Source: a virus. From it: 42,799 nt of DNA. The translations under genes and the position numbers were made by a program. How positions within the stretch are numbered: position 1 is the first letter of the stretch; each line of letters starts with the position of its first letter. Shown here piece by piece: positions 1 to 42,799 of this stretch. The notes under the pieces are model-generated. The model saw only the letters and a program-made list of their open reading frames with translations, was not told the origin of the DNA and made no database searches. The stretch covers positions 1 to 42,799 of IMG/VR virus record IMGVR_UViG_3300030202_001972. One strand, written 5' to 3'.

Positions 1-50
1 GTGGAGCTACCTTTGACCATGGCTCTGTAAATATAGCTTGGGAGTTTTAA
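1..50 (+). CDS. C-terminal end of an upstream tail-fibre-like protein (partial)
   Basis: Reading from base 3, sixteen codons are open up to TAA at 48-50 and encode GATFDHGSVNIAWEF. The start lies outside the window. The ending, with an aromatic and hydrophobic final strand, resembles the C-termini of phage tail fibre or appendage proteins, and it is followed immediately by the small fibre-associated gene at 51. Function is inferred from position and the short peptide only. Confidence 0.5.
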   Translation, partial: GATFDHGSVNIAWEF

Positions 51-263
51 ATGGCAAGAAAAGAAATAAATGTAATGACAGGTGAAGTTACTGAACATGC
101 AGATAATGCTCCAGTAATTCATGTACAAACACCACAAGAAAAAAGATCGTATGAATACCCATCAATTGGAGACCAACTCGATGCCTTGTATCATGCAGGA
201 GTATTTCCTACAGAAATGGCAAATGCAATCAAATCAATTAAAGATAAATATCCAAAGGAATAA
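51..263 (+). CDS. Small tail-fibre-associated protein, paralog 1
   Basis: A 70-residue protein starting one base after the stop of the preceding fibre-like reading frame. Its C-terminal half contains YPSIGDQLDALYHAGV and ends in a Lys-rich KDKYPKE. The same C-terminal block recurs in the 90-residue protein at 2109, which also directly follows a fibre-like gene. Proteins with a YPSI-QLD-YH pattern are common next to tail-fibre genes in phages; a chaperone or tip role is possible but unproven. The N-terminus (MARKEINVMTGEV) is not shared with the paralog, so only the C-terminal module is conserved. Confidence 0.7.
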   Translation: MARKEINVMTGEVTEHADNAPVIHVQTPQEKRSYEYPSIGDQLDALYHAGVFPTEMANAIKSIKDKYPKE

Positions 264-266
264 ATA

Positions 267-1373
267 ATGGCATTAACATTACATGGTACAGTATCAGATA
301 ACACAGTAGCTTTAGATAGAAAGACTGCTACTCCATTGATTATAAATGGCGATATGGCTATAGCTCAAAGAGGAACTTCTTTATCTTCTCAATCATCAAG
401 CACAAGGTTATTAGATAGATTTGCCAATGATATAGGTGGTGGTGGTGCAATTACGATTTCACAAGATACTGACACTCCTAATAGTACATTTCCAAACAGC
501 ATGAAAATGGTTGTGGCTACTGCTGATAGCTCGATAGCAGCTGCTGATGCTTATAGATTTACTTATTCAGTAGAGGGTAAAGATATTGCAACAGTAGGAT
601 TAGGCAATAGCGATTGTCAGACAATGACATTAACATTTTGGGTTAGGTCATCTGTTACAGGTACTTATGGTATAGGATTTCAAAATAGTGCTGAAACAGA
701 AAACTATGTAGATGAATATGCAATATCATCAGCAAATACTTGGGAGAAAAAAGTAATTAATATTCCTGTAAGAACATCAGGTACATGGCTTACAACCAAT
801 GGTGTAGGATTAGGAATTAGGTGGGATTTAGGATCAGGCACAAATTACAATGGCACAGCAGATACATGGCAAACAACATCAGGCAAAGTATACAGAACTT
901 CATCATGTGTTAATTGGATAGCAAACGCATCAGCAACTTTTTATGTAACAGGTGTTCAGCTAGAGATAGGAACATTTGATGCTAACAGCATACCTGACTT
1001 TCAGTTTGAAGATGTAGGTACAAGTCTAGCTAGATGTCAGAGGTATTGTGTGGTAATAGGAAGTGGAGATGCTAGTTATCAAAACATAGGTATACATGGA
1101 CTAGGTATTGGTTCGACTATTGTAGACACAATACAACCATTGCACCCTCCAATGAGAACAGAACCATCAATGAGCAATAGTGGTAATCTTCAAGCATCGA
1201 ACGGTTCATCAGGGTTTGCTGCAACAGCGATTGCAATTACGACAATTAGTAATTCTAGGCAATCAGCAGGAATCAGATTAACTGTTGGTTCAGGTCTTTC
1301 AGCAGGTTCTTCTTACAGAATAGAACAAGCTAACAGTTCATCATCAGTAGTAACCTTAGAGGCAGAATTATGA
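267..1373 (+). CDS. Tail fibre / appendage protein with carbohydrate-binding-like beta domain
   Basis: A 368-residue Ser/Thr/Gly-rich protein with no membrane segment. Near residues 23-32 it has LIINGDMAIAQRG, then a beta-rich central domain (about 50-230) with WVRSS and GVQLEIG motifs, followed by PDFQFEDVGTSLARCQRYC (about 244-262). This order (INGD-mAiaQRG, GVQLE-G, PDFEfrd-lARCqRY) is typical of phage tail-fibre or receptor-binding proteins with a carbohydrate-binding-like fold. The last hundred residues are variable-looking and could be the host-contacting tip. The start ATG is three bases after the previous stop; the stop overlaps the next start (ATGA at 1370). Confidence 0.75.
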   Translation: MALTLHGTVSDNTVALDRKTATPLIINGDMAIAQRGTSLSSQSSSTRLLDRFANDIGGGGAITISQDTDTPNSTFPNSMKMVVATADSSIAAADAYRFTYSVEGKDIATVGLGNSDCQTMTLTFWVRSSVTGTYGIGFQNSAETENYVDEYAISSANTWEKKVINIPVRTSGTWLTTNGVGLGIRWDLGSGTNYNGTADTWQTTSGKVYRTSSCVNWIANASATFYVTGVQLEIGTFDANSIPDFQFEDVGTSLARCQRYCVVIGSGDASYQNIGIHGLGIGSTIVDTIQPLHPPMRTEPSMSNSGNLQASNGSSGFAATAIAITTISNSRQSAGIRLTVGSGLSAGSSYRIEQANSSSSVVTLEAEL

Positions 1374-1552
1374 TACAGAGTGCAAAATATATAAAACAAC
1401 CTGTGTATGGAGTTGAACAAAATATTTCAGTTGATGTAACTTACACAGATGGACAAATTTGGCATGTACCTTTAAACGCAACGGACAACACTCATTGGAT
1501 AGAATTACAAGAATGGGTATCAGCAGGTAACACAATAGAGGAAGCAGACTAA
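1370..1552 (+). CDS. Small tail-region protein
   Basis: A 60-residue protein linked to its neighbours by ATGA-type overlaps on both sides (1370-1373 and 1552). It contains a beta-strand-like stretch with Tyr, Val and Trp (VDVTYTDGQIWHVPL) and an acidic C-terminus. Proteins of this size with a DG-x-W-VP pattern occur beside tail-fibre genes. A function cannot be read from the sequence; a fibre accessory or assembly role is suggested only by its tight coupling between two fibre-like genes. Confidence 0.65.
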   Translation: MIQSAKYIKQPVYGVEQNISVDVTYTDGQIWHVPLNATDNTHWIELQEWVSAGNTIEEAD

Positions 1553-2109
1553 TGGCATTAGTAATTAAAGGTAGTAGTAGTGGACAAGTAACAGTAGATG
1601 TCCCTGCAACAGCAGGAACTAATACTCTTACAATTCCTGCTGAATCAGGCAACATAATAACTTCAGTTTCAACAGGTACACTATTGAACATAGTATCGGT
1701 ACAGACTAACTCTACAATTTCTACAACAAATACTTCAGCGACAGCATCAGGATTACAGGCATCAATTACACCACAAACGGTTAATTCTAAATTTCTAATG
1801 TTGACTACAGGTGGTAATGTCTTCGTAAGTAGTGAACAAACTGAAATACATATCTATCATTATGTAAGTGTTGGTGGTGCTACTGCAGGAGCAGTCATAG
1901 ATTCAGAGCCAAGAGGTTTAATTAGAAATGGTTTAGTTGGTGGGTCAGAACAAAAAGGTATGCAATCAACATTATCTTTTTATGATGCTAATACGACAAG
2001 TGCTTTAGTTTTTGAGCCATATTTTAAATCATCAAATGGCTCTAGCACAGCTTTTTTCAATCAAGGCTCAGTATATGTTCAATTAACAGTTATGGAGTTT
2101 GCAGGATAA
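1552..2109 (+). CDS. Second, shorter tail-fibre-like protein
   Basis: A 185-residue beta-rich protein. The N-terminus (MALVIKGSSSGQVTVDVPATAG) uses the repeat-like style of short phage fibres: a Gly/Ser/Thr-rich strand followed by NTLTIPAESGNI. It starts MAL like the fibre at 267 but otherwise differs from it. The C-terminal part (FFNQGSVYVQLTVMEFAG) resembles the closing strand of a trimeric tip domain. It is coupled by one-base stop/start overlaps to the genes before and after. Likely a virion appendage; receptor specificity unknown. Confidence 0.65.
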   Translation: MALVIKGSSSGQVTVDVPATAGTNTLTIPAESGNIITSVSTGTLLNIVSVQTNSTISTTNTSATASGLQASITPQTVNSKFLMLTTGGNVFVSSEQTEIHIYHYVSVGGATAGAVIDSEPRGLIRNGLVGGSEQKGMQSTLSFYDANTTSALVFEPYFKSSNGSSTAFFNQGSVYVQLTVMEFAG

Positions 2110-2381
2110 TGGTAAGACACGATGCAATATATGCCACACACAATACAGTAAAAACTATTCGTGGAGATGGTGCAGATGAAAAATGTTACGATAAAGATGA
2201 GAACATAGTTTCTATCAATGAATCATTAGTAACTGCTAAATTATCAGAAACAGAATATCAAGATAAAAGAAAAACAGAATATCCAAGTATTATAAATCAA
2301 TTAGACGATATTTATCACAATGGCGTAGATGGTTGGAAAGCATCAATTAAAACAGTCAAAGACAAATATCCAAAGGAGTAA
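2109..2381 (+). CDS. Small tail-fibre-associated protein, paralog 2
   Basis: A 90-residue protein starting at the A of the preceding TAA. Its C-terminal block YPSIINQLDDIYHNGVDG followed by KTVKDKYPKE matches the end of the gene at 51 closely, while the first 55 residues differ. Each paralog sits directly after a fibre-like gene, which suggests that fibre plus small partner forms a repeatable module. No catalytic motif is visible. A role in fibre folding or attachment is an inference from context. Confidence 0.7.
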   Translation: MVRHDAIYATHNTVKTIRGDGADEKCYDKDENIVSINESLVTAKLSETEYQDKRKTEYPSIINQLDDIYHNGVDGWKASIKTVKDKYPKE

Positions 2382-2384
2382 CGA

Positions 2385-2426
2385 ATGGGATTAGAAACAG
2401 GAACATATATTAATGCCTTTGATTAA
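2385..2426 (+). pseudogene. 13-codon stub of a lost tail-fibre gene
   Basis: ATG at 2385 opens MGLETGTYINAFD and stops at TAA 2424-2426. MGLETGTYI followed by a short hydrophobic stretch is the N-terminal signature of many phage tail-fibre or appendage proteins, which normally continue for hundreds of residues. It has a good ribosome site (AAGGAG at 2373). The next real gene starts inside it in another frame at 2413. It is probably the scar of a deleted third fibre, though a translated leader peptide for the next gene is also possible. Confidence 0.5.
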
Positions 2427-4272
2427 ACTCGCGTTTAAACCTGGAATCAATAGAGAAGGAACAAGTTACTCTAACGAGGGTGGTTGGTATGATGGCAACT
2501 ATATTCGTTTTAGGTCAGGTTATGTAGAACGCATTGGTGGTTGGCAAAAAGCAAACAGTAATAGTTATGAAGGAAATGTGCGTAAGTTACATGATTTTGT
2601 AACATTGTCTTCTCAAAACCTTTTATTTATGGGTAGTGAGAAAAAAATTTACTTAGAAGAATCTGGTGCTTTACACGACATTACACCAATACGCTCAACT
2701 GTTACTTTACCCAGTAATCCTATTACTACCGCAGCAAGTGGAGGGATTGTTACAGTAACAACAAGTACAGCACACGGAGCTGCTATAGGTGACTTTGTTA
2801 CTTTTGCTAGTTTAACAGCAACAGACGGTATTACTACAGCACAGCTAAACAAAGAACACACAATCGCTACCATACCTAGTACTACAACATTTACAGTAGA
2901 CACAGGAGGCACAGCTAGTTCAGGCAGTACAGCAGGAGGAGGATCTTCTGGCACGGCAGCTTTTCAAATTAGTGTTGGAATAGATACTACTGTCTTAGGC
3001 AGTGGTTGGGGAGCAGGAACTTGGGGTAGATTTACTTGGAATAGCAGTGTAGGTAGTTTAGCAGGACAAACATTACGTTTATGGTTTGCTGATGACTTTG
3101 GTGAAGATTTAATTGCTAATGTTGCAGATGGACAAATTTTCTTTTGGGACGCAACCAATGGTACAAATACTCGTGCAGTATTATTGAGTTCACTTTCAGG
3201 TGCAAGTGATGTACCAAGTGTTGCTCGTAAAATATTAGTGTCTGATATTGATAGTCATGTACTTTGTTTTGGAACAAATCCTATTGGTAGTGCAACCCAA
3301 GACCCATTGTTAATTCGTTGGTCTTCTCAAGAAAGTGCTATTGATTGGACACCTACCCAAACTAATACAGCAGGTAGTTTAAGATTATCACAAGGCTCTG
3401 AGATTGTAGCTGCCGTACGAACAAGCAGACAAATCCTTGTTTTTACCGACCACAGTCTGCATTCTGTAAGTTTTATTGGTGCTCCTTATACTTTTGGCAC
3501 AGCATTACTAGCGGACAATATAAGGATTGCAGGACCAAATACAGCGATTAGCATAAATGATGTAGTATTTTGGATGGGACAAGAAAACTTTTATGTATTT
3601 GATGGAAGAATTACACCCATACCATGCAGTGTAAGAGACTATGTGTTTAGTGATATAAACCGTAATCAGTCGTTCAAGTTTCATGTAGGAAGCCTAGCAA
3701 GCCAAAGTGAAGTTTGGTGGTATTATTGCACTGCCAACTCTAATGAAATAGACCGCTATGTCGTATACAATTACGCTAACCAAACTTGGTATTATGGTAG
3801 CCTTACAAGAACTGCTTGGAATGATAGAGCCGCAGGACAAAGAAGTTACCCACAAGCAGCGAGTACAGATAAATTTTTATACAATCATGAGTTTGGTTTA
3901 GATGACGGTAGCACAGATCCTGTAAGTGCAATTAATGCTTTTGTAGAATCCAGTGATTTTGATTTAGGTGACGGTTATCAGTTTATGTTTATACGCAGAC
4001 TACTTCCTGATTTAACTTTTAATGGCTCGGATGTAAGTAGTCCCGCTGCTGTATTTACTATGAAAAGTAGAGATTTTAGTGGCGACAACTATAGCAGTGA
4101 TTCTGACACAGTAACAAGAACATCTAGTAGTCCAGTAGAACAATATACCAATGAAATATTTTTAAGAGAACGTGGCAGACAAATGTCATTAAAAATAGAA
4201 AACACTGCAAAAGGAGTTAAATGGCGTTTAGGAGCTCCTCGTTTAGATGCACAACCCGATGGAAGAAGATGA
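2413..4272 (+). CDS. Virion structural protein, stabilisation / head-tail connector type
   Basis: A 619-residue protein beginning MPLIKLAFKPGINREGTSY, then GNYIRFRSGYVERIGGW at about residues 27-43. This N-terminal pattern belongs to a widespread phage structural family that resembles packaged-DNA stabilisation or connector proteins such as P22 gp10 (relationship inferred, not tested). The body is beta-rich with many Trp and WGRFTW / WYYGSL-like strands, fitting a propeller-like fold; a Thr/Ser/Gly-rich insert at about residues 95-180 may be an added Ig-like domain. No signal peptide. The stop overlaps the next start (ATGA, 4269). Confidence 0.65.
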   Translation: MPLIKLAFKPGINREGTSYSNEGGWYDGNYIRFRSGYVERIGGWQKANSNSYEGNVRKLHDFVTLSSQNLLFMGSEKKIYLEESGALHDITPIRSTVTLPSNPITTAASGGIVTVTTSTAHGAAIGDFVTFASLTATDGITTAQLNKEHTIATIPSTTTFTVDTGGTASSGSTAGGGSSGTAAFQISVGIDTTVLGSGWGAGTWGRFTWNSSVGSLAGQTLRLWFADDFGEDLIANVADGQIFFWDATNGTNTRAVLLSSLSGASDVPSVARKILVSDIDSHVLCFGTNPIGSATQDPLLIRWSSQESAIDWTPTQTNTAGSLRLSQGSEIVAAVRTSRQILVFTDHSLHSVSFIGAPYTFGTALLADNIRIAGPNTAISINDVVFWMGQENFYVFDGRITPIPCSVRDYVFSDINRNQSFKFHVGSLASQSEVWWYYCTANSNEIDRYVVYNYANQTWYYGSLTRTAWNDRAAGQRSYPQAASTDKFLYNHEFGLDDGSTDPVSAINAFVESSDFDLGDGYQFMFIRRLLPDLTFNGSDVSSPAAVFTMKSRDFSGDNYSSDSDTVTRTSSSPVEQYTNEIFLRERGRQMSLKIENTAKGVKWRLGAPRLDAQPDGRR

Positions 4273-4562
4273 CAGGTTCAGGAACAAAAATAATCCGTAC
4301 TATATTACCTGTTGCTCCTACTGAGTATGATCAAAACTTTGTAAACCAACTAGCTAGGAATTTAGATAGAGTAATAGATGAACAAAGGCAACCTTTACTG
4401 AACATACAAAACATGCCTACTGATGCAATAGCAAATACTCTGCAGACTGGTGATTTGTACAATGCCAATGGTTTCGTCAAAATAAAACAAATAAACGATG
4501 TTGATACAGGTAGTCAAATAGTAAGCACTTTTGTAGGAACAGTTACAGTGAGTACACCATGA
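4269..4562 (+). CDS. Small structural-region protein
   Basis: A 97-residue protein; ATG at 4269 overlaps the previous stop as ATGA, which is preferred over the in-frame upstream ATG at 4221 that would lie deep inside the preceding gene. Residues about 12-35 (PVAPTEYDQNFVNQLARNLD) look helical and the C-terminus beta-stranded. This size and location between the stabilisation-type protein and a zinc-ribbon protein is common in short-tailed marine phages. No functional motif is evident. Confidence 0.65.
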   Translation: MTGSGTKIIRTILPVAPTEYDQNFVNQLARNLDRVIDEQRQPLLNIQNMPTDAIANTLQTGDLYNANGFVKIKQINDVDTGSQIVSTFVGTVTVSTP

Positions 4563-4756
4563 CAACATGGCTACCAAGTACAAGTAAAGACATAGTTAAA
4601 TGTTCTAATTGTGGGGATGTAGTAGACACACCAGAAGAGATAGCAAGTTACCCAGACGGTAACTGTCCTCATTGTGGAACTTCTTGGACAGGCAGTGAAT
4701 CTAAAAGTGTACAAATAAAAGTTACTGTTCCTCAAGAATTAAGCGGAGACACATAG
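4559..4756 (+). CDS. Small zinc-ribbon protein
   Basis: A 65-residue protein with CSNCGDVV (residues 16-23) and CPHCGTSW (residues 36-43), two CxxC knuckles forming a probable single-zinc ribbon. It overlaps the previous gene by ATGA. Such ribbons often mediate protein or nucleic-acid contacts; here it sits among structural genes, so a virion or assembly role is possible. The four-Cys arrangement is directly visible; the metal binding is inferred. Confidence 0.7.
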   Translation: MTTWLPSTSKDIVKCSNCGDVVDTPEEIASYPDGNCPHCGTSWTGSESKSVQIKVTVPQELSGDT

Positions 4757-4762
4757 GTTGCG

Positions 4763-4858
4763 ATGATGATTACAAATGTGTATAGTGAAAAAAGCGTTAT
4801 CAGGAGTTCGCTCCCTGCCTACATCAATCTAATAAAGGGTGCGACATGCAAGGTATAA
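4763..4858 (+). CDS. Possible 31-residue ORF in the leader of the next gene
   Basis: An ATG at 4763 opens 31 codons (MMITNVYSEKSVIRSSLPAY...) ending at 4858, 13 bases inside the next gene. The only upstream ribosome-site candidate (AGGTTG) is weak. The leader also contains GGAG-TTCG-CTCC (4812-4823), a short tetraloop-capped stem. It could be a coupled leader peptide or a chance ORF. Confidence 0.2.
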   Translation: MMITNVYSEKSVIRSSLPAYINLIKGATCKV

Positions 4859-6315
4859 CAGGATTAGGCTACGAAATACAATATCAACCTCTAGTTCCAT
4901 CTGGAGGAGTTAATAATTACCAAAAAGCAGCTGAGCTATTAAAAGAGTTTGGTCGTAATGGTGATACTTATATTGTTCACGCAGCACAGGGAGAAACAAT
5001 GCTTCCTATGGAAGTGTTGAAACAAAACCCTCGTTTAAAGAAAATGATTTGGAAACAACTTGCCGATATGGGCGTAGACCCTGAGCGTTACGTTGTTGGT
5101 AACAAGCTTAATAGTATCAACCCTGTAACAGGACAACCAGAATTCTTTTTTAAAAAGATTTTTAAAAGCGTAAAAAGAATAGTTAAAGACGTTGCTAAAG
5201 TCGCTAAATTCGTTGCTCCTATTGTTCTTCCGTTTGCTGCTCCATTTGTACTTCCTTTTTCAGCTGCTGTTTCAGCAGGAATAGGTTCATTAGCAGGAGG
5301 ATTGATTTCAGGGCAAAGTTTTAAAGATTCCCTTAAAAGTGCTGTAATTACAGGAGGATTAACAGGTCTAGGTAACTATGCAATGAGCGGAGACTTTTTT
5401 GGTGGTGTTCCAGGAAAAGGTGTAGCCCCTATTGCAGGAACACAACCTTCAAATTACCAAAATTTAAGTATGGCAGCAAAAAGAGATGTTCTTAGAGGAG
5501 CTACCGCAGGTAATCAATTTACTTTTCCACAAGGATCAGGTGGATTTAGCGGATTTACACCGCCTAATCAAGGGGATCTTGGAAACATTCTTAGTAATGT
5601 AACAGATGGATCAAAAACCAGTTCTATTTTTGACAGTTTAACCAGTAAACTAAGTGATCCTATTGGAACAACAAAAGATTTATACAGCAAATACATTAGT
5701 CCTTCTAGGGCAAGTATACAACCAACAGGAGCACAACTTAGTACTGAAGCTACAAAAATAGCTCAAAATAAAATTGCAACAGCACAAGCTGTCAATAATC
5801 AATTAACACAAGCAGGTTTTAATCCACCTCCTGTAGATGTAGCAGCTATACAAGCAGAAGCTATTAAAGCAGCACAAACAAACCTTGCTCCAGGAATGTT
5901 TACCAAATACGGTCCTGCAGTAGGAGCAGGTATCGTTGGTTTAAACGTAGCTGACGCAGCAATGGGCGGAGGAATTTTTGGTGCTCCCGAACAAGAAGAT
6001 ATGGCAAATAAAAAATTAACTACAGGTTTTGATTTATATAAATCTAACCCTAACAAGTATGGATTTAGCTCTGCTTTTTATGGCTCAAACCCATATTACC
6101 AAGACCCTAAATTTTTATCCCCTGTATTATCAGCAGAAGGAGGAGAAATAGTTGGTCCTGGAACTGGCACAAGTGATTCTATTCCTGCTATGCTTAGTGA
6201 TGGAGAATTTGTTATGACAGCAAGAGCTGTAGAAGGAATGGGCAATGGTAATAGATCTGAAGGTGCTAAAAAGATGTATGCTATGATGAGGAAATTTGAA
6301 AATGGTAGAGCTTAG
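4846..6315 (+). CDS. Internal virion / DNA-ejection-type protein with hydrophobic segment
   Basis: A 489-residue protein. After a globular first hundred residues comes a Lys-rich stretch (KKIFKSVKRIVKDVAKVAKF, about 102-121) and then a long hydrophobic, Gly/Ala-rich region to about 180 that could insert into a membrane. The middle is Gln/Ala/Thr-rich. The C-terminus has EGGEIVGPGTGTSDSIPAML, DGEFVMTARAVEG and a basic end, a domain frequent at the ends of large phage tail or internal proteins. Membrane-active and coiled segments beside the portal-type structural genes suggest a tail or ejection protein. Start by the ATG after GGGTGCG; no strong Shine-Dalgarno sequence. Confidence 0.6.
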   Translation: MQGITGLGYEIQYQPLVPSGGVNNYQKAAELLKEFGRNGDTYIVHAAQGETMLPMEVLKQNPRLKKMIWKQLADMGVDPERYVVGNKLNSINPVTGQPEFFFKKIFKSVKRIVKDVAKVAKFVAPIVLPFAAPFVLPFSAAVSAGIGSLAGGLISGQSFKDSLKSAVITGGLTGLGNYAMSGDFFGGVPGKGVAPIAGTQPSNYQNLSMAAKRDVLRGATAGNQFTFPQGSGGFSGFTPPNQGDLGNILSNVTDGSKTSSIFDSLTSKLSDPIGTTKDLYSKYISPSRASIQPTGAQLSTEATKIAQNKIATAQAVNNQLTQAGFNPPPVDVAAIQAEAIKAAQTNLAPGMFTKYGPAVGAGIVGLNVADAAMGGGIFGAPEQEDMANKKLTTGFDLYKSNPNKYGFSSAFYGSNPYYQDPKFLSPVLSAEGGEIVGPGTGTSDSIPAMLSDGEFVMTARAVEGMGNGNRSEGAKKMYAMMRKFENGRA

Positions 6316-7557
6316 ATGTCGCAGTTCCCTTTCACTTCTGGGCATGATGATATTTATGATGATGCAGTTTCTTTACTTGAAGATTCTCCAAATTATTCTG
6401 CCATTGTTAGACACTATGAGCATACAGGAGAAGTACCTGACGATGAAAACATTGAAAGGTTACGAGCATTACCAAACGATTATGATCCTGCAAACGGTGT
6501 TTTCGGTAATCAGTTCGGGAAACAAATGTCAGTTGATTCAAGAAACGTTTCTTTGCCCACAGCAGACGGATTCTTTAATTATGATACAGGGCAAGGCATA
6601 ACACAAATGGCAACAGATTCACAAACGATATACCAAAGAGAAGCCCCAGAGATAGAGGCTTTAAAAATTGGCTTGATGCAACAAGCCAGAGGTCTTACAG
6701 GAGCTCCTCCAACAGGGGGTTTGCCTAGTTTACAGGTTTCTCCTTTAAGTTCTTTAGAACAACAAGCAGCTAGTCTTGCAGAGTCTGGTATAGGTGGTTA
6801 TCAACCTTATTTACAAACAGGAGCAGATACTCTTGCAGGTGGTGCAACAGCAACCGATCTTCGAGGAGCTTTTGGAGCAAACATGGCAGCGGGAGCTACT
6901 CAGGGGTTTGATCCTTCTACAGGGATTGCTGCTTATATGAATCCTTATCAATCAGCTATTACTGATGAAATAAATAGAGCTTACGATATACAAAGATCAC
7001 AACTAGGACAACAACAAGCACAGGCAGGGGTGCTCGGTGGTAGTAGAGCAGCATTAATGCAATCAGAATTAGATAGAAATCGTTTAGACGCTCTGGCAAA
7101 AGCCCAAGCACAAGGGTTCTTTGAAGCTCAAAAAGCAGCATTAACAGGACAAGAAGCTCAACAAAAAAGACAACTGCAAGCAGGATTAGGTATAGGTCAG
7201 TTAGGTGCATTACAAGGTAAAACATTAGGAGATTTAGGCGTAAGACAAGCCGCTCTTGGAGAATTAGATACTAAACTAGGAATGCAAGATGTTTCTATGT
7301 TACAGGGTATCGGTGGGCTACAACGTGATGTTGCACAAAAACAATTAGAAGCTGATCGTCAAACACAGCTACAAAACATTTATGAACCTTACCAAAGATT
7401 ATCTTTCTATAGTGATATATTAAGAGGAGCTCCTTCTACCCAACAAACGTTGAGTCTAACCTCTGCTCCACAACCCTCGTTACTTAACCAACTCGTAGGA
7501 GGAGCAGCAACGGGACTTGGCTTATATGGAGCAGCAAATAAAACAGGAATAATATAA
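6316..7557 (+). CDS. Virion internal protein, Gln/Ala-rich
   Basis: A 413-residue protein starting directly after the previous TAG. The central part (about 190-330) is dominated by Gln, Ala, Leu and Gly in helical heptad-like patterns (QSELDRNRLDALAKAQAQGF), ending in a hydrophobic Gly/Ala tail (LVGGAATGLGLYGAANK) that could contact a membrane. It fits the pattern of proteins stored inside the capsid and ejected with DNA, as for the neighbouring large genes, but no enzymatic motif is visible. The stop overlaps the next ATG (TAATGA). Confidence 0.6.
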   Translation: MSQFPFTSGHDDIYDDAVSLLEDSPNYSAIVRHYEHTGEVPDDENIERLRALPNDYDPANGVFGNQFGKQMSVDSRNVSLPTADGFFNYDTGQGITQMATDSQTIYQREAPEIEALKIGLMQQARGLTGAPPTGGLPSLQVSPLSSLEQQAASLAESGIGGYQPYLQTGADTLAGGATATDLRGAFGANMAAGATQGFDPSTGIAAYMNPYQSAITDEINRAYDIQRSQLGQQQAQAGVLGGSRAALMQSELDRNRLDALAKAQAQGFFEAQKAALTGQEAQQKRQLQAGLGIGQLGALQGKTLGDLGVRQAALGELDTKLGMQDVSMLQGIGGLQRDVAQKQLEADRQTQLQNIYEPYQRLSFYSDILRGAPSTQQTLSLTSAPQPSLLNQLVGGAATGLGLYGAANKTGII

Positions 7558-10079
7558 TGAACGAAGTAATGAATCGTCCTATGTTCGGAGGAAATATGCA
7601 AGATTCCTCAGTAGGCGTAGGCATCACTTCAGGACTTGCTACGCCAGAACAACAAATGGATGAACAGGTTTTTGCTGAAACAGCAAACGGCATGCAAAAC
7701 ATGTTGTCTGATATAGATGGTGCCGAAAGTACTGAAGGAATAATAAATGCTATGCGAGGCAACCAAGCTCCCCTAGAGCAACGTTACCAAGAATTAGCTA
7801 GCTATGTAGGTGAAGCAGACGCAGGTAAAACACCAGAAACGGTACTAACTCTCATACAACCTACTTTTACCATGATGGAATTATCAAAACAATCAGCTCC
7901 CGCAGGTGGGATTGCTGATGCTATGCCTATGTCAGGGGGTGACACTTCTCCTGGAAATATAGACATGGCCTCGGGCGTTCGCTCTCCAGGAATGGACGAG
8001 GCCGTAATGAGAATGACACAAGGAGAACAACCTGTATTTAGACAAGCAGGTAGTCCCGCAACTGGAGAAAATTTTGGTTTTGGCTCAACAACTTATGGAC
8101 AAATATTCCCTAATATTGGAGTATATGCTCCTGATTACCAAACAATAGACAGAGCAGCTATACAACAAGATGCTAACGAGCTTTTAAAAACAATGAACCC
8201 TTATTTTACAGGCATAGAACAAAGGATTGGGAACATAACACCAGAAAAAAGATTAGCTACTTTTCAGTCTTATTTACCAGAAAGGAAAACAACACAGGAC
8301 TTATTAACAGAATATGAAACTTTGTTAGGCACAGATGATAAAACATCTAATCAAGCTCAAGCTTATTTAGCATTGGCTAAAGCAGGACAAAGTATAGCAG
8401 GGTCTGATAAAGGATTACTTGGTGCGGTTATAGACGCAGGTGGAGAAGCTGTTCCTGCATTATCTAAACTAGCCAGTGAACAAACAGCTAGAGACAGAAC
8501 ACTCAAATTAGCAGCACTACAAGAATCTAAAAATATAGATAAAAGTATTACTGATATAGCAGGTAAAGTTGCTTTGTCAGCTATATCAGACAGAAACGAT
8601 TTACAAACAACATTAGATAAAACTAAAGTCGATGTTGTAAAAGATTTTGTAGGCAAAGGCATTGACCTACAAGAAGGAGACCTCAAAGTAGTAAACGACA
8701 AAATTACACAAGAATTCAACATAGCAAACAAATATGCTTTAACTCCTTCACAAACATTTTTTGACCCAGAGACTAAAGACATTGTAGAAGCTAGGATGTC
8801 TGCTGAAGGATATACTTACATAGACAAAAATAATAACGTAGCTCCTCTGCCAAGCAATTACATAAAATATAAAAAAGGGTTGTTTAAAGACTTAGGTATT
8901 TCTGCTGAAGATTTAAAACTTGTAAGAGAAAATCTATTAATACCATACTCTACAACAGTAACAGACGGTGAAGGCACAAAAATGACTTTAGAAGAACTGT
9001 TGAAAAAACAAAACCCTAATGTTGAATTAAATGTTACGGGTTGGCATCAAGTTCCAGGATTTAGAAAAGGAGGAAGTACTTTCATGTCATTGAGCGGAAG
9101 TGAAAAAGATTTAGTTGAAGCTCCTCCAGGATATCAAACAGGAAAACTAACAGACATAATTGCCACAGAAGTTGATGGCGACGGTAATGTTAGAGTGTTG
9201 AACAAAATGAATGGTAGGGAAATTGTTGTAGCAGCAAGAGATGAAAAGGGACAAATACAAAGATTTGGAGAACCATTAGACGTTATTTATAACGACATAC
9301 CACAATATGAAGATGTAATAGAAAACGGACAACCAACAGGAAGAAAACGATTAATTCAAGGTAATCCGCTTGTACAATCAAGACCAAACGATGAAATCGG
9401 TTTATTTAAAACATTACCTATTAAAGAACAAAATAAAGCAAAAGTTGACCTTAAAGACATACACACAACAATTGATTTCTTAAATCAAATGGAAGAATAT
9501 TTATCAGACGGTCTTGGTCCTAAGTCTTGGTTTAAAGGATTTTCAAACTCTGTAATTGCACCTTTCGCAGGATCAGGAGACAGTGGTGCTAGGTTTGAGC
9601 GAACAGAAAGATCAAAATTCTTCCTCGAAAAATTTACTAAACATCTGCAAAAAACAGAAGCTTTATCTGAAAGATACGGAATAGCAGAACAAAAATTAAT
9701 TGCTGAAAAACTTGCAGAACCTGCTTTAACTTTCTTTAGAGATCCTGATTTAGCACTTGTAAAAATGGTTGAGTATAGAAGACAACTTGTAAACACAAAA
9801 AATAAACTACAAGCACAAATAAACAATGATCCAAACTACGCTTACCAAGACATAGTCCCTACAGGATATGAAACAGACCCACTATTGTTTGAAAAACCAG
9901 GACACTATGATGCTTTTCTAATTGGTATAAGAACTCTTCAAGAAAAATATCACGATCAACCAGACATATTAAATGAAAAACTACAACAACTCCACATAAA
10001 AATCGGACCAAATGGTGCAAAAGAACTTAAAGTTAATCCAGGAGTATATAACGCGGGAGCTTTAAACTTCGGAAAATAA
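7557..10079 (+). CDS. Large internal virion protein sharing a module with the gene at 41023
   Basis: An 840-residue protein, mostly helical and charged, without signal peptide or clear enzyme motif. The first 180 residues are Met/Gly/Pro-rich; the middle contains coiled-coil-like stretches. At about residues 692-716 is HLQKTEALSERYGIAEQKLI, which closely matches the 166-residue protein beside the portal (gene at 41023). The C-terminus (LFEKPGHYDAFL to YNAGALNFGK) is compact. Size and position between two other large structural proteins indicate an internal or ejection protein. Start is ATG at 7557 in TAATGA. Confidence 0.6.
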   Translation: MNEVMNRPMFGGNMQDSSVGVGITSGLATPEQQMDEQVFAETANGMQNMLSDIDGAESTEGIINAMRGNQAPLEQRYQELASYVGEADAGKTPETVLTLIQPTFTMMELSKQSAPAGGIADAMPMSGGDTSPGNIDMASGVRSPGMDEAVMRMTQGEQPVFRQAGSPATGENFGFGSTTYGQIFPNIGVYAPDYQTIDRAAIQQDANELLKTMNPYFTGIEQRIGNITPEKRLATFQSYLPERKTTQDLLTEYETLLGTDDKTSNQAQAYLALAKAGQSIAGSDKGLLGAVIDAGGEAVPALSKLASEQTARDRTLKLAALQESKNIDKSITDIAGKVALSAISDRNDLQTTLDKTKVDVVKDFVGKGIDLQEGDLKVVNDKITQEFNIANKYALTPSQTFFDPETKDIVEARMSAEGYTYIDKNNNVAPLPSNYIKYKKGLFKDLGISAEDLKLVRENLLIPYSTTVTDGEGTKMTLEELLKKQNPNVELNVTGWHQVPGFRKGGSTFMSLSGSEKDLVEAPPGYQTGKLTDIIATEVDGDGNVRVLNKMNGREIVVAARDEKGQIQRFGEPLDVIYNDIPQYEDVIENGQPTGRKRLIQGNPLVQSRPNDEIGLFKTLPIKEQNKAKVDLKDIHTTIDFLNQMEEYLSDGLGPKSWFKGFSNSVIAPFAGSGDSGARFERTERSKFFLEKFTKHLQKTEALSERYGIAEQKLIAEKLAEPALTFFRDPDLALVKMVEYRRQLVNTKNKLQAQINNDPNYAYQDIVPTGYETDPLLFEKPGHYDAFLIGIRTLQEKYHDQPDILNEKLQQLHIKIGPNGAKELKVNPGVYNAGALNFGK

Positions 10080-10080
10080 T

Positions 10081-13000
10081 ATGGTAGATAAAATTACAAT
10101 CAAGGCTCCTTCACAAGAGTTATTAGAATTAGGTCCAGGAGATCTCCCCACAGGTATCGTTCGAGAAAGTGTTACAGAAACAGGAGAAAAAATAATTGGT
10201 GCTCCTGGAGAAGGAGCAGGTTTAGTTGTTCCTGTAAAAGGTGTAAGACAACAAGAAGGATTTAAAGAGTTTGGTGGAATACCAAGTGAGATTGCTAATA
10301 ATTTTAGAGGTTTCAACGAAATGATTACTCCTTTTTTTGATCTACCAGTAAACATTTTAGCAGAAGTTTTTGAAATAGCAGGAGTAATAGAGCCAAACGA
10401 AGACCCTAGAGATTATTTAAACAGAGTTGTAAACGCAGAAGACTATGAACAGGTGGTTAGTTTAATTCCTTATGTAATGAATTACGGAGTAGGTAAAAGA
10501 GGTTCTCCTAGTTATGATGAGTACTCAGACAGAGTAGCAAGAACAGCAGGACAGGTCGTAGGTGCAACAGTGCCTTTCTCAGGAATATTGGCATTAGCAG
10601 GGAAACTTAGAAGTCAAGCAAACATGTTAAAAGAAAACTTTGTAGATTATGCTAAAACTAAAACAACTTTTGGTATACCTAATACAGAAAGATATAAAGG
10701 CTCTGTGAGACAAGCCCTTGTTGACCCTTATGCTAAAACTCCAGGAAAAGCTGCAAAGTACGATGCTATAGGAGCAGGTTTATTTGGTGTTCCTTACGCA
10801 CTTACAAAAGAAACAGGAGCTCCAGAAGAACTTGCTCTCGCAGCAGGATTAGTAGGAATCTCACCTTTAGCAGCATGGGGAGCAGCAGGAAGTTTTGTAA
10901 ATTATTACAAGACAAATATTGGGAGAGCTACTCAAAAATATGATGATGTCGTCACTAGTGGCAGTAAGTATGTTCCAGAAAGTTTAAAAAGAGATCCAGA
11001 AACAGGAACAAGAACAGAAAAAATTAAAGACGAATTTGCTGATGAAATAACTAAATCATTAGAATCAGAGCAATCTTTAAAAAATGTTAAAAGAGCAGAA
11101 GAACTAGAAACAGCAGTTTATGACACAACTGGAGAAAAAGTTACCTTTAGTCCTGCAGAACAAACATTAGATATTCCTCTCATAGGAACACAAGCAAAAA
11201 TAGAAAAAACTTCTCCTGCTGATTTTACTAGAAAAAACATAGAAAGAAAATATAATGTTATAAAAGCTATTGAACAATTTGGCAATAGAAAATTTCAGTC
11301 TCCAATTGATGAAGGACCATTATTCATTTATGAATCAATTACAAATAAATATACTCCTTTGATAAGTAAAATAGATGATCAAACAGATGAGGTCGTGTTT
11401 AATATAAATAAATTATCAGACCCAGAAAAAGGAGTTTTCCCTAAAATTACAGATCAAGCGGGAACAGGAAATGTAATTAGAGAAAGAATAAAAGAATATG
11501 CAGACGGAATAAAAGAACAAGCAAACGCTTTTGCTTCAGGTAAAGGTTACAACAATAGTAAACCTCTAATTACCACAGATTTAAATAAAATAGACAATAT
11601 TGCTGACATGAAATCTACAACAACAAAAATAGAAACGACTCTTAAATCTATTCTTGATGATGACTCTTTAACACAAATCCACCCTTTAATTAAAAAGTTT
11701 TTAGATAAAAAAACTCCAACAGTAAGTTTCCAAGATTTTAAAATGTTTAGAATGGAAGTAAACGACATGCTAGGTAAAGCATATAATTTTGGTATTACAA
11801 ACGACATTAAACAATTAAGTGTTTTCAAAAAAGAATTAGACAATATGGCAAATAAGTTCGGTCAAACTAATAAAGACTTTAAAACTTTTAATGAGTGGTA
11901 TAGCCAAAATGTCATACCGTTAGAGTCTCCTGCAATATATAAAGTGTTAGATACTGATGTTAGCGGATTAGGTGGTGTAACTCAATACAAACTGCCTAAA
12001 GAAAAAGTAGCAGGGAGCTTTTTAAAAGACACTAACAGTATGAAAACTTATAGGGATTTTTTCAATACACAAGAAGATGGGACAACAATGCAAAAGGTTG
12101 TTTATGATCAAATACACAGAAATGCTTATGATTCTAGAAAAGGAATTTTAAACGCAGACAAACTCAACACATATTTAAACAAAAACAAAGATGTATTAAA
12201 ATTAGTCCCTTCTTATAAAGGGTTTAATAATTTTTATGAAGAATTAACAAACCCTAGAAATGCGGGAAATAATTTACCTGAGGGAACAGTTTCCTTATTA
12301 CAAGGACTAGTAAATCGCCAAGGAGACCTACAGAACAGAAAAAGATTAATTAATACTAATCTTCTTTACAAACAAGTAGCTAATAAATTTGATGAATTAG
12401 AACCACAAAAGCTGTTGCAAGAAGCGATTAAAAATCCAAAATTACTTAAAGAGTTAAAACAAAGGTTAAAGATAGACGGAACAGGGGAGAACAGTGTAAT
12501 TCCTGGAGTTTCTCAAAATGATTTAAAAACAACCTTTAACGCTACTGTTACAAATGAAATTTTAAAAGGACAACAACCTTTAAGTAATCCTACTAAGTTT
12601 ATAAAATATTTAGATGAAAATCAAAAAATACTGACCTCTGCTATAGGAAAAAATCACTACGATGATTTAAAAATTATTGGTGAAAGTTATGAAAGAATTT
12701 TAATTACAGGAGGAGTTGAAGGAACAGCAGGAGCTACTTTAATTCCTAAAGGGTTACTTGATAATTTAGCAGATAACATAGGTACAAGTTTACCAAGTAT
12801 TCAAGCAAGGATTATTGCGGCTGCTGAAGGTCGTATAAGCCCTAGAACAGCAGGAGCTTACCTTGTTACTAGGTTTATAAATGCGGGACAAACAGCAAGA
12901 GCCGAAGCTGTATTCAGAGACGCTATGTTTGACCCTGCACTAGCAAAAGAACTCGCTAAAAAAATTGATCCTAGTAAAATTAAAGGTGGCTTTATTCAGG

Positions 13001-13365
13001 AGTGGGAAAAAGGTTTCGACCCAGTAAAACTAAAGTATTATCTTTATAACTCAGGGTATGATTACTTAGGTGGTGATATATTTGGTGATAAAGGTCAACA
13101 AGAAGTTATTCCATTATTACCACCAACAGACAAAGATTTACCACCACGACAAACAATAGAAGAGTTCAGGCCTCCAACAAAAAACCCAGAACCAATAAAA
13201 CAACCTATACTCAAACCAGACGCATTTAAAAGTAGTGCTATCGCACCGCCACCTACTCCAACAGGTATAGGCACAACAGATGTAGCAAGTCTGTTTCCCA
13301 ATGACGCTACCGCAATGGCGATTGCAAAACGTAGAGCTCCAACAGGCGGAATAGCTACAGTTTAA
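10081..13365 (+). CDS. Very large internal virion protein
   Basis: A 1094-residue protein, the longest in the window, starting two bases after the previous stop. An N-terminal GxG-rich part is followed by two hydrophobic helices (around 150-185 and 225-270, with ALAAGLVGISPLAAWGAAGS) and a long Lys/Glu/Asp-rich helical body. The last hundred residues are Pro-rich (PPTDKDLPPRQT, APPPTPTGIGT), like a flexible tail. No lytic transglycosylase or protease motif was recognised. By analogy with the large internal proteins of short-tailed phages it is probably ejected into the host; this is inference. It ends the structural block: a promoter follows at 13401. Confidence 0.6.
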   Translation: MVDKITIKAPSQELLELGPGDLPTGIVRESVTETGEKIIGAPGEGAGLVVPVKGVRQQEGFKEFGGIPSEIANNFRGFNEMITPFFDLPVNILAEVFEIAGVIEPNEDPRDYLNRVVNAEDYEQVVSLIPYVMNYGVGKRGSPSYDEYSDRVARTAGQVVGATVPFSGILALAGKLRSQANMLKENFVDYAKTKTTFGIPNTERYKGSVRQALVDPYAKTPGKAAKYDAIGAGLFGVPYALTKETGAPEELALAAGLVGISPLAAWGAAGSFVNYYKTNIGRATQKYDDVVTSGSKYVPESLKRDPETGTRTEKIKDEFADEITKSLESEQSLKNVKRAEELETAVYDTTGEKVTFSPAEQTLDIPLIGTQAKIEKTSPADFTRKNIERKYNVIKAIEQFGNRKFQSPIDEGPLFIYESITNKYTPLISKIDDQTDEVVFNINKLSDPEKGVFPKITDQAGTGNVIRERIKEYADGIKEQANAFASGKGYNNSKPLITTDLNKIDNIADMKSTTTKIETTLKSILDDDSLTQIHPLIKKFLDKKTPTVSFQDFKMFRMEVNDMLGKAYNFGITNDIKQLSVFKKELDNMANKFGQTNKDFKTFNEWYSQNVIPLESPAIYKVLDTDVSGLGGVTQYKLPKEKVAGSFLKDTNSMKTYRDFFNTQEDGTTMQKVVYDQIHRNAYDSRKGILNADKLNTYLNKNKDVLKLVPSYKGFNNFYEELTNPRNAGNNLPEGTVSLLQGLVNRQGDLQNRKRLINTNLLYKQVANKFDELEPQKLLQEAIKNPKLLKELKQRLKIDGTGENSVIPGVSQNDLKTTFNATVTNEILKGQQPLSNPTKFIKYLDENQKILTSAIGKNHYDDLKIIGESYERILITGGVEGTAGATLIPKGLLDNLADNIGTSLPSIQARIIAAAEGRISPRTAGAYLVTRFINAGQTARAEAVFRDAMFDPALAKELAKKIDPSKIKGGFIQEWEKGFDPVKLKYYLYNSGYDYLGGDIFGDKGQQEVIPLLPPTDKDLPPRQTIEEFRPPTKNPEPIKQPILKPDAFKSSAIAPPPTPTGIGTTDVASLFPNDATAMAIAKRRAPTGGIATV

Positions 13366-13400
13366 AACGAAAATAAAAGAATAAAATCAAACCTGTTTTT

Positions 13401-13409
13401 TGTTATACT
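13401..13409 (+). promoter_or_regulatory. Extended -10 promoter (TGTTATACT)
   Basis: TG-T-TATACT at 13401-13409 is an extended -10 element lying in the 118-bp gap between the structural block and the helicase gene. No good -35 is visible 17 bases upstream, as expected for extended -10 promoters. The predicted start, about 7 bases downstream, falls at the GGG that opens the hairpin at 13416. Confidence 0.5.
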
Positions 13410-13415
13410 ACATAT

Positions 13416-13463
13416 GGGTAAGAGGTTTTACCTTTAGCTAGATATATCATTTTCCTCTTATCC
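13416..13463 (+). promoter_or_regulatory. Stem-loop at the predicted 5' end of the helicase transcript
   Basis: GGGTAAGAGG (13416-13425) can pair with CCTCTTATCC (13454-13463): ten base pairs with one G-U, enclosing 28 bases. It would sit at the very 5' end of the message from the promoter at 13401. There is no T-run after it, so it is not a standard terminator. A 5'-terminal stem could protect the mRNA or regulate translation. Confidence 0.45.
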
Positions 13464-13483
13464 ACCTAGAAAGTAGAAAGAGC

Positions 13484-14923
13484 GTGAGATACAAATTTAA
13501 ATACGAACCATATAAACATCAATTAGATGCTTTAAACAAATCTTGGAATAAGCCTTATTTTGCTTATTTTATGGACATGGGTACAGGTAAATCAAAAGTA
13601 CTTATAGACAATATGTCTATACTATATGACAAAGGTCAAATAAACAGTGCTCTTATTATTGCTCCTAAAGGTGTATACAAAAACTGGGAGCGTAAAGAAA
13701 TACCTACCCATTTACCAGAACACATAAACGCAAATATTGTTGCTTGGTCACCAGAAAAAACAAAGAAAAAAGAATTAGAACTAGACACATTGTTTGATGT
13801 TACAGATGATTTACAAATATTTTTAATGAACGTTGAAGCTTTTAGTACTAAACGTGGTTATGAAATAGCATACAAATTTTTATATACTCACAAGTGTATG
13901 TTAGTGGTAGATGAAAGCACAACCATAAAAACAAGAACCGCTCAAAGAACAAAGAATTTAATTAAACTAAGGAAAGAAGCACCCTATAGGAGAATACTTA
14001 CTGGCTCGCCTGTAACAAAGTCGCCTTTAGATTTATTCACACAATGTGAGTTTTTAGAACACTATGTACTAAAACAGGGGAGCTTTTGGACTTTTCAAAA
14101 CAGATACGCCAAACTAATGCGTAGAACTCTTGGCAACCGTAGTTATAATCAAATATTAGGCTACCAAAACTTAGAAGAGCTAAACAGTATTATTGAACCT
14201 TTTAGTTTCCGTGTGCGTAAAGAAGATTGTTTAGATTTACCTGATAAAGTATATACACGCAGAACAGTAGAGCTCACCGATGAACAACAAAAACTATATA
14301 AACAGATGAAGAAAACGGCACTAGCGGTAATAGAATCAGAAGGATTAGTGACAGCACCTACTGTATTAACACAACTGTTGAGGTTACAACAATTATGCTC
14401 AGGTTTTGCTAGGTTAGAAGATGGAAGAACAATAACCGTACACTCTAATAAAATAGATGAGCTACTTCATTGTTTAGAAGAAACAGATGGCAAGGTCATT
14501 ATATGGGCAAACTTTACCCATGATTTATTAAACATACAAAAGGTTTTAGCTGAAAAATATGGCAGTGATTCTGCTGAGCTTTTTTACGGAGAAACTTCAG
14601 CTGATGAAAGGCAAAATATAGTTGAACGTTTTCAAGACCCAAATAGCCCACTTAGATTTTTTGTAGGACAACCCAGAACAGGAGGCTATGGTCTGACATT
14701 AACAGAAGCTAAAACAGTGATTTATTATAGTAATGGGTATGATTTAGAAGTAAGACTACAAAGTGAAGATAGAGCTCATCGTATAGGGCAAACTAACAAA
14801 GTAACTTATATAGATATAGTTACAGAAAAAACAGTTGATGAAAAAATTATAAAAGCACTTAGAAACAAAATAAATATTAGTGACCAAGTGCTTGCAGAAG
14901 GACATAGGGAGTGGATAATATAG
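13484..14923 (+). CDS. SNF2/DEAD-like superfamily 2 helicase
   Basis: A 479-residue ATPase. Motif I is DMGTGKSK (31-38), with the preceding YKHQLDAL acting as a Q-like motif. Motif II is VVDEST (about 143-148), motif III RRILTGSPV, and the C-terminal RecA lobe has RTGGYGLTLTEA (motif V) and QSEDRAHRIGQ (motif VI), the signature of SNF2-type helicases. No accessory nuclease or methylase domain is present. It probably remodels DNA-protein complexes or aids recombination in phage replication. Start is GTG at 13484 preceded by AGAAAGAG; the first ATG would be far inside the fold. Confidence 0.9.
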   Translation: MRYKFKYEPYKHQLDALNKSWNKPYFAYFMDMGTGKSKVLIDNMSILYDKGQINSALIIAPKGVYKNWERKEIPTHLPEHINANIVAWSPEKTKKKELELDTLFDVTDDLQIFLMNVEAFSTKRGYEIAYKFLYTHKCMLVVDESTTIKTRTAQRTKNLIKLRKEAPYRRILTGSPVTKSPLDLFTQCEFLEHYVLKQGSFWTFQNRYAKLMRRTLGNRSYNQILGYQNLEELNSIIEPFSFRVRKEDCLDLPDKVYTRRTVELTDEQQKLYKQMKKTALAVIESEGLVTAPTVLTQLLRLQQLCSGFARLEDGRTITVHSNKIDELLHCLEETDGKVIIWANFTHDLLNIQKVLAEKYGSDSAELFYGETSADERQNIVERFQDPNSPLRFFVGQPRTGGYGLTLTEAKTVIYYSNGYDLEVRLQSEDRAHRIGQTNKVTYIDIVTEKTVDEKIIKALRNKINISDQVLAEGHREWII

Positions 14924-15163
14924 TTTGCTATATACAGTAAAAATTGGATTATATAAAAATACTTTTTTAAGTTTTTCCGATATACAATATACTTTCGGGT
15001 CTACGCGAAACTAAGTGAGTAAAAAAGTGTTACGTTTTATGGGTTTTTGGGGTGTAATAGTAAAAGTAAAATATATTTAATATATCGGATTAAGTTAGAA
15101 ATAATAAGACACACTATGAACAAGGTTTCATGGTATAACTTAATAACCATGTGGAGAAAGTAC
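14924..15163 (+). other. AT-rich intergenic region before the replication genes
   Basis: This 240-bp gap follows the helicase. It contains T-rich stretches, a TATACT hexamer (14988-14993) with a weak TTTTAA -35-like box, and the 13-bp sequence repeated upstream of the terminase genes (14998-15010). In-frame start codons upstream of 15164 give no plausible protein, so I read the region as regulatory. Confidence 0.4.
14998..15010 (+). repeat. 13-bp repeat GGTCTACGCGAAA, copy 1
   Basis: The identical 13-mer occurs at 34257-34269 upstream of the terminase small subunit gene. Both are non-coding and lie ahead of a functional block; the sequence is GC-rich compared with its surroundings. It could be a protein-binding site or promoter part. 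Confidence 0.5.
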
Positions 15164-15499
15164 ATGACAGTATACATAACACAAGAAATGAGGGGAAGAG
15201 ATATTACAGATGCTACCAGTTTTGGTGACATTGAAATACTTGTTCCCGCAGGAGAGCAAGCGAGCTACGCCACACAACCTACAATTAGGCGGATGAAACG
15301 TAAGCTAAGTAAGTTCACGGATGAAGATTATTTATTGTTGTCTGGTGATCCTGCCATGATTGCATTGGCTTCTTCTATTGCAGCGAGTGCAAATAGCGGT
15401 AGATTTAAAATGCTTAAATGGGATCGGCAAGAAGAAAAATACTTCCCTTTGTCCGCAAATATTAATTTAACACTAGGAGATACAGATGAGCCAGTTTGA
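15164..15499 (+). CDS. Conserved phage protein of unknown function
   Basis: A 111-residue protein. ATG at 15164 is chosen because GGAGAAAG lies 7-13 bases upstream and the start MTVYITQEMRGRDITDAT looks complete; the in-frame extension to 15047 passes through low-complexity AT-rich sequence. Features include a Lys/Arg cluster (RRMKRKLSKF, about residues 42-51), an LLSGDPAMIALA helix and GRFKMLKWDRQEEKYFPL near the end. Proteins of this type precede replication genes in uncultured marine phages (my recollection). It overlaps the next gene by 14 bases. Function unknown. Confidence 0.7.
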   Translation: MTVYITQEMRGRDITDATSFGDIEILVPAGEQASYATQPTIRRMKRKLSKFTDEDYLLLSGDPAMIALASSIAASANSGRFKMLKWDRQEEKYFPLSANINLTLGDTDEPV

Positions 15500-16043
15500 A
15501 GAGGTGGCTAATAAACTTAGTTCAGTAGACCAAAAGGGGTTAAGTGAAGTGAGTAAGTTATGCCAAAGGCAAGTTCAACTTCAAGAAAAAGTAGAACTAT
15601 TAGAACAAGAAGTAAAAGATACTAAAAAAGAGCTAAGAGAGGTTGCTGAAGACCAACTTCCCGCAGCGATGGCAGAGCATAATCTAAGTAAAATAGAACT
15701 AGAAGATGGATCTGCAGTGAATGTAAAGAAATTCTATAGTGCTTCAATTCCTAAAGACAGGAAAGAGGAAGCACATGGATGGCTTGTAGATAACGACCAT
15801 GGAGATTTGATCAAGAACCAAGTTTCAACAAACTTTGTTCGTGGGCAAGAAGAACAGGCTCGTGATTATGCAAGTGAAATGGAAGGACGTGGGTTGGCAG
15901 TAAGCTCTAAAACATGGGTTGAACCAATGACACTAAAGGCTTTTGTGAAGGAACAAACAGAACAAGGGAAAAGTATTCCCCAAGATTTGTTTGGTCTGTA
16001 CATAGGAGAAAAAGCTACAATCGTAAAACCAAGGAGTAAATAA
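15486..16043 (+). CDS. Coiled-coil phage protein of the replication block
   Basis: A 185-residue protein. Residues about 15-60 form a strongly predicted heptad-type coiled coil (QVQLQEKVELLEQEVKDTKK). The second half is mixed alpha/beta with WLVDNDHGDLIKN and a conserved-looking TLKAFVKEQ. It lies between an unknown protein and a possible ssDNA-associated protein and overlaps both (one-base overlap TAATG at 16043). No catalytic site is seen. An accessory role in replication or recombination is inferred from location only. Confidence 0.65.
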   Translation: MSQFEEVANKLSSVDQKGLSEVSKLCQRQVQLQEKVELLEQEVKDTKKELREVAEDQLPAAMAEHNLSKIELEDGSAVNVKKFYSASIPKDRKEEAHGWLVDNDHGDLIKNQVSTNFVRGQEEQARDYASEMEGRGLAVSSKTWVEPMTLKAFVKEQTEQGKSIPQDLFGLYIGEKATIVKPRSK

Positions 16044-16873
16044 TGAACGACAAAAAGCAAGTCGCAACAAAAGAAAAAGGCAATGCTCTCGCAACTGCTG
16101 AGAGTTTTGAAATGCTTGGGTCTGCAGGGTTTGATGAAGTAACCACTGATGACATAGCAATACCTTTTCTTAGGATACTAGCTGATGGTTCTCCACAAGT
16201 TAAAAAGCGTGATGGTGCGTATGTGGAAGGAGCTGAGCCAGGAATGATATACAACACTGTACTTAGTGAAGTTTATGATGGAGAACAAGGTATAAAAGTT
16301 ATACCATGCCATTATAATCGCCGTTTTGTAGAGTGGATACCAAGAGAAACTAAGGGTGGAGGGTATGTACAATCATTTGATCCTTCTGATCCTATAGTAA
16401 ATACAACAACCAGAGACGACCAAGGAAGAGATGTGCTTGAAAACGGCAACTACTTAGCGAATACCGCTCAGTTTTTCGTACTGTTTATGCACAAAGAGTT
16501 AGGTGTACAAAGAGCTCTTATAGCCATGACATCAACACAACTTAAAAAATCTCGTAAGTGGTTAGCACAGGCACAGTCTATAACTGCTAAAGGTAAAAAT
16601 GGAGTTTACACACTACCTTTGATGTCTCAGGTTTATACACTAAGTACCATGCCTGAGTCTAATGATAAAGGTAGTTGGTATGGTTGGGATATTACTAGGG
16701 ATAAACAATTAGACCTTTCCAACGAAGATGAAGCTAGTATTTTTGATACTGCGGTAGGCTTCGGTAATTCAGTAAAACAAGGAGAAGTACAAGTTAAATC
16801 AGAAAATGCTGATGAAACTTGGGAGGGGGGTAGTGACAATACTGCCAATGATAAGAATGATGGAGTAATGTAA
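16043..16873 (+). CDS. Replication-block protein, possibly single-stranded-DNA-associated
   Basis: A 276-residue protein. A Lys-rich N-terminus is followed by IPFLRILADGSPQVKKRDG (about residues 40-58), GMIYNTVLSEVYDGEQGIKVIPC and FVEWIPRETKGGGYV, then FFVLFMHKELGVQRALIAM. The C-terminus is acidic and disordered (about 30 residues rich in Asp, Glu, Asn), a trait of many single-stranded-DNA-binding proteins. It lies just before the primase. I recognise it as a conserved phage family but cannot name it; the binding role is an inference from the acidic tail and location. Confidence 0.6.
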   Translation: MNDKKQVATKEKGNALATAESFEMLGSAGFDEVTTDDIAIPFLRILADGSPQVKKRDGAYVEGAEPGMIYNTVLSEVYDGEQGIKVIPCHYNRRFVEWIPRETKGGGYVQSFDPSDPIVNTTTRDDQGRDVLENGNYLANTAQFFVLFMHKELGVQRALIAMTSTQLKKSRKWLAQAQSITAKGKNGVYTLPLMSQVYTLSTMPESNDKGSWYGWDITRDKQLDLSNEDEASIFDTAVGFGNSVKQGEVQVKSENADETWEGGSDNTANDKNDGVM

Positions 16874-16902
16874 TACAGTAAGAGGGGTTGATCGCCTTAG
16901 TA

Positions 16903-16930
16903 CTGCACGGAAAAGTGTAGGATTCTTTTT
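16903..16930 (+). terminator. Weak terminator-like hairpin
   Basis: CTGCAC (16903-16908) pairs with GTGTAG (16915-16920), six pairs with one G-U and a GGAAAA loop, followed by GATTCTTTTT. It lies in the 116-bp gap between the 276-residue protein and the primase, so it could attenuate readthrough. Confidence 0.35.
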
Positions 16931-16989
16931 AATTAATGGCTTAATTTTTGGTTTCCTATGCTTTTCTCACATACTTCTTGGAGAGCTTA

Positions 16990-18516
16990 ATGAAAAATCT
17001 CGCAGAAGAATTATACAAATTATTTAAAGGAAGTGACATAGCTCACGGAACATTTATCGTTAAAGGCAGTAGAGAAAACGATGGAAAGAAACAAGGTACT
17101 GCAAAGGTTATAAGGGAACAGACCACTGTTGAAATGTGGGAAGAGCATTTAAAGGGAGGAACAGGTGTAGGGATTATACCTATTCGTAGTGATAACACAT
17201 GCCAATGGGGAGCTATAGATATAGATGAGTATAGCGTTGATCATAAAAAGCTAGTAGTTACATTAAGAGAAAATAAAATTCCTGCGGTTGTAGGAAGAAC
17301 AAAATCAGGTGGTGCTCATGTTTGGGTTTTTGTTTCTGAGCCTATAGAGGCTGAAGAAATGCAAAGGAAAATAACAGAACTGTCTGCTGCTTTAGGACAT
17401 TCAGGTAGTGAAATATTTCCCAAACAAACAAAAATATTAATAGAAAGAGGTGATACAGGTAACTTTTTAAACATGCCCTATCACTCAGGCGACAGAACAA
17501 CACGCTATGCTTTTGATGATAAAGGCGAAGCTCTTACAACAACAGAATTTTTAGAATATGTCAAGCCGTTTATCATAACACCCAATAAGTTTCGTAAACT
17601 AATAATGAGTTTTGGAAGAGAAGAGGGGTTATTAGAAGATGGTCCTCCTTGCCTACAACATCTGTGTAGTAAAGGATTTGGTGAAGGCAGTAGAAACAAC
17701 GCACTGTTCAACTTAGGTGTTTACGCCAGAATGTCAGACGAAGACAACTGGGAAGTAACTATGCAAAAATATAATATGGATTTTTTAAAACCACCTCTTT
17801 CACACAATGAGGTAGGTGTTGTTATACGACAACTTAAAAAGAAAGAGTATTTTTACAAGTGTGAAGATCAACCCATAAAACCTTTTTGTGATAAACAAGT
17901 TTGTAAAACAAGAAAACATGGAGTCGGTCCAACAGGTATTGGTAACGATATGTCTAGTTTAACTAAAATAAACGGAGACCCACCTATTTGGATTTTAAAC
18001 GTAGACGAAGAAAGGGTAGAACTTTCTACCAATGGTTTGACAAGCCAAATCCAGTTTCAAAAAGAATGTGTTTCACAAATAAATAAATTCCCTGTAGCCA
18101 TGAACCAAAGAGCATGGCAAGGAAGAATACAACTTTTGTTAGATAACCTAACTATTGTGGAAGTTCCACCAGATGCTACACTGAAAGGTGAGTTTGAAGA
18201 TTTACTACATGCCTTTTGTTGCGAAAGAGCAAAAGGAGAACAAAGAGAGGACGTGCTACAAGGTGTAGCGGTTTGGGTTGACAATAGAGTTTATTTCCAA
18301 GTAAAAGATGTAAAGAAACATTTATCTGTAAATGATTTCAACCATTATTCTTCTAATAAAATAACACTCCGATTACAAGACCTTAAAGCAGAGAAAAAAT
18401 TCTGGCGAGTAAGAGGTAAAGGTGTGCATGTGTGGTCTATGAACCAACAGTTTTTTGAAAATGAAGATGGTGAAATAGAGTTGCCTAATCTTCCAACAGA
18501 TAAGGATGTAATTTAA
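16990..18516 (+). CDS. Archaeo-eukaryotic-type (AEP) primase
   Basis: A 508-residue protein; ATG at 16990 is chosen for its GGAGAG site over the in-frame ATG at 16948. The AEP catalytic motifs are visible: WGAIDIDEY with D77 and D79, then TKSGGAHVWVF (S107-H110), then GNFLNMPYHSG. After the catalytic core comes a helical linker, a Cys cluster (YKCEDQPIKPFCDKQVCKTRKHG) that could bind zinc, and a winged-helix-like C-terminus (HLSVNDF ... KGVHVW). It would make primers for the PolA at 25799. Coupled to the UvrD-like helicase by TAATG at 18516. Confidence 0.85.
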   Translation: MKNLAEELYKLFKGSDIAHGTFIVKGSRENDGKKQGTAKVIREQTTVEMWEEHLKGGTGVGIIPIRSDNTCQWGAIDIDEYSVDHKKLVVTLRENKIPAVVGRTKSGGAHVWVFVSEPIEAEEMQRKITELSAALGHSGSEIFPKQTKILIERGDTGNFLNMPYHSGDRTTRYAFDDKGEALTTTEFLEYVKPFIITPNKFRKLIMSFGREEGLLEDGPPCLQHLCSKGFGEGSRNNALFNLGVYARMSDEDNWEVTMQKYNMDFLKPPLSHNEVGVVIRQLKKKEYFYKCEDQPIKPFCDKQVCKTRKHGVGPTGIGNDMSSLTKINGDPPIWILNVDEERVELSTNGLTSQIQFQKECVSQINKFPVAMNQRAWQGRIQLLLDNLTIVEVPPDATLKGEFEDLLHAFCCERAKGEQREDVLQGVAVWVDNRVYFQVKDVKKHLSVNDFNHYSSNKITLRLQDLKAEKKFWRVRGKGVHVWSMNQQFFENEDGEIELPNLPTDKDVI

Positions 18517-20033
18517 TGAACATAATACTTGGTCCTCCAGGAACAGGGAAAACAACAAAACTTCTCGGTTTGGTAGAGCAGTATATGAAAGCAGGAGTTC
18601 CTCCAGACAGGATTGGTTACTTTGCTTTTACTAGAAGAGCTGCGACAGAGGCAGTAGAAAGAGCTTGTGAAAAGTTTAACTTAGGTAAAAAAGAGTTACC
18701 TTATTTTAGGACATTACATAGTTTAGGCTTTATGATGTCTGGTCTTAACCATTCACAAATTATGAATCCTAAAAAATACCAAGAAGTTGCTGACTGGTTA
18801 AAGATAGGCAAGTTCTATACAGGTACAGTTGTAGAACAAGGTCCTTATAAAGATTTCGGGTATGGTGATAAGTTTTTAGAATTAATAAACATGTCTAGAA
18901 TTTTACGCCAACCCTTAAAAAAGATATATAAAGAAAGTATTGTTCCCCTGAAAACAGATTGGTCTAGGGTGCAGTATGTAGACAAAGGTTTAAAGCATTG
19001 GAAAAAATCATTTGGGTTAGAAGATTATGCAGGAATGCTAGAATGTTTTTTAGAAAGAAAACTATGCCCCAAACTAGAGGCAGTATTCATTGACGAAGCT
19101 CAAGACCTTTCCCCCATACAATGGGAAATGGTAAAAATGTTAGAAGAAAACAGTGATGTTTGTTATGTTGCAGGAGATGATGACCAAGCTATCTTCCGTT
19201 ACGCAGGAGCAGACGTAGAGCATTTTGTAAACCTGAAAGGTAAAGTAACCCTACTTAATCAATCTTATAGAATACCTAGTTCCCATCATCAAATAAGTAA
19301 TAGTGTCATACAGAACATTGTTGGTAGAAGACAAAAAAGCTTTAAACCAAAACAAGAAGAAGGAATTATTAATTGGTACAGACACTCTGAGCAAGTTGAT
19401 TTAAGCCAAGGAGATTGGCTACTACTAAGTCGGACTACTAGGGGAGCTCAACAAATTGAAGAAGAGGTTCGTAGAAGAGGACACCTATACGTTTACAATG
19501 GTTCTAAGAGCATTGACAGTAAAGTACTTGAAGCGGTCAGACTTTGGGAATCTTTAAGGGAAGGAAACCGCTTAAATGCAGATCAGGTTAAATTAGTATA
19601 TAGCCATATGCTAATAAATAGTCAAGTTCAGTATGGTTGTAAAACAATGCCTGATGGACAAGAAGGAACATTTTATAGTTTACAAGACTTACAAAGTAAA
19701 CATGGTTTGATGCACAACCTACCTTGGGACAGAGGTTTAGGTAAGATAAGTGAAAGAGACAAAACGTACATAAAGGCTTGTTTAAGAAAAGGAGAAAGTT
19801 TAACTAAAACGCCAAGGATTAGGATTTCTACTATACACTCTTCAAAAGGAGCTCAAGCAACAAACGTTATGCTTTTAACAGATACAATGAAAAGACCATA
19901 TAGTATGTGGAGAAAAATAAGCGGATATGAAGACGACGAATCTAGGGTGTTTTATGTAGGACTAACAAGAGCCACAAAAACATTGCACTTGATACATCCT
20001 ATGTTTAGTCAGGGGTTTGTTTTATCTACTTGA
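18516..20033 (+). CDS. UvrD/Rep-like superfamily 1 helicase
   Basis: A 505-residue helicase. Motif I is GPPGTGKTT (6-14), Ia FAFTRRAA, motif II FIDEAQD, motif III GDDDQAIFRYAGAD, motif IV LNQSYRIP, motif V STIHSSKGAQA and motif VI VFYVGLTRA. All core SF1A motifs are intact although it is shorter than bacterial UvrD (about 720), lacking most insertion domains. It is probably the replicative or repair helicase working with primase and PolA; helicases of this type are reported to co-occur with PolA enzymes having Leu at position 762, as here. Start overlaps the primase stop (TAATG). Confidence 0.92.
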   Translation: MNIILGPPGTGKTTKLLGLVEQYMKAGVPPDRIGYFAFTRRAATEAVERACEKFNLGKKELPYFRTLHSLGFMMSGLNHSQIMNPKKYQEVADWLKIGKFYTGTVVEQGPYKDFGYGDKFLELINMSRILRQPLKKIYKESIVPLKTDWSRVQYVDKGLKHWKKSFGLEDYAGMLECFLERKLCPKLEAVFIDEAQDLSPIQWEMVKMLEENSDVCYVAGDDDQAIFRYAGADVEHFVNLKGKVTLLNQSYRIPSSHHQISNSVIQNIVGRRQKSFKPKQEEGIINWYRHSEQVDLSQGDWLLLSRTTRGAQQIEEEVRRRGHLYVYNGSKSIDSKVLEAVRLWESLREGNRLNADQVKLVYSHMLINSQVQYGCKTMPDGQEGTFYSLQDLQSKHGLMHNLPWDRGLGKISERDKTYIKACLRKGESLTKTPRIRISTIHSSKGAQATNVMLLTDTMKRPYSMWRKISGYEDDESRVFYVGLTRATKTLHLIHPMFSQGFVLST

Positions 20034-20044
20034 ACAAAAAAGAC

Positions 20045-20073
20045 TTTATCACTTTATACCCTAGCTATATAAT
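20045..20073 (+). promoter_or_regulatory. Sigma70-like promoter, AAGACTT family
   Basis: TTTATC (20045-20050), 17-bp spacer, TATAAT (20068-20073). The preceding AAAGAC is shared with the promoters at 29229, 35461 and 36146. It lies in the 73-bp gap after the helicase and would drive the gene at 20107. Confidence 0.55.
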
Positions 20074-20106
20074 TAGTGTGTACCAACAAAACCATAGGAG
20101 AATATT

Positions 20107-20394
20107 GTGGAAATAAAGTACTTTACAAAGAAAGAATTGGTTGAAGCTAACCAAGAAGCGATACATAGAAATTTCAATGAAACGCTTACTGAAAAAGCTT
20201 TAGACCAACTTAGTGATAAGAATAAGTTTCCGATTATTTTCCATGTTTTTGGTGGGACAAAGGAAACTATAAAGACTGAGCTATTGCTTAGTCCAGAACG
20301 AGCAGTATGGCTTGAGCTTACATCCAATAGGTTTGATGCTTTACCATACTTAGAGGTAGATTATCTAGAAATAGACGAACCTACCAGACATTAA
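20107..20394 (+). CDS. Small protein of unknown function
   Basis: A 95-residue protein with GTG start at 20107, chosen because TAGGAGAA is 7-13 bases upstream. It is charged, with a helical N-terminal half (KKELVEANQEAIHRNFNETL) and a strand-rich second half (FPIIFHVFGGTKETIKTELLL ... YLEVDYLEIDEP). No known motif. It is the first gene behind the promoter at 20045 and precedes the TIGR03299-like gene. Confidence 0.65.
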   Translation: MEIKYFTKKELVEANQEAIHRNFNETLTEKALDQLSDKNKFPIIFHVFGGTKETIKTELLLSPERAVWLELTSNRFDALPYLEVDYLEIDEPTRH

Positions 20395-20418
20395 TAACTC
20401 ACAGAAAGGAGAAAAAAT

Positions 20419-21444
20419 ATGGCACATGAAGTAGAAACAATGGCTTATGCAGGGAAAGTTCCTTGGCATGGGCTTGGCCGACAAGTTAGTAAAGATATGT
20501 CCCCAGACGAAATGTTGGTGGCAGCTCAACTTGATTGGACAGTAAGTAAAAGGCAAGCATTCACTATTGATAAACCAAACTGTTGGAACATAATAGACCC
20601 AACAGGTGAAGCAAACTTTTTACGTTGTGATGACCACCACTATATAGTGCGTGACTCTGACAACACAGTGCTTTCACATTGTAAAGAAAGCTATGTACCT
20701 TTTCAAAACAAAGAAGTTATGAGCTTCTTTAAAAAGTTTACCGAAGCAGGACACATGAAAATGGAAACTGCAGGAAGCTTAAAAGAGGGTAAAGAAATCT
20801 GGGGTTTGGCTAAACTTACAGATACTTTCAAACTTCCAGGAGACGATCAAGTTGAAGGTTATTTGTTGTTGAACAATAGCCATTCTGTAGGAAAAGCAAT
20901 GACTATTATGTTTACACCAATAAGAGTTGTTTGTAACAACACTCTTACAATGGCGTTGAATAATAAAGGCAATAGCTTTAGGATACCGCACTTACAAATG
21001 TTCGATGAAGAGATAATTCAAACGGCAGAGCTTGCTCTTGGGATAAGCAATAGCCACATGAAAAACTTCCAAGAACAATCTGAGTTCCTTGCTCGTAAAA
21101 AGGCAAAAGTAAAAGACGTAGATAACTTCATTGCAGAATTGTTTCAACCTAGTTTGTTGATACAACAAGGCAAAACTGGAGTAATTGGTTCTGACAATAT
21201 GAGGGATCAGTTCAACACTACTGCGGAACTTGTAAGTGATGCAATATTTACAAGTCCAGGAGCTAATATGTCTTCTGCCAAAGGAACATGGTGGGGAGTA
21301 TTGAATGGTGTTACTTATGTAATGGATCACCAAAAACGCTCTACCGCAAAAGGAAACGCTTTGCACTCTGCATGGTTTGGGTCTGGTGCTAACACAAAAA
21401 GGAAAGCATTAAACAAAGCTATAGAGTATGCGAAAGCAGCGTAG
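20419..21444 (+). CDS. DUF932 / TIGR03299-type phage-plasmid protein
   Basis: A 341-residue protein starting MAHEVETMAYAGKVPWHGLG, the typical opening of the TIGR03299 (DUF932-related) family found in phages and plasmids. Later blocks fit as well: SYVPFQNKEVM, TPIRVVCNNTLTMAL (about 158-172) and WGVLNGVTYVMDH near the C-terminus. The biochemical function is not established; these proteins occur near replication and metabolism genes. The ribosome site AAAGGAG precedes the ATG. The stop is followed by a strong hairpin (21453-21479). Confidence 0.85.
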   Translation: MAHEVETMAYAGKVPWHGLGRQVSKDMSPDEMLVAAQLDWTVSKRQAFTIDKPNCWNIIDPTGEANFLRCDDHHYIVRDSDNTVLSHCKESYVPFQNKEVMSFFKKFTEAGHMKMETAGSLKEGKEIWGLAKLTDTFKLPGDDQVEGYLLLNNSHSVGKAMTIMFTPIRVVCNNTLTMALNNKGNSFRIPHLQMFDEEIIQTAELALGISNSHMKNFQEQSEFLARKKAKVKDVDNFIAELFQPSLLIQQGKTGVIGSDNMRDQFNTTAELVSDAIFTSPGANMSSAKGTWWGVLNGVTYVMDHQKRSTAKGNALHSAWFGSGANTKRKALNKAIEYAKAA

Positions 21445-21452
21445 ATAAACGA

Positions 21453-21479
21453 GGGGTGGGCTAATTTCTAGCCTACCTC
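21453..21479 (+). promoter_or_regulatory. Intergenic hairpin after the DUF932-type gene
   Basis: GGGGTGGGCTA (21453-21463) pairs with TAGCCTACCTC (21469-21479) over 11 pairs, two G-U, with a five-base loop. There is no T-run after it, and the next gene's AAAGGAG site follows closely, so it may be an mRNA processing or 3'-end-stabilising stem rather than a terminator. Confidence 0.5.
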
Positions 21480-21496
21480 ACACAAAGGAGAGAACA

Positions 21497-21739
21497 ATGA
21501 ACGAAACAGTAAAACAAACAAGAGCTCGTTTTAATAGGAACGATAAAATAACTAAACTTATGGAAACACCACCTATTAAGACAGGTACAAATCGTTACAG
21601 GAATATGGCAGCGATCATGGCAAGTAATACAGTTGGTGAAGCGATGGACAAACTAAGGGCAATGAATCCTGCTCCAGGAGGAGGAGTTGATATAAAGATA
21701 GCTCTTAAATATAAGGTTATTTCTTTGGAAACAATATGA
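21497..21739 (+). CDS. Small basic protein of unknown function
   Basis: An 80-residue basic protein (ARFNRNDKITKLM, RYRNMAAIMASNTVGEAMDKLRAM) with a helical middle and a short GGGVDIKIALKYKVISL strand at the end. A good ribosome site (AAAGGAGAG) precedes ATG. It is coupled to the next gene by ATGA at 21736. No recognised domain. Confidence 0.65.
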   Translation: MNETVKQTRARFNRNDKITKLMETPPIKTGTNRYRNMAAIMASNTVGEAMDKLRAMNPAPGGGVDIKIALKYKVISLETI

Positions 21740-22050
21740 ACGAAGTTAAGGAAGAGTTTTCTGATACTACTTATCAAAAAGAGCAACAAGTAAAAGCAAT
21801 CGAAAAAAGATGTAAGAGCTTTGGTATTAAAAATCTGAGACATCTACACTCTCATTACTTAGGTATTGTAGAAGATATTGATGTTTGCACACTAAACGAC
21901 TGCCTTTGGTTAATGGGTATCAAAAGGGAAATTACAAACATAAAAGAAAAGTATGGTACTGGTTGTCCTGAAAAAATAGCTGAGATGCAGAGGGAGGAAA
22001 AGAAAAATGCAAACAGAGAAAGTAAAGGAGTTTTACAACTGGATAAATGA
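21736..22050 (+). CDS. Small protein of unknown function
   Basis: A 104-residue protein that overlaps its upstream neighbour by ATGA and its downstream neighbour by 44 bases. Visible features are a charged helix (YQKEQQVKAIEKRCKSFG), HLHSHYLGIVEDIDVCTLND and a Lys/Glu-rich end. The overlapped 3' part encodes a basic tail that may not be conserved because the ribosome site of the next gene lies inside it. Function unknown. Confidence 0.6.
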   Translation: MNEVKEEFSDTTYQKEQQVKAIEKRCKSFGIKNLRHLHSHYLGIVEDIDVCTLNDCLWLMGIKREITNIKEKYGTGCPEKIAEMQREEKKNANRESKGVLQLDK

Positions 22051-22930
22051 AAGGCATAGGATCTACTTAAAAAGGTTGTATAAAGAAACACCTCCTTGGA
22101 CAGACGATCCTATCCTGCAGTCTTATAAGTTTACCAACCCATTCAGAGAAAACGACAGAGTTACTGTGTGGATGAGGCAAAACTGGACTGACCCAAATAA
22201 AGGTAAATCTTTTAGTGAGATTATCTTTAACTGTTGTTTGTTTAGGATGATAGGAACAAGTGAGTTTGCTGACGAACATGGTTGGGTAACAGAGTGGGAT
22301 CCAACAAGAACAAAGGAAGTAATAGAAAAAAGATTAGCACAAAAAGAAAGGACTTTTACAGGTGCTTACATAATCACTAACCAAGGACTCAAAGCGAAGA
22401 AGTCTAAGGTGGTGGTAGATCATTTCCTCACACCAATCTGGGAAGACCAAAACAAACTAGAGGAGTGTGTAGTAGATCATAATTCACTCGAAAAGCTACA
22501 CAAAAAGTTTGCGGAGTACAAAGGTTGGGGAGGAGGTGGCTTTATGGCTTACGAAGTTGTAACTGATTTAAACTACACTCCTGTTTTAGAAAACGCAGTA
22601 GATAGATTCAGTTGGGCAAACGCAGGTCCTGGAGCAGTAAGAGGACTGAACAGAATAAACCAAAGACCATTAAAGCAGAGCCTTTCTAACAAACAAACAA
22701 ACTGGGAAATGTTTGAAATATTACTTTTAAAAGAAAAGTTTTGTGAAGACTATGTTCCTGTTGAACAAGTAGACATGAGAACAATAGAACACAGTTTATG
22801 TGAATGGGATAAATATGAACGAGTGCGGTTAAATCAAGGCAGACCGAGAAGTAAGTTTGCTTCTGATATGTTCAGCGAAATACCTAAAGGAGCCGTTCAG
22901 TACAGTATGGTTCCCGATACAAATAGATAA
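22007..22930 (+). CDS. 5-hmdU kinase helical / thymine-pyrophosphorylase (aGPT-Pplase)-type protein
   Basis: A 307-residue protein. The first 60 residues, FYNWINERHRIYLKRLYKE, PPWTDDPILQSYKFTNPFRE and DRVTVWMRQNW, match the signature I know from the 5-hydroxymethyl-dU DNA kinase helical and alpha-glutamyl/putrescinyl thymine pyrophosphorylase families, which act in thymine hypermodification. Further motifs are AYIITNQG, GWGGGGFMAYEVVTDL and WANAGPGAVRGLNRI. There is no fused P-loop kinase domain. In characterised systems such enzymes process pyrophosphorylated 5-hydroxymethyluracil in DNA. The neighbouring TS-like gene, glycosyltransferase and HD enzyme support this role. ATG is preceded by GGGAGGAAAAG. 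Confidence 0.75.
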   Translation: MQTEKVKEFYNWINERHRIYLKRLYKETPPWTDDPILQSYKFTNPFRENDRVTVWMRQNWTDPNKGKSFSEIIFNCCLFRMIGTSEFADEHGWVTEWDPTRTKEVIEKRLAQKERTFTGAYIITNQGLKAKKSKVVVDHFLTPIWEDQNKLEECVVDHNSLEKLHKKFAEYKGWGGGGFMAYEVVTDLNYTPVLENAVDRFSWANAGPGAVRGLNRINQRPLKQSLSNKQTNWEMFEILLLKEKFCEDYVPVEQVDMRTIEHSLCEWDKYERVRLNQGRPRSKFASDMFSEIPKGAVQYSMVPDTNR

Positions 22931-23000
22931 ACGAAGAATGGTAATTTATAATTAATGATCATATACTTAAATAACATAACAAAAAACAAAGGAGCGTAGA

Positions 23001-24257
23001 ATGAAGTTCCTAATGACTTTATTTCAAATACAAGACTATGGCGGTATTATCAACCATGCAGAAAATCTTGCTCTCGGAATGCGTGAGCTTGGACACACTG
23101 TTGATTTCCGTATATTAGTACCAAGAAAGAAAATAGTACAAAGATCTTCTGTCCCAAAAGATATAAATGAATATCGTACACTAGGCACAGGATATAAGTT
23201 TCATCAAGCTCGTGGTTGGTATGGTGTTCCAAGAACGCCTTACTTAGATAAATATCACAGAAACATATTTAAAGAACAATGCAGTAACTATGATGCAGTG
23301 TTATGGCACATACCTGTACCGACACTGAACAAAGATAATAAAGGTGTTTCGGAATGGTTGGATTTATATGATCATGGCACTAAGAACATAGCCATTGTTC
23401 ATGATGGTAACTTACCAGAGCTTTATCCTCATTTATTAAAAGTCGCTGACCAGTTTCATGCTTGTGCTTGTGTTCATGAGTCTGCTTACAGTTCAGGCAA
23501 AATATTACCTATACCAAGAAAATTAATTTTAAACCCTTTCCAAATGAAAAAGCACCCTGACTACTTACCATTCCACAGAAGAAATGGTTTTGCAGCGATA
23601 CAAGTATTCAAAGGTTGGAAGAGAGTAGATAGTTTAATAAAAGCTATTCCTTACATGACAAACCTAGAATCTAAAATGATTGGTGGGCAAGGCATAGAAT
23701 ACAGATACATGACAAGCAAAGATAAATGCAAACCTAAGTACTTTGACGAGCAAGGTGAAAAAATATGGGATGTAGCACTGAGGTACGGCATGGAACACTT
23801 AGGAACAGTTCCTAACGAGGTAGTGCTTGGACACCTTTCTAAAGTTAAATTACAAATAGATCCTAGTTACAGTAAAAAATATTCTACTTTTGGAGCACAC
23901 TTTAACAGAACAACAGTAGAGGCCATGATTCAAGGGGCAGTTCCTATGGCTACTGATTGGGGTATGAAGAACAGTAAGATTTTTACAGCAGGACAAAACT
24001 ATATTGAAGTTCCTGCAGGATGTCCATCATCGCTTTTTGCGGACATAGTGGACGATGCTTTAACTAACCAAAAACAATGGGAAGAAATAGTAGAAAACAA
24101 TTATGAGTTGTGTAAACAATTTGATATGAAAAACGTAGCTCAAAATTATGTTTCACTGGTAAAAGGTGAAACTGAGGTACAAATAGGTTTACCTGTGCAA
24201 GAAACCATACAAAAATGTAACAAAAACCTAGATTTCTTCTCTGTAGCCCCTGTGTAA
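23001..24257 (+). CDS. GT-B fold glycosyltransferase (GT4-like)
   Basis: A 418-residue protein. The N-terminal Rossmann-like start has QDYGGIINHAENLALGMREL and GHTVDFRILV (about residues 11-40), the donor-side layout of GT-B enzymes. The C-terminal lobe carries RRNGFAAIQVFKGWKRVDSL, HLGTVPNEVVLGHL and FNRTTVEAMIQGAVPMATDW (around 300-320), where the Glu and Gly-x-Pro mimic the GT4 nucleotide-sugar motif. No transmembrane segment. Sitting between thymine-modification-type genes, it may glycosylate 5-hydroxymethyluracil in phage DNA; modification of a surface or virion glycan is the alternative. ATG follows AAAGGAG. Confidence 0.75.
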   Translation: MKFLMTLFQIQDYGGIINHAENLALGMRELGHTVDFRILVPRKKIVQRSSVPKDINEYRTLGTGYKFHQARGWYGVPRTPYLDKYHRNIFKEQCSNYDAVLWHIPVPTLNKDNKGVSEWLDLYDHGTKNIAIVHDGNLPELYPHLLKVADQFHACACVHESAYSSGKILPIPRKLILNPFQMKKHPDYLPFHRRNGFAAIQVFKGWKRVDSLIKAIPYMTNLESKMIGGQGIEYRYMTSKDKCKPKYFDEQGEKIWDVALRYGMEHLGTVPNEVVLGHLSKVKLQIDPSYSKKYSTFGAHFNRTTVEAMIQGAVPMATDWGMKNSKIFTAGQNYIEVPAGCPSSLFADIVDDALTNQKQWEEIVENNYELCKQFDMKNVAQNYVSLVKGETEVQIGLPVQETIQKCNKNLDFFSVAPV

Positions 24258-24272
24258 GCTATTAGATAAGTC

Positions 24273-24300
24273 TTAAAATTTTGGGTTAGTTTGGTATAGG
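24273..24300 (+). promoter_or_regulatory. Possible promoter before the TS-like gene
   Basis: TTAAAA (24273-24278), 16-bp spacer, TATAGG (24295-24300) preceded by TGG (extended -10). It lies in the 75-bp gap upstream of the gene at 24333. Weak at both boxes. Confidence 0.3.
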
Positions 24301-24332
24301 CAAGGTACATTAGACGCCAAATGGAGGAATAC

Positions 24333-25340
24333 ATGCAGTCTTTTTTAGTAAGAAACGTAAGTGAAGCCTTGTTTAGAGGTAAACAAGCTCTATTAGAGCA
24401 AGGTAGAGAGGTAAACACCAGAAATGGTCTAGCACTAGAATTTAACACCCCAGTTGTGACGACTTATAGACTTCCAACAGAACGAGTTTTGTTTTACCCA
24501 GAGCGAGATGCTAATCCATTCTTCCACTTTATGGAATCTTTGTGGATGCTAGCAGGACGCAATGATGTAGAGTGGATTAGCCAGTTCAACGGCAGAATAA
24601 ATAATTACAGTGATGATGGTAAAACTTTCCATGGAGCTTATGGCTACAGGTGGAGAAACTGGTTTGGGCGTGACCAATTAAAAGATTGTTTAATGCGTTT
24701 GTCTACTTACGAAAACGACAGAAGAGCAGTGCTAACCATGTGGGATCCAAAAACTGATTTGGTATTAACCAATGACGGTAAAGACTACCCATGCAACACA
24801 CAGATATATTTTTGGGTAAGAAACAAAGAACTGCACATGAGCGTTGTTAATCGTAGCAATGATATGATATGGGGAGCTTATGGAGCAAATGCAGTTCACA
24901 TGTCTTTCTTACAAGAATATATGGCAGGGATGTTAAAGTTAAAGGTTGGTCAATATTACCAATACTCCAATAACCTACATGCTTATGTTGATGTATTAGA
25001 AAAACTAAGAAACATGCAACCTGATTATGAGCCTTACATAAATATATCAGATGACAATGGTGAATATGAATCACCCCCATTAATTACAAACCCCCATTCT
25101 TTTGACAAAGAACTAGAAGAATGGTTTGATGCTCCCGAGTTTTTAGAGTACACAGGGGCAGAAAAAACAGATTATGAAAACAGTTATCTTGGTACAACGG
25201 CTAGTCGTATTAAAAAAGCGTGGCGAATGTGGAAATCAAAAAAGATAAAAGTAGCAATTGAAAACGCAGAAGAAATACACGACAGAGCATGGCGTAAAGC
25301 GTGTGTTGAATGGTTGCAAAGGAGGAGCAATGAAAAGTAA
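24333..25340 (+). CDS. Thymidylate synthase family protein, probable dUMP hydroxymethylase
   Basis: A 335-residue enzyme. ATG at 24333 is preferred because GGAGG (24323-24327) is correctly spaced for it; an in-frame ATG at 24321 would put that site inside the gene. Motifs are FFHFMESLWMLAGR, FHGAYGYRWRNW, catalytic YPCNTQIYF (Cys about 154), VNRSNDMIWGAYGANAVHMS (the Asn that selects uracil in the family is present) and NLHAYVD. Phages with modified thymine use paralogs of this family to make 5-hydroxymethyl-dUMP, so with the neighbours I favour hydroxymethylase; ordinary dTMP synthesis is not excluded. It overlaps the next gene. Confidence 0.8.
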   Translation: MQSFLVRNVSEALFRGKQALLEQGREVNTRNGLALEFNTPVVTTYRLPTERVLFYPERDANPFFHFMESLWMLAGRNDVEWISQFNGRINNYSDDGKTFHGAYGYRWRNWFGRDQLKDCLMRLSTYENDRRAVLTMWDPKTDLVLTNDGKDYPCNTQIYFWVRNKELHMSVVNRSNDMIWGAYGANAVHMSFLQEYMAGMLKLKVGQYYQYSNNLHAYVDVLEKLRNMQPDYEPYINISDDNGEYESPPLITNPHSFDKELEEWFDAPEFLEYTGAEKTDYENSYLGTTASRIKKAWRMWKSKKIKVAIENAEEIHDRAWRKACVEWLQRRSNEK

Positions 25341-25650
25341 AACAATAGAGCGTGTAAAAAGTATAGTACAAGAAGATGTAAAGGCATTAGAAAAAGCAGA
25401 GCAAAGCTACGGTGACAGTTGGAAAAAGCGTGGTGGAGTTGGTGCTTATATGATGCTTGCTCGTAAATGGGACAGAATAGAAAAACAAGTAGAAGAATTA
25501 AACAGTTACGATATATTAGAGGCATTAAAAAAAGATAATAGAGAAGAGGGTATAATAGATGATATAAGGGATTTACGCAGATACCTACTTCTGGTAGAAC
25601 AACAAGCTCGTGTTGATTTATTAGAAAAGTTAAAAGTTAAAAATAAATAA
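25330..25650 (+). CDS. Nucleotide-modification-associated-type small protein
   Basis: A 106-residue, all-helical protein; ATG at 25330 follows GGAGGAG and overlaps the TS-like gene. Conserved-looking residues are SYGDSWKKRGGVGAYMMLARK and WDRIE in the first half and IIDDIRDLRRYLLLVEQ at the end. The YG-SW-RG ... K-RI ... DDI-DL-Y order resembles small proteins described as nucleotide-modification-associated (Nmad/DUF1599-like) or all-alpha NTP pyrophosphatase-like. It is consistent with the modification cluster, but I could not test the family assignment. Confidence 0.6.
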   Translation: MKSKTIERVKSIVQEDVKALEKAEQSYGDSWKKRGGVGAYMMLARKWDRIEKQVEELNSYDILEALKKDNREEGIIDDIRDLRRYLLLVEQQARVDLLEKLKVKNK

Positions 25651-25665
25651 GGAGGGAACCTTATA

Positions 25666-25830
25666 ATGAATGATCACTTAGATAAAAATGTAAATGCCGT
25701 GTGTGAATGCGGGAAAAATAAAAGAACACTAACTTTTCGTAACCTTAAAAACAGATGGCCGACTTGTGAGTGTAAACAACCGATGAGAGTAATAAAAAAT
25801 GCAGATACCTTTATTCCAACCTCCAACTGA
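25666..25830 (+). CDS. 54-residue zinc-binding-type protein
   Basis: ATG at 25666 with a GGAGGG ribosome site encodes 54 residues ending at TGA 25828-25830, overlapping the DNA polymerase start (25799) by 32 bases in another frame. Two CEC motifs at residues 13-15 and 34-36 (AVCECGKNKR and PTCECKQP) suggest a zinc knuckle. Overlapping translation before PolA could tie its expression to polymerase. Confidence 0.6.
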   Translation: MNDHLDKNVNAVCECGKNKRTLTFRNLKNRWPTCECKQPMRVIKNADTFIPTSN

Positions 25831-27688
25831 GTGGGTAATGCCTGACGGCTACCCTGATTTATCTACACAAGATGAAATAGCAATAGATTTAGAAACTAAA
25901 GACCCAAACCTTATGACAATGGGTAGTGGTTGGGCTAGAAAAGATGGACACATAATTGGAGTTGCCGTTGCTTGTAAAAAAGGAGAGTGGTACTTTCCTA
26001 TTCGCCACGAGATAGGTTCTAACCTCGATGAAAAAATGACTTTAAAATGGGTAAGAGACTTATGTAGCGTTAAGAGGAAGTATATATTCCACAATGCTCC
26101 CTACGATGTAGGTTGGTTACTGACTGAAAACATAAAAGTTCAAGGTAAGATTATAGACACAATGGTGGTCGCCCCTTTACTAGACGAGAATCGTTTTAGT
26201 TATGCCCTTAACTCTTTGTGTAGAGATTATTTACAAGACCGCAAAAGTGAAAAAGAATTACGAGAGGCTGCAGAGGCTTTTGGAGTAAATGCTAAGAGCG
26301 AGATGTATAAGCTCCCTGCTTCCCATGTAGGTGTTTATGCTGAACATGATGCTCGTTTAACTCTTAAACTCTGGCAACACTTTAAACCTTTGTTAATGAA
26401 GGAAGACATACAGGACATTTTTGAGTTAGAGCTTAGTGTATTGAAAACAATCATACCAATGAGACACAGAGGAGTACGAGTAGACCTTGACAAAGCAGAG
26501 AAAATAAAATCAGACCTTTTGTCCAGAGAGAAAAAGTTATTAGCCAGTATAAAGAAAAGAACAGGTGTGTCTGTAGAAATCTGGGCAGCAGAAAGTGTTG
26601 CTAAAGTATTTGATAAGTTAGGATTGAACTACAGTAAAACAGAAAAGACAGAAGCTCCTAGTTTTACTAAAGGGTTTTTATCTAATCACCCCCATGAAGT
26701 ACCTCAAATGATTGTACAAGCAAGAGAGTACCAAAAAGCTAGATCAACTTTTGTAGACACCATACTCAAACACCAAGTTAAAGGTCGCATACATGCGGAA
26801 CTTCACCCATTAAGAAGTGATAACGGAGGAACTGTTACAGGTAGATTTAGTTACAGTAACCCGAACTTGCAACAGATACCTGCTCGACATGGAGAAATTG
26901 GTCCTATGATTCGTAGCCTTTTCTTACCTGAAGAAGACTGTGTGTGGGGAGCTTTTGATTACAGTAGCCAAGAACCACGAATAGTTGTTCACTATGCTAA
27001 ACTGATGGGTTTTCAAGGAGCAGAAGAATTTTCACAACAGTACAACCAAGATGCTAATACAGACTTTCATCAAATGGCGGCAGACATTGTAGGAGTTCCA
27101 AGGAAACAAGCCAAAGATATTAACTTAGGATTGTTCTATGGCATGGGAACTAAAAAGCTCGCAGCAAGTCTAGGGCTTGAGTATGAAGATGCTCAAGAGT
27201 TGTTTGCTACCTACCATGACAAAGTACCCTTTGTTAGACAGTTACATGAGTATTGTTCTAACAGAGCCACAAACAAAGGAGTTATCCGTACCTTGTTAGG
27301 AAGAAGATGTAGGTTTGATAAATGGGAACCAAACAAGTATGGAGTATGGAAACCCATGACACACAAGGAAGCTTACAATGAACACGGTCCTGCGATTAAG
27401 AGAGCCTTTACCTACAAAGCTCTGAACAAATTAATTCAAGGGTCTGCGGCTGATCAAACAAAAGCTGCGATGGTCGCCCTTGCTGAAGAGAATATTTTAC
27501 CTATGATACAAGTACACGATGAGTTAGACATATCTGTGGAAAGTGAAAAACAAGCGAAGGAAATAAAAGAAATTATGGAGACTTGTGCCAAACTAGAGGT
27601 TCCCAGTGTAGTGGATGCTGAGGTTGGTGCTAACTGGGGAGAGGCAAAACAACCATTTGAGGAGTATAAAAAATGGACGAAAACTTAA
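25799..27688 (+). CDS. polA: Family A DNA polymerase (PolA) with 3'-5' exonuclease
   Basis: A 629-residue replicative polymerase. Exonuclease motifs are AIDLETKDP (D30, E32), FHNAPYD (N99, D103) and YAEHDA (Y180, D184), so proofreading should be active. Polymerase motif A is FDYSSQEPRIV (D387), motif B RKQAKDINLGLFYG (435-448), motif C QVHDELD (H573, D574). The position equivalent to E. coli Phe762 is Leu443, a natural variant with altered processivity and nucleotide discrimination reported in phages. There is no 5'-3' exonuclease domain and no DnaJ-like insertion. Translation overlaps the small zinc protein; the last codons overlap the HD gene at 27673. Confidence 0.96.
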   Translation: MQIPLFQPPTEWVMPDGYPDLSTQDEIAIDLETKDPNLMTMGSGWARKDGHIIGVAVACKKGEWYFPIRHEIGSNLDEKMTLKWVRDLCSVKRKYIFHNAPYDVGWLLTENIKVQGKIIDTMVVAPLLDENRFSYALNSLCRDYLQDRKSEKELREAAEAFGVNAKSEMYKLPASHVGVYAEHDARLTLKLWQHFKPLLMKEDIQDIFELELSVLKTIIPMRHRGVRVDLDKAEKIKSDLLSREKKLLASIKKRTGVSVEIWAAESVAKVFDKLGLNYSKTEKTEAPSFTKGFLSNHPHEVPQMIVQAREYQKARSTFVDTILKHQVKGRIHAELHPLRSDNGGTVTGRFSYSNPNLQQIPARHGEIGPMIRSLFLPEEDCVWGAFDYSSQEPRIVVHYAKLMGFQGAEEFSQQYNQDANTDFHQMAADIVGVPRKQAKDINLGLFYGMGTKKLAASLGLEYEDAQELFATYHDKVPFVRQLHEYCSNRATNKGVIRTLLGRRCRFDKWEPNKYGVWKPMTHKEAYNEHGPAIKRAFTYKALNKLIQGSAADQTKAAMVALAEENILPMIQVHDELDISVESEKQAKEIKEIMETCAKLEVPSVVDAEVGANWGEAKQPFEEYKKWTKT

Positions 27689-28239
27689 AATTATTAGACA
27701 AGAGGTTGAGGGGTGGTCATGTTCTAAGATACCACACACGACCTGAACTACTTAATGGGCAGAATGTCGCAGCTCATACGTGGAGAGCAGTGGTGATTCT
27801 ACACACTCTGTGGCCTGATGTGAGTAAAAACGCTATTCTACACATGCTTTACCATGATGTAGCTGAGTTTGAAACAGGAGATATGCCTGCGACAACTAAA
27901 TGGAAGTACGATAAACTAGCTGAGCTGATGAACAAAGTAGAAGCTGACTACGAAGACCAACTGGGCATAGGTAAAAATATGATTGAGGTTTCCAAACAAG
28001 AGAGAGCTTTATGTGATATTGCAGACAAAGTAGAACTTGTTTTGCATTGTCATCGCCTACTACAAGAGGGTAATACTCGGGCAGAAGATGTATTTATAAA
28101 AGGATACAATTACCTCCGCAGTAAATATAAAGATAATGAAGATTTCAAGATTGTAATCCCCATTCTAGAAGAGCTCACCAACACCAACCCAAGAACTGAT
28201 TCTATAAAAGACATGTTAGAGAAACTCTACTCTATGTGA
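27673..28239 (+). CDS. HD-domain 5'-deoxynucleotidase-like phosphohydrolase (YfbR/HDDC2 type)
   Basis: A 188-residue HD enzyme overlapping the polymerase stop by 16 bases. Metal ligands are H35 (NVAAHTWR), H61-D62 (LYHDVAEFETGD) and D118 (DIADKVEL); the order and the FETGDMPATTKWKY stretch fit YfbR-like dNMP phosphohydrolases. In phages with modified thymine or adenine such enzymes remove the canonical nucleotide from the pool, so hydrolysis of dTMP is a fair guess here. General nucleotide salvage is the alternative. The substrate cannot be read from the sequence. Confidence 0.8.
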   Translation: MDENLKLLDKRLRGGHVLRYHTRPELLNGQNVAAHTWRAVVILHTLWPDVSKNAILHMLYHDVAEFETGDMPATTKWKYDKLAELMNKVEADYEDQLGIGKNMIEVSKQERALCDIADKVELVLHCHRLLQEGNTRAEDVFIKGYNYLRSKYKDNEDFKIVIPILEELTNTNPRTDSIKDMLEKLYSM

Positions 28240-28280
28240 AAACATAAGATAAAAAGATACAAGCTCACTAAAAAATAAAA

Positions 28281-28289
28281 TGCTATATT
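28281..28289 (+). promoter_or_regulatory. Extended -10 promoter (TGCTATATT)
   Basis: TG-C-TATATT at 28281-28289 is an extended -10 element; the ATG at 28296 begins exactly six bases after it, so the transcript would be leaderless or nearly so. The same geometry occurs at 30723-30738. A shared ACAAGCTCACTAA sequence (28259-28271; also 34218-34230) lies just upstream. Confidence 0.45.
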
Positions 28290-28295
28290 ATTGGT

Positions 28296-28379
28296 ATGTT
28301 ATATGAATTTATTATCTGGTTGTTTGGTTTCTGCACTTGTGCAGTAATATTCAGCCTCATAATAATGAGTGATAGGTAG
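28296..28379 (+). CDS. Possible 27-residue membrane peptide
   Basis: An ATG at 28296 opens 27 codons encoding MLYEFIIWLFGFCTCAVIF and then SLIIMSDR: a single hydrophobic span with a short charged end. It lies in the 320-bp gap between the HD enzyme and the gene at 28560. There is no Shine-Dalgarno sequence; translation would depend on the leaderless promoter at 28281. Its last codons overlap the first stem of the structured region. It may be a small toxin- or holin-like peptide, or chance. Confidence 0.35.
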   Translation: MLYEFIIWLFGFCTCAVIFSLIIMSDR

Positions 28380-28452
28380 TATTGGCTAGGATATATCCGA
28401 AATACTTTCAAGTATTGCAAAAGTCGCTACCCAAGCAGTCGCCTATCACACA
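28366..28452 (+). ncRNA. Candidate structured RNA, module 1
   Basis: TGAGTGATAGG (28366-28376) pairs with CCTATCACACA (28442-28452) with one A-A mismatch. Inside are GGATATATCC (28389-28398, self-complementary) and AATACT-ttca-AGTATT (28401-28416, a six-pair tetraloop hairpin). This non-coding stretch is GC-richer than its surroundings. It does not fit a tRNA cloverleaf. Transcription could come from the promoter at 28281. An untested RNA gene or leader. Confidence 0.4.
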
Positions 28453-28462
28453 TATTAACATA

Positions 28463-28544
28463 GGTAGACCGTAAGCGAACAGACTACTGGACGTCGCTGT
28501 GCTATAGTTGTAAATACTCGAGACTACTAAGCTTACCGTCTACC
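28463..28544 (+). ncRNA. Candidate structured RNA, module 2
   Basis: GGTAGACCGTAAGC (28463-28476) pairs with GCTTACCGTCTACC (28531-28544) at 13 of 14 positions, one C-C mismatch. The enclosed 54 bases contain two copies of AGACTACT (28481-28488 and 28521-28528) and an alternative AGCGA/TCGCT stem. There is no protein-coding frame across it. It ends 15 bases before the ATG of the gene at 28560. Either a free RNA or a 5' regulatory leader. Confidence 0.45.
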
Positions 28545-28559
28545 GCTCACATAAAGACT

Positions 28560-29048
28560 ATGAATATATTTTTACTTAATTGGGATATTGAAACTAACGC
28601 TCAGTGGCATTGCGACAAGCATGTTGTAAAGATGCCCCTTGAAACCACTCAAATGCTCAGCACAGTATATCATAGGTACACCAATGATGGTCCATACAAA
28701 CCTGTTCACCAAAAACACCCTTGTACTCTTTGGGCAGGAGAAACAGTACTGAATTATTTATATCTTCACAAACTAGGTATCGCCCTTTGTAAAGAGTATA
28801 CCTACCGATACAAAAGAAAACATGCTTGTGAAAAAATACTTGCATTGATTACAGAACCTCCTGTAGAGTTAAAACAAGAGGGATATACCAAACCCTATCA
28901 GGCAATGCCAGAGGAATACAAAGATGAAAACCCTATCCTTGCCTATAGAAAATATTATATAAACGACAAAGCGAGGTTTTGTAAGTGGAAAAAAAGATCA
29001 ATTCCCCCATTCATGAAGAGCACTATGGAGACAATGTCTTCCCCTTGA
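28560..29048 (+). CDS. Conserved phage protein of unknown function
   Basis: A 162-residue protein with MNIFLLNWDIETNAQWHCDKHVVKM (first 25 residues) and later LETTQMLSTVYHRY, HPCTLWAGE and YRKYYINDKARFCKWKKRS. This order (N-terminal CDKHV, LETaQmLs, HPCt-W, aYr-YY--ekarf-kW) is a family I have seen in many phages; some databases relate it to pyrimidine-dimer glycosylase-like proteins, but I cannot confirm that. The ATG at 28560 has no clear Shine-Dalgarno and sits just after the structured segment, so translation may depend on it. The stop overlaps a TTG start of the next gene. Confidence 0.7.
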   Translation: MNIFLLNWDIETNAQWHCDKHVVKMPLETTQMLSTVYHRYTNDGPYKPVHQKHPCTLWAGETVLNYLYLHKLGIALCKEYTYRYKRKHACEKILALITEPPVELKQEGYTKPYQAMPEEYKDENPILAYRKYYINDKARFCKWKKRSIPPFMKSTMETMSSP

Positions 29049-29224
29049 ATTCGAGAGAAAAACCAGTACAACAAGAAGAGTTAATGGAAGTCCTTGCCTG
29101 TGGCTTATGTGGAGGAAATACTTTTCACTTAATCTGTTCAGACAGTGACGATGCAGGACACATCGCTTGCTCTAGTTGTGGGTTTACAGTAAGTAGAACT
29201 TGGAAAACAAAACAAGACAATTAA
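29045..29224 (+). CDS. Small zinc-ribbon protein
   Basis: A 59-residue protein if read from TTG at 29045 (TTGA overlap with the previous stop); ATG at 29084 would give 46 residues, and GTG at 28985 a longer form. CGLCGGNTF and CSSCGFTV give two CxxC knuckles about 20 residues apart, a likely zinc ribbon. Stop at 29222-29224 is followed by the promoter at 29229. Exact start uncertain. Confidence 0.6.
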   Translation: MNSREKPVQQEELMEVLACGLCGGNTFHLICSDSDDAGHIACSSCGFTVSRTWKTKQDN

Positions 29225-29228
29225 AGAC

Positions 29229-29258
29229 TTAACAGACGCTTTTGTCTGGCTATATACT
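29229..29258 (+). promoter_or_regulatory. Sigma70-like promoter, AAGACTT family
   Basis: TTAACA (29229-29234), 18-bp spacer, TATACT (29253-29258). The flanking AAAGAC matches other promoters in the window. TATACTATATATA (29253-29265) also occurs at 32295-32307, upstream of another short gene with the same AGAAAGGAGGTACA leader. Confidence 0.6.
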
Positions 29259-29302
29259 ATATATACATTTAACGAACGTACTTTACAGAAAGGAGGTACA
29301 TT

Positions 29303-29479
29303 ATGACAACACAAATATCACAAGAGACATTTCACGAGTTTTGTGAGATACAACGCTCTGGTAGATACAATATGATAGACAGTGCAGTTGCGATGGAGCT
29401 AGGCATTAGTCGTGACGAGCACATGAAACTTTTATCTGACTATGAAAAGTTAGCAGATATTCACGGTACAGGAGAGTAA
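29303..29479 (+). CDS. 58-residue protein, DUF5049-like
   Basis: ATG at 29303 with the strong site AAAGGAGG eight bases upstream encodes 58 residues. It is acidic and helical, with EIQRSGRYNMIDSAVAMELG and HMKLLSDYEKLA. Small phage proteins with an RSG-xNM-D pattern are often annotated DUF5049; the match is by eye. It is the first gene behind the promoter at 29229. Confidence 0.6.
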   Translation: MTTQISQETFHEFCEIQRSGRYNMIDSAVAMELGISRDEHMKLLSDYEKLADIHGTGE

Positions 29480-29480
29480 C

Positions 29481-29963
29481 ATGGGCGACAGAGTAAGCAT
29501 ACAGTTTGTCCAACACACAAAAAACTGGGAAGACAAACCTGTTACTTACAAGTCTGTTGTTTTGTTTCATCACTGGGGAGGGGACAAGTTTCCCTCCTAC
29601 GCGAAACAATGGTTAGACGACCACAACAATAGACTTGCAGGAATGCGTGAGAGTTCACACAATGACCCTATATGGCGAATGGATCCCAACAATTTGATGT
29701 TGCAGTTTATACGACACATGTCAACTGATAATTCATTGGATTCTACATTTGGTATGACACACGCGTTTGAAAACTATAACTACACGGACAGACCTGACAC
29801 TAGACCTGTAAACCCTTTATTCTTTACAGGAAGTTTGTATCTAGGTGCAGACGAAAATTCAGGTGACAATTCGGACAATGGTCACCATGAGATACTTGTA
29901 CCAGAGCCCAAAATGTATGTGAAGTATAAGTACAAACCTCACAGGGATGTGGGAAATGCCTAA
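29481..29963 (+). CDS. Phage protein of unknown function
   Basis: A 160-residue protein starting two bases after the previous stop. Aromatic- and His-rich: MGDRVSIQFVQ, VVLFHHWGGDKF, YAKQWLDDH, then NSGDNSDNGHHEI near the end. The N-terminal half (RVSIQF ... VLFSHWGG) resembles a small phage family of unknown function. The gene overlaps the next by eight bases. No catalytic signature. Confidence 0.6.
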   Translation: MGDRVSIQFVQHTKNWEDKPVTYKSVVLFHHWGGDKFPSYAKQWLDDHNNRLAGMRESSHNDPIWRMDPNNLMLQFIRHMSTDNSLDSTFGMTHAFENYNYTDRPDTRPVNPLFFTGSLYLGADENSGDNSDNGHHEILVPEPKMYVKYKYKPHRDVGNA

Positions 29964-30474
29964 CTGGTGTGACAATTCAGTAATCCTTACCCACAAGGAC
30001 AAAAGCAAACTCTTAGAGTTAAGTAAAAAAGCCGAGCAGAATAGTCTGTTCGGTTTTGTTTTACCTGAGCCTGATTATGATAAAGTAAAAGTTAAGAAAA
30101 CTTACCCTAAAATATCTGATACGGCAGATTCTATTATAGAGTATGCTGACCCCAAGGAAGCTTGGTGGGATTGGCGAGTACAGAACTGGGGAACTAAGTG
30201 GGAAGCAGAGTTTGAATCTGATTTAGACACGGATACTTTAACACTAAGGTTTGATTCTGCTTGGTCTCCACCTGTTCAAATCTACAGAGAGCTACATAAA
30301 CAAGGATTTGGTGTAGAAGCAGGATGGCTTGAAACAGGATGTGATTTCTGTGGTGTCTACATAAATGGAAGAGAGTATGATTATCGCACAGATAACAAGT
30401 CTGTAGAGCAAATACCTGAAGGGCATAGGGATATAATTGGAATAGAAGAATATTTATATGAGGAGAAAAACTAA
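29956..30474 (+). CDS. DUF1281 / ferredoxin-like-fold phage protein
   Basis: A 172-residue protein. ATG at 29956 gives MPNWCDNSVILTHKDK, the family's usual N-terminus; an in-frame ATG at 29947 would add MWE. Further conserved features are LFGFVLPEPD, WWDWRVQNWGTKWEAEF and FDSAWSPPVQIYREL, all typical of DUF1281/YubB-like proteins found in phages and plasmids. Its C-terminus is acidic. The function is not known. Coupled to the next gene by TAATG at 30474. Confidence 0.8.
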   Translation: MPNWCDNSVILTHKDKSKLLELSKKAEQNSLFGFVLPEPDYDKVKVKKTYPKISDTADSIIEYADPKEAWWDWRVQNWGTKWEAEFESDLDTDTLTLRFDSAWSPPVQIYRELHKQGFGVEAGWLETGCDFCGVYINGREYDYRTDNKSVEQIPEGHRDIIGIEEYLYEEKN

Positions 30475-30704
30475 TGACTAAAGAAGGACAAGTATGGAGT
30501 TACATCGATAACGACAATAACATAAAAAAGAAAGAGGAGTGTAGCATTTGTAAGGGACCAATAGAACCTCAACGCACTCCTGATAACCAGATATACTGGA
30601 CATATGGGCATAACGCCGATCCAGTAACAGATGGTCAGTGTTGCGACTTATGTAACACAACCGAGGTGATACCTGCCAGAATAAAACAGATGCAAGGAGG
30701 CTAA
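30474..30704 (+). CDS. Small zinc-finger-like phage protein
   Basis: A 76-residue protein with CSICKGPIEPQ (residues 22-32), then WTYGHNADPV and CCDLCNTTEVIPARI (about 56-70). The CxxC ... GHNAxPV ... CCxxCN arrangement is a familiar small phage protein family likely to bind one zinc. It follows its neighbour by a one-base overlap (TAATG). A regulatory or nucleic-acid role is possible. Confidence 0.75.
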   Translation: MTKEGQVWSYIDNDNNIKKKEECSICKGPIEPQRTPDNQIYWTYGHNADPVTDGQCCDLCNTTEVIPARIKQMQGG

Positions 30705-30722
30705 CCTCACTATTAAATACCA

Positions 30723-30731
30723 TGTTATAAT
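30723..30731 (+). promoter_or_regulatory. Extended -10 promoter (TGTTATAAT) giving a leaderless mRNA
   Basis: TG-T-TATAAT at 30723-30731, a perfect extended -10. The ATG at 30738 begins six bases downstream, where transcription would start, and there is no Shine-Dalgarno sequence. A good -35 is absent. Spacing is identical to the promoter at 28281. Confidence 0.55.
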
Positions 30732-30737
30732 ATAGTT

Positions 30738-31085
30738 ATGAACGAAGGAAAAACAATAGGAGAATTAGTTGGTCGCCCTTTCTTAAAAAGGTATGACCAA
30801 CTAAGAGAGTATCAGCAAAAGCATGGTCATTGCTACACCACCACTGAAGACAAAGAGCTTCATCGTTGGGTTTTACGGATGAGGCAAATAAGGAAATTAA
30901 ATGATCCTGCACTTACAAAAGTAAAAGTTGGTATGCTGAATGATATTGGCTTTATTTGGGACTTACGTTTGGATAGTTTGTTTAAGAAAAGACTTACCCA
31001 TGTAACTAGAAACCAAGCGATAGTTACTCTCAAAGAGCAAAGGAACTGGGTAGACAAATTTATAATACATTTAAGGAGGATATAA
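30738..31085 (+). CDS. Stand-alone helicase-associated (HA) domain protein
   Basis: A 115-residue protein. YDQLREYQQKHGHCYTT, then LHRWVLRMRQIRK and LNDIGFIWDL match the helicase-associated domain (PF03457-like), normally repeated at the C-termini of large helicases, where it helps bind DNA. Here it stands alone, which suggests an adaptor that works with a separate helicase such as the one at 13484 or 18516. Likely leaderless (promoter at 30723). One-base overlap with the next gene (TAATG). Confidence 0.65.
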   Translation: MNEGKTIGELVGRPFLKRYDQLREYQQKHGHCYTTTEDKELHRWVLRMRQIRKLNDPALTKVKVGMLNDIGFIWDLRLDSLFKKRLTHVTRNQAIVTLKEQRNWVDKFIIHLRRI

Positions 31086-31273
31086 TGTGTGAGTTAAACA
31101 TAAATCTAAAACCAAATGAAAACTTATATGTGACTACTTACGAAGACGGAGAAGTAGAGTATGTACCCGACACACCAGAGGGCAACAGAAAAGAAGAAAG
31201 AAGACTGAAAAACCTTGGAGTGAAGTTTACTACTGAAATAAGAAACGATTTAATAAAATGTATAGAATACTAA
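31085..31273 (+). CDS. Small acidic protein
   Basis: A 62-residue charged protein (LNINLKPNENLYVTTYEDGEV ... RNDLIKCIEY) with strand-then-helix character. It has the strong site TAAGGAGGATATAATG, identical to the one before the next gene at 31284. No recognisable function. Confidence 0.55.
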   Translation: MCELNINLKPNENLYVTTYEDGEVEYVPDTPEGNRKEERRLKNLGVKFTTEIRNDLIKCIEY

Positions 31274-31283
31274 GGAGGATATA

Positions 31284-31448
31284 ATGAAAGACATGAAAAT
31301 GAGTATCGTGCTGACCATTCAGACAGATGACGATATTACCAAAGATGAAATCTTAAACACGCTAAAACATATAATGACTAGAGGCGTTGAGATTGAATAT
31401 AAAGACTTTGTTATCACCGACAGATATTACACAATAAAGGAGATTTAA
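31284..31448 (+). CDS. 54-residue protein
   Basis: ATG at 31284 preceded by the 16-base TAAGGAGGATATAATG copy encodes 54 residues (MKDMKMSIVLTIQTDDDITK ... YYTIKEI). It has a two-strand, one-helix look: a hydrophobic strand, acidic turn and helix. Ends two bases before the next ATG. Function unknown. Confidence 0.55.
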   Translation: MKDMKMSIVLTIQTDDDITKDEILNTLKHIMTRGVEIEYKDFVITDRYYTIKEI

Positions 31449-31449
31449 T

Positions 31450-31629
31450 ATGCCAAAGTATGAGTTTAGAATCAGTAATAAAATCTATGAGAATAGAACC
31501 TATACTGCTCAATCGGAAGACGAGGCATGGGAACTAGCGGAAGCAGACATTAAACAGAATGCCCATGTCAACGAAGAAGATTGTGACGGTCCTGAGGTAG
31601 ATGAGTTGTGGAGCACAGAGGATGAGTAA
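31450..31629 (+). CDS. 59-residue acidic protein
   Basis: ATG at 31450, with AAAGGAG upstream, encodes a very acidic 59-residue protein (MPKYEFRISNKIYENRTY ... QSEDEAWELAEADI ... PEVDELWSTEDE). The DEAWELAEADI stretch is characteristic of small phage proteins of unknown function. High negative charge would permit DNA mimicry, which is only speculation. The next gene begins immediately after the stop. Confidence 0.55.
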   Translation: MPKYEFRISNKIYENRTYTAQSEDEAWELAEADIKQNAHVNEEDCDGPEVDELWSTEDE

Positions 31630-31878
31630 ATGAAACTAACAGTAAACACATTTCAGAGTATTTGTTATGAACTAGATGACAAAGACATTCCTGATGAAGT
31701 AAAAAAGAATGATTATGAATTTGATAATTGGTCAGATGATGAGATAGCTAGTTATTTTGAAAAGCATGGGAAAGAGGTACAAAAAATATCAGGCGTTTGT
31801 GGTTATAACTATCAAGTACCTGATAACCATATTGAGTGGGGAGAAATATGGAATTATGAGCAGAGGATAAGTAAATGA
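31630..31878 (+). CDS. Acidic protein of unknown function
   Basis: An 82-residue acidic protein starting directly after TAA (TAAATG). Motifs: LDDKDIPDEVKKNDYEFD, WSDDEIASYFEKHGKEV and IEWGEIWNYEQRISK. Asp/Glu and Trp rich, no known domain. ATGA-type overlap with the following gene at 31875. Confidence 0.6.
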   Translation: MKLTVNTFQSICYELDDKDIPDEVKKNDYEFDNWSDDEIASYFEKHGKEVQKISGVCGYNYQVPDNHIEWGEIWNYEQRISK

Positions 31879-32267
31879 GTGATGATTTTAAAATAGAAAA
31901 AGACATTCCTTGCCCTAGCCCAGATGAGCTGAAAAAGGGGAAAAGTTATGAAACGAAGTATAGCTTCCTGAAAACGATAAAAAGCGGGAGCAGTTTTGAA
32001 TGTACTTGGACACAGGCTCAGACTATCAATCTTTATTGTAAAAGGATAGATCGTCTGATGTGCCAAAGGTGGACGGACGATAAACCTTTCAAAGAACACA
32101 CCATGAAAACTCGTAAGAGTGCAAAGGTTCGCGTTTGGGTTTATGACTATGACGATGCTCCCCATTGGATGAGAGAAAGGTTAGACAAAACACGTGACGT
32201 AGCAGAAGACTATATAAACAAGAGAGTTACTGAACCTCGTATCCCCAGAAAAAATAGGAGCAAGTGA
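31875..32267 (+). CDS. Basic protein of unknown function
   Basis: A 130-residue protein with a basic C-terminal third (KVRVWVYDYDDAPHWMRERL then a Lys/Arg-rich tail). TIKSGSSFECTWTQAQTINLYCKR in the middle could bind nucleic acid. It follows acidic neighbours with a four-base overlap, so the row alternates acidic and basic products. No catalytic motif. Confidence 0.6.
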   Translation: MSDDFKIEKDIPCPSPDELKKGKSYETKYSFLKTIKSGSSFECTWTQAQTINLYCKRIDRLMCQRWTDDKPFKEHTMKTRKSAKVRVWVYDYDDAPHWMRERLDKTRDVAEDYINKRVTEPRIPRKNRSK

Positions 32268-32294
32268 CATTATGTCTACAGTTAAATCTGGGTT

Positions 32295-32339
32295 TATACT
32301 ATATATATGAACAACAGGTACTTATAGAAAGGAGGTACA
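32295..32339 (+). promoter_or_regulatory. Second copy of the TATACTATATATA ... AGAAAGGAGGTACA leader
   Basis: TATACTATATATA (32295-32307) and AGAAAGGAGGTACA (32326-32339) repeat the arrangement at 29253-29300. The -10-like TATACT has no strong -35, unlike copy 1. The leader leads directly to the ATG at 32341. Confidence 0.5.
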
Positions 32340-32340
32340 C

Positions 32341-32757
32341 ATGACAAGCGACATAAACGACATAACTGTTCAAGAGCTAAAAGATATTGTAAAAGCTATT
32401 CCTGAGGAAAAGTTTACAGATATCTTTACAGATGCTTGGACAATATTTTCACCCGAGGCATTTACTAAGATGGGTTTCCCAAAAGAGTATGTCAAACATT
32501 TTGAAACCAAACAAGAGTCTGATGGGACTTACAAAGGTAATATCACTGTAGATGGCAAGGTTGTTGACCATGTTACTGGAGTAATTAGTTACGACATTGC
32601 TTGGAATCTAGCGTTTAGGTTCGGGCTAGAAGATGCTATTGACGACAGTGGTGACAAAATGGGCAGAGGTTTTGCATTGAGAGCCTTATCTGGTCCTGTA
32701 TGGGCATATGTCCAAACAGATAAAAAGGTAACCAATCAGGAGTTAAACAATGACTAA
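32341..32757 (+). CDS. Protein of unknown function
   Basis: A 138-residue acidic protein behind the leader copy at 32295. It has helical N-terminus VQELKDIVKAIPEEKF, WTIFSPEAFTKMGFP, and AWNLAFRFGLEDAIDDSG. The compact, balanced composition suggests a soluble alpha/beta domain. It overlaps the next gene by eight bases. Not recognised. Confidence 0.6.
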   Translation: MTSDINDITVQELKDIVKAIPEEKFTDIFTDAWTIFSPEAFTKMGFPKEYVKHFETKQESDGTYKGNITVDGKVVDHVTGVISYDIAWNLAFRFGLEDAIDDSGDKMGRGFALRALSGPVWAYVQTDKKVTNQELNND

Positions 32758-33148
32758 GGAGATAAAACACAATGGCGATAACATTTGCGAACATAATGAT
32801 TTACGCCTTAATGATATATGTGATCTTTTGGCTTCTCTTCGGAAGAGACTAAACGATGTTGAAGTAAAGCACTCAGCTGTTTGTACGGACATCGCAGCTC
32901 GTACAGAGGCAGACAATAGTGGGTCTGCAAGAGCTAACTTTGAGAACATGGGGCAAGATTTCGCAAAGGTCTTGCTACAGAGCAAAAACAATACCATTGA
33001 GGTAAAGAAACTTAAAACAGAGGTAGGCAAACTCATTGAGTTAGTAGATTGTATGACAGACAATGTTACTTATATGAGTATGGCTATCGGTGTATTAGCT
33101 AAAAAAATAGAACAAAACGAGGTAATTAAAAATGACAGCAATAATTGA
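32750..33148 (+). CDS. Coiled-coil protein of unknown function
   Basis: A 132-residue, largely helical protein (DICDLLASLRKRLNDVEVK, FENMGQDFAKVLLQSKNNTIEVKKLKTEV with roughly heptad spacing). It overlaps the genes on both sides. Such helical, coupled small proteins in early regions often act as adaptors; this is unsupported here. Confidence 0.6.
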   Translation: MTKEIKHNGDNICEHNDLRLNDICDLLASLRKRLNDVEVKHSAVCTDIAARTEADNSGSARANFENMGQDFAKVLLQSKNNTIEVKKLKTEVGKLIELVDCMTDNVTYMSMAIGVLAKKIEQNEVIKNDSNN

Positions 33149-33413
33149 AATATTTGAAGAAGATACTCTTAAGAAAATCGAAGGACTAGAAAGTTATGAG
33201 CCTTTTAGTCTGTTACAGGAGGGACACTCAATGCTCAGAGTTACCAATCCTTTCTCAGGTGAAAGTGAAACACTAACACCTGAAGCTGAGGCAGTGTATT
33301 CCTATATTATGGGAGCACAAAGGTTGAGTAGTCCCGACTGGGACAAGATACAAACTTGTCTCTCTTGGTTTAGGCAACGATACCCTAAAGAGTATATGAC
33401 CCTGTTGGATTAG
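33132..33413 (+). CDS. Protein of unknown function
   Basis: A 93-residue protein overlapping its upstream neighbour by 17 bases. TPEAEAVYSYIMGAQR and WDKIQTCLSWFRQRYPKEYMTLLD are helical with Tyr/Trp. The C-terminus WFRQ-YP-EYM-LL resembles a family of very small phage proteins of unknown function. ATG is preceded by ACGAGGT. Confidence 0.6.
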   Translation: MTAIIEIFEEDTLKKIEGLESYEPFSLLQEGHSMLRVTNPFSGESETLTPEAEAVYSYIMGAQRLSSPDWDKIQTCLSWFRQRYPKEYMTLLD

Positions 33414-33422
33414 GAGGTAACT

Positions 33423-33596
33423 ATGACAAAGCAACAAGTTGACAATTTGACTATGCAAGACAAAAGTAAAACTCAGGTGGAGAACTTACAAAAGTTCCTC
33501 ACTTGGGTTAAAACTTGTCCGTATGACCTCACTGTGAGCAGTATGTCTTCAGGCGTCGTACATGTTAAATTTGATGTGGAGAGTAAAGATGCGTGA
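33423..33596 (+). CDS. 57-residue protein
   Basis: ATG at 33423 after the site TTAGGAGGTAAC encodes 57 residues (MTKQQVDNLTMQDKSKTQ ... VVHVKFDVESKDA). One helix followed by a strand pair. The gene overlaps the next start by eight bases, so it is coupled. No recognised function. Confidence 0.55.
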   Translation: MTKQQVDNLTMQDKSKTQVENLQKFLTWVKTCPYDLTVSSMSSGVVHVKFDVESKDA

Positions 33597-33852
33597 AATG
33601 GAAGGTATAAAAAGGGACATCACCAAAATTTTAAAAGAGCTCGGTTATAAGCCCTCTACAACTGAAATGGGTTTACGAGTTCAAATACAAAATTTATCGG
33701 TTGATTGCAAATCGTTTATGAGTAACCGTAATGCGAATACATTTGAGGACTTAACCAAAGAATATAAAATTGAGTATGGTTTTATGGTCAGGGCTATCAT
33801 GTTATTAAGGGAACTCTATAAAAGGAAATATGATAAACAACTCAAAATATGA
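33589..33852 (+). CDS. Small basic protein, last gene of the early block
   Basis: An 87-residue protein from ATG at 33589, chosen because GGAGAG lies seven bases upstream, rather than the in-frame ATG at 33562 inside the previous gene. Basic helices (REMEGIKRDITKILKELGY, AIMLLRELYKRKYDKQLKI). It is the final gene before the terminator at 33953. Confidence 0.6.
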   Translation: MREMEGIKRDITKILKELGYKPSTTEMGLRVQIQNLSVDCKSFMSNRNANTFEDLTKEYKIEYGFMVRAIMLLRELYKRKYDKQLKI

Positions 33853-33952
33853 TTTGTTTTTGATAAAATCTGTGATAGGGTGGTTTTATGAAGATTAAGT
33901 TTTCATTGACCCTCTCATTTGTTGGTTAGTTGACCCCTTACCAACGCTCACT

Positions 33953-33992
33953 ACCCCCGATACTGAATGGCGTGTCGGGGGTTCTTTTTGTT
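33953..33992 (+). terminator. Rho-independent terminator
   Basis: ACCCCCGATAC (33953-33963) and GTGTCGGGGGT (33972-33982) pair over 11 bases (one G-U) around an eight-base loop, followed by TTCTTTTTGTTC. The strongest intrinsic terminator in the window; it ends the small-gene block. Confidence 0.9.
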
Positions 33993-34052
33993 CTGTTCTG
34001 TTGTTTTTGATTTAAAAAACACGGTCTAATTTGCTTGTTAGAGTGCTCAAAA

Positions 34053-34211
34053 ATGTTTTTAGGTAGTTACATACCCCAAGGAACTTGGATAATGGTTCGA
34101 GTTTCAGTAGATAGTTTTCTATATACAGGGAAACATGGAAATGATAAAAATGGTTTTTTAAGATTGGAGAATATACAATATCACAATATACCATATGGAT
34201 CAATGACTTAA
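34053..34211 (+). CDS. Possible 52-codon ORF, weak
   Basis: ATG at 34053 opens 52 codons (MFLGSYIPQGTWIMVRVSVDS ... YGSMT). There is no Shine-Dalgarno sequence and no good promoter; it lies between the terminator and the promoter of the terminase block. Composition is unlike the surrounding intergenic DNA but also short. It may be the remnant of a gene. Confidence 0.25.
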   Translation: MFLGSYIPQGTWIMVRVSVDSFLYTGKHGNDKNGFLRLENIQYHNIPYGSMT

Positions 34212-34256
34212 CCTAAAACAAGCTCACTAATCCAATATATATTAATGAACTTACGA

Positions 34257-34269
34257 GGTCTACGCGAAA
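34257..34269 (+). repeat. 13-bp repeat GGTCTACGCGAAA, copy 2
   Basis: Identical to 14998-15010. It lies 23 bases upstream of the -35 box of the terminase promoter at 34292. A related CTACGCGAAAC is found inside the coding gene at 29481, where it may be chance. Confidence 0.5.
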
Positions 34270-34291
34270 ATAAGATGGGAGAAATAATATC

Positions 34292-34320
34292 TTAACATCT
34301 TTTCATTTACCTCCTATAAT
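34292..34320 (+). promoter_or_regulatory. Sigma70-like promoter for the terminase block
   Basis: TTAACA (34292-34297), 17-bp spacer, TATAAT (34315-34320): near-consensus. Predicted start is about 34327, with GGAGG (34330-34334) right after, so a very short leader precedes the ATG at 34339. Confidence 0.7.
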
Positions 34321-34338
34321 ACAAACTATGGAGGAAAA

Positions 34339-34887
34339 ATGCCGAAAGCAAAAGCCACTCACAAAAATACTCTAGAGGTTGTAGCAAATCCTAGAACTGA
34401 AAAAAGTATCACACCGAAGCAAGAAGAGTTTTGTAGGATTTATGTTTGTGAAGATATTTCGCAAACTGAGGCTGCTCTCAAAGCAGGATATTCCAAAAAA
34501 TCTGCACATGCTATTGCTTCTCAGTTGTTGAATGGACAACGCTACCCCCACGTTGTAGATAGAATAAGAGAATTGAAGATTGAGCTTTCTAGGAAGTATG
34601 AAGTTACTTTTGAAGGACACGTCAAAAAACTTGCAGACATTCGTGATCAAGCTCTCGGTAATGGTAACTATCCCGCAGCAGTCGCAGCCGAAAAATCTAG
34701 AGGAATGGCAGCAGGATTATACATTGATCGCAAAGAAATCTTACATGGTAAAATAGACATGATGTCCAAAGATGAAGTCGTAAGGGAGATCAGGAAACTA
34801 CAAGAAGAGTTCCCTGCTTTGTCTTCTGTAATTGAGGGCAATATCATTGTAGACCAATCCAACGAAGACACAGAAACTGAAAAGTAA
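34339..34887 (+). CDS. terS: Terminase small subunit
   Basis: A 182-residue protein with the small-terminase DNA-binding domain: TPKQEEFCRIYVCEDISQTE, AALKAGYSKKSAHAIASQLL and PHVVDRIRELKIEL (residues about 25-80), then a helical oligomerisation region and an acidic tail (NEDTETEK). It binds the packaging signal and recruits the large subunit encoded at 37201. It is separated from that gene by a nuclease and two unrelated transcription units, unlike the usual adjacent terS-terL. The stop overlaps the nuclease frame. Confidence 0.88.
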   Translation: MPKAKATHKNTLEVVANPRTEKSITPKQEEFCRIYVCEDISQTEAALKAGYSKKSAHAIASQLLNGQRYPHVVDRIRELKIELSRKYEVTFEGHVKKLADIRDQALGNGNYPAAVAAEKSRGMAAGLYIDRKEILHGKIDMMSKDEVVREIRKLQEEFPALSSVIEGNIIVDQSNEDTETEK

Positions 34888-35446
34888 ACAGAAACAATTA
34901 GAGTCTAATCTCTGGAAAAAACTAAAGGAAGGAACTGAAAATTATGGTGTCCTTTGGAGCCGTGTTGAGTCCCTTGTTTGTCCAGGAATACCTGACTTGC
35001 ATGGCGTCAAAAACGGTGTGAGTTTCTGGGTAGAATTGAAGCTCCATAGGTTAAAGTCGCTAAAGAGTATTAAGCTTAGTCCACATCAAATTGCTTGGCA
35101 AACAAGATACTGTAGGAATGGAGGCATTGTGAAGAACTTGGTTGCTCATCCTTCCTCCTCAACCCTGAATATATTTTGTGGAAGTAGAGCTATTGAGATA
35201 GCAGGAGCAGACTCCGAAAGTCAAGGTCCATGTTCCCCCGATTGGAGTTCAACGATGCCGTATGATTGGCATGGTGTCATTGATTATATTCTATCATCAA
35301 GTCCTACAAGAACCAATGACAAAGGACTCTCGTCTTCTCAAAATCTCCCCTTGAAAGAGAGAGAAATCCTCGCGAATCCTCGTTCATTATCTCTGGTTAA
35401 AACACAAAGGTCACTGAGGATGAAAGAGGATGATAACGACAAATAA
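34877..35446 (+). CDS. PD-(D/E)XK (VRR-NUC-like) nuclease, non-canonical start
   Basis: The frame open from 34853 to 35446 contains LESNLWKKLKEGTENYGVLW, RVESLVCPGIPDLHGV (PD motif) and VSFWVELKL (E-x-K), then LSPHQIAWQTRY, the classic VRR-NUC nuclease order. No ATG, GTG or TTG occurs before the TTG at 34997, which would delete the PD motif. CTG at 34877, overlapping the terminase small subunit stop, is my best start (189 residues); translational coupling or frameshifting from that gene is an alternative. These enzymes cut branched or flap DNA and may help process packaging substrates. The C-terminal fifty residues are Ser/Arg-rich and variable. Confidence 0.7.
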   Translation: MKSKQKQLESNLWKKLKEGTENYGVLWSRVESLVCPGIPDLHGVKNGVSFWVELKLHRLKSLKSIKLSPHQIAWQTRYCRNGGIVKNLVAHPSSSTLNIFCGSRAIEIAGADSESQGPCSPDWSSTMPYDWHGVIDYILSSSPTRTNDKGLSSSQNLPLKEREILANPRSLSLVKTQRSLRMKEDDNDK

Positions 35447-35460
35447 AGATAAATAAAGAC

Positions 35461-35489
35461 TTTACAATCAAGGTTCACTAAACTATAAT
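35461..35489 (+). promoter_or_regulatory. Sigma70-like promoter, AAGACTT family
   Basis: TTTACA (35461-35466), 17-bp spacer, TATAAT (35484-35489) with AAAGAC immediately upstream. It drives the gene at 35548 through a 50-base leader that contains GGCA-tgg-TGCC. Strong match. Confidence 0.75.
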
Positions 35490-35547
35490 GAAGTTATCGG
35501 TTAGGCATGGTGCCTCCCGACATTAAGCTCAAAGAAAGGAGTAATAA

Positions 35548-35970
35548 ATGATAAACGTAAAAACAAAGACTAAAGCTGACAAGCCTAAAGTCGCTATTAA
35601 AAAAGCTGAGTTAATTGTCACTGACAAAGAAATTAGCTTTGAAGAAATCTGGCAGTTTGTCCAGGAAAAAGCAGGAGGCAACGAGGCGAATGTCCATATC
35701 GTGCCACTATCCAACGTAGACTTAAAGGCGGAGAAACCTGTCCCGTTTGGATACGGAGGCAAAGTGGGAGGCACACGCATCATCATACAAGATGGGATGC
35801 TAAAAGGGATTGACGGTGATACGTCACTAAAAACAATCCTTAATACATTCGCGAAAAAGGGACACAGTCGTAAAAAACCTGTCTGTCTACATGCGTTGAT
35901 GCACGGAGGATACAGTTCGTCTAGCAAATACTGGATGACACCATACATCAAGCTAGTTGTCCAAGGATAA
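35548..35970 (+). CDS. Unknown protein, first of two paralogs between the terminase genes
   Basis: A 140-residue protein: a Lys-rich N-terminus (28 residues not found in the paralog), then EISFEEIWQFVQEKAGG, VPFGYGGKVGGTRIIIQDG, SLKTILN, KKGHSRKKPVCLHALM, HGGYSSSS and PYIKLVVQG. About 55% of the last 110 residues are identical to the protein at 36567 by hand count. It has its own promoter (35461) and terminator (35983), so it is a stand-alone unit inserted between the terminase genes. The DNA is visibly richer in G and C than the paralog and flanks. The family is unknown to me; moron-like benefit to phage or host is possible. Confidence 0.7.
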   Translation: MINVKTKTKADKPKVAIKKAELIVTDKEISFEEIWQFVQEKAGGNEANVHIVPLSNVDLKAEKPVPFGYGGKVGGTRIIIQDGMLKGIDGDTSLKTILNTFAKKGHSRKKPVCLHALMHGGYSSSSKYWMTPYIKLVVQG

Positions 35971-35982
35971 GGATACGGGATC

Positions 35983-36006
35983 GGGAGGCACACGCCTCCC
36001 TTTCTT
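35983..36006 (+). terminator. Rho-independent terminator
   Basis: GGGAGGC (35983-35989), ACAC loop, GCCTCCC (35994-36000), then TTTCTT. A perfect seven-pair GC-rich stem with a T-rich tail, just after the gene at 35548. Confidence 0.85.
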
Positions 36007-36026
36007 GACGCCCTTGCTAGAGAAAA

Positions 36027-36123
36027 GAGGATTCCTCCTTGATGAGAGAAAAAATGACATCTAAATATATCTAGTATATATATCATCAAAAATCCTCTAT
36101 TATATATATCATCAAGAATCCTC
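36027..36123 (+). repeat. 23-bp direct repeats with an inverted partner
   Basis: Two nearly identical 23-bp copies lie at 36075-36097 and 36101-36123 (one A/G difference); each is a TA-rich run followed by ATCATCAA-AATCCTC. GAGGATT ... TTGATGA (36027-36045) is the inverted form with a four-base insert. The repeats sit between the terminator at 35983 and the promoter at 36146. They could be an operator, iteron or recombination scar. Confidence 0.6.
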
Positions 36124-36145
36124 AAGCATAGTGAGTAAACAAGAC

Positions 36146-36174
36146 TTGTTCACTAACATTGGTGAAGCTATACT
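36146..36174 (+). promoter_or_regulatory. Sigma70-like promoter, AAGACTT family
   Basis: TTGTTC (36146-36151), 17-bp spacer, TATACT (36169-36174), preceded by AAGAC. It would drive the micro-operon at 36210-36451. Confidence 0.55.
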
Positions 36175-36209
36175 GTAGGTACATAGTAATTAATAGAAAG
36201 GAGGTTATT

Positions 36210-36386
36210 ATGAGAAAGTGGTATTTTGTAAATGAGTATAACTGTGAGGGAGGTGAACAAGTAGCTTGTCATGGTTGCTATAGTCATCGACACCTCGCAT
36301 TCAATAAAATGGTTAGGGTTACTGAGAGCCAAGAAGAACCCCATACCATTATCCATGTAGAGCATTCCACCGAAGTATTCAATTAA
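36210..36386 (+). CDS. Small His/Cys-rich protein
   Basis: ATG at 36210 after GAAAGGAGGTTATT encodes 58 residues (MRKWYFVNEYNCEGG ... ACHGCYSHRHLAFNK ... HTIIHVEHSTEVFN). CHGC and SHRH may bind metal. A longer frame from 36159 would begin before the ribosome site. The stop TAA shares its last base with the ATG of the 21-residue peptide at 36386, so the two are translationally coupled. Function unknown. Confidence 0.6.
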   Translation: MRKWYFVNEYNCEGGEQVACHGCYSHRHLAFNKMVRVTESQEEPHTIIHVEHSTEVFN

Positions 36387-36451
36387 TGCTCAGTGTCTGG
36401 GCGACTATTATCATAATGCTAGTAGTCGCCAAAATCTTTAAATGGCTCTAA
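36386..36451 (+). CDS. 21-residue hydrophobic peptide
   Basis: ATG at 36386 (TAATG overlap) encodes MLSVWATIIIMLVVAKIFKWL: one transmembrane span with a basic end. It resembles small membrane toxins or pinholin-like peptides in form only. Coupling to the gene at 36210 suggests a pair. The size makes a chance ORF possible. Confidence 0.4.
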   Translation: MLSVWATIIIMLVVAKIFKWL

Positions 36452-36483
36452 AAAAATCAATCTTAATTAATTACAAAAAGGGG

Positions 36484-36511
36484 TTGTAATATGGTTTTAT
36501 AGGAATATAAT
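36484..36511 (+). promoter_or_regulatory. Promoter for the second paralog
   Basis: TTGTAA (36484-36489), 16-bp spacer, TATAAT (36506-36511). It lies in the 115-bp gap before the gene at 36567. Confidence 0.5.
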
Positions 36512-36566
36512 TCTATATAAGGTTGAGTAATAAATACTTAACTGTAATTAAAAAAGGTAAATAAAA

Positions 36567-36935
36567 ATGGTAAAAATACTTAAAAAAGGTAAAGAGGAAA
36601 TCTCATATAAACAAATATGGGATTTTGTAAACAATGAGGCTAAGGGTGATCTTAGCAAGGTTACAGTTCAACCTCTCGCTAATGTAAACCTAAAGGAAAC
36701 TAAAAAAGTTCCTTTTGGTTATAATGGTAAAGCGGACGGTACTCGTATTAAAATACAAAATTGGATCTTAACTGGTGTCGATGGTAGTATGTCTCTTAAG
36801 GCAATACTCAACCAAAGTGCAAAATTAGGTCACAGTAAAAAACGTCCTATTTGTATACAGGCAATGCTCAATGGTGGCTATAGCTCAAGCTCTAGTACAT
36901 GGGGTACTGGCTACATACAGCTCGTAGTTAAGTAA
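36567..36935 (+). CDS. Unknown protein, second paralog
   Basis: A 122-residue AT-rich gene product aligning end to end with residues 28-140 of the protein at 35548: EISYKQIWDFVNNEAKG, VPFGYNGKADGTRIKIQ, SLKAILN, LGHSKKRPICIQAM, NGGYSSSSSTW and YIQLVVK. The shared VPFGY, GTRI, GHS, GGYSSSS and LVV residues are probably structural or ligand-binding. Base composition matches the phage, in contrast with the other copy. It has its own promoter and a downstream hairpin. Not recognised as a known family. Confidence 0.7.
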   Translation: MVKILKKGKEEISYKQIWDFVNNEAKGDLSKVTVQPLANVNLKETKKVPFGYNGKADGTRIKIQNWILTGVDGSMSLKAILNQSAKLGHSKKRPICIQAMLNGGYSSSSSTWGTGYIQLVVK

Positions 36936-36941
36936 TCTCAA

Positions 36942-36965
36942 AGGGGGGATCCTATGGGTCCCCCT
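36942..36965 (+). terminator. Terminator-like hairpin without T-run
   Basis: AGGGGGG (36942-36948) pairs with TCCCCCT (36959-36965) around a short inner helix, directly after the gene at 36567. There is no T-tract, so it may be a weak terminator or part of the cluster of inverted repeats at 36942-37075. Confidence 0.4.
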
Positions 36966-37018
36966 ACCCAAATTTATACACAGACCAAAACAAAAACACC
37001 TCACCCCCCCTCTCTCTT

Positions 37019-37046
37019 TTTACAGTACCTACCATTGTACTGTAAA
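37019..37046 (+). repeat. Perfect inverted repeat in the gap before terL
   Basis: TTTACAGTAC (37019-37028) and GTACTGTAAA (37037-37046): ten perfect pairs, eight-base loop. A long pyrimidine run ending in CCTCTCTCTTTTT lies just upstream. Confidence 0.55.
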
Positions 37047-37075
37047 CCATGATTTACACGAATCTTCGATCATGG
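37047..37075 (+). repeat. Second inverted repeat in the gap before terL
   Basis: CCATGAT (37047-37053) and ATCATGG (37069-37075) pair over seven bases, immediately adjacent to the preceding repeat. Further on, CGG-aaa-CCG (37096-37104 region) gives a third small palindrome. Such clusters are seen at packaging (cos/pac) or replication sites. Confidence 0.4.
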
Positions 37076-37200
37076 TGCAAATTTTGTGGTCGAACGGAAA
37101 CCGAATGAGGCACCCCCTAAAACAGACTTTTTGTCTAGGTTCATTGTCATTTAAAAAATTTCGATATATATTTAAAAATTAGAACATAGGAGAAAGTCTT

Positions 37201-38664
37201 ATGACTGATGTTTCGTTAGTCCCAGAAGACAGTTTAAAGAAATACGCAACCCTGCTCGACAGAGCGAAAGAGCTAGAAATATCACAAAAGTCTCAAGAAG
37301 ACTTTATGTCCTTTGTAAAAGCAGCATGGCCAGAGTTCATAAATGGACGACACCACAAAATCATGGCCGAGAAATTTAACCAAATAGCCAGTGGCAAACT
37401 CAAACGCTTAATTGTAAACATGCCACCAAGACACACCAAAAGTGAATTTGGTAGTTATCTATTACCTGCTTGGCTAATGGGCAAAAATCCAAAGCTCAAG
37501 ATAATGCAAACCACTCACACAGCAGAATTGGCATTTAGGTTTGGTCGTAAAGTGCGTAACCTTATGAACAGTAAAGAATACGAAAAGATTTTTAAAGGCG
37601 TAGAACTAAGAGCCGACTCGCAAGCAGCAGGGCGATGGGAAACCAGTAAAGGTGGAGAGTACTTCGCGGCAGGAGTTGGTGGTGCGGTAACAGGGCGTGG
37701 TGCTGATTTATTAATTATTGATGACCCACATTCCGAGCAAGACGCACTAAGTCCAACCGCTATGGAAAACGCTTACGAATGGTACACCAGTGGACCTCGT
37801 CAAAGGTTACAACCTGGAGGAGCCATAGTCATTATTATGACTCGTTGGGCAGAAAACGATTTAACAGGAAAATTAGTTAAACAACAAGGCAGAGATATAC
37901 TTGCAGACAAATGGGAAATAGTAGAGTTTCCTGCTCTTATGCCCGAGAGCGACAAACCCTTGTGGCCAGAATTTTGGAACAAGAAAGATTTGTTAAGTGT
38001 CAAAGGTTCACTTAGCGTTAACAAATGGGAAGCCCAATGGCAACAAAACCCGACCAGTGAATTAAGTGCGATTCTCAAAAGAGACTGGTGGCGTATTTGG
38101 AAAAAGGAAATACCACCCATGCAGTATGTAATGCAGAGTTACGATACCGCGTACAGTAAAAACACAAACGCTGACTTTAGTGCTATAACTACTTGGGGTA
38201 TCTTTTTTCCCGAGGAAGGAGCTCCACCAAACATTATTCTTTGTGACGCCAAACGTGGACGATGGGACTTTCCCGAACTTAGGCGTATAGCTTTAGAAGA
38301 ATACAAGTACTGGGACCCCGAATGTGTACTCATAGAAGCAAAAGCCAGTGGCATGCCGCTTACTCAAGAACTAAGGAATATAGGGATTCCCGTAACAAAT
38401 TACAGTCCAAGCCGAGGCAACGATAAATTTACTCGTGTCAACGCTATTGCTCCCATGCTCGAAAGTGGGTTAGTATGGTCACCAGATACTCGTTGGTCTG
38501 AAGAAGTGATTGAAGAGTGTGCTGCGTTTCCCGCAGGGGAACACGACGACTACGTTGATACAGTCACACAGGCATTGAGAAGATTTAGAGAGGGTGGGTT
38601 TATTCAACATCCAGAAGACTGGCAAGATGAACCAACCGCTCCAGTACAGAGGATATATTACTAA
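37201..38664 (+). CDS. terL: Terminase large subunit
   Basis: A 487-residue packaging ATPase/nuclease. Walker A is PPRHTKSE (75-82), Walker B LLIIDDP (170-176), followed by a motif III-like VIIMTRWAENDLTG. The C-terminal RNase H-like nuclease has MQSYDTAYSKN, VLIEAKASG and EHDDYVDTVTQALRR, with the Asp residues expected for metal binding. It drives DNA into the prohead and cuts concatemers. It overlaps the portal start by one base (TAATGG). ATG follows ATAGGAGAA. Confidence 0.95.
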   Translation: MTDVSLVPEDSLKKYATLLDRAKELEISQKSQEDFMSFVKAAWPEFINGRHHKIMAEKFNQIASGKLKRLIVNMPPRHTKSEFGSYLLPAWLMGKNPKLKIMQTTHTAELAFRFGRKVRNLMNSKEYEKIFKGVELRADSQAAGRWETSKGGEYFAAGVGGAVTGRGADLLIIDDPHSEQDALSPTAMENAYEWYTSGPRQRLQPGGAIVIIMTRWAENDLTGKLVKQQGRDILADKWEIVEFPALMPESDKPLWPEFWNKKDLLSVKGSLSVNKWEAQWQQNPTSELSAILKRDWWRIWKKEIPPMQYVMQSYDTAYSKNTNADFSAITTWGIFFPEEGAPPNIILCDAKRGRWDFPELRRIALEEYKYWDPECVLIEAKASGMPLTQELRNIGIPVTNYSPSRGNDKFTRVNAIAPMLESGLVWSPDTRWSEEVIEECAAFPAGEHDDYVDTVTQALRRFREGGFIQHPEDWQDEPTAPVQRIYY

Positions 38665-41012
38665 TGGCAGAAAACAATAAACCAAGTAACGTAGATCGTA
38701 GTTTATTACAGTCTCCAAGCGAGGCTTTTGACCTTACCCCACCTGATGAAGAACTTTCTGTAGAAGTAGAATCTTTTCCTACCGAAGACGATGGAGCAGA
38801 AGTCATTTTTGGTGAGGAAGATATAACTATTGGCGAAGAACCAGAAGATTTTTACGATAACCTCGTAGACCAATTAGACAAAGACACAGTTAATGAATTA
38901 TTTAGCATGGTTACAACTAGCGTTGAAGAAGACAAAACAAGCCGTGAAGAGTGGGAAGATTCCTACACTAAAGGACTAGAACTCTTAGGTTTAAAATATG
39001 AAAACAGAACAGAGCCTTTTGACGGAGCTACAGGAGTAATCCACCCATTGCTTAATGAAGCTGTAACACAGTTTCAAGCAGGGGCGTACAAAGAGATGTT
39101 GCCATCATCGGGACCAGTAAAAGCAAACATCATAGGCGAAGCTACCCCAGAACTAGAAAAACAAGCTCGTAGAGTACAACAATATTTGAACTATCAAATC
39201 ATGTACGAAATGGAAGAGTACGAACCAGAGTTTGACCAAATGCTTTACTACTTAGGTTTAGCGGGAAGTTCTTTTAAAAAGATTTATAGAGATGATTTAC
39301 TCAACAGACCAGTCAGCAAATTTGTACCTGCTGAAGATATCGTTGTGCCATACACAGCAGTAGACTTAAAAACAGCAGAACGTGTAACACATGTTATCCG
39401 TATGTCTGGAAACGAGCTTAAAAAGTTACAGGTCAAAGGTTTTTATAGAGATATAGAAATAAATTCTTCACAAGAACCAGAACAAGACAATATTGACGAG
39501 GCTTACGAAAAACTAGAAGGAATAAGTCCTAGTAATGATACTGATGAAGTCGTTTTATATGAGTGTCATTGTTATCTTGACCTCAGTGAGTACCCAGATG
39601 TGGGCGAAGACAACTCAGAAACAGGTATAAAACTGCCCTATGTTGTAACAATCGCAGAAAACAACAACCAAGTACTGTCTGTAAGAAGAAATTATCGTAA
39701 AGATGACCCAAATAAAGAAAAAATACCTCATTTTGTGCAATATAAGTTTACTCCAGGACTCGGTTTCTATGGTTTTGGACTAATTCACTTGTTAAGTAAC
39801 TTATCTCGTACAGCAACAGCTAATTTAAGGCAACTTATTGATGCAGGAACACTCAGTAACATGCCTGCAGGATTTAAAGCTCGCGGTTTACGTATCGCTG
39901 ATGATCAAAACCCACTTTCTCCAGGAGAATTTAGAGATGTTGATGTTCCAGGAGGCGATTTAAAAGGAAGTTTAATACCTTTACCTTACAAAGAACCAAG
40001 TGGGACGTTGTTTCAACTCATGGGCTTTGTTGTTGCAGCAGCACAAAAGTTTATAGGCACAGCAGACATAGGTGTTGGTGATGGCAATAAAGAAATGCCT
40101 GTAGGTACAACTATCGCTTTACTAGAAAGAGGAGCAAAAGTGATTAGTGCAGTACATAAACGCCTACACTCAAGCATGAAAAACGAATTAAGACTTTTAG
40201 GTAAACTATTTGGTGAAGACCCTACTCCGTATCCTTATGATGTGGGCGAAGACGCCAGAGTAAAAGCAGATGATTTTAGTAATAGGGTAGATATATTACC
40301 TGTAAGTGATCCTAACATATTTAGTATGTCACAAAGGGTAGTATTGGCTCAAGAGCAAATGAAAATTGCTAATGCTGCACCACAACTTCATGATATGTAT
40401 GAGGCTCACCGCAGAGTATACGAAGCTCTTGGTGTTTCTAATATAGATGGTATTTTAAAACCTCAACCAGTTTCCACTCCTATGGATCCTGCTACTGAGA
40501 ACCAAATGGCATCTCAAGTAGCAGGAGGACAAGGCAAATTACAGGCTTTTCCTGAACAAGACCACGATGCACATATCGCTGTGCATTTAGCATACATGAA
40601 TTCAAAAGTGGCTCAAATGCAACCTGCGGTATTGCTAGTATTAGAGAAACATATTTACGAACATCTTGGTTTAAAAGCACAAGTTATGGTTACGCAAATG
40701 CCTGAGATAGCTAACTTACCACCAGAACAACAACAAAACGAAGTGGCAAAAATGCAAGCAAAACTAATAGCTGAGTTCCAACAACAGAATCCACCACAGT
40801 CACAAACTGACCCATTGGTACAAATTAAACAACAAGAAGTTGATTTAAAAGCACAAGAAATACAACAAGACAGTCAGTATGATCAACAAAAACTACAGTT
40901 GGATACACAAAAAGCACAAGCTAATGAAGACATACAAAGAGATCGTTTACAGTCTACTGAAAGTATCGCTGTTATGAGAGCAGATTTAGCTAAACAAAAA
41001 ATGGATAAATAG
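38664..41012 (+). CDS. Portal protein (P22-like)
   Basis: A 782-residue portal. The first 70 residues are acidic (EELSVEVESFPTEDDGAE ...). The core begins around DSYTKGLELLGLKYENRTEP, GATGVIHPLLNEAVTQFQA and PVKANIIGEATPELEKQARR, typical of P22-like portals. FYGFGLIHLLSNLSRTATAN and a Gln-rich C-terminal coiled coil (QQEVDLKAQEIQQDSQYDQQ, long barrel-like helix) fit the portal crown. It forms the dodecameric vertex that docks with TerL. Next gene begins after 10 bases with AGGAGAAAC. Confidence 0.9.
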   Translation: MAENNKPSNVDRSLLQSPSEAFDLTPPDEELSVEVESFPTEDDGAEVIFGEEDITIGEEPEDFYDNLVDQLDKDTVNELFSMVTTSVEEDKTSREEWEDSYTKGLELLGLKYENRTEPFDGATGVIHPLLNEAVTQFQAGAYKEMLPSSGPVKANIIGEATPELEKQARRVQQYLNYQIMYEMEEYEPEFDQMLYYLGLAGSSFKKIYRDDLLNRPVSKFVPAEDIVVPYTAVDLKTAERVTHVIRMSGNELKKLQVKGFYRDIEINSSQEPEQDNIDEAYEKLEGISPSNDTDEVVLYECHCYLDLSEYPDVGEDNSETGIKLPYVVTIAENNNQVLSVRRNYRKDDPNKEKIPHFVQYKFTPGLGFYGFGLIHLLSNLSRTATANLRQLIDAGTLSNMPAGFKARGLRIADDQNPLSPGEFRDVDVPGGDLKGSLIPLPYKEPSGTLFQLMGFVVAAAQKFIGTADIGVGDGNKEMPVGTTIALLERGAKVISAVHKRLHSSMKNELRLLGKLFGEDPTPYPYDVGEDARVKADDFSNRVDILPVSDPNIFSMSQRVVLAQEQMKIANAAPQLHDMYEAHRRVYEALGVSNIDGILKPQPVSTPMDPATENQMASQVAGGQGKLQAFPEQDHDAHIAVHLAYMNSKVAQMQPAVLLVLEKHIYEHLGLKAQVMVTQMPEIANLPPEQQQNEVAKMQAKLIAEFQQQNPPQSQTDPLVQIKQQEVDLKAQEIQQDSQYDQQKLQLDTQKAQANEDIQRDRLQSTESIAVMRADLAKQKMDK

Positions 41013-41022
41013 GAGAAACACT

Positions 41023-41523
41023 ATGGCAGATAAAAAAGACAAAATGATAAAATCGTTTAGACAATTTGTTCGTGATGAACAATCAAAAGCAGACGCAGAC
41101 AAAGGAAGAAAAATACTTAAAGACGTACAAGACAAACTTAAAGATAGAGTAAAAAAAGCAGACGGTGGCGAAGTAAGATCAAAAAAACTGTTAAAAGAGT
41201 TTACAGATCACTTGAATAAAACAGAGGCTTTAAACGAAAGATACGCAGTAGCAGAACAAAAACTTATAGAAAAGAAACTTAGAGAGAAACCACTTGATCC
41301 TCAAAAACTTCTTAAAGAAATTAAACCAACCTCTGGTACATACTCTGTTGCAGAACAAAAAATGATAGAAAAGAAACTTGATGAGCGAGGACGAGTAAAA
41401 AAAGCAGACGGTGGCATAGTTTTAAAACAAGCTACTGACGACAGAAACAGAACTCCTAACAAAGGTGTTTGTAGAGGAGGTGGTGCTGCTATAAAAGGAA
41501 TAAAATTTTCTGGTGTAAAATAA
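41023..41523 (+). CDS. Portal-proximal basic protein with internal repeats
   Basis: A 166-residue, very basic protein. VKKADGG occurs at about 43-49 and 125-131; VAEQKLIEKKL (76-86) recurs as VAEQKMIEKKL (109-119). Residues about 60-82 (FTDHLNKTEALNERYAVAEQ and KLI) match a stretch in the large internal virion protein at 7557, about 31 kb away. No known domain; a scaffold, adaptor or internal head protein is possible. The C-terminus KGVCRGGGAAIKGIKFSGVK is Gly/Lys-rich, like decoration or scaffold tails. Downstream, the next gene starts right after the TAA. Confidence 0.65.
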   Translation: MADKKDKMIKSFRQFVRDEQSKADADKGRKILKDVQDKLKDRVKKADGGEVRSKKLLKEFTDHLNKTEALNERYAVAEQKLIEKKLREKPLDPQKLLKEIKPTSGTYSVAEQKMIEKKLDERGRVKKADGGIVLKQATDDRNRTPNKGVCRGGGAAIKGIKFSGVK

Positions 41524-42210
41524 ATGATTTGGAAACAGATAAAAATGTCTGGGTGGCTCTTATTTATTTTAATATTAATTTATGGCTTTACTGATGCCCT
41601 TGCTGACGTCACAAGTTCAGGTGCAACAACCAACACTCAAACATCAACGAGTGGCAGTCAGACTGCGATAACTGGCGGATATAATTCTGATACAACAACA
41701 ACCTATCAATCAGGTAGTAGTTCAACAACTAACGCCACAACGAATAATTCAACCTCTAACGCAGCAAGTAGAACGCCTGTTAATATGGCTTCTGCTCCTG
41801 GAATGAGTGTATATGGGCAAGATAGCTGTGTTATACCGCTTGCAGCAGGAGTAACTGTTATAGGTTTTTCAGGTTCGTTTGGTAGTTATATGGTAGATAA
41901 AGAATGTGAAAGAAGAAAATCTACATCAGTCCTAGCTAAACTAGGCATGAAAGTAGCAGCAATATCTTTGATGTGTCAGGAAGAAAATGTATGGCAGTCA
42001 ATGTGGGACGCAGGAACACCTTGCCCGATTGATGGATTGATTGGGGAAAAAGCAAAAGCAAGATGGGAAGAACTTGGTGGCTATGAGCAAACCAAAAGAA
42101 CAAGCTATGTTAAAAAAAGCCCAAGCAAAGAAACTGATGAAAAAGTAGAACAATACAGAAAATACAAAGAGAGTATGAATGAAGACCATAGTAATCATAA
42201 TCATGACTAG
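41524..42210 (+). CDS. Exported protein with signal peptide and His-rich end
   Basis: A 228-residue protein. Residues 1-27 form a signal peptide (hydrophobic LLFILILIYGF, cleavage near DALA-D). The next 55 residues are Ser/Thr/Asn-rich and disordered; then SCVIPLAAGVTVIG, FGSYMVDKECERRK and AGTPCPIDG with Cys residues that could form disulfides. It ends HSNHNHD, a metal-binding-type tail. It is likely placed in the host envelope late in infection or in the virion; an entry- or lysis-related role is possible. Overlapped at its end by the lipoprotein gene at 42179. Confidence 0.6.
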   Translation: MIWKQIKMSGWLLFILILIYGFTDALADVTSSGATTNTQTSTSGSQTAITGGYNSDTTTTYQSGSSSTTNATTNNSTSNAASRTPVNMASAPGMSVYGQDSCVIPLAAGVTVIGFSGSFGSYMVDKECERRKSTSVLAKLGMKVAAISLMCQEENVWQSMWDAGTPCPIDGLIGEKAKARWEELGGYEQTKRTSYVKKSPSKETDEKVEQYRKYKESMNEDHSNHNHD

Positions 42211-42307
42211 CTTTATTGTTTCATGTGCAAGTAAAAGTATAGAGTTAAGACCTATACAGATATATGGCAGTAATGAGCAAAGCGTACCAACCCCAGTATA
42301 TGAATGA
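42179..42307 (+). CDS. Small lipoprotein (42 residues)
   Basis: ATG at 42179, in a different frame inside the last 32 bases of the previous gene, encodes MKTIVIIIMTSFIVSC followed by ASKSIELRPIQIYGS: a Lys start, hydrophobic core and lipobox I-V-S-C, which predicts lipid attachment after the signal. The mature part is about 27 residues with several Pro. It resembles small phage outer-membrane lipoproteins such as spanin partners in size only. AAGAGAG lies just upstream. Confidence 0.6.
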   Translation: MKTIVIIIMTSFIVSCASKSIELRPIQIYGSNEQSVPTPVYE

Positions 42308-42381
42308 TGGATTTAGATATACTTAACATATTTTTATTGTCGGCTTTGATATTACACACAGTCATGGAGTATGTATTATGA
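42304..42381 (+). CDS. 25-residue single-span membrane peptide
   Basis: ATG at 42304 overlaps the lipoprotein stop (ATGATGG); 25 codons MMDLDILNIFLLSALILHTV then MEYVL with one hydrophobic span. Its TGA overlaps the next ATG (ATGA at 42378). The chain of overlaps supports translation. Confidence 0.45.
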   Translation: MMDLDILNIFLLSALILHTVMEYVL

Positions 42382-42551
42382 ATAAAGAATTAGAAAAAGA
42401 CTTTATAGAAGTTGCTGAGTGTATAAGAAGTGGGCAGGTAGAACCTGAACAAATAGTACAATACATGAATGTTCAACCTGAGTTTGAGCAATGGTATAAA
42501 GATAGATATATTAGCAAACGCAAGACAACTGTTGGAGCATTGAAGTTATGA
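42378..42551 (+). CDS. 57-residue protein of unknown function
   Basis: ATG at 42378 (ATGA overlap) encodes 57 residues (MNKELEKDFIEVAECIRSGQ ... QVEPEQIVQYMNVQPEFEQW ...): helical, acidic N-terminus and basic end. No membrane span. Ends with ATGA at 42548 opening the next gene. Confidence 0.55.
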   Translation: MNKELEKDFIEVAECIRSGQVEPEQIVQYMNVQPEFEQWYKDRYISKRKTTVGALKL

Positions 42552-42799
42552 GATACATAATACCTTTGTTGTTCCCTATTACTTTGTTTGCAGAAACTAC
42601 AAATAATTTATTACCACAACAGTTTTTTAATAATAACTCTAACCACAATGAGTGGACATGTAATGATCCATCACATAATCATGGCAACAGTATTGTTGCA
42701 GCACATCATGGCGACAGCATTGAAAGAGATGTAAGCTTGTCTGAGTATTTAACTGAAGATCAAATTCAATATGGGTGGTCATCTACATTAGGTGCAGAT
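42548..42799 (+). CDS. Exported His/Asn-rich protein, partial
   Basis: ATG at 42548 (ATGA) opens a frame that runs to the end of the window (84 codons). MRYIIPLLFPITLFAETTNN is a short signal peptide with likely cleavage after FA. The visible mature part has several His (NHNEW, SHNHGNS, AAHHGD) and one Cys, reminiscent of the His-rich end of the protein at 41524. The rest is outside the window. Confidence 0.6.
   Translation, partial: MRYIIPLLFPITLFAETTNNLLPQQFFNNNSNHNEWTCNDPSHNHGNSIVAAHHGDSIERDVSLSEYLTEDQIQYGWSSTLGAD

Follow-up and report, generated by a model that had tools for sequence, protein, structure and literature searches.

Gene content of the locus

The window, that is the whole 42.8-kb stretch of viral DNA analysed here, was assigned to an HTVC023P-type (SAR11-phage-like) podovirus as a fragment of a larger genome, which is probably near 60 kb in full, and the phage is a marine one. 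The gene run at 22007-28239 encodes a PF18723 protein, a GT-B glycosyltransferase (GT), a dUMP-type pyrimidine hydroxymethylase of the phage M6 family, a PolA and a YfbR-like HD enzyme (Table 1). Pfam matches bear out the PolA and HD enzyme named at these positions in an earlier note on this DNA.

Table 1. Genes of the run, with the support for each assignment and proposed roles
Feature	Position	Strand	Support and proposed role
aGPT-Pplase1 / HMUDK_hel (PF18723), all-helical, M6 gp55 homologue	22007..22930	+	Pfam 1.3e-51; AlphaFold2 pLDDT 88, all-alpha; proposed 5-hmdU-DNA recognition partner
GT-B glycosyltransferase, type GTA	23001..24257	+	AlphaFold2 pLDDT 89, Foldseek, profile versus 4xso; proposed 5-hmdU DNA glycosyltransferase
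dUMP 5-hydroxymethylase-type thymidylate synthase (TS) homologue	24333..25340	+	PHROG 5131 common with M6 gp58; Cys and Asn conserved
Small conserved protein, label Nmad-like unsupported	25330..25650	+	Core motif kept in 7 relatives
Family A DNA polymerase with 3'-5' exonuclease domain	25799..27688	+	PF00476 8.6e-65
YfbR-like HD 5'-deoxynucleotidase, proposed nucleotide-pool enzyme	27673..28239	+	PF12917 2.2e-9

The first protein of the run had been likened to the aGPT-Pplase and HMUDK_hel proteins, and this holds: its match to PF18723 (HMUDK_hel, alias aGPT-Pplase1, hereafter aGPT1) covers 273 of 307 profile residues, its identity to M6 gp55 is about 36% and its key residues are common to homologues partnered by kinases. 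The fold search with its AlphaFold2 model gave no significant match, an HhH 3-methyladenine DNA glycosylase ranking first at a non-significant E of about 0.8. A scan of viral contigs with the aGPT1 of the cultured member EP_H11 as query returned zero matches.

The TS homologue matches PF00303 (2.6e-23) and is 40% identical to M6 gp58, and among solved structures it comes closest to a CMP 5-hydroxymethylase, not to a TS. Although its reading frame opens at 24321, the starts of homologues correspond to 24333, the start given in the earlier note, which had also proposed a dUMP hydroxymethylase with a catalytic Cys and a uracil-selecting Asn. Both residues (Cys158 and Asn190, numbered from 24321) are invariant among 11 aligned sequences, the Asn being present also in EP_H11 and MW202897, and the cytosine-selecting Asp is absent, with the uracil-selecting Asn invariant instead. 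Judged from its sequence, by the shared PHROG and the conserved Asn, the protein would belong to the dUMP hydroxymethylase type of the M6/ViI pathway. The small protein at 25330 represents a real conserved family, with the core SW..RGGVGA.MMLARKWDR invariant in its relatives. The label Nmad-like that it had received was rejected, as the Pfam scan gave no Nmad match, there was no DUF1599 match and no similarity to M6 Nmad5 was found, so that neither profile nor pairwise comparison backs it.

The GT-B call at 23001 has only a weak Glyco_transf_4 match (E=0.067) when the sequence is searched alone, but other comparisons agree with it. The family profile of this GT matched the HepE GT 4xso at E=0.0012, its divergent homologue L162 lies over the Pfam Glycos_transf_1 cut-off (3.7e-9), and Foldseek with its AlphaFold2 model recovered GT-B enzymes, with HepE best at 2.7e-12 and T4 AGT, solved with HMU DNA, at 7.5e-10. 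These fold matches are generic, as GT4 enzymes that act in sugar and thiol metabolism, and not AGT, head the list. The conserved residues include K207/R208 and E307. Pfam gave no match of the window GT to the TAGT domain (PF20691), and a direct search with it in cultured phages matched none.

Alternation of kinase and glycosyltransferase beside aGPT1

The earlier note had seen no P-loop 5-hmdU DNA kinase, and the profile search agreed, finding no PF18748 kinase in the window. As the window is a 42.8-kb fragment only, long relatives were also checked: none of 16 GT-class contigs of 53-69 kb had PF18748 over the family cut-off, and the kinase was found in 5/5 kinase-bearing controls, which speaks against a kinase concealed in the window or elsewhere in the relatives. 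The amino acid:DNA transferase (aGPT2, PF18724) was likewise not found over cut-off in the window or the 16 relatives. Weak PF18724 matches below cut-off occurred in three GT-class contigs, and two of them (L068 and L094) lie by coordinates within aGPT1, which may reflect a distant kinship between aGPT1 and the transferase; direct comparison of the two profiles gave E=0.01 and a probability of 4%. Tet_JBP (PF12851) had no match in the window and the 16 relatives (17 records), nor did its positive control.

We compared aGPT1 loci taken from the best 80 matches of each scan, many of which are closely related. Among the 197 such loci with context, 126 carried a GT only, 65 a kinase only, none both and 6 neither; in one of these six, Shigella phage Ag3, the kinase lies elsewhere in the genome, far from aGPT1. 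When these best-80 loci were clustered at 90%, 63 clusters were of the GT class, 49 of the kinase class and none mixed. In the same set aGPT2 was present at 52/65 kinase loci and 0/126 GT loci, GT and aGPT1 shared a strand at 126/126 loci, and an ATGA-type 4-base overlap occurred at 61. Because 126 of these loci have PF18723 without a kinase, the PF18723 protein cannot serve to show that a kinase or pyrophosphorylase acts here, contrary to what had been read from it.

The switch between kinase and GT arose repeatedly on the aGPT1 tree, with at least about 10 changes between the two, and among independent pairs none go the same way (sign test, median p=0.016). A natural exchange is seen in L290 and L292, collinear contigs from the same metagenome with DNA identity of 81% upstream and 74% downstream of the exchanged part, where a GTB (GT-B-like) gene in one stands against aGPT2 and kinase in the other, directly upstream of aGPT1. 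The central claim of the earlier note, that a GT replaces the 5-hmdU DNA kinase, is thus upheld by the exclusivity, the recurrent switch and this pair.

Four glycosyltransferase types interchange at the slot, some as exact cassettes with the surrounding DNA 94-96% identical. L077 and L081, for example, share 95.9% identity over 10.9 kb up to the end of aGPT1, differ by GTA in place of GTB, and regain identity before the TS gene. In relatives the slot is filled by TAGT (PF20691; E 9.5e-16 to 1.7e-23), a family that glucosylates cytosines of phage DNA in T6-like phages (PMC13390438, PMC13216743). The GTB and GTC types are recognised for the most part from profile comparison or from weak Pfam matches, GTC from the latter because the GTA and GTC profiles showed no relation. 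Two cultured E. coli phages, EP_H11 and vB_EcoM_IME392, belong to the GT class and carry GTC, aGPT1 and TS but no PF18748. EP_H11 has an additional AAA_28 P-loop protein, which counts against the kinase-free reading.

Proposed pathway and alternatives

In our judgement the locus quite probably represents a branch of phage thymidine hypermodification that dispenses with the kinase, and in which 5-hydroxymethyl-dU is incorporated and then glycosylated with aGPT1 as partner. From the observed gene content, exclusivity, repeated exchange and folds we infer the substrate, sugar, order of steps and role of aGPT1, with glycosylated 5-hmU as product. The TS homologue would convert dUMP to 5-hydroxymethyl-dUMP, the HD enzyme would help adjust the nucleotide pool, the phage PolA would build hmdU into DNA, and, once hmdU is in DNA, aGPT1 with the adjoining GT-B enzyme would attach a sugar to its hydroxymethyl group. 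The same aGPT1 would pair with the 5-hmdU DNA kinase in M6-type phages, where the phosphorylated product would be modified further. As aGPT1 accompanies a kinase there and a GT here, we propose that it is a shared partner for DNA or base recognition and that its neighbour, either a kinase or an interchangeable glycosyltransferase, sets the chemistry.

The GT might instead act before polymerisation on hmdU mononucleotide or nucleoside triphosphate, the sugar-dNTP being incorporated while aGPT1 does another job, and the adjoining TS, HD and PolA genes would suit such an order. This is unlikely, as dNTPs with bulky sugars are poor polymerase substrates and DNA is the substrate of the TAGT and AGT relatives. 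Moreover aGPT1, otherwise the partner of a DNA-acting kinase (the M6 enzyme, PMC6449724), travels with the GT. GT4-like enzymes are common in the synthesis of surface glycans, and the GT could thus modify a host surface glycan or a virion protein, with aGPT1 an incidental neighbour and 5-hmU left plain in phage DNA. Phages with plain 5-hmU exist, such as SPO1 and SP8. We regard this target as no less improbable, since the GT excludes the kinase (126/65/0 in the best-80 loci), is swapped at the same site in L290/L292, always lies on the strand of aGPT1 and is substituted in relatives by TAGT, a DNA-modification family.

Conventional hypermodification with a kinase that is encoded beyond the ends of the window, or is too divergent for detection, would fit a window that is merely a fragment and the distant kinase of Ag3, but is very improbable in view of the kinase-free long relatives, the positive controls and the lack of an amino acid:DNA transferase over cut-off. 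It is hardly credible that the TS homologue acts as a conventional thymidylate synthase, raising the dTMP supply and leaving the base unmodified; membership of PF00303 and an Asn position common to true TS would agree with this, whereas of the solved proteins a CMP hydroxymethylase is most closely related to the homologue, it occurs with aGPT1 in these loci and its PHROG includes the enzyme of M6, the DNA of which is built from hmdU (PMC6449724).

If glycosylation of hmdU in DNA is correct, the genes are named for a sugar-capped 5-hmU, a base that has yet to be demonstrated in phage DNA; a 2019 paper described glucosylated 5-hmU as unreported from phage genomes (PMC6449724). The pathway would be common among environmental viral contigs, and aGPT1 would not be merely a kinase part or a pyrophosphorylase, despite its names. 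A wider reading, which we hold to be an even call, is that PF18723 is a general module for recognition of 5-hmdU in DNA that serves alternative enzymes (kinase with amino acid:DNA transferase, or any of the four GT types, in some cases with tailoring by a radical SAM enzyme or a methyltransferase), environmental phages thus carrying diverse, fast-swapped and chemically undescribed glycosylated thymines. The exchange of GTs at a single site has the look of diversification in response to host restriction, and any new hmU DNA glycosyltransferases would be useful reagents.

Comparison with known systems

The locus resembles those of Pseudomonas phage M6 and Salmonella phage ViI in its clustered TS-type hydroxymethylase, aGPT1, HD enzyme and PolA in similar order, and differs in having a GT instead of the PF18748 kinase, the PF18724 transferase and the M6-type PLP or radical SAM genes. 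HTVC023P-type pelagiphages, of the same viral lineage as the window, have the same pair of TS and aG/PT-PPlase1 genes, near which a TAGT-like gene and a 5'-deoxynucleotidase occur in some cases, and the accessible part of that work interprets the pair as M6-like hypermodification and does not report that kinase and GT exclude each other, nor GT-B types or swapped cassettes (PMC9599517). Yersinia phage YerA41 also has a modified thymidine, bearing about 1 kDa that is likely an oligosaccharide according to its authors, but the masses fit no ordinary hexoses (PMC9023294).

The glucosylated 5-hydroxymethylcytosine system of T-even phages similarly combines in a cluster a hydroxymethylase and a GT-B-fold or TAGT glycosyltransferase, and the structural matches of the window GT include T4 AGT, whereas the window has the uracil-selecting Asn and not Asp, has aGPT1, and would yield a modified base derived from thymine. 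The product, 5-hmU bearing a sugar, would be of the same type as base J, the glucosyl-5-hydroxymethyluracil of kinetoplastids. Base J begins with thymine oxidised in DNA by JBP1/2, whereas hmU here would arise at the nucleotide level.

Genes of the proposed modification cluster

The six genes named in an earlier note, which had proposed thymine modification with a glycosyltransferase (GT) replacing the 5-hmdU DNA kinase, were all found in the cluster, on a single strand and in the order it gave. The first encodes a member of PF18723 (HMUDK_hel; Pfam, E=1.3e-51), a family annotated as aGPT-Pplase1 (aGPT1) in phages like Pseudomonas phage M6. The thymidylate synthase (TS) homologue shares one PHROG and 40% identity with M6 gp58, its top solved relative is a CMP 5-hydroxymethylase, ahead of any thymidylate synthase, and the catalytic Cys and uracil-selecting Asn ascribed to it are both conserved. 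PolA and then a YfbR-like HD protein are encoded downstream. The small gene represents a conserved family, and its "Nmad-like" call was not borne out, as Nmad similarity was not detected. The Pyr_excise gene keeps its position in most relatives.

Coordinates of features in the window and in compared relative loci (L-numbers)
Record	Position	Strand	Feature
Window	22007-28239		Cluster
Window	from 22007		aGPT1
Window	23001-24257	+	GT (type GTA)
Window	from 24333		TS homologue
Window	from 25330		Small conserved gene
Window	28560-29048		Pyr_excise protein (PF03013, 4.5e-5), just 3' of cluster
Window	16948-18516		Replication module: archaeo-eukaryotic-type primase (AEP-TOTE, 1.3e-20), then UvrD-like helicase
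EP_H11 (L118)	3992-7924		Consecutive genes for GTC, PF18723, an AAA_28 P-loop protein and TS
IME392 (L200)			Same gene series
MW202897 (L111)	396-2694		TAGT, uracil-type hydroxymethylase, HD
L002	5686-6249		M6 5-hmdU kinase family
L039	11991-12731		FkbM-type methyltransferase
L030	11950-12984		Radical SAM/SPASM protein
L085	5417-6457		Radical SAM/SPASM protein
L278	8202-9200		Radical SAM/SPASM protein

Kinase and glycosyltransferase at aGPT1 loci

aGPT1 and the kinase (PF18748) each served as the seed for scans, and aGPT1 loci among the top matches of each were counted only where the flanking sequence reached at least 2 kb on the upstream side and 2.5 kb on the downstream side (n=197). Among these best matches 126 carried a GT only, 65 the kinase only, none both and 6 neither, one of the last being Shigella phage Ag3, whose kinase lies elsewhere in the genome. 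The amino acid:DNA transferase (aGPT2) accompanied 52 of the 65 kinase loci and none of the 126 GT loci; the GT was on the strand of aGPT1 in all 126, with four-base overlap coupling in 61. Clusters at 90% identity comprised 63 GT, 49 kinase, 6 neither and no mixed ones. Fisher tests of GT against kinase were extreme but ignore kinship. The aGPT1 tree needs at least 10 kinase/GT changes, the exact number being unsure because the tree is quick and has many weak branches, and no independent pair on it shows GT and kinase changing in the same direction (median p=0.016 in a sign test). The absence of the kinase is real, as neither PF18748 nor a custom kinase profile matched any of 16 GT-class contigs (53-69 kb), and each detected 5/5 kinase-class controls. 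The clearest case of exchange is a pair of loci from one metagenome (L290 and L292), collinear, with flanks that are 81% and 74% identical, and differing immediately upstream of aGPT1, where one has GTB and the other aGPT2 with the kinase. PHROG 800 and several GenBank records give members of the M6 kinase family the name "terminase small subunit", likely a misannotation.

The slot between aGPT1 and TS in relatives holds GTA, GTB, a third type named GTC, or TAGT (PF20691), the last with a radical SAM/SPASM gene behind it. GTB is a second GT-B-like type, whose profile aligns with that of GTA over 304 columns at E=4.8e-5. Assignment as a glycosyltransferase is firmer for GTA and TAGT than for GTB and GTC. 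Loci L077 and L081 are 95.9% identical across 10.9 kb to the aGPT1 end, differ in GT type and match again before TS, and L068 and L094 similarly match at ~94% up to the aGPT1 end and differ beyond; both differences are exchange at a gene boundary. Besides, a methyltransferase gene directly 3' of GTB in L039 could possibly serve sugar O-methylation. The radical SAM/SPASM protein differs from the radical SAM of M6; its gene lies immediately 3' of that for TAGT or GTC in many relatives, and the protein may act in tailoring the sugar or base.

Glycosyltransferase fold and proposed pathway

Sequence profiles alone matched the window GT weakly, and no close relative was present in the cultured-phage collection; L162, a divergent GTA-family member, exceeds the Pfam Glycos_transf_1 cut-off. 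An AlphaFold2 model built from 16 relatives (pLDDT 89, pTM 0.89) matched GT-B enzymes, HepE first (2.7e-12) and, among the others, T4 alpha-glucosyltransferase in a structure with hydroxymethyluracil DNA (7.5e-10), a match which in the model reflects a common fold and does not prove the substrate. Beyond the gene set, exclusivity, exchange, strand and coupling, and folds established here, we infer a pathway in which hmdUMP would be synthesized, PolA would incorporate hmdU and the GT, with aGPT1, would transfer a sugar onto hmdU in DNA. As the same conserved aGPT1 residues are kept in GT and kinase classes, hmdU phosphorylation and hmdU glycosylation probably both draw on its function, most simply read as recognition of hmdU in DNA. 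The aGPT1 model consists entirely of helices, and in the fold search it leaned only non-significantly towards HhH DNA glycosylases.

Origin and comparison with known phages

The window terminase is 57-63% identical to those of HTVC023P-type phages, among them HTVC023P and HTVC027P, which both infect Candidatus Pelagibacter; the host of the window phage is inferred only. As a 42.8-kb fragment of a virus, the record falls short of its relatives (58-61 kb), and judging by synteny the absent part probably holds mostly structural genes, the replication module being present.

EP_H11 and IME392, two cultured phages of E. coli in whose genomes PF18748 was not found, are an imperfect copy of the window's system because each has one more gene between aGPT1 and TS, perhaps for a nucleotide kinase; in EP_H11 it encodes an AAA_28 P-loop protein, and IME392 is arranged alike. 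The spring-water myovirus MW202897, where aGPT1 was not found, is a possible aGPT1-free version. The aGPT1 of OR844942.1, named Enterococcus phage Efm 3-10, matches a Salmonella phage group at equal score, and the record label may be wrong.

YerA41 has a large thymidine modification, probably an oligosaccharide (PMC9023294). A report on HTVC023P-type phages describes TS with aG/PT-PPlase1, and in some a TAGT-like gene and a 5'-deoxynucleotidase (PMC9599517). In M6-type phages hmdU is phosphorylated in DNA and further modified afterwards (PMC6449724). Relative to the literature examined, outside which the main primary papers on the M6 pathway lie, no earlier description of the kinase/GT exclusivity, of the GT-B types or of the swaps appears to exist.

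Follow-up and report, generated by a model that had tools for sequence, protein, structure and literature searches.

What would a tailed phage do with a run of tightly overlapping genes whose products appear to be sent into the envelope of its host? The question is raised by the right-hand end of a virus record of 42,799 bases (IMGVR_UViG_3300030202_001972), which is linear according to its IMG/VR class and which is called here, at its full length, the window. Judging from its genes, the source is a marine tailed phage: a terminase large subunit gene (TerL) lies at 37201 (PHROG 38, E 4.8e-109) and a portal gene at 38664 (PHROG 1216, E 5.4e-52), and the top match of the TerL is pelagiphage HTVC027P, with HTVC023P ranking fourth. 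The portal gene is followed by a gene for a protein of 166 residues and then by the first gene of the overlapping set, named A to E below (Table 1). The first-pass annotation had seen here five ATG frames overlapping head to tail between 41524 and 42799 and had proposed an unusual cassette for the host envelope, lysis or exclusion. The frames and their overlaps are present as it described them (A/B, 32 bases; B/C, 4, within ATGATG; C/D and D/E, 4 each, within ATGA), and its interpretation is partly supported. The fifth frame was rightly called exported, but it is cut by the end of the record after 84 codons without a stop and is thus incomplete. The start of the window was considered as a source of the missing part and rejected, as it lacks the ...RIRGY end of the full-length E proteins of loci L003 and L007.

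Table 1. Features of the overlapping gene set at the right-hand end of the window
Feature	Position	Strand	Basis
Gene A, exported protein, 228 aa	41524..42210	+	Only significant PHROG match 20531; 4 invariant Cys
Gene B, 42-aa lipoprotein, lipobox I-V-S-C	42179..42307	+	Conserved in relatives; frame-specific purifying selection
Frame C, 25-aa hydrophobic peptide	42304..42381	+	Aligned DNA of L003, L009
Gene D, 57 aa, without signal peptide or transmembrane segment	42378..42551	+	9 loci, dN/dS
Gene E, 5' part, signal peptide and start of jelly-roll head	42548..42799	+	Full-length homologues, L007 model

Relatives were gathered with A as bait. A first scan gave 38 loci and a second the best 80 of at least 486 confirmed relatives of A, a number that marks the module as common; 14 of these 80 repeat first-scan contigs. 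Further A loci came from genome contigs (12) and from named phage records (11, of which 10 were examined at sequence level), including cultured phages of SAR11 and Roseobacter-type hosts. After removal of duplicates, there were 83 distinct loci (viral contigs and the window), 73 of them with at least 450 bases after A. In profile searches, E follows A in each of the 73 distinct loci from viral contigs that have room for it, and a further gene, F, which in the case of the window would lie beyond its edge, follows E in all 59 with room; these counts are to be read with the sampling in mind, since the loci were picked by likeness to A and the 19 E and six F sequences that built the profiles match by construction. 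B is present in 43 of the 73 loci and missing from 30. The genes between A and E are arranged as B-E (L014), B-D-E (L006, L112), B-C-D-E (window, L002, L007) or B followed by a fusion of C to E (L003, L004, L009). The core of the cassette is the pair of A and E, and B is an add-on. On these comparisons between loci, the cassette is a real and widespread block.

E is not the sole partner of A, because the E and F profiles match only six of the ten named phages (HTVC023P, Mosig, Baldr, HTVC033P, HTVC202P, and AP013540, with no match in HTVC115P, CRP-810, CRP-207, and MW202481) and only two of the 12 genome-contig loci with A. At several loci missed by the profiles, other exported-looking proteins follow A, and F-like proteins were recognised by eye slightly further on. 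The slot between A and F seems to take varied exported cargo: loci L134 and L136 carry several exported-looking proteins other than E between A and an F-like protein, some of them similar by eye to pilus subunits or chaperones; the four L134 proteins in this position have no Pfam family over cut-off. HTVC027P, the phage with the closest TerL, has no match to A, and no gene in its region can be placed as A, E or F.

The A protein is laid out as a signal peptide, a stretch rich in Thr, Asn, Ser and Gly, and a conserved part with four cysteines, C102, C128, C151 and C167, which are invariant across 25 sequences. The PHROG family that it matches is of unknown function (E 1.4e-10); no Pfam family over cut-off, no NCBIfam match and no sequence relative in the PDB was found, and a structure model was unusable (pLDDT 45.7). 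Its dN/dS is 0.11 (seven sequences; 16 of 21 pairs kept, since the pooled estimates for A, B and D exclude pairs whose synonymous differences exceed 0.7 per site). Export was judged for A and E by a crude signal-peptide rule, not by SignalP, with the genome-contig loci L132-L142 left out. By this rule, 85 of 87 distinct copies of A pass, both failures having an over-extended start. Among the 36 ATG frames of at least 100 residues on the + strand of the window, a comparison that does not include the 84-codon E, one passes, and this is A itself.

A had also been described as His-tailed. It does end in NEDHSNHNHD, but the tail is bound to the reading-frame overlap with B. Three His occur among the last 12 residues in the ten copies with a 32-base overlap and none in 30 grouped copies whose overlap is 8 bases or, in the L102 type, replaced by a gap; the mean is 0.09 in 32 copies without B. 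The tie is not strict, as the 41-base type (two copies) has three His, the 44-base type (six copies) averages 1.33, and the 26- and 29-base types (three and one copies) have none. The window's His codons arise where the Ile-rich signal codons of B are read in the frame of A; therefore, a metal-binding role is not needed to account for them. The Cys-rich part of A is also found near the C-terminus of Hyphomonadaceae proteins, behind Asn-rich or collagen-like repeats, once in a complete chromosome (L139) and also in contigs (L140, L142). A gene near the A-like part in L139 and L140 is presumably a crotonyl-CoA reductase. An unannotated frame for an 86-residue lipoprotein overlaps the start of A in phage CRP-810 (L047:6597-6857); its Cys pattern resembles by eye the conserved part of A, and it is possibly a lipid-anchored form of the same domain.

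The small lipoprotein B is conserved in relatives with its lipobox kept, as the first-pass annotation would have it for a genuine frame. The lipobox was recognised in all 40 distinct B genes, in 39 by script and in L125 (SILLTSC), which falls just outside the script limit, by eye; 27 residues remain from the lipobox Cys onward. The mature part of window-type B has a dN/dS of 0.07 and no stop (eight distinct sequences, 25 codons), against 16 and 22 stops in the two remaining forward frames. A type with 40 residues gives 0.15 (11 sequences), with 24 stops in each other frame, and pooling of 27 genes gives 0.35, or 0.33 without the overlapping ends (267 of 351 pairs kept). Because its own frame is free of stops and under purifying selection, B is a real gene.

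Frame C, by comparison, had been taken for a 25-residue membrane peptide, a reading that gives way to another. In L003 and L009, aligned DNA shows a C-like start that passes into mature E where signal cleavage is predicted, and the alignment gap removes D and the second signal peptide. Since these C-like starts run into mature E, C is probably an alternative signal peptide of E that was stranded in the lineage of the window. Among the loci inspected, a free-standing C occurs in the window, L002, L007 and L008. D was found at nine loci, directly upstream of E at all nine, and beside several different signal peptides and E heads; it has no transmembrane segment, and its dN/dS is 0.23 (five sequences; 10 of 10 pairs kept).

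Full-length E proteins of relatives have 393-656 codons (approx. 390-660 residues) and consist of a jelly-roll head, a polyanionic linker (net charge -46 to -103 in six copies) and a helical C-terminus. By the crude rule, the N-terminus is signal-peptide-like in all 92 distinct sequences. A structure model of the L007 protein has a mean pLDDT of 54 overall; within it, residues 11-180 reach 63-96 per ten-residue block and form a beta sandwich, whereas residues 197-473 are of low confidence, with almost no predicted structure, and the C-terminus is helical. In structural comparison, the head scores highest against the glycan-binding domain of Fbs1, an F-box protein (Z 14.6, rmsd 3.1, 157 residues aligned, 11% identity), and the carbohydrate-binding modules CBM16 (Z 12.8) and CBM61 (Z 11.9) are matched as well. 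The modelled head thus has a jelly-roll fold of sugar-binding type, and such a fold alone is no proof of sugar binding. At the sequence level, the family PF02018 (CBM_4_9) scores 17.4 bits with L014 E and 16.8 with AP013540 E, under its curated cut-off of 25.9, and does not match L007 E. A comparison of E with PDB sequences gave one chance-level match (E 0.57), and profiles of the head found no homologue among the other frames of the sampled loci (E 1), a result that lends no support to a ligand common to E and the tail fibre of the phage itself.

The heads of E are exchanged between phages, as comparison of the sequences indicates. In a survey of 74 distinct full-length E proteins, giving 2701 pairs that are not independent of each other, 71 pairs combine C-termini at least 75% identical with heads of different type, and 65 combine heads at least 80% identical with C-termini below 55%. 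For example, L022 and L029 share 97% identity over the C-termini and 31% over the heads, and L112 keeps D and the signal peptide MKYIIPLLFP of the window, whereas its head differs. Head swapping is what would be expected of a domain that tracks variable glycans; swapping at domain borders is also common in phages whatever the function of the protein.

Taken together, the export signals of A and E and the conserved lipoprotein B make an envelope-directed cassette well supported, and in this respect the earlier reading was sound. Within this frame, the reading that we prefer, with a probability of roughly 0.4, is that of a lectin module that limits adsorption of virions to the dying cell and its debris. 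It is chosen because export, the sugar-binding-type fold and head swapping all point to a variable host glycan. The presence of tail-fibre, holin, TerL and portal genes in the vicinity is also counted in its favour. A-(B)-(C/D)-E-F would be a mobile cassette of overlapping genes, presumably coupled in translation, that sends a lectin-like E and its partner A into the host envelope. F would be a coiled-coil protein of the inner membrane and B, encoded at more than half of the loci, a very small lipoprotein of the outer membrane. The E head might bind a host-envelope glycan, for example LPS or a surface polysaccharide, with A and F holding or ordering E, and the occupied glycan, together with the long polyanionic linker, could then block adsorption of virions to the dying cell and to debris.

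A parallel can be drawn with Llp of phage T5, for in both cases the phage encodes envelope proteins with the potential to prevent adsorption to infected cells and debris. However, Llp is an early protein whose target is a protein receptor, whereas the candidate effector of the cassette is the lectin-like E (PMC9586334). Exclusion proteins described in that source are made early, which counts against masking by a protein made late. Where E would act after export is a related question. As CsgG, an outer-membrane exporter, was not found in any of the 20 records searched (the window and most relatives being fragments), E may be retained in the periplasm until the cell lyses. A more specific version, in which a lectin with a polyanionic brush is made late, stored in the periplasm and spread at lysis over the glycans of debris and of neighbouring cells, is unlikely in our view; late timing is not favoured by phage Mosig (Kyanoviridae), whose module sits among replication genes. 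If it were true, it would represent a new kind of release factor that keeps progeny virions off their own wreckage, with swappable heads that track host surface sugars and would help to account for the carbohydrate-binding and terminase genes in the hypervariable islands of marine phages.

The reading ranked second, doubtful in our judgement, is that of a lysis module, with F as an inner-membrane protein that is spanin-like or promotes release, B as the spanin subunit of the outer membrane, and A and E completing the rupture of the envelope by binding peptidoglycan or outer-membrane glycans. Its place rests on gene neighbourhood, weak matches of F, and the lengths of F and B, and the optional B counts against it. 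According to annotations and family matches, phages that are not related to each other often carry the module close to genes of lysis type or to terminase or tail-fibre genes. In Mosig, a holin of the GTA_holin_3TM family (PF11351, over cut-off) lies about 220 bases upstream of A. An M15 peptidase directly follows F in HTVC023P. In HTVC033P, a gene annotated as lysozyme but reading as an amidase precedes A by 0.9 kb, and a gene annotated as amidase lies 2.3 kb beyond E; in L033, a Phage_lysozyme match precedes A by 0.65 kb. In MW202481, A is followed by a gene annotated as tonB, to which the E profile gives no match, and an annotated lysozyme comes about 1 kb further on. The terminase large subunit is annotated 0.6 kb after E in AP013540, and the gene after F reads by eye as a terminase small subunit in L007, L009, L014, L016 and L128. 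No lysis gene is annotated in the stretches around A of Baldr, HTVC202P and HTVC115P.

F was compared with the inner-membrane subunit of a spanin pair. It is a coiled-coil protein with one transmembrane segment: in seven copies, the best 19-residue hydropathy window lies near the N-terminus and scores 1.45-2.37, above 1.6 in six of them, and the charges of these copies do not decide between topologies. Three of six F proteins match a PHROG 'Rz-like spanin' family weakly (E 1.4e-4, 0.04 and 0.064). B, for its part, matches two PHROG families of this name over the signal peptide only (E 0.021 and 0.25). It carries the lipoprotein signal with lipobox expected of an outer-membrane spanin, and B together with a 74-residue F would offer, by count, about 75 periplasmic residues, within the range of 62-300 given in PMC6139136. 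The likeness to two-component spanins (Rz/Rz1) extends to a small lipoprotein and a one-transmembrane coiled-coil protein on the same strand and, in several phages, to nearby lysis-type genes.

However, B and F are not adjacent, E standing between them, B has about 27 mature residues, and B is not obligatory (43 of 73 loci, as against 59 of 59 for F), so that the two do not always occur together, as spanin subunits do; a partner could be encoded elsewhere in the genome. Of 44 loci without B, 38 have no other lipoprotein frame nearby, many of their flanks being short. A further argument comes from L022, where an Rz/Rz1-like overlapping pair, recognised by eye (L022:3510-4335; no spanin family over cut-off in Pfam), already lies about 0.65 kb upstream of A, although as a lysis-type neighbour this pair also speaks for the lysis reading. 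The lipoprotein of the pair, which in L022 overlaps the Rz-like gene, recurs in L019, L020, L024 and L029, its start lying about 1 kb upstream of A. Among 20 scanned relatives, five have an M15_3 or Phage_lysozyme match, which in four cases is separated from A by some 22 kb or more; the other 15 showed neither family, and Amidase_2 was found in none of the 20, many of these records being fragments. The annotation had pointed out that no endolysin is seen in the window, which is borne out for M15_3, Amidase_2 and Phage_lysozyme; this is weak evidence because the record is a fragment. The holin family PF11351 was not found in the window. Moreover, spanins would need no swapped sugar-binding heads, and we know of no sugar-binding-type protein that is part of a spanin system.

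A common neighbour of the cassette also bears on the lysis reading. This gene, H, codes for a protein of 143 residues with a hydrophobic C-terminal part and a holin-like shape (e.g., L014:4326-4757; PHROG 38283, function unknown). Among the 83 distinct loci, it precedes A in 56 and comes after it in five, is absent from 15 that have room (the window is one in which it was not found despite room), and seven have no room for it. Homology of H to the Mosig holin is not supported, the profile alignment giving a probability of 8%, which weakens the case for a lysis module.

Another comparison for F is the releasin gp25 of phage Mu, a DUF2730 protein. F likewise has one transmembrane segment and lies near lysis and terminase genes (for Mu, see PMC9239132), and the gene at the F position in AP013540 is annotated as DUF2730. 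However, PF10805 is over cut-off in none of 20 records, AP013540 included, and the identification was rejected; three weak matches below cut-off lie in frames of 516-607 residues, and the F proteins of L007 and L009 have none. By eye, an Asn-Pro-Leu motif recurs near the C-terminus of the F proteins inspected. Two genes annotated as lysozyme, gp51 of CRP-810 (L047:8201-8623) and gp73 of CRP-207 (L050:3292-3873), read as F-type, having one transmembrane segment, a coil and an Asn-Pro-Leu end; the F profile does not match them, and gp51 has no lysozyme family match in Pfam.

That the infected cell carries A and E on its surface, where they would hold siblings together, appears rather improbable. 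Such 'sibling capture' has been proposed in print for the curli of pelagiphages (PMC7029224, PMC9599517), and the low-complexity stretch of A before its Cys-rich part, like the repeats in the Hyphomonadaceae proteins, would suit an adhesin. The cassette resembles the pelagiphage curli or type VIII secretion modules in that it encodes exported proteins, occurs in the same marine phage groups and moves between families. It differs in that neither CsgG nor, for A or E, any curli family match was found in the records searched, and its genes and neighbourhood are others; curli, to which the repeats of A might have pointed, was therefore rejected. The curli modules described in such phages are a different gene set (PMC9599517, PMC7029224, PMC9004378), and for a curli-bearing relative of Mosig, PMC9004378 reports no clumping.

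Quite improbable is the view that E is a virion receptor-binding protein in a host-recognition module. The structural matches of the jelly-roll head include domains of tail fibres and tailspikes, AP013540 and CRP-810 have annotated tail-fibre genes no more than about 3 kb ahead of A, and E is hypervariable (compare PMC3909814). Nonetheless, a virion protein would hardly have a signal-peptide-like N-terminus in every copy, a feature otherwise seen in the window, among its large + strand frames, in A alone. Furthermore, the whole signal peptide of E is exchanged at the predicted cleavage site, which is sensible only if the peptide is used. Finally, the prospect that these are chance or decayed frames is negligible: C has the look of a remnant, but the dN/dS values of A (0.11), B (0.07-0.35) and D (0.23), the recurrence of the module in many contigs and the presence of A in 11 named phage records stand against it, and conservation across loci already refutes it for A, B, D and E.

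The preferred reading, that of an exported lectin module, would also have consequences for published gene classes. Carbohydrate-binding proteins and terminases are among the commonest genes of metaviromic islands, and the former have been read as receptor-binding (PMC3909814). The E homologue of AP013540 shares this annotation, which suggests that the island proteins include homologues of E; it also sits beside a terminase gene. The signal peptide of E and its coupling to an exported A point, in contrast to the published reading, to a role in the envelope; should E be an exported lectin, genes of a class that the literature treats as receptor-binding would have to be reinterpreted. Physical linkage to E might also explain the terminase genes of these islands (PMC3909814). 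No description of the A-B-E-F cassette was found in the open-licence PMC literature, including those portions of PMC6139136, PMC10504331 and PMC6487183 that bear on such genes.

To our knowledge, there has been little work on the control of lysis or adsorption in phages of SAR11 and Roseobacter-type hosts, in which the cassette is found. Two observations on the remainder of the window may be added. The 166-residue gene just before A (41023-41523) has a patchwork look, with internal repeats of VAEQK-IEKKL-type and KKADGG motifs, and shares a block of 40 residues with an 840-residue protein encoded at 7557-10079. The adjacent small genes at 35548-35970 and 36567-36935 are clear paralogues.
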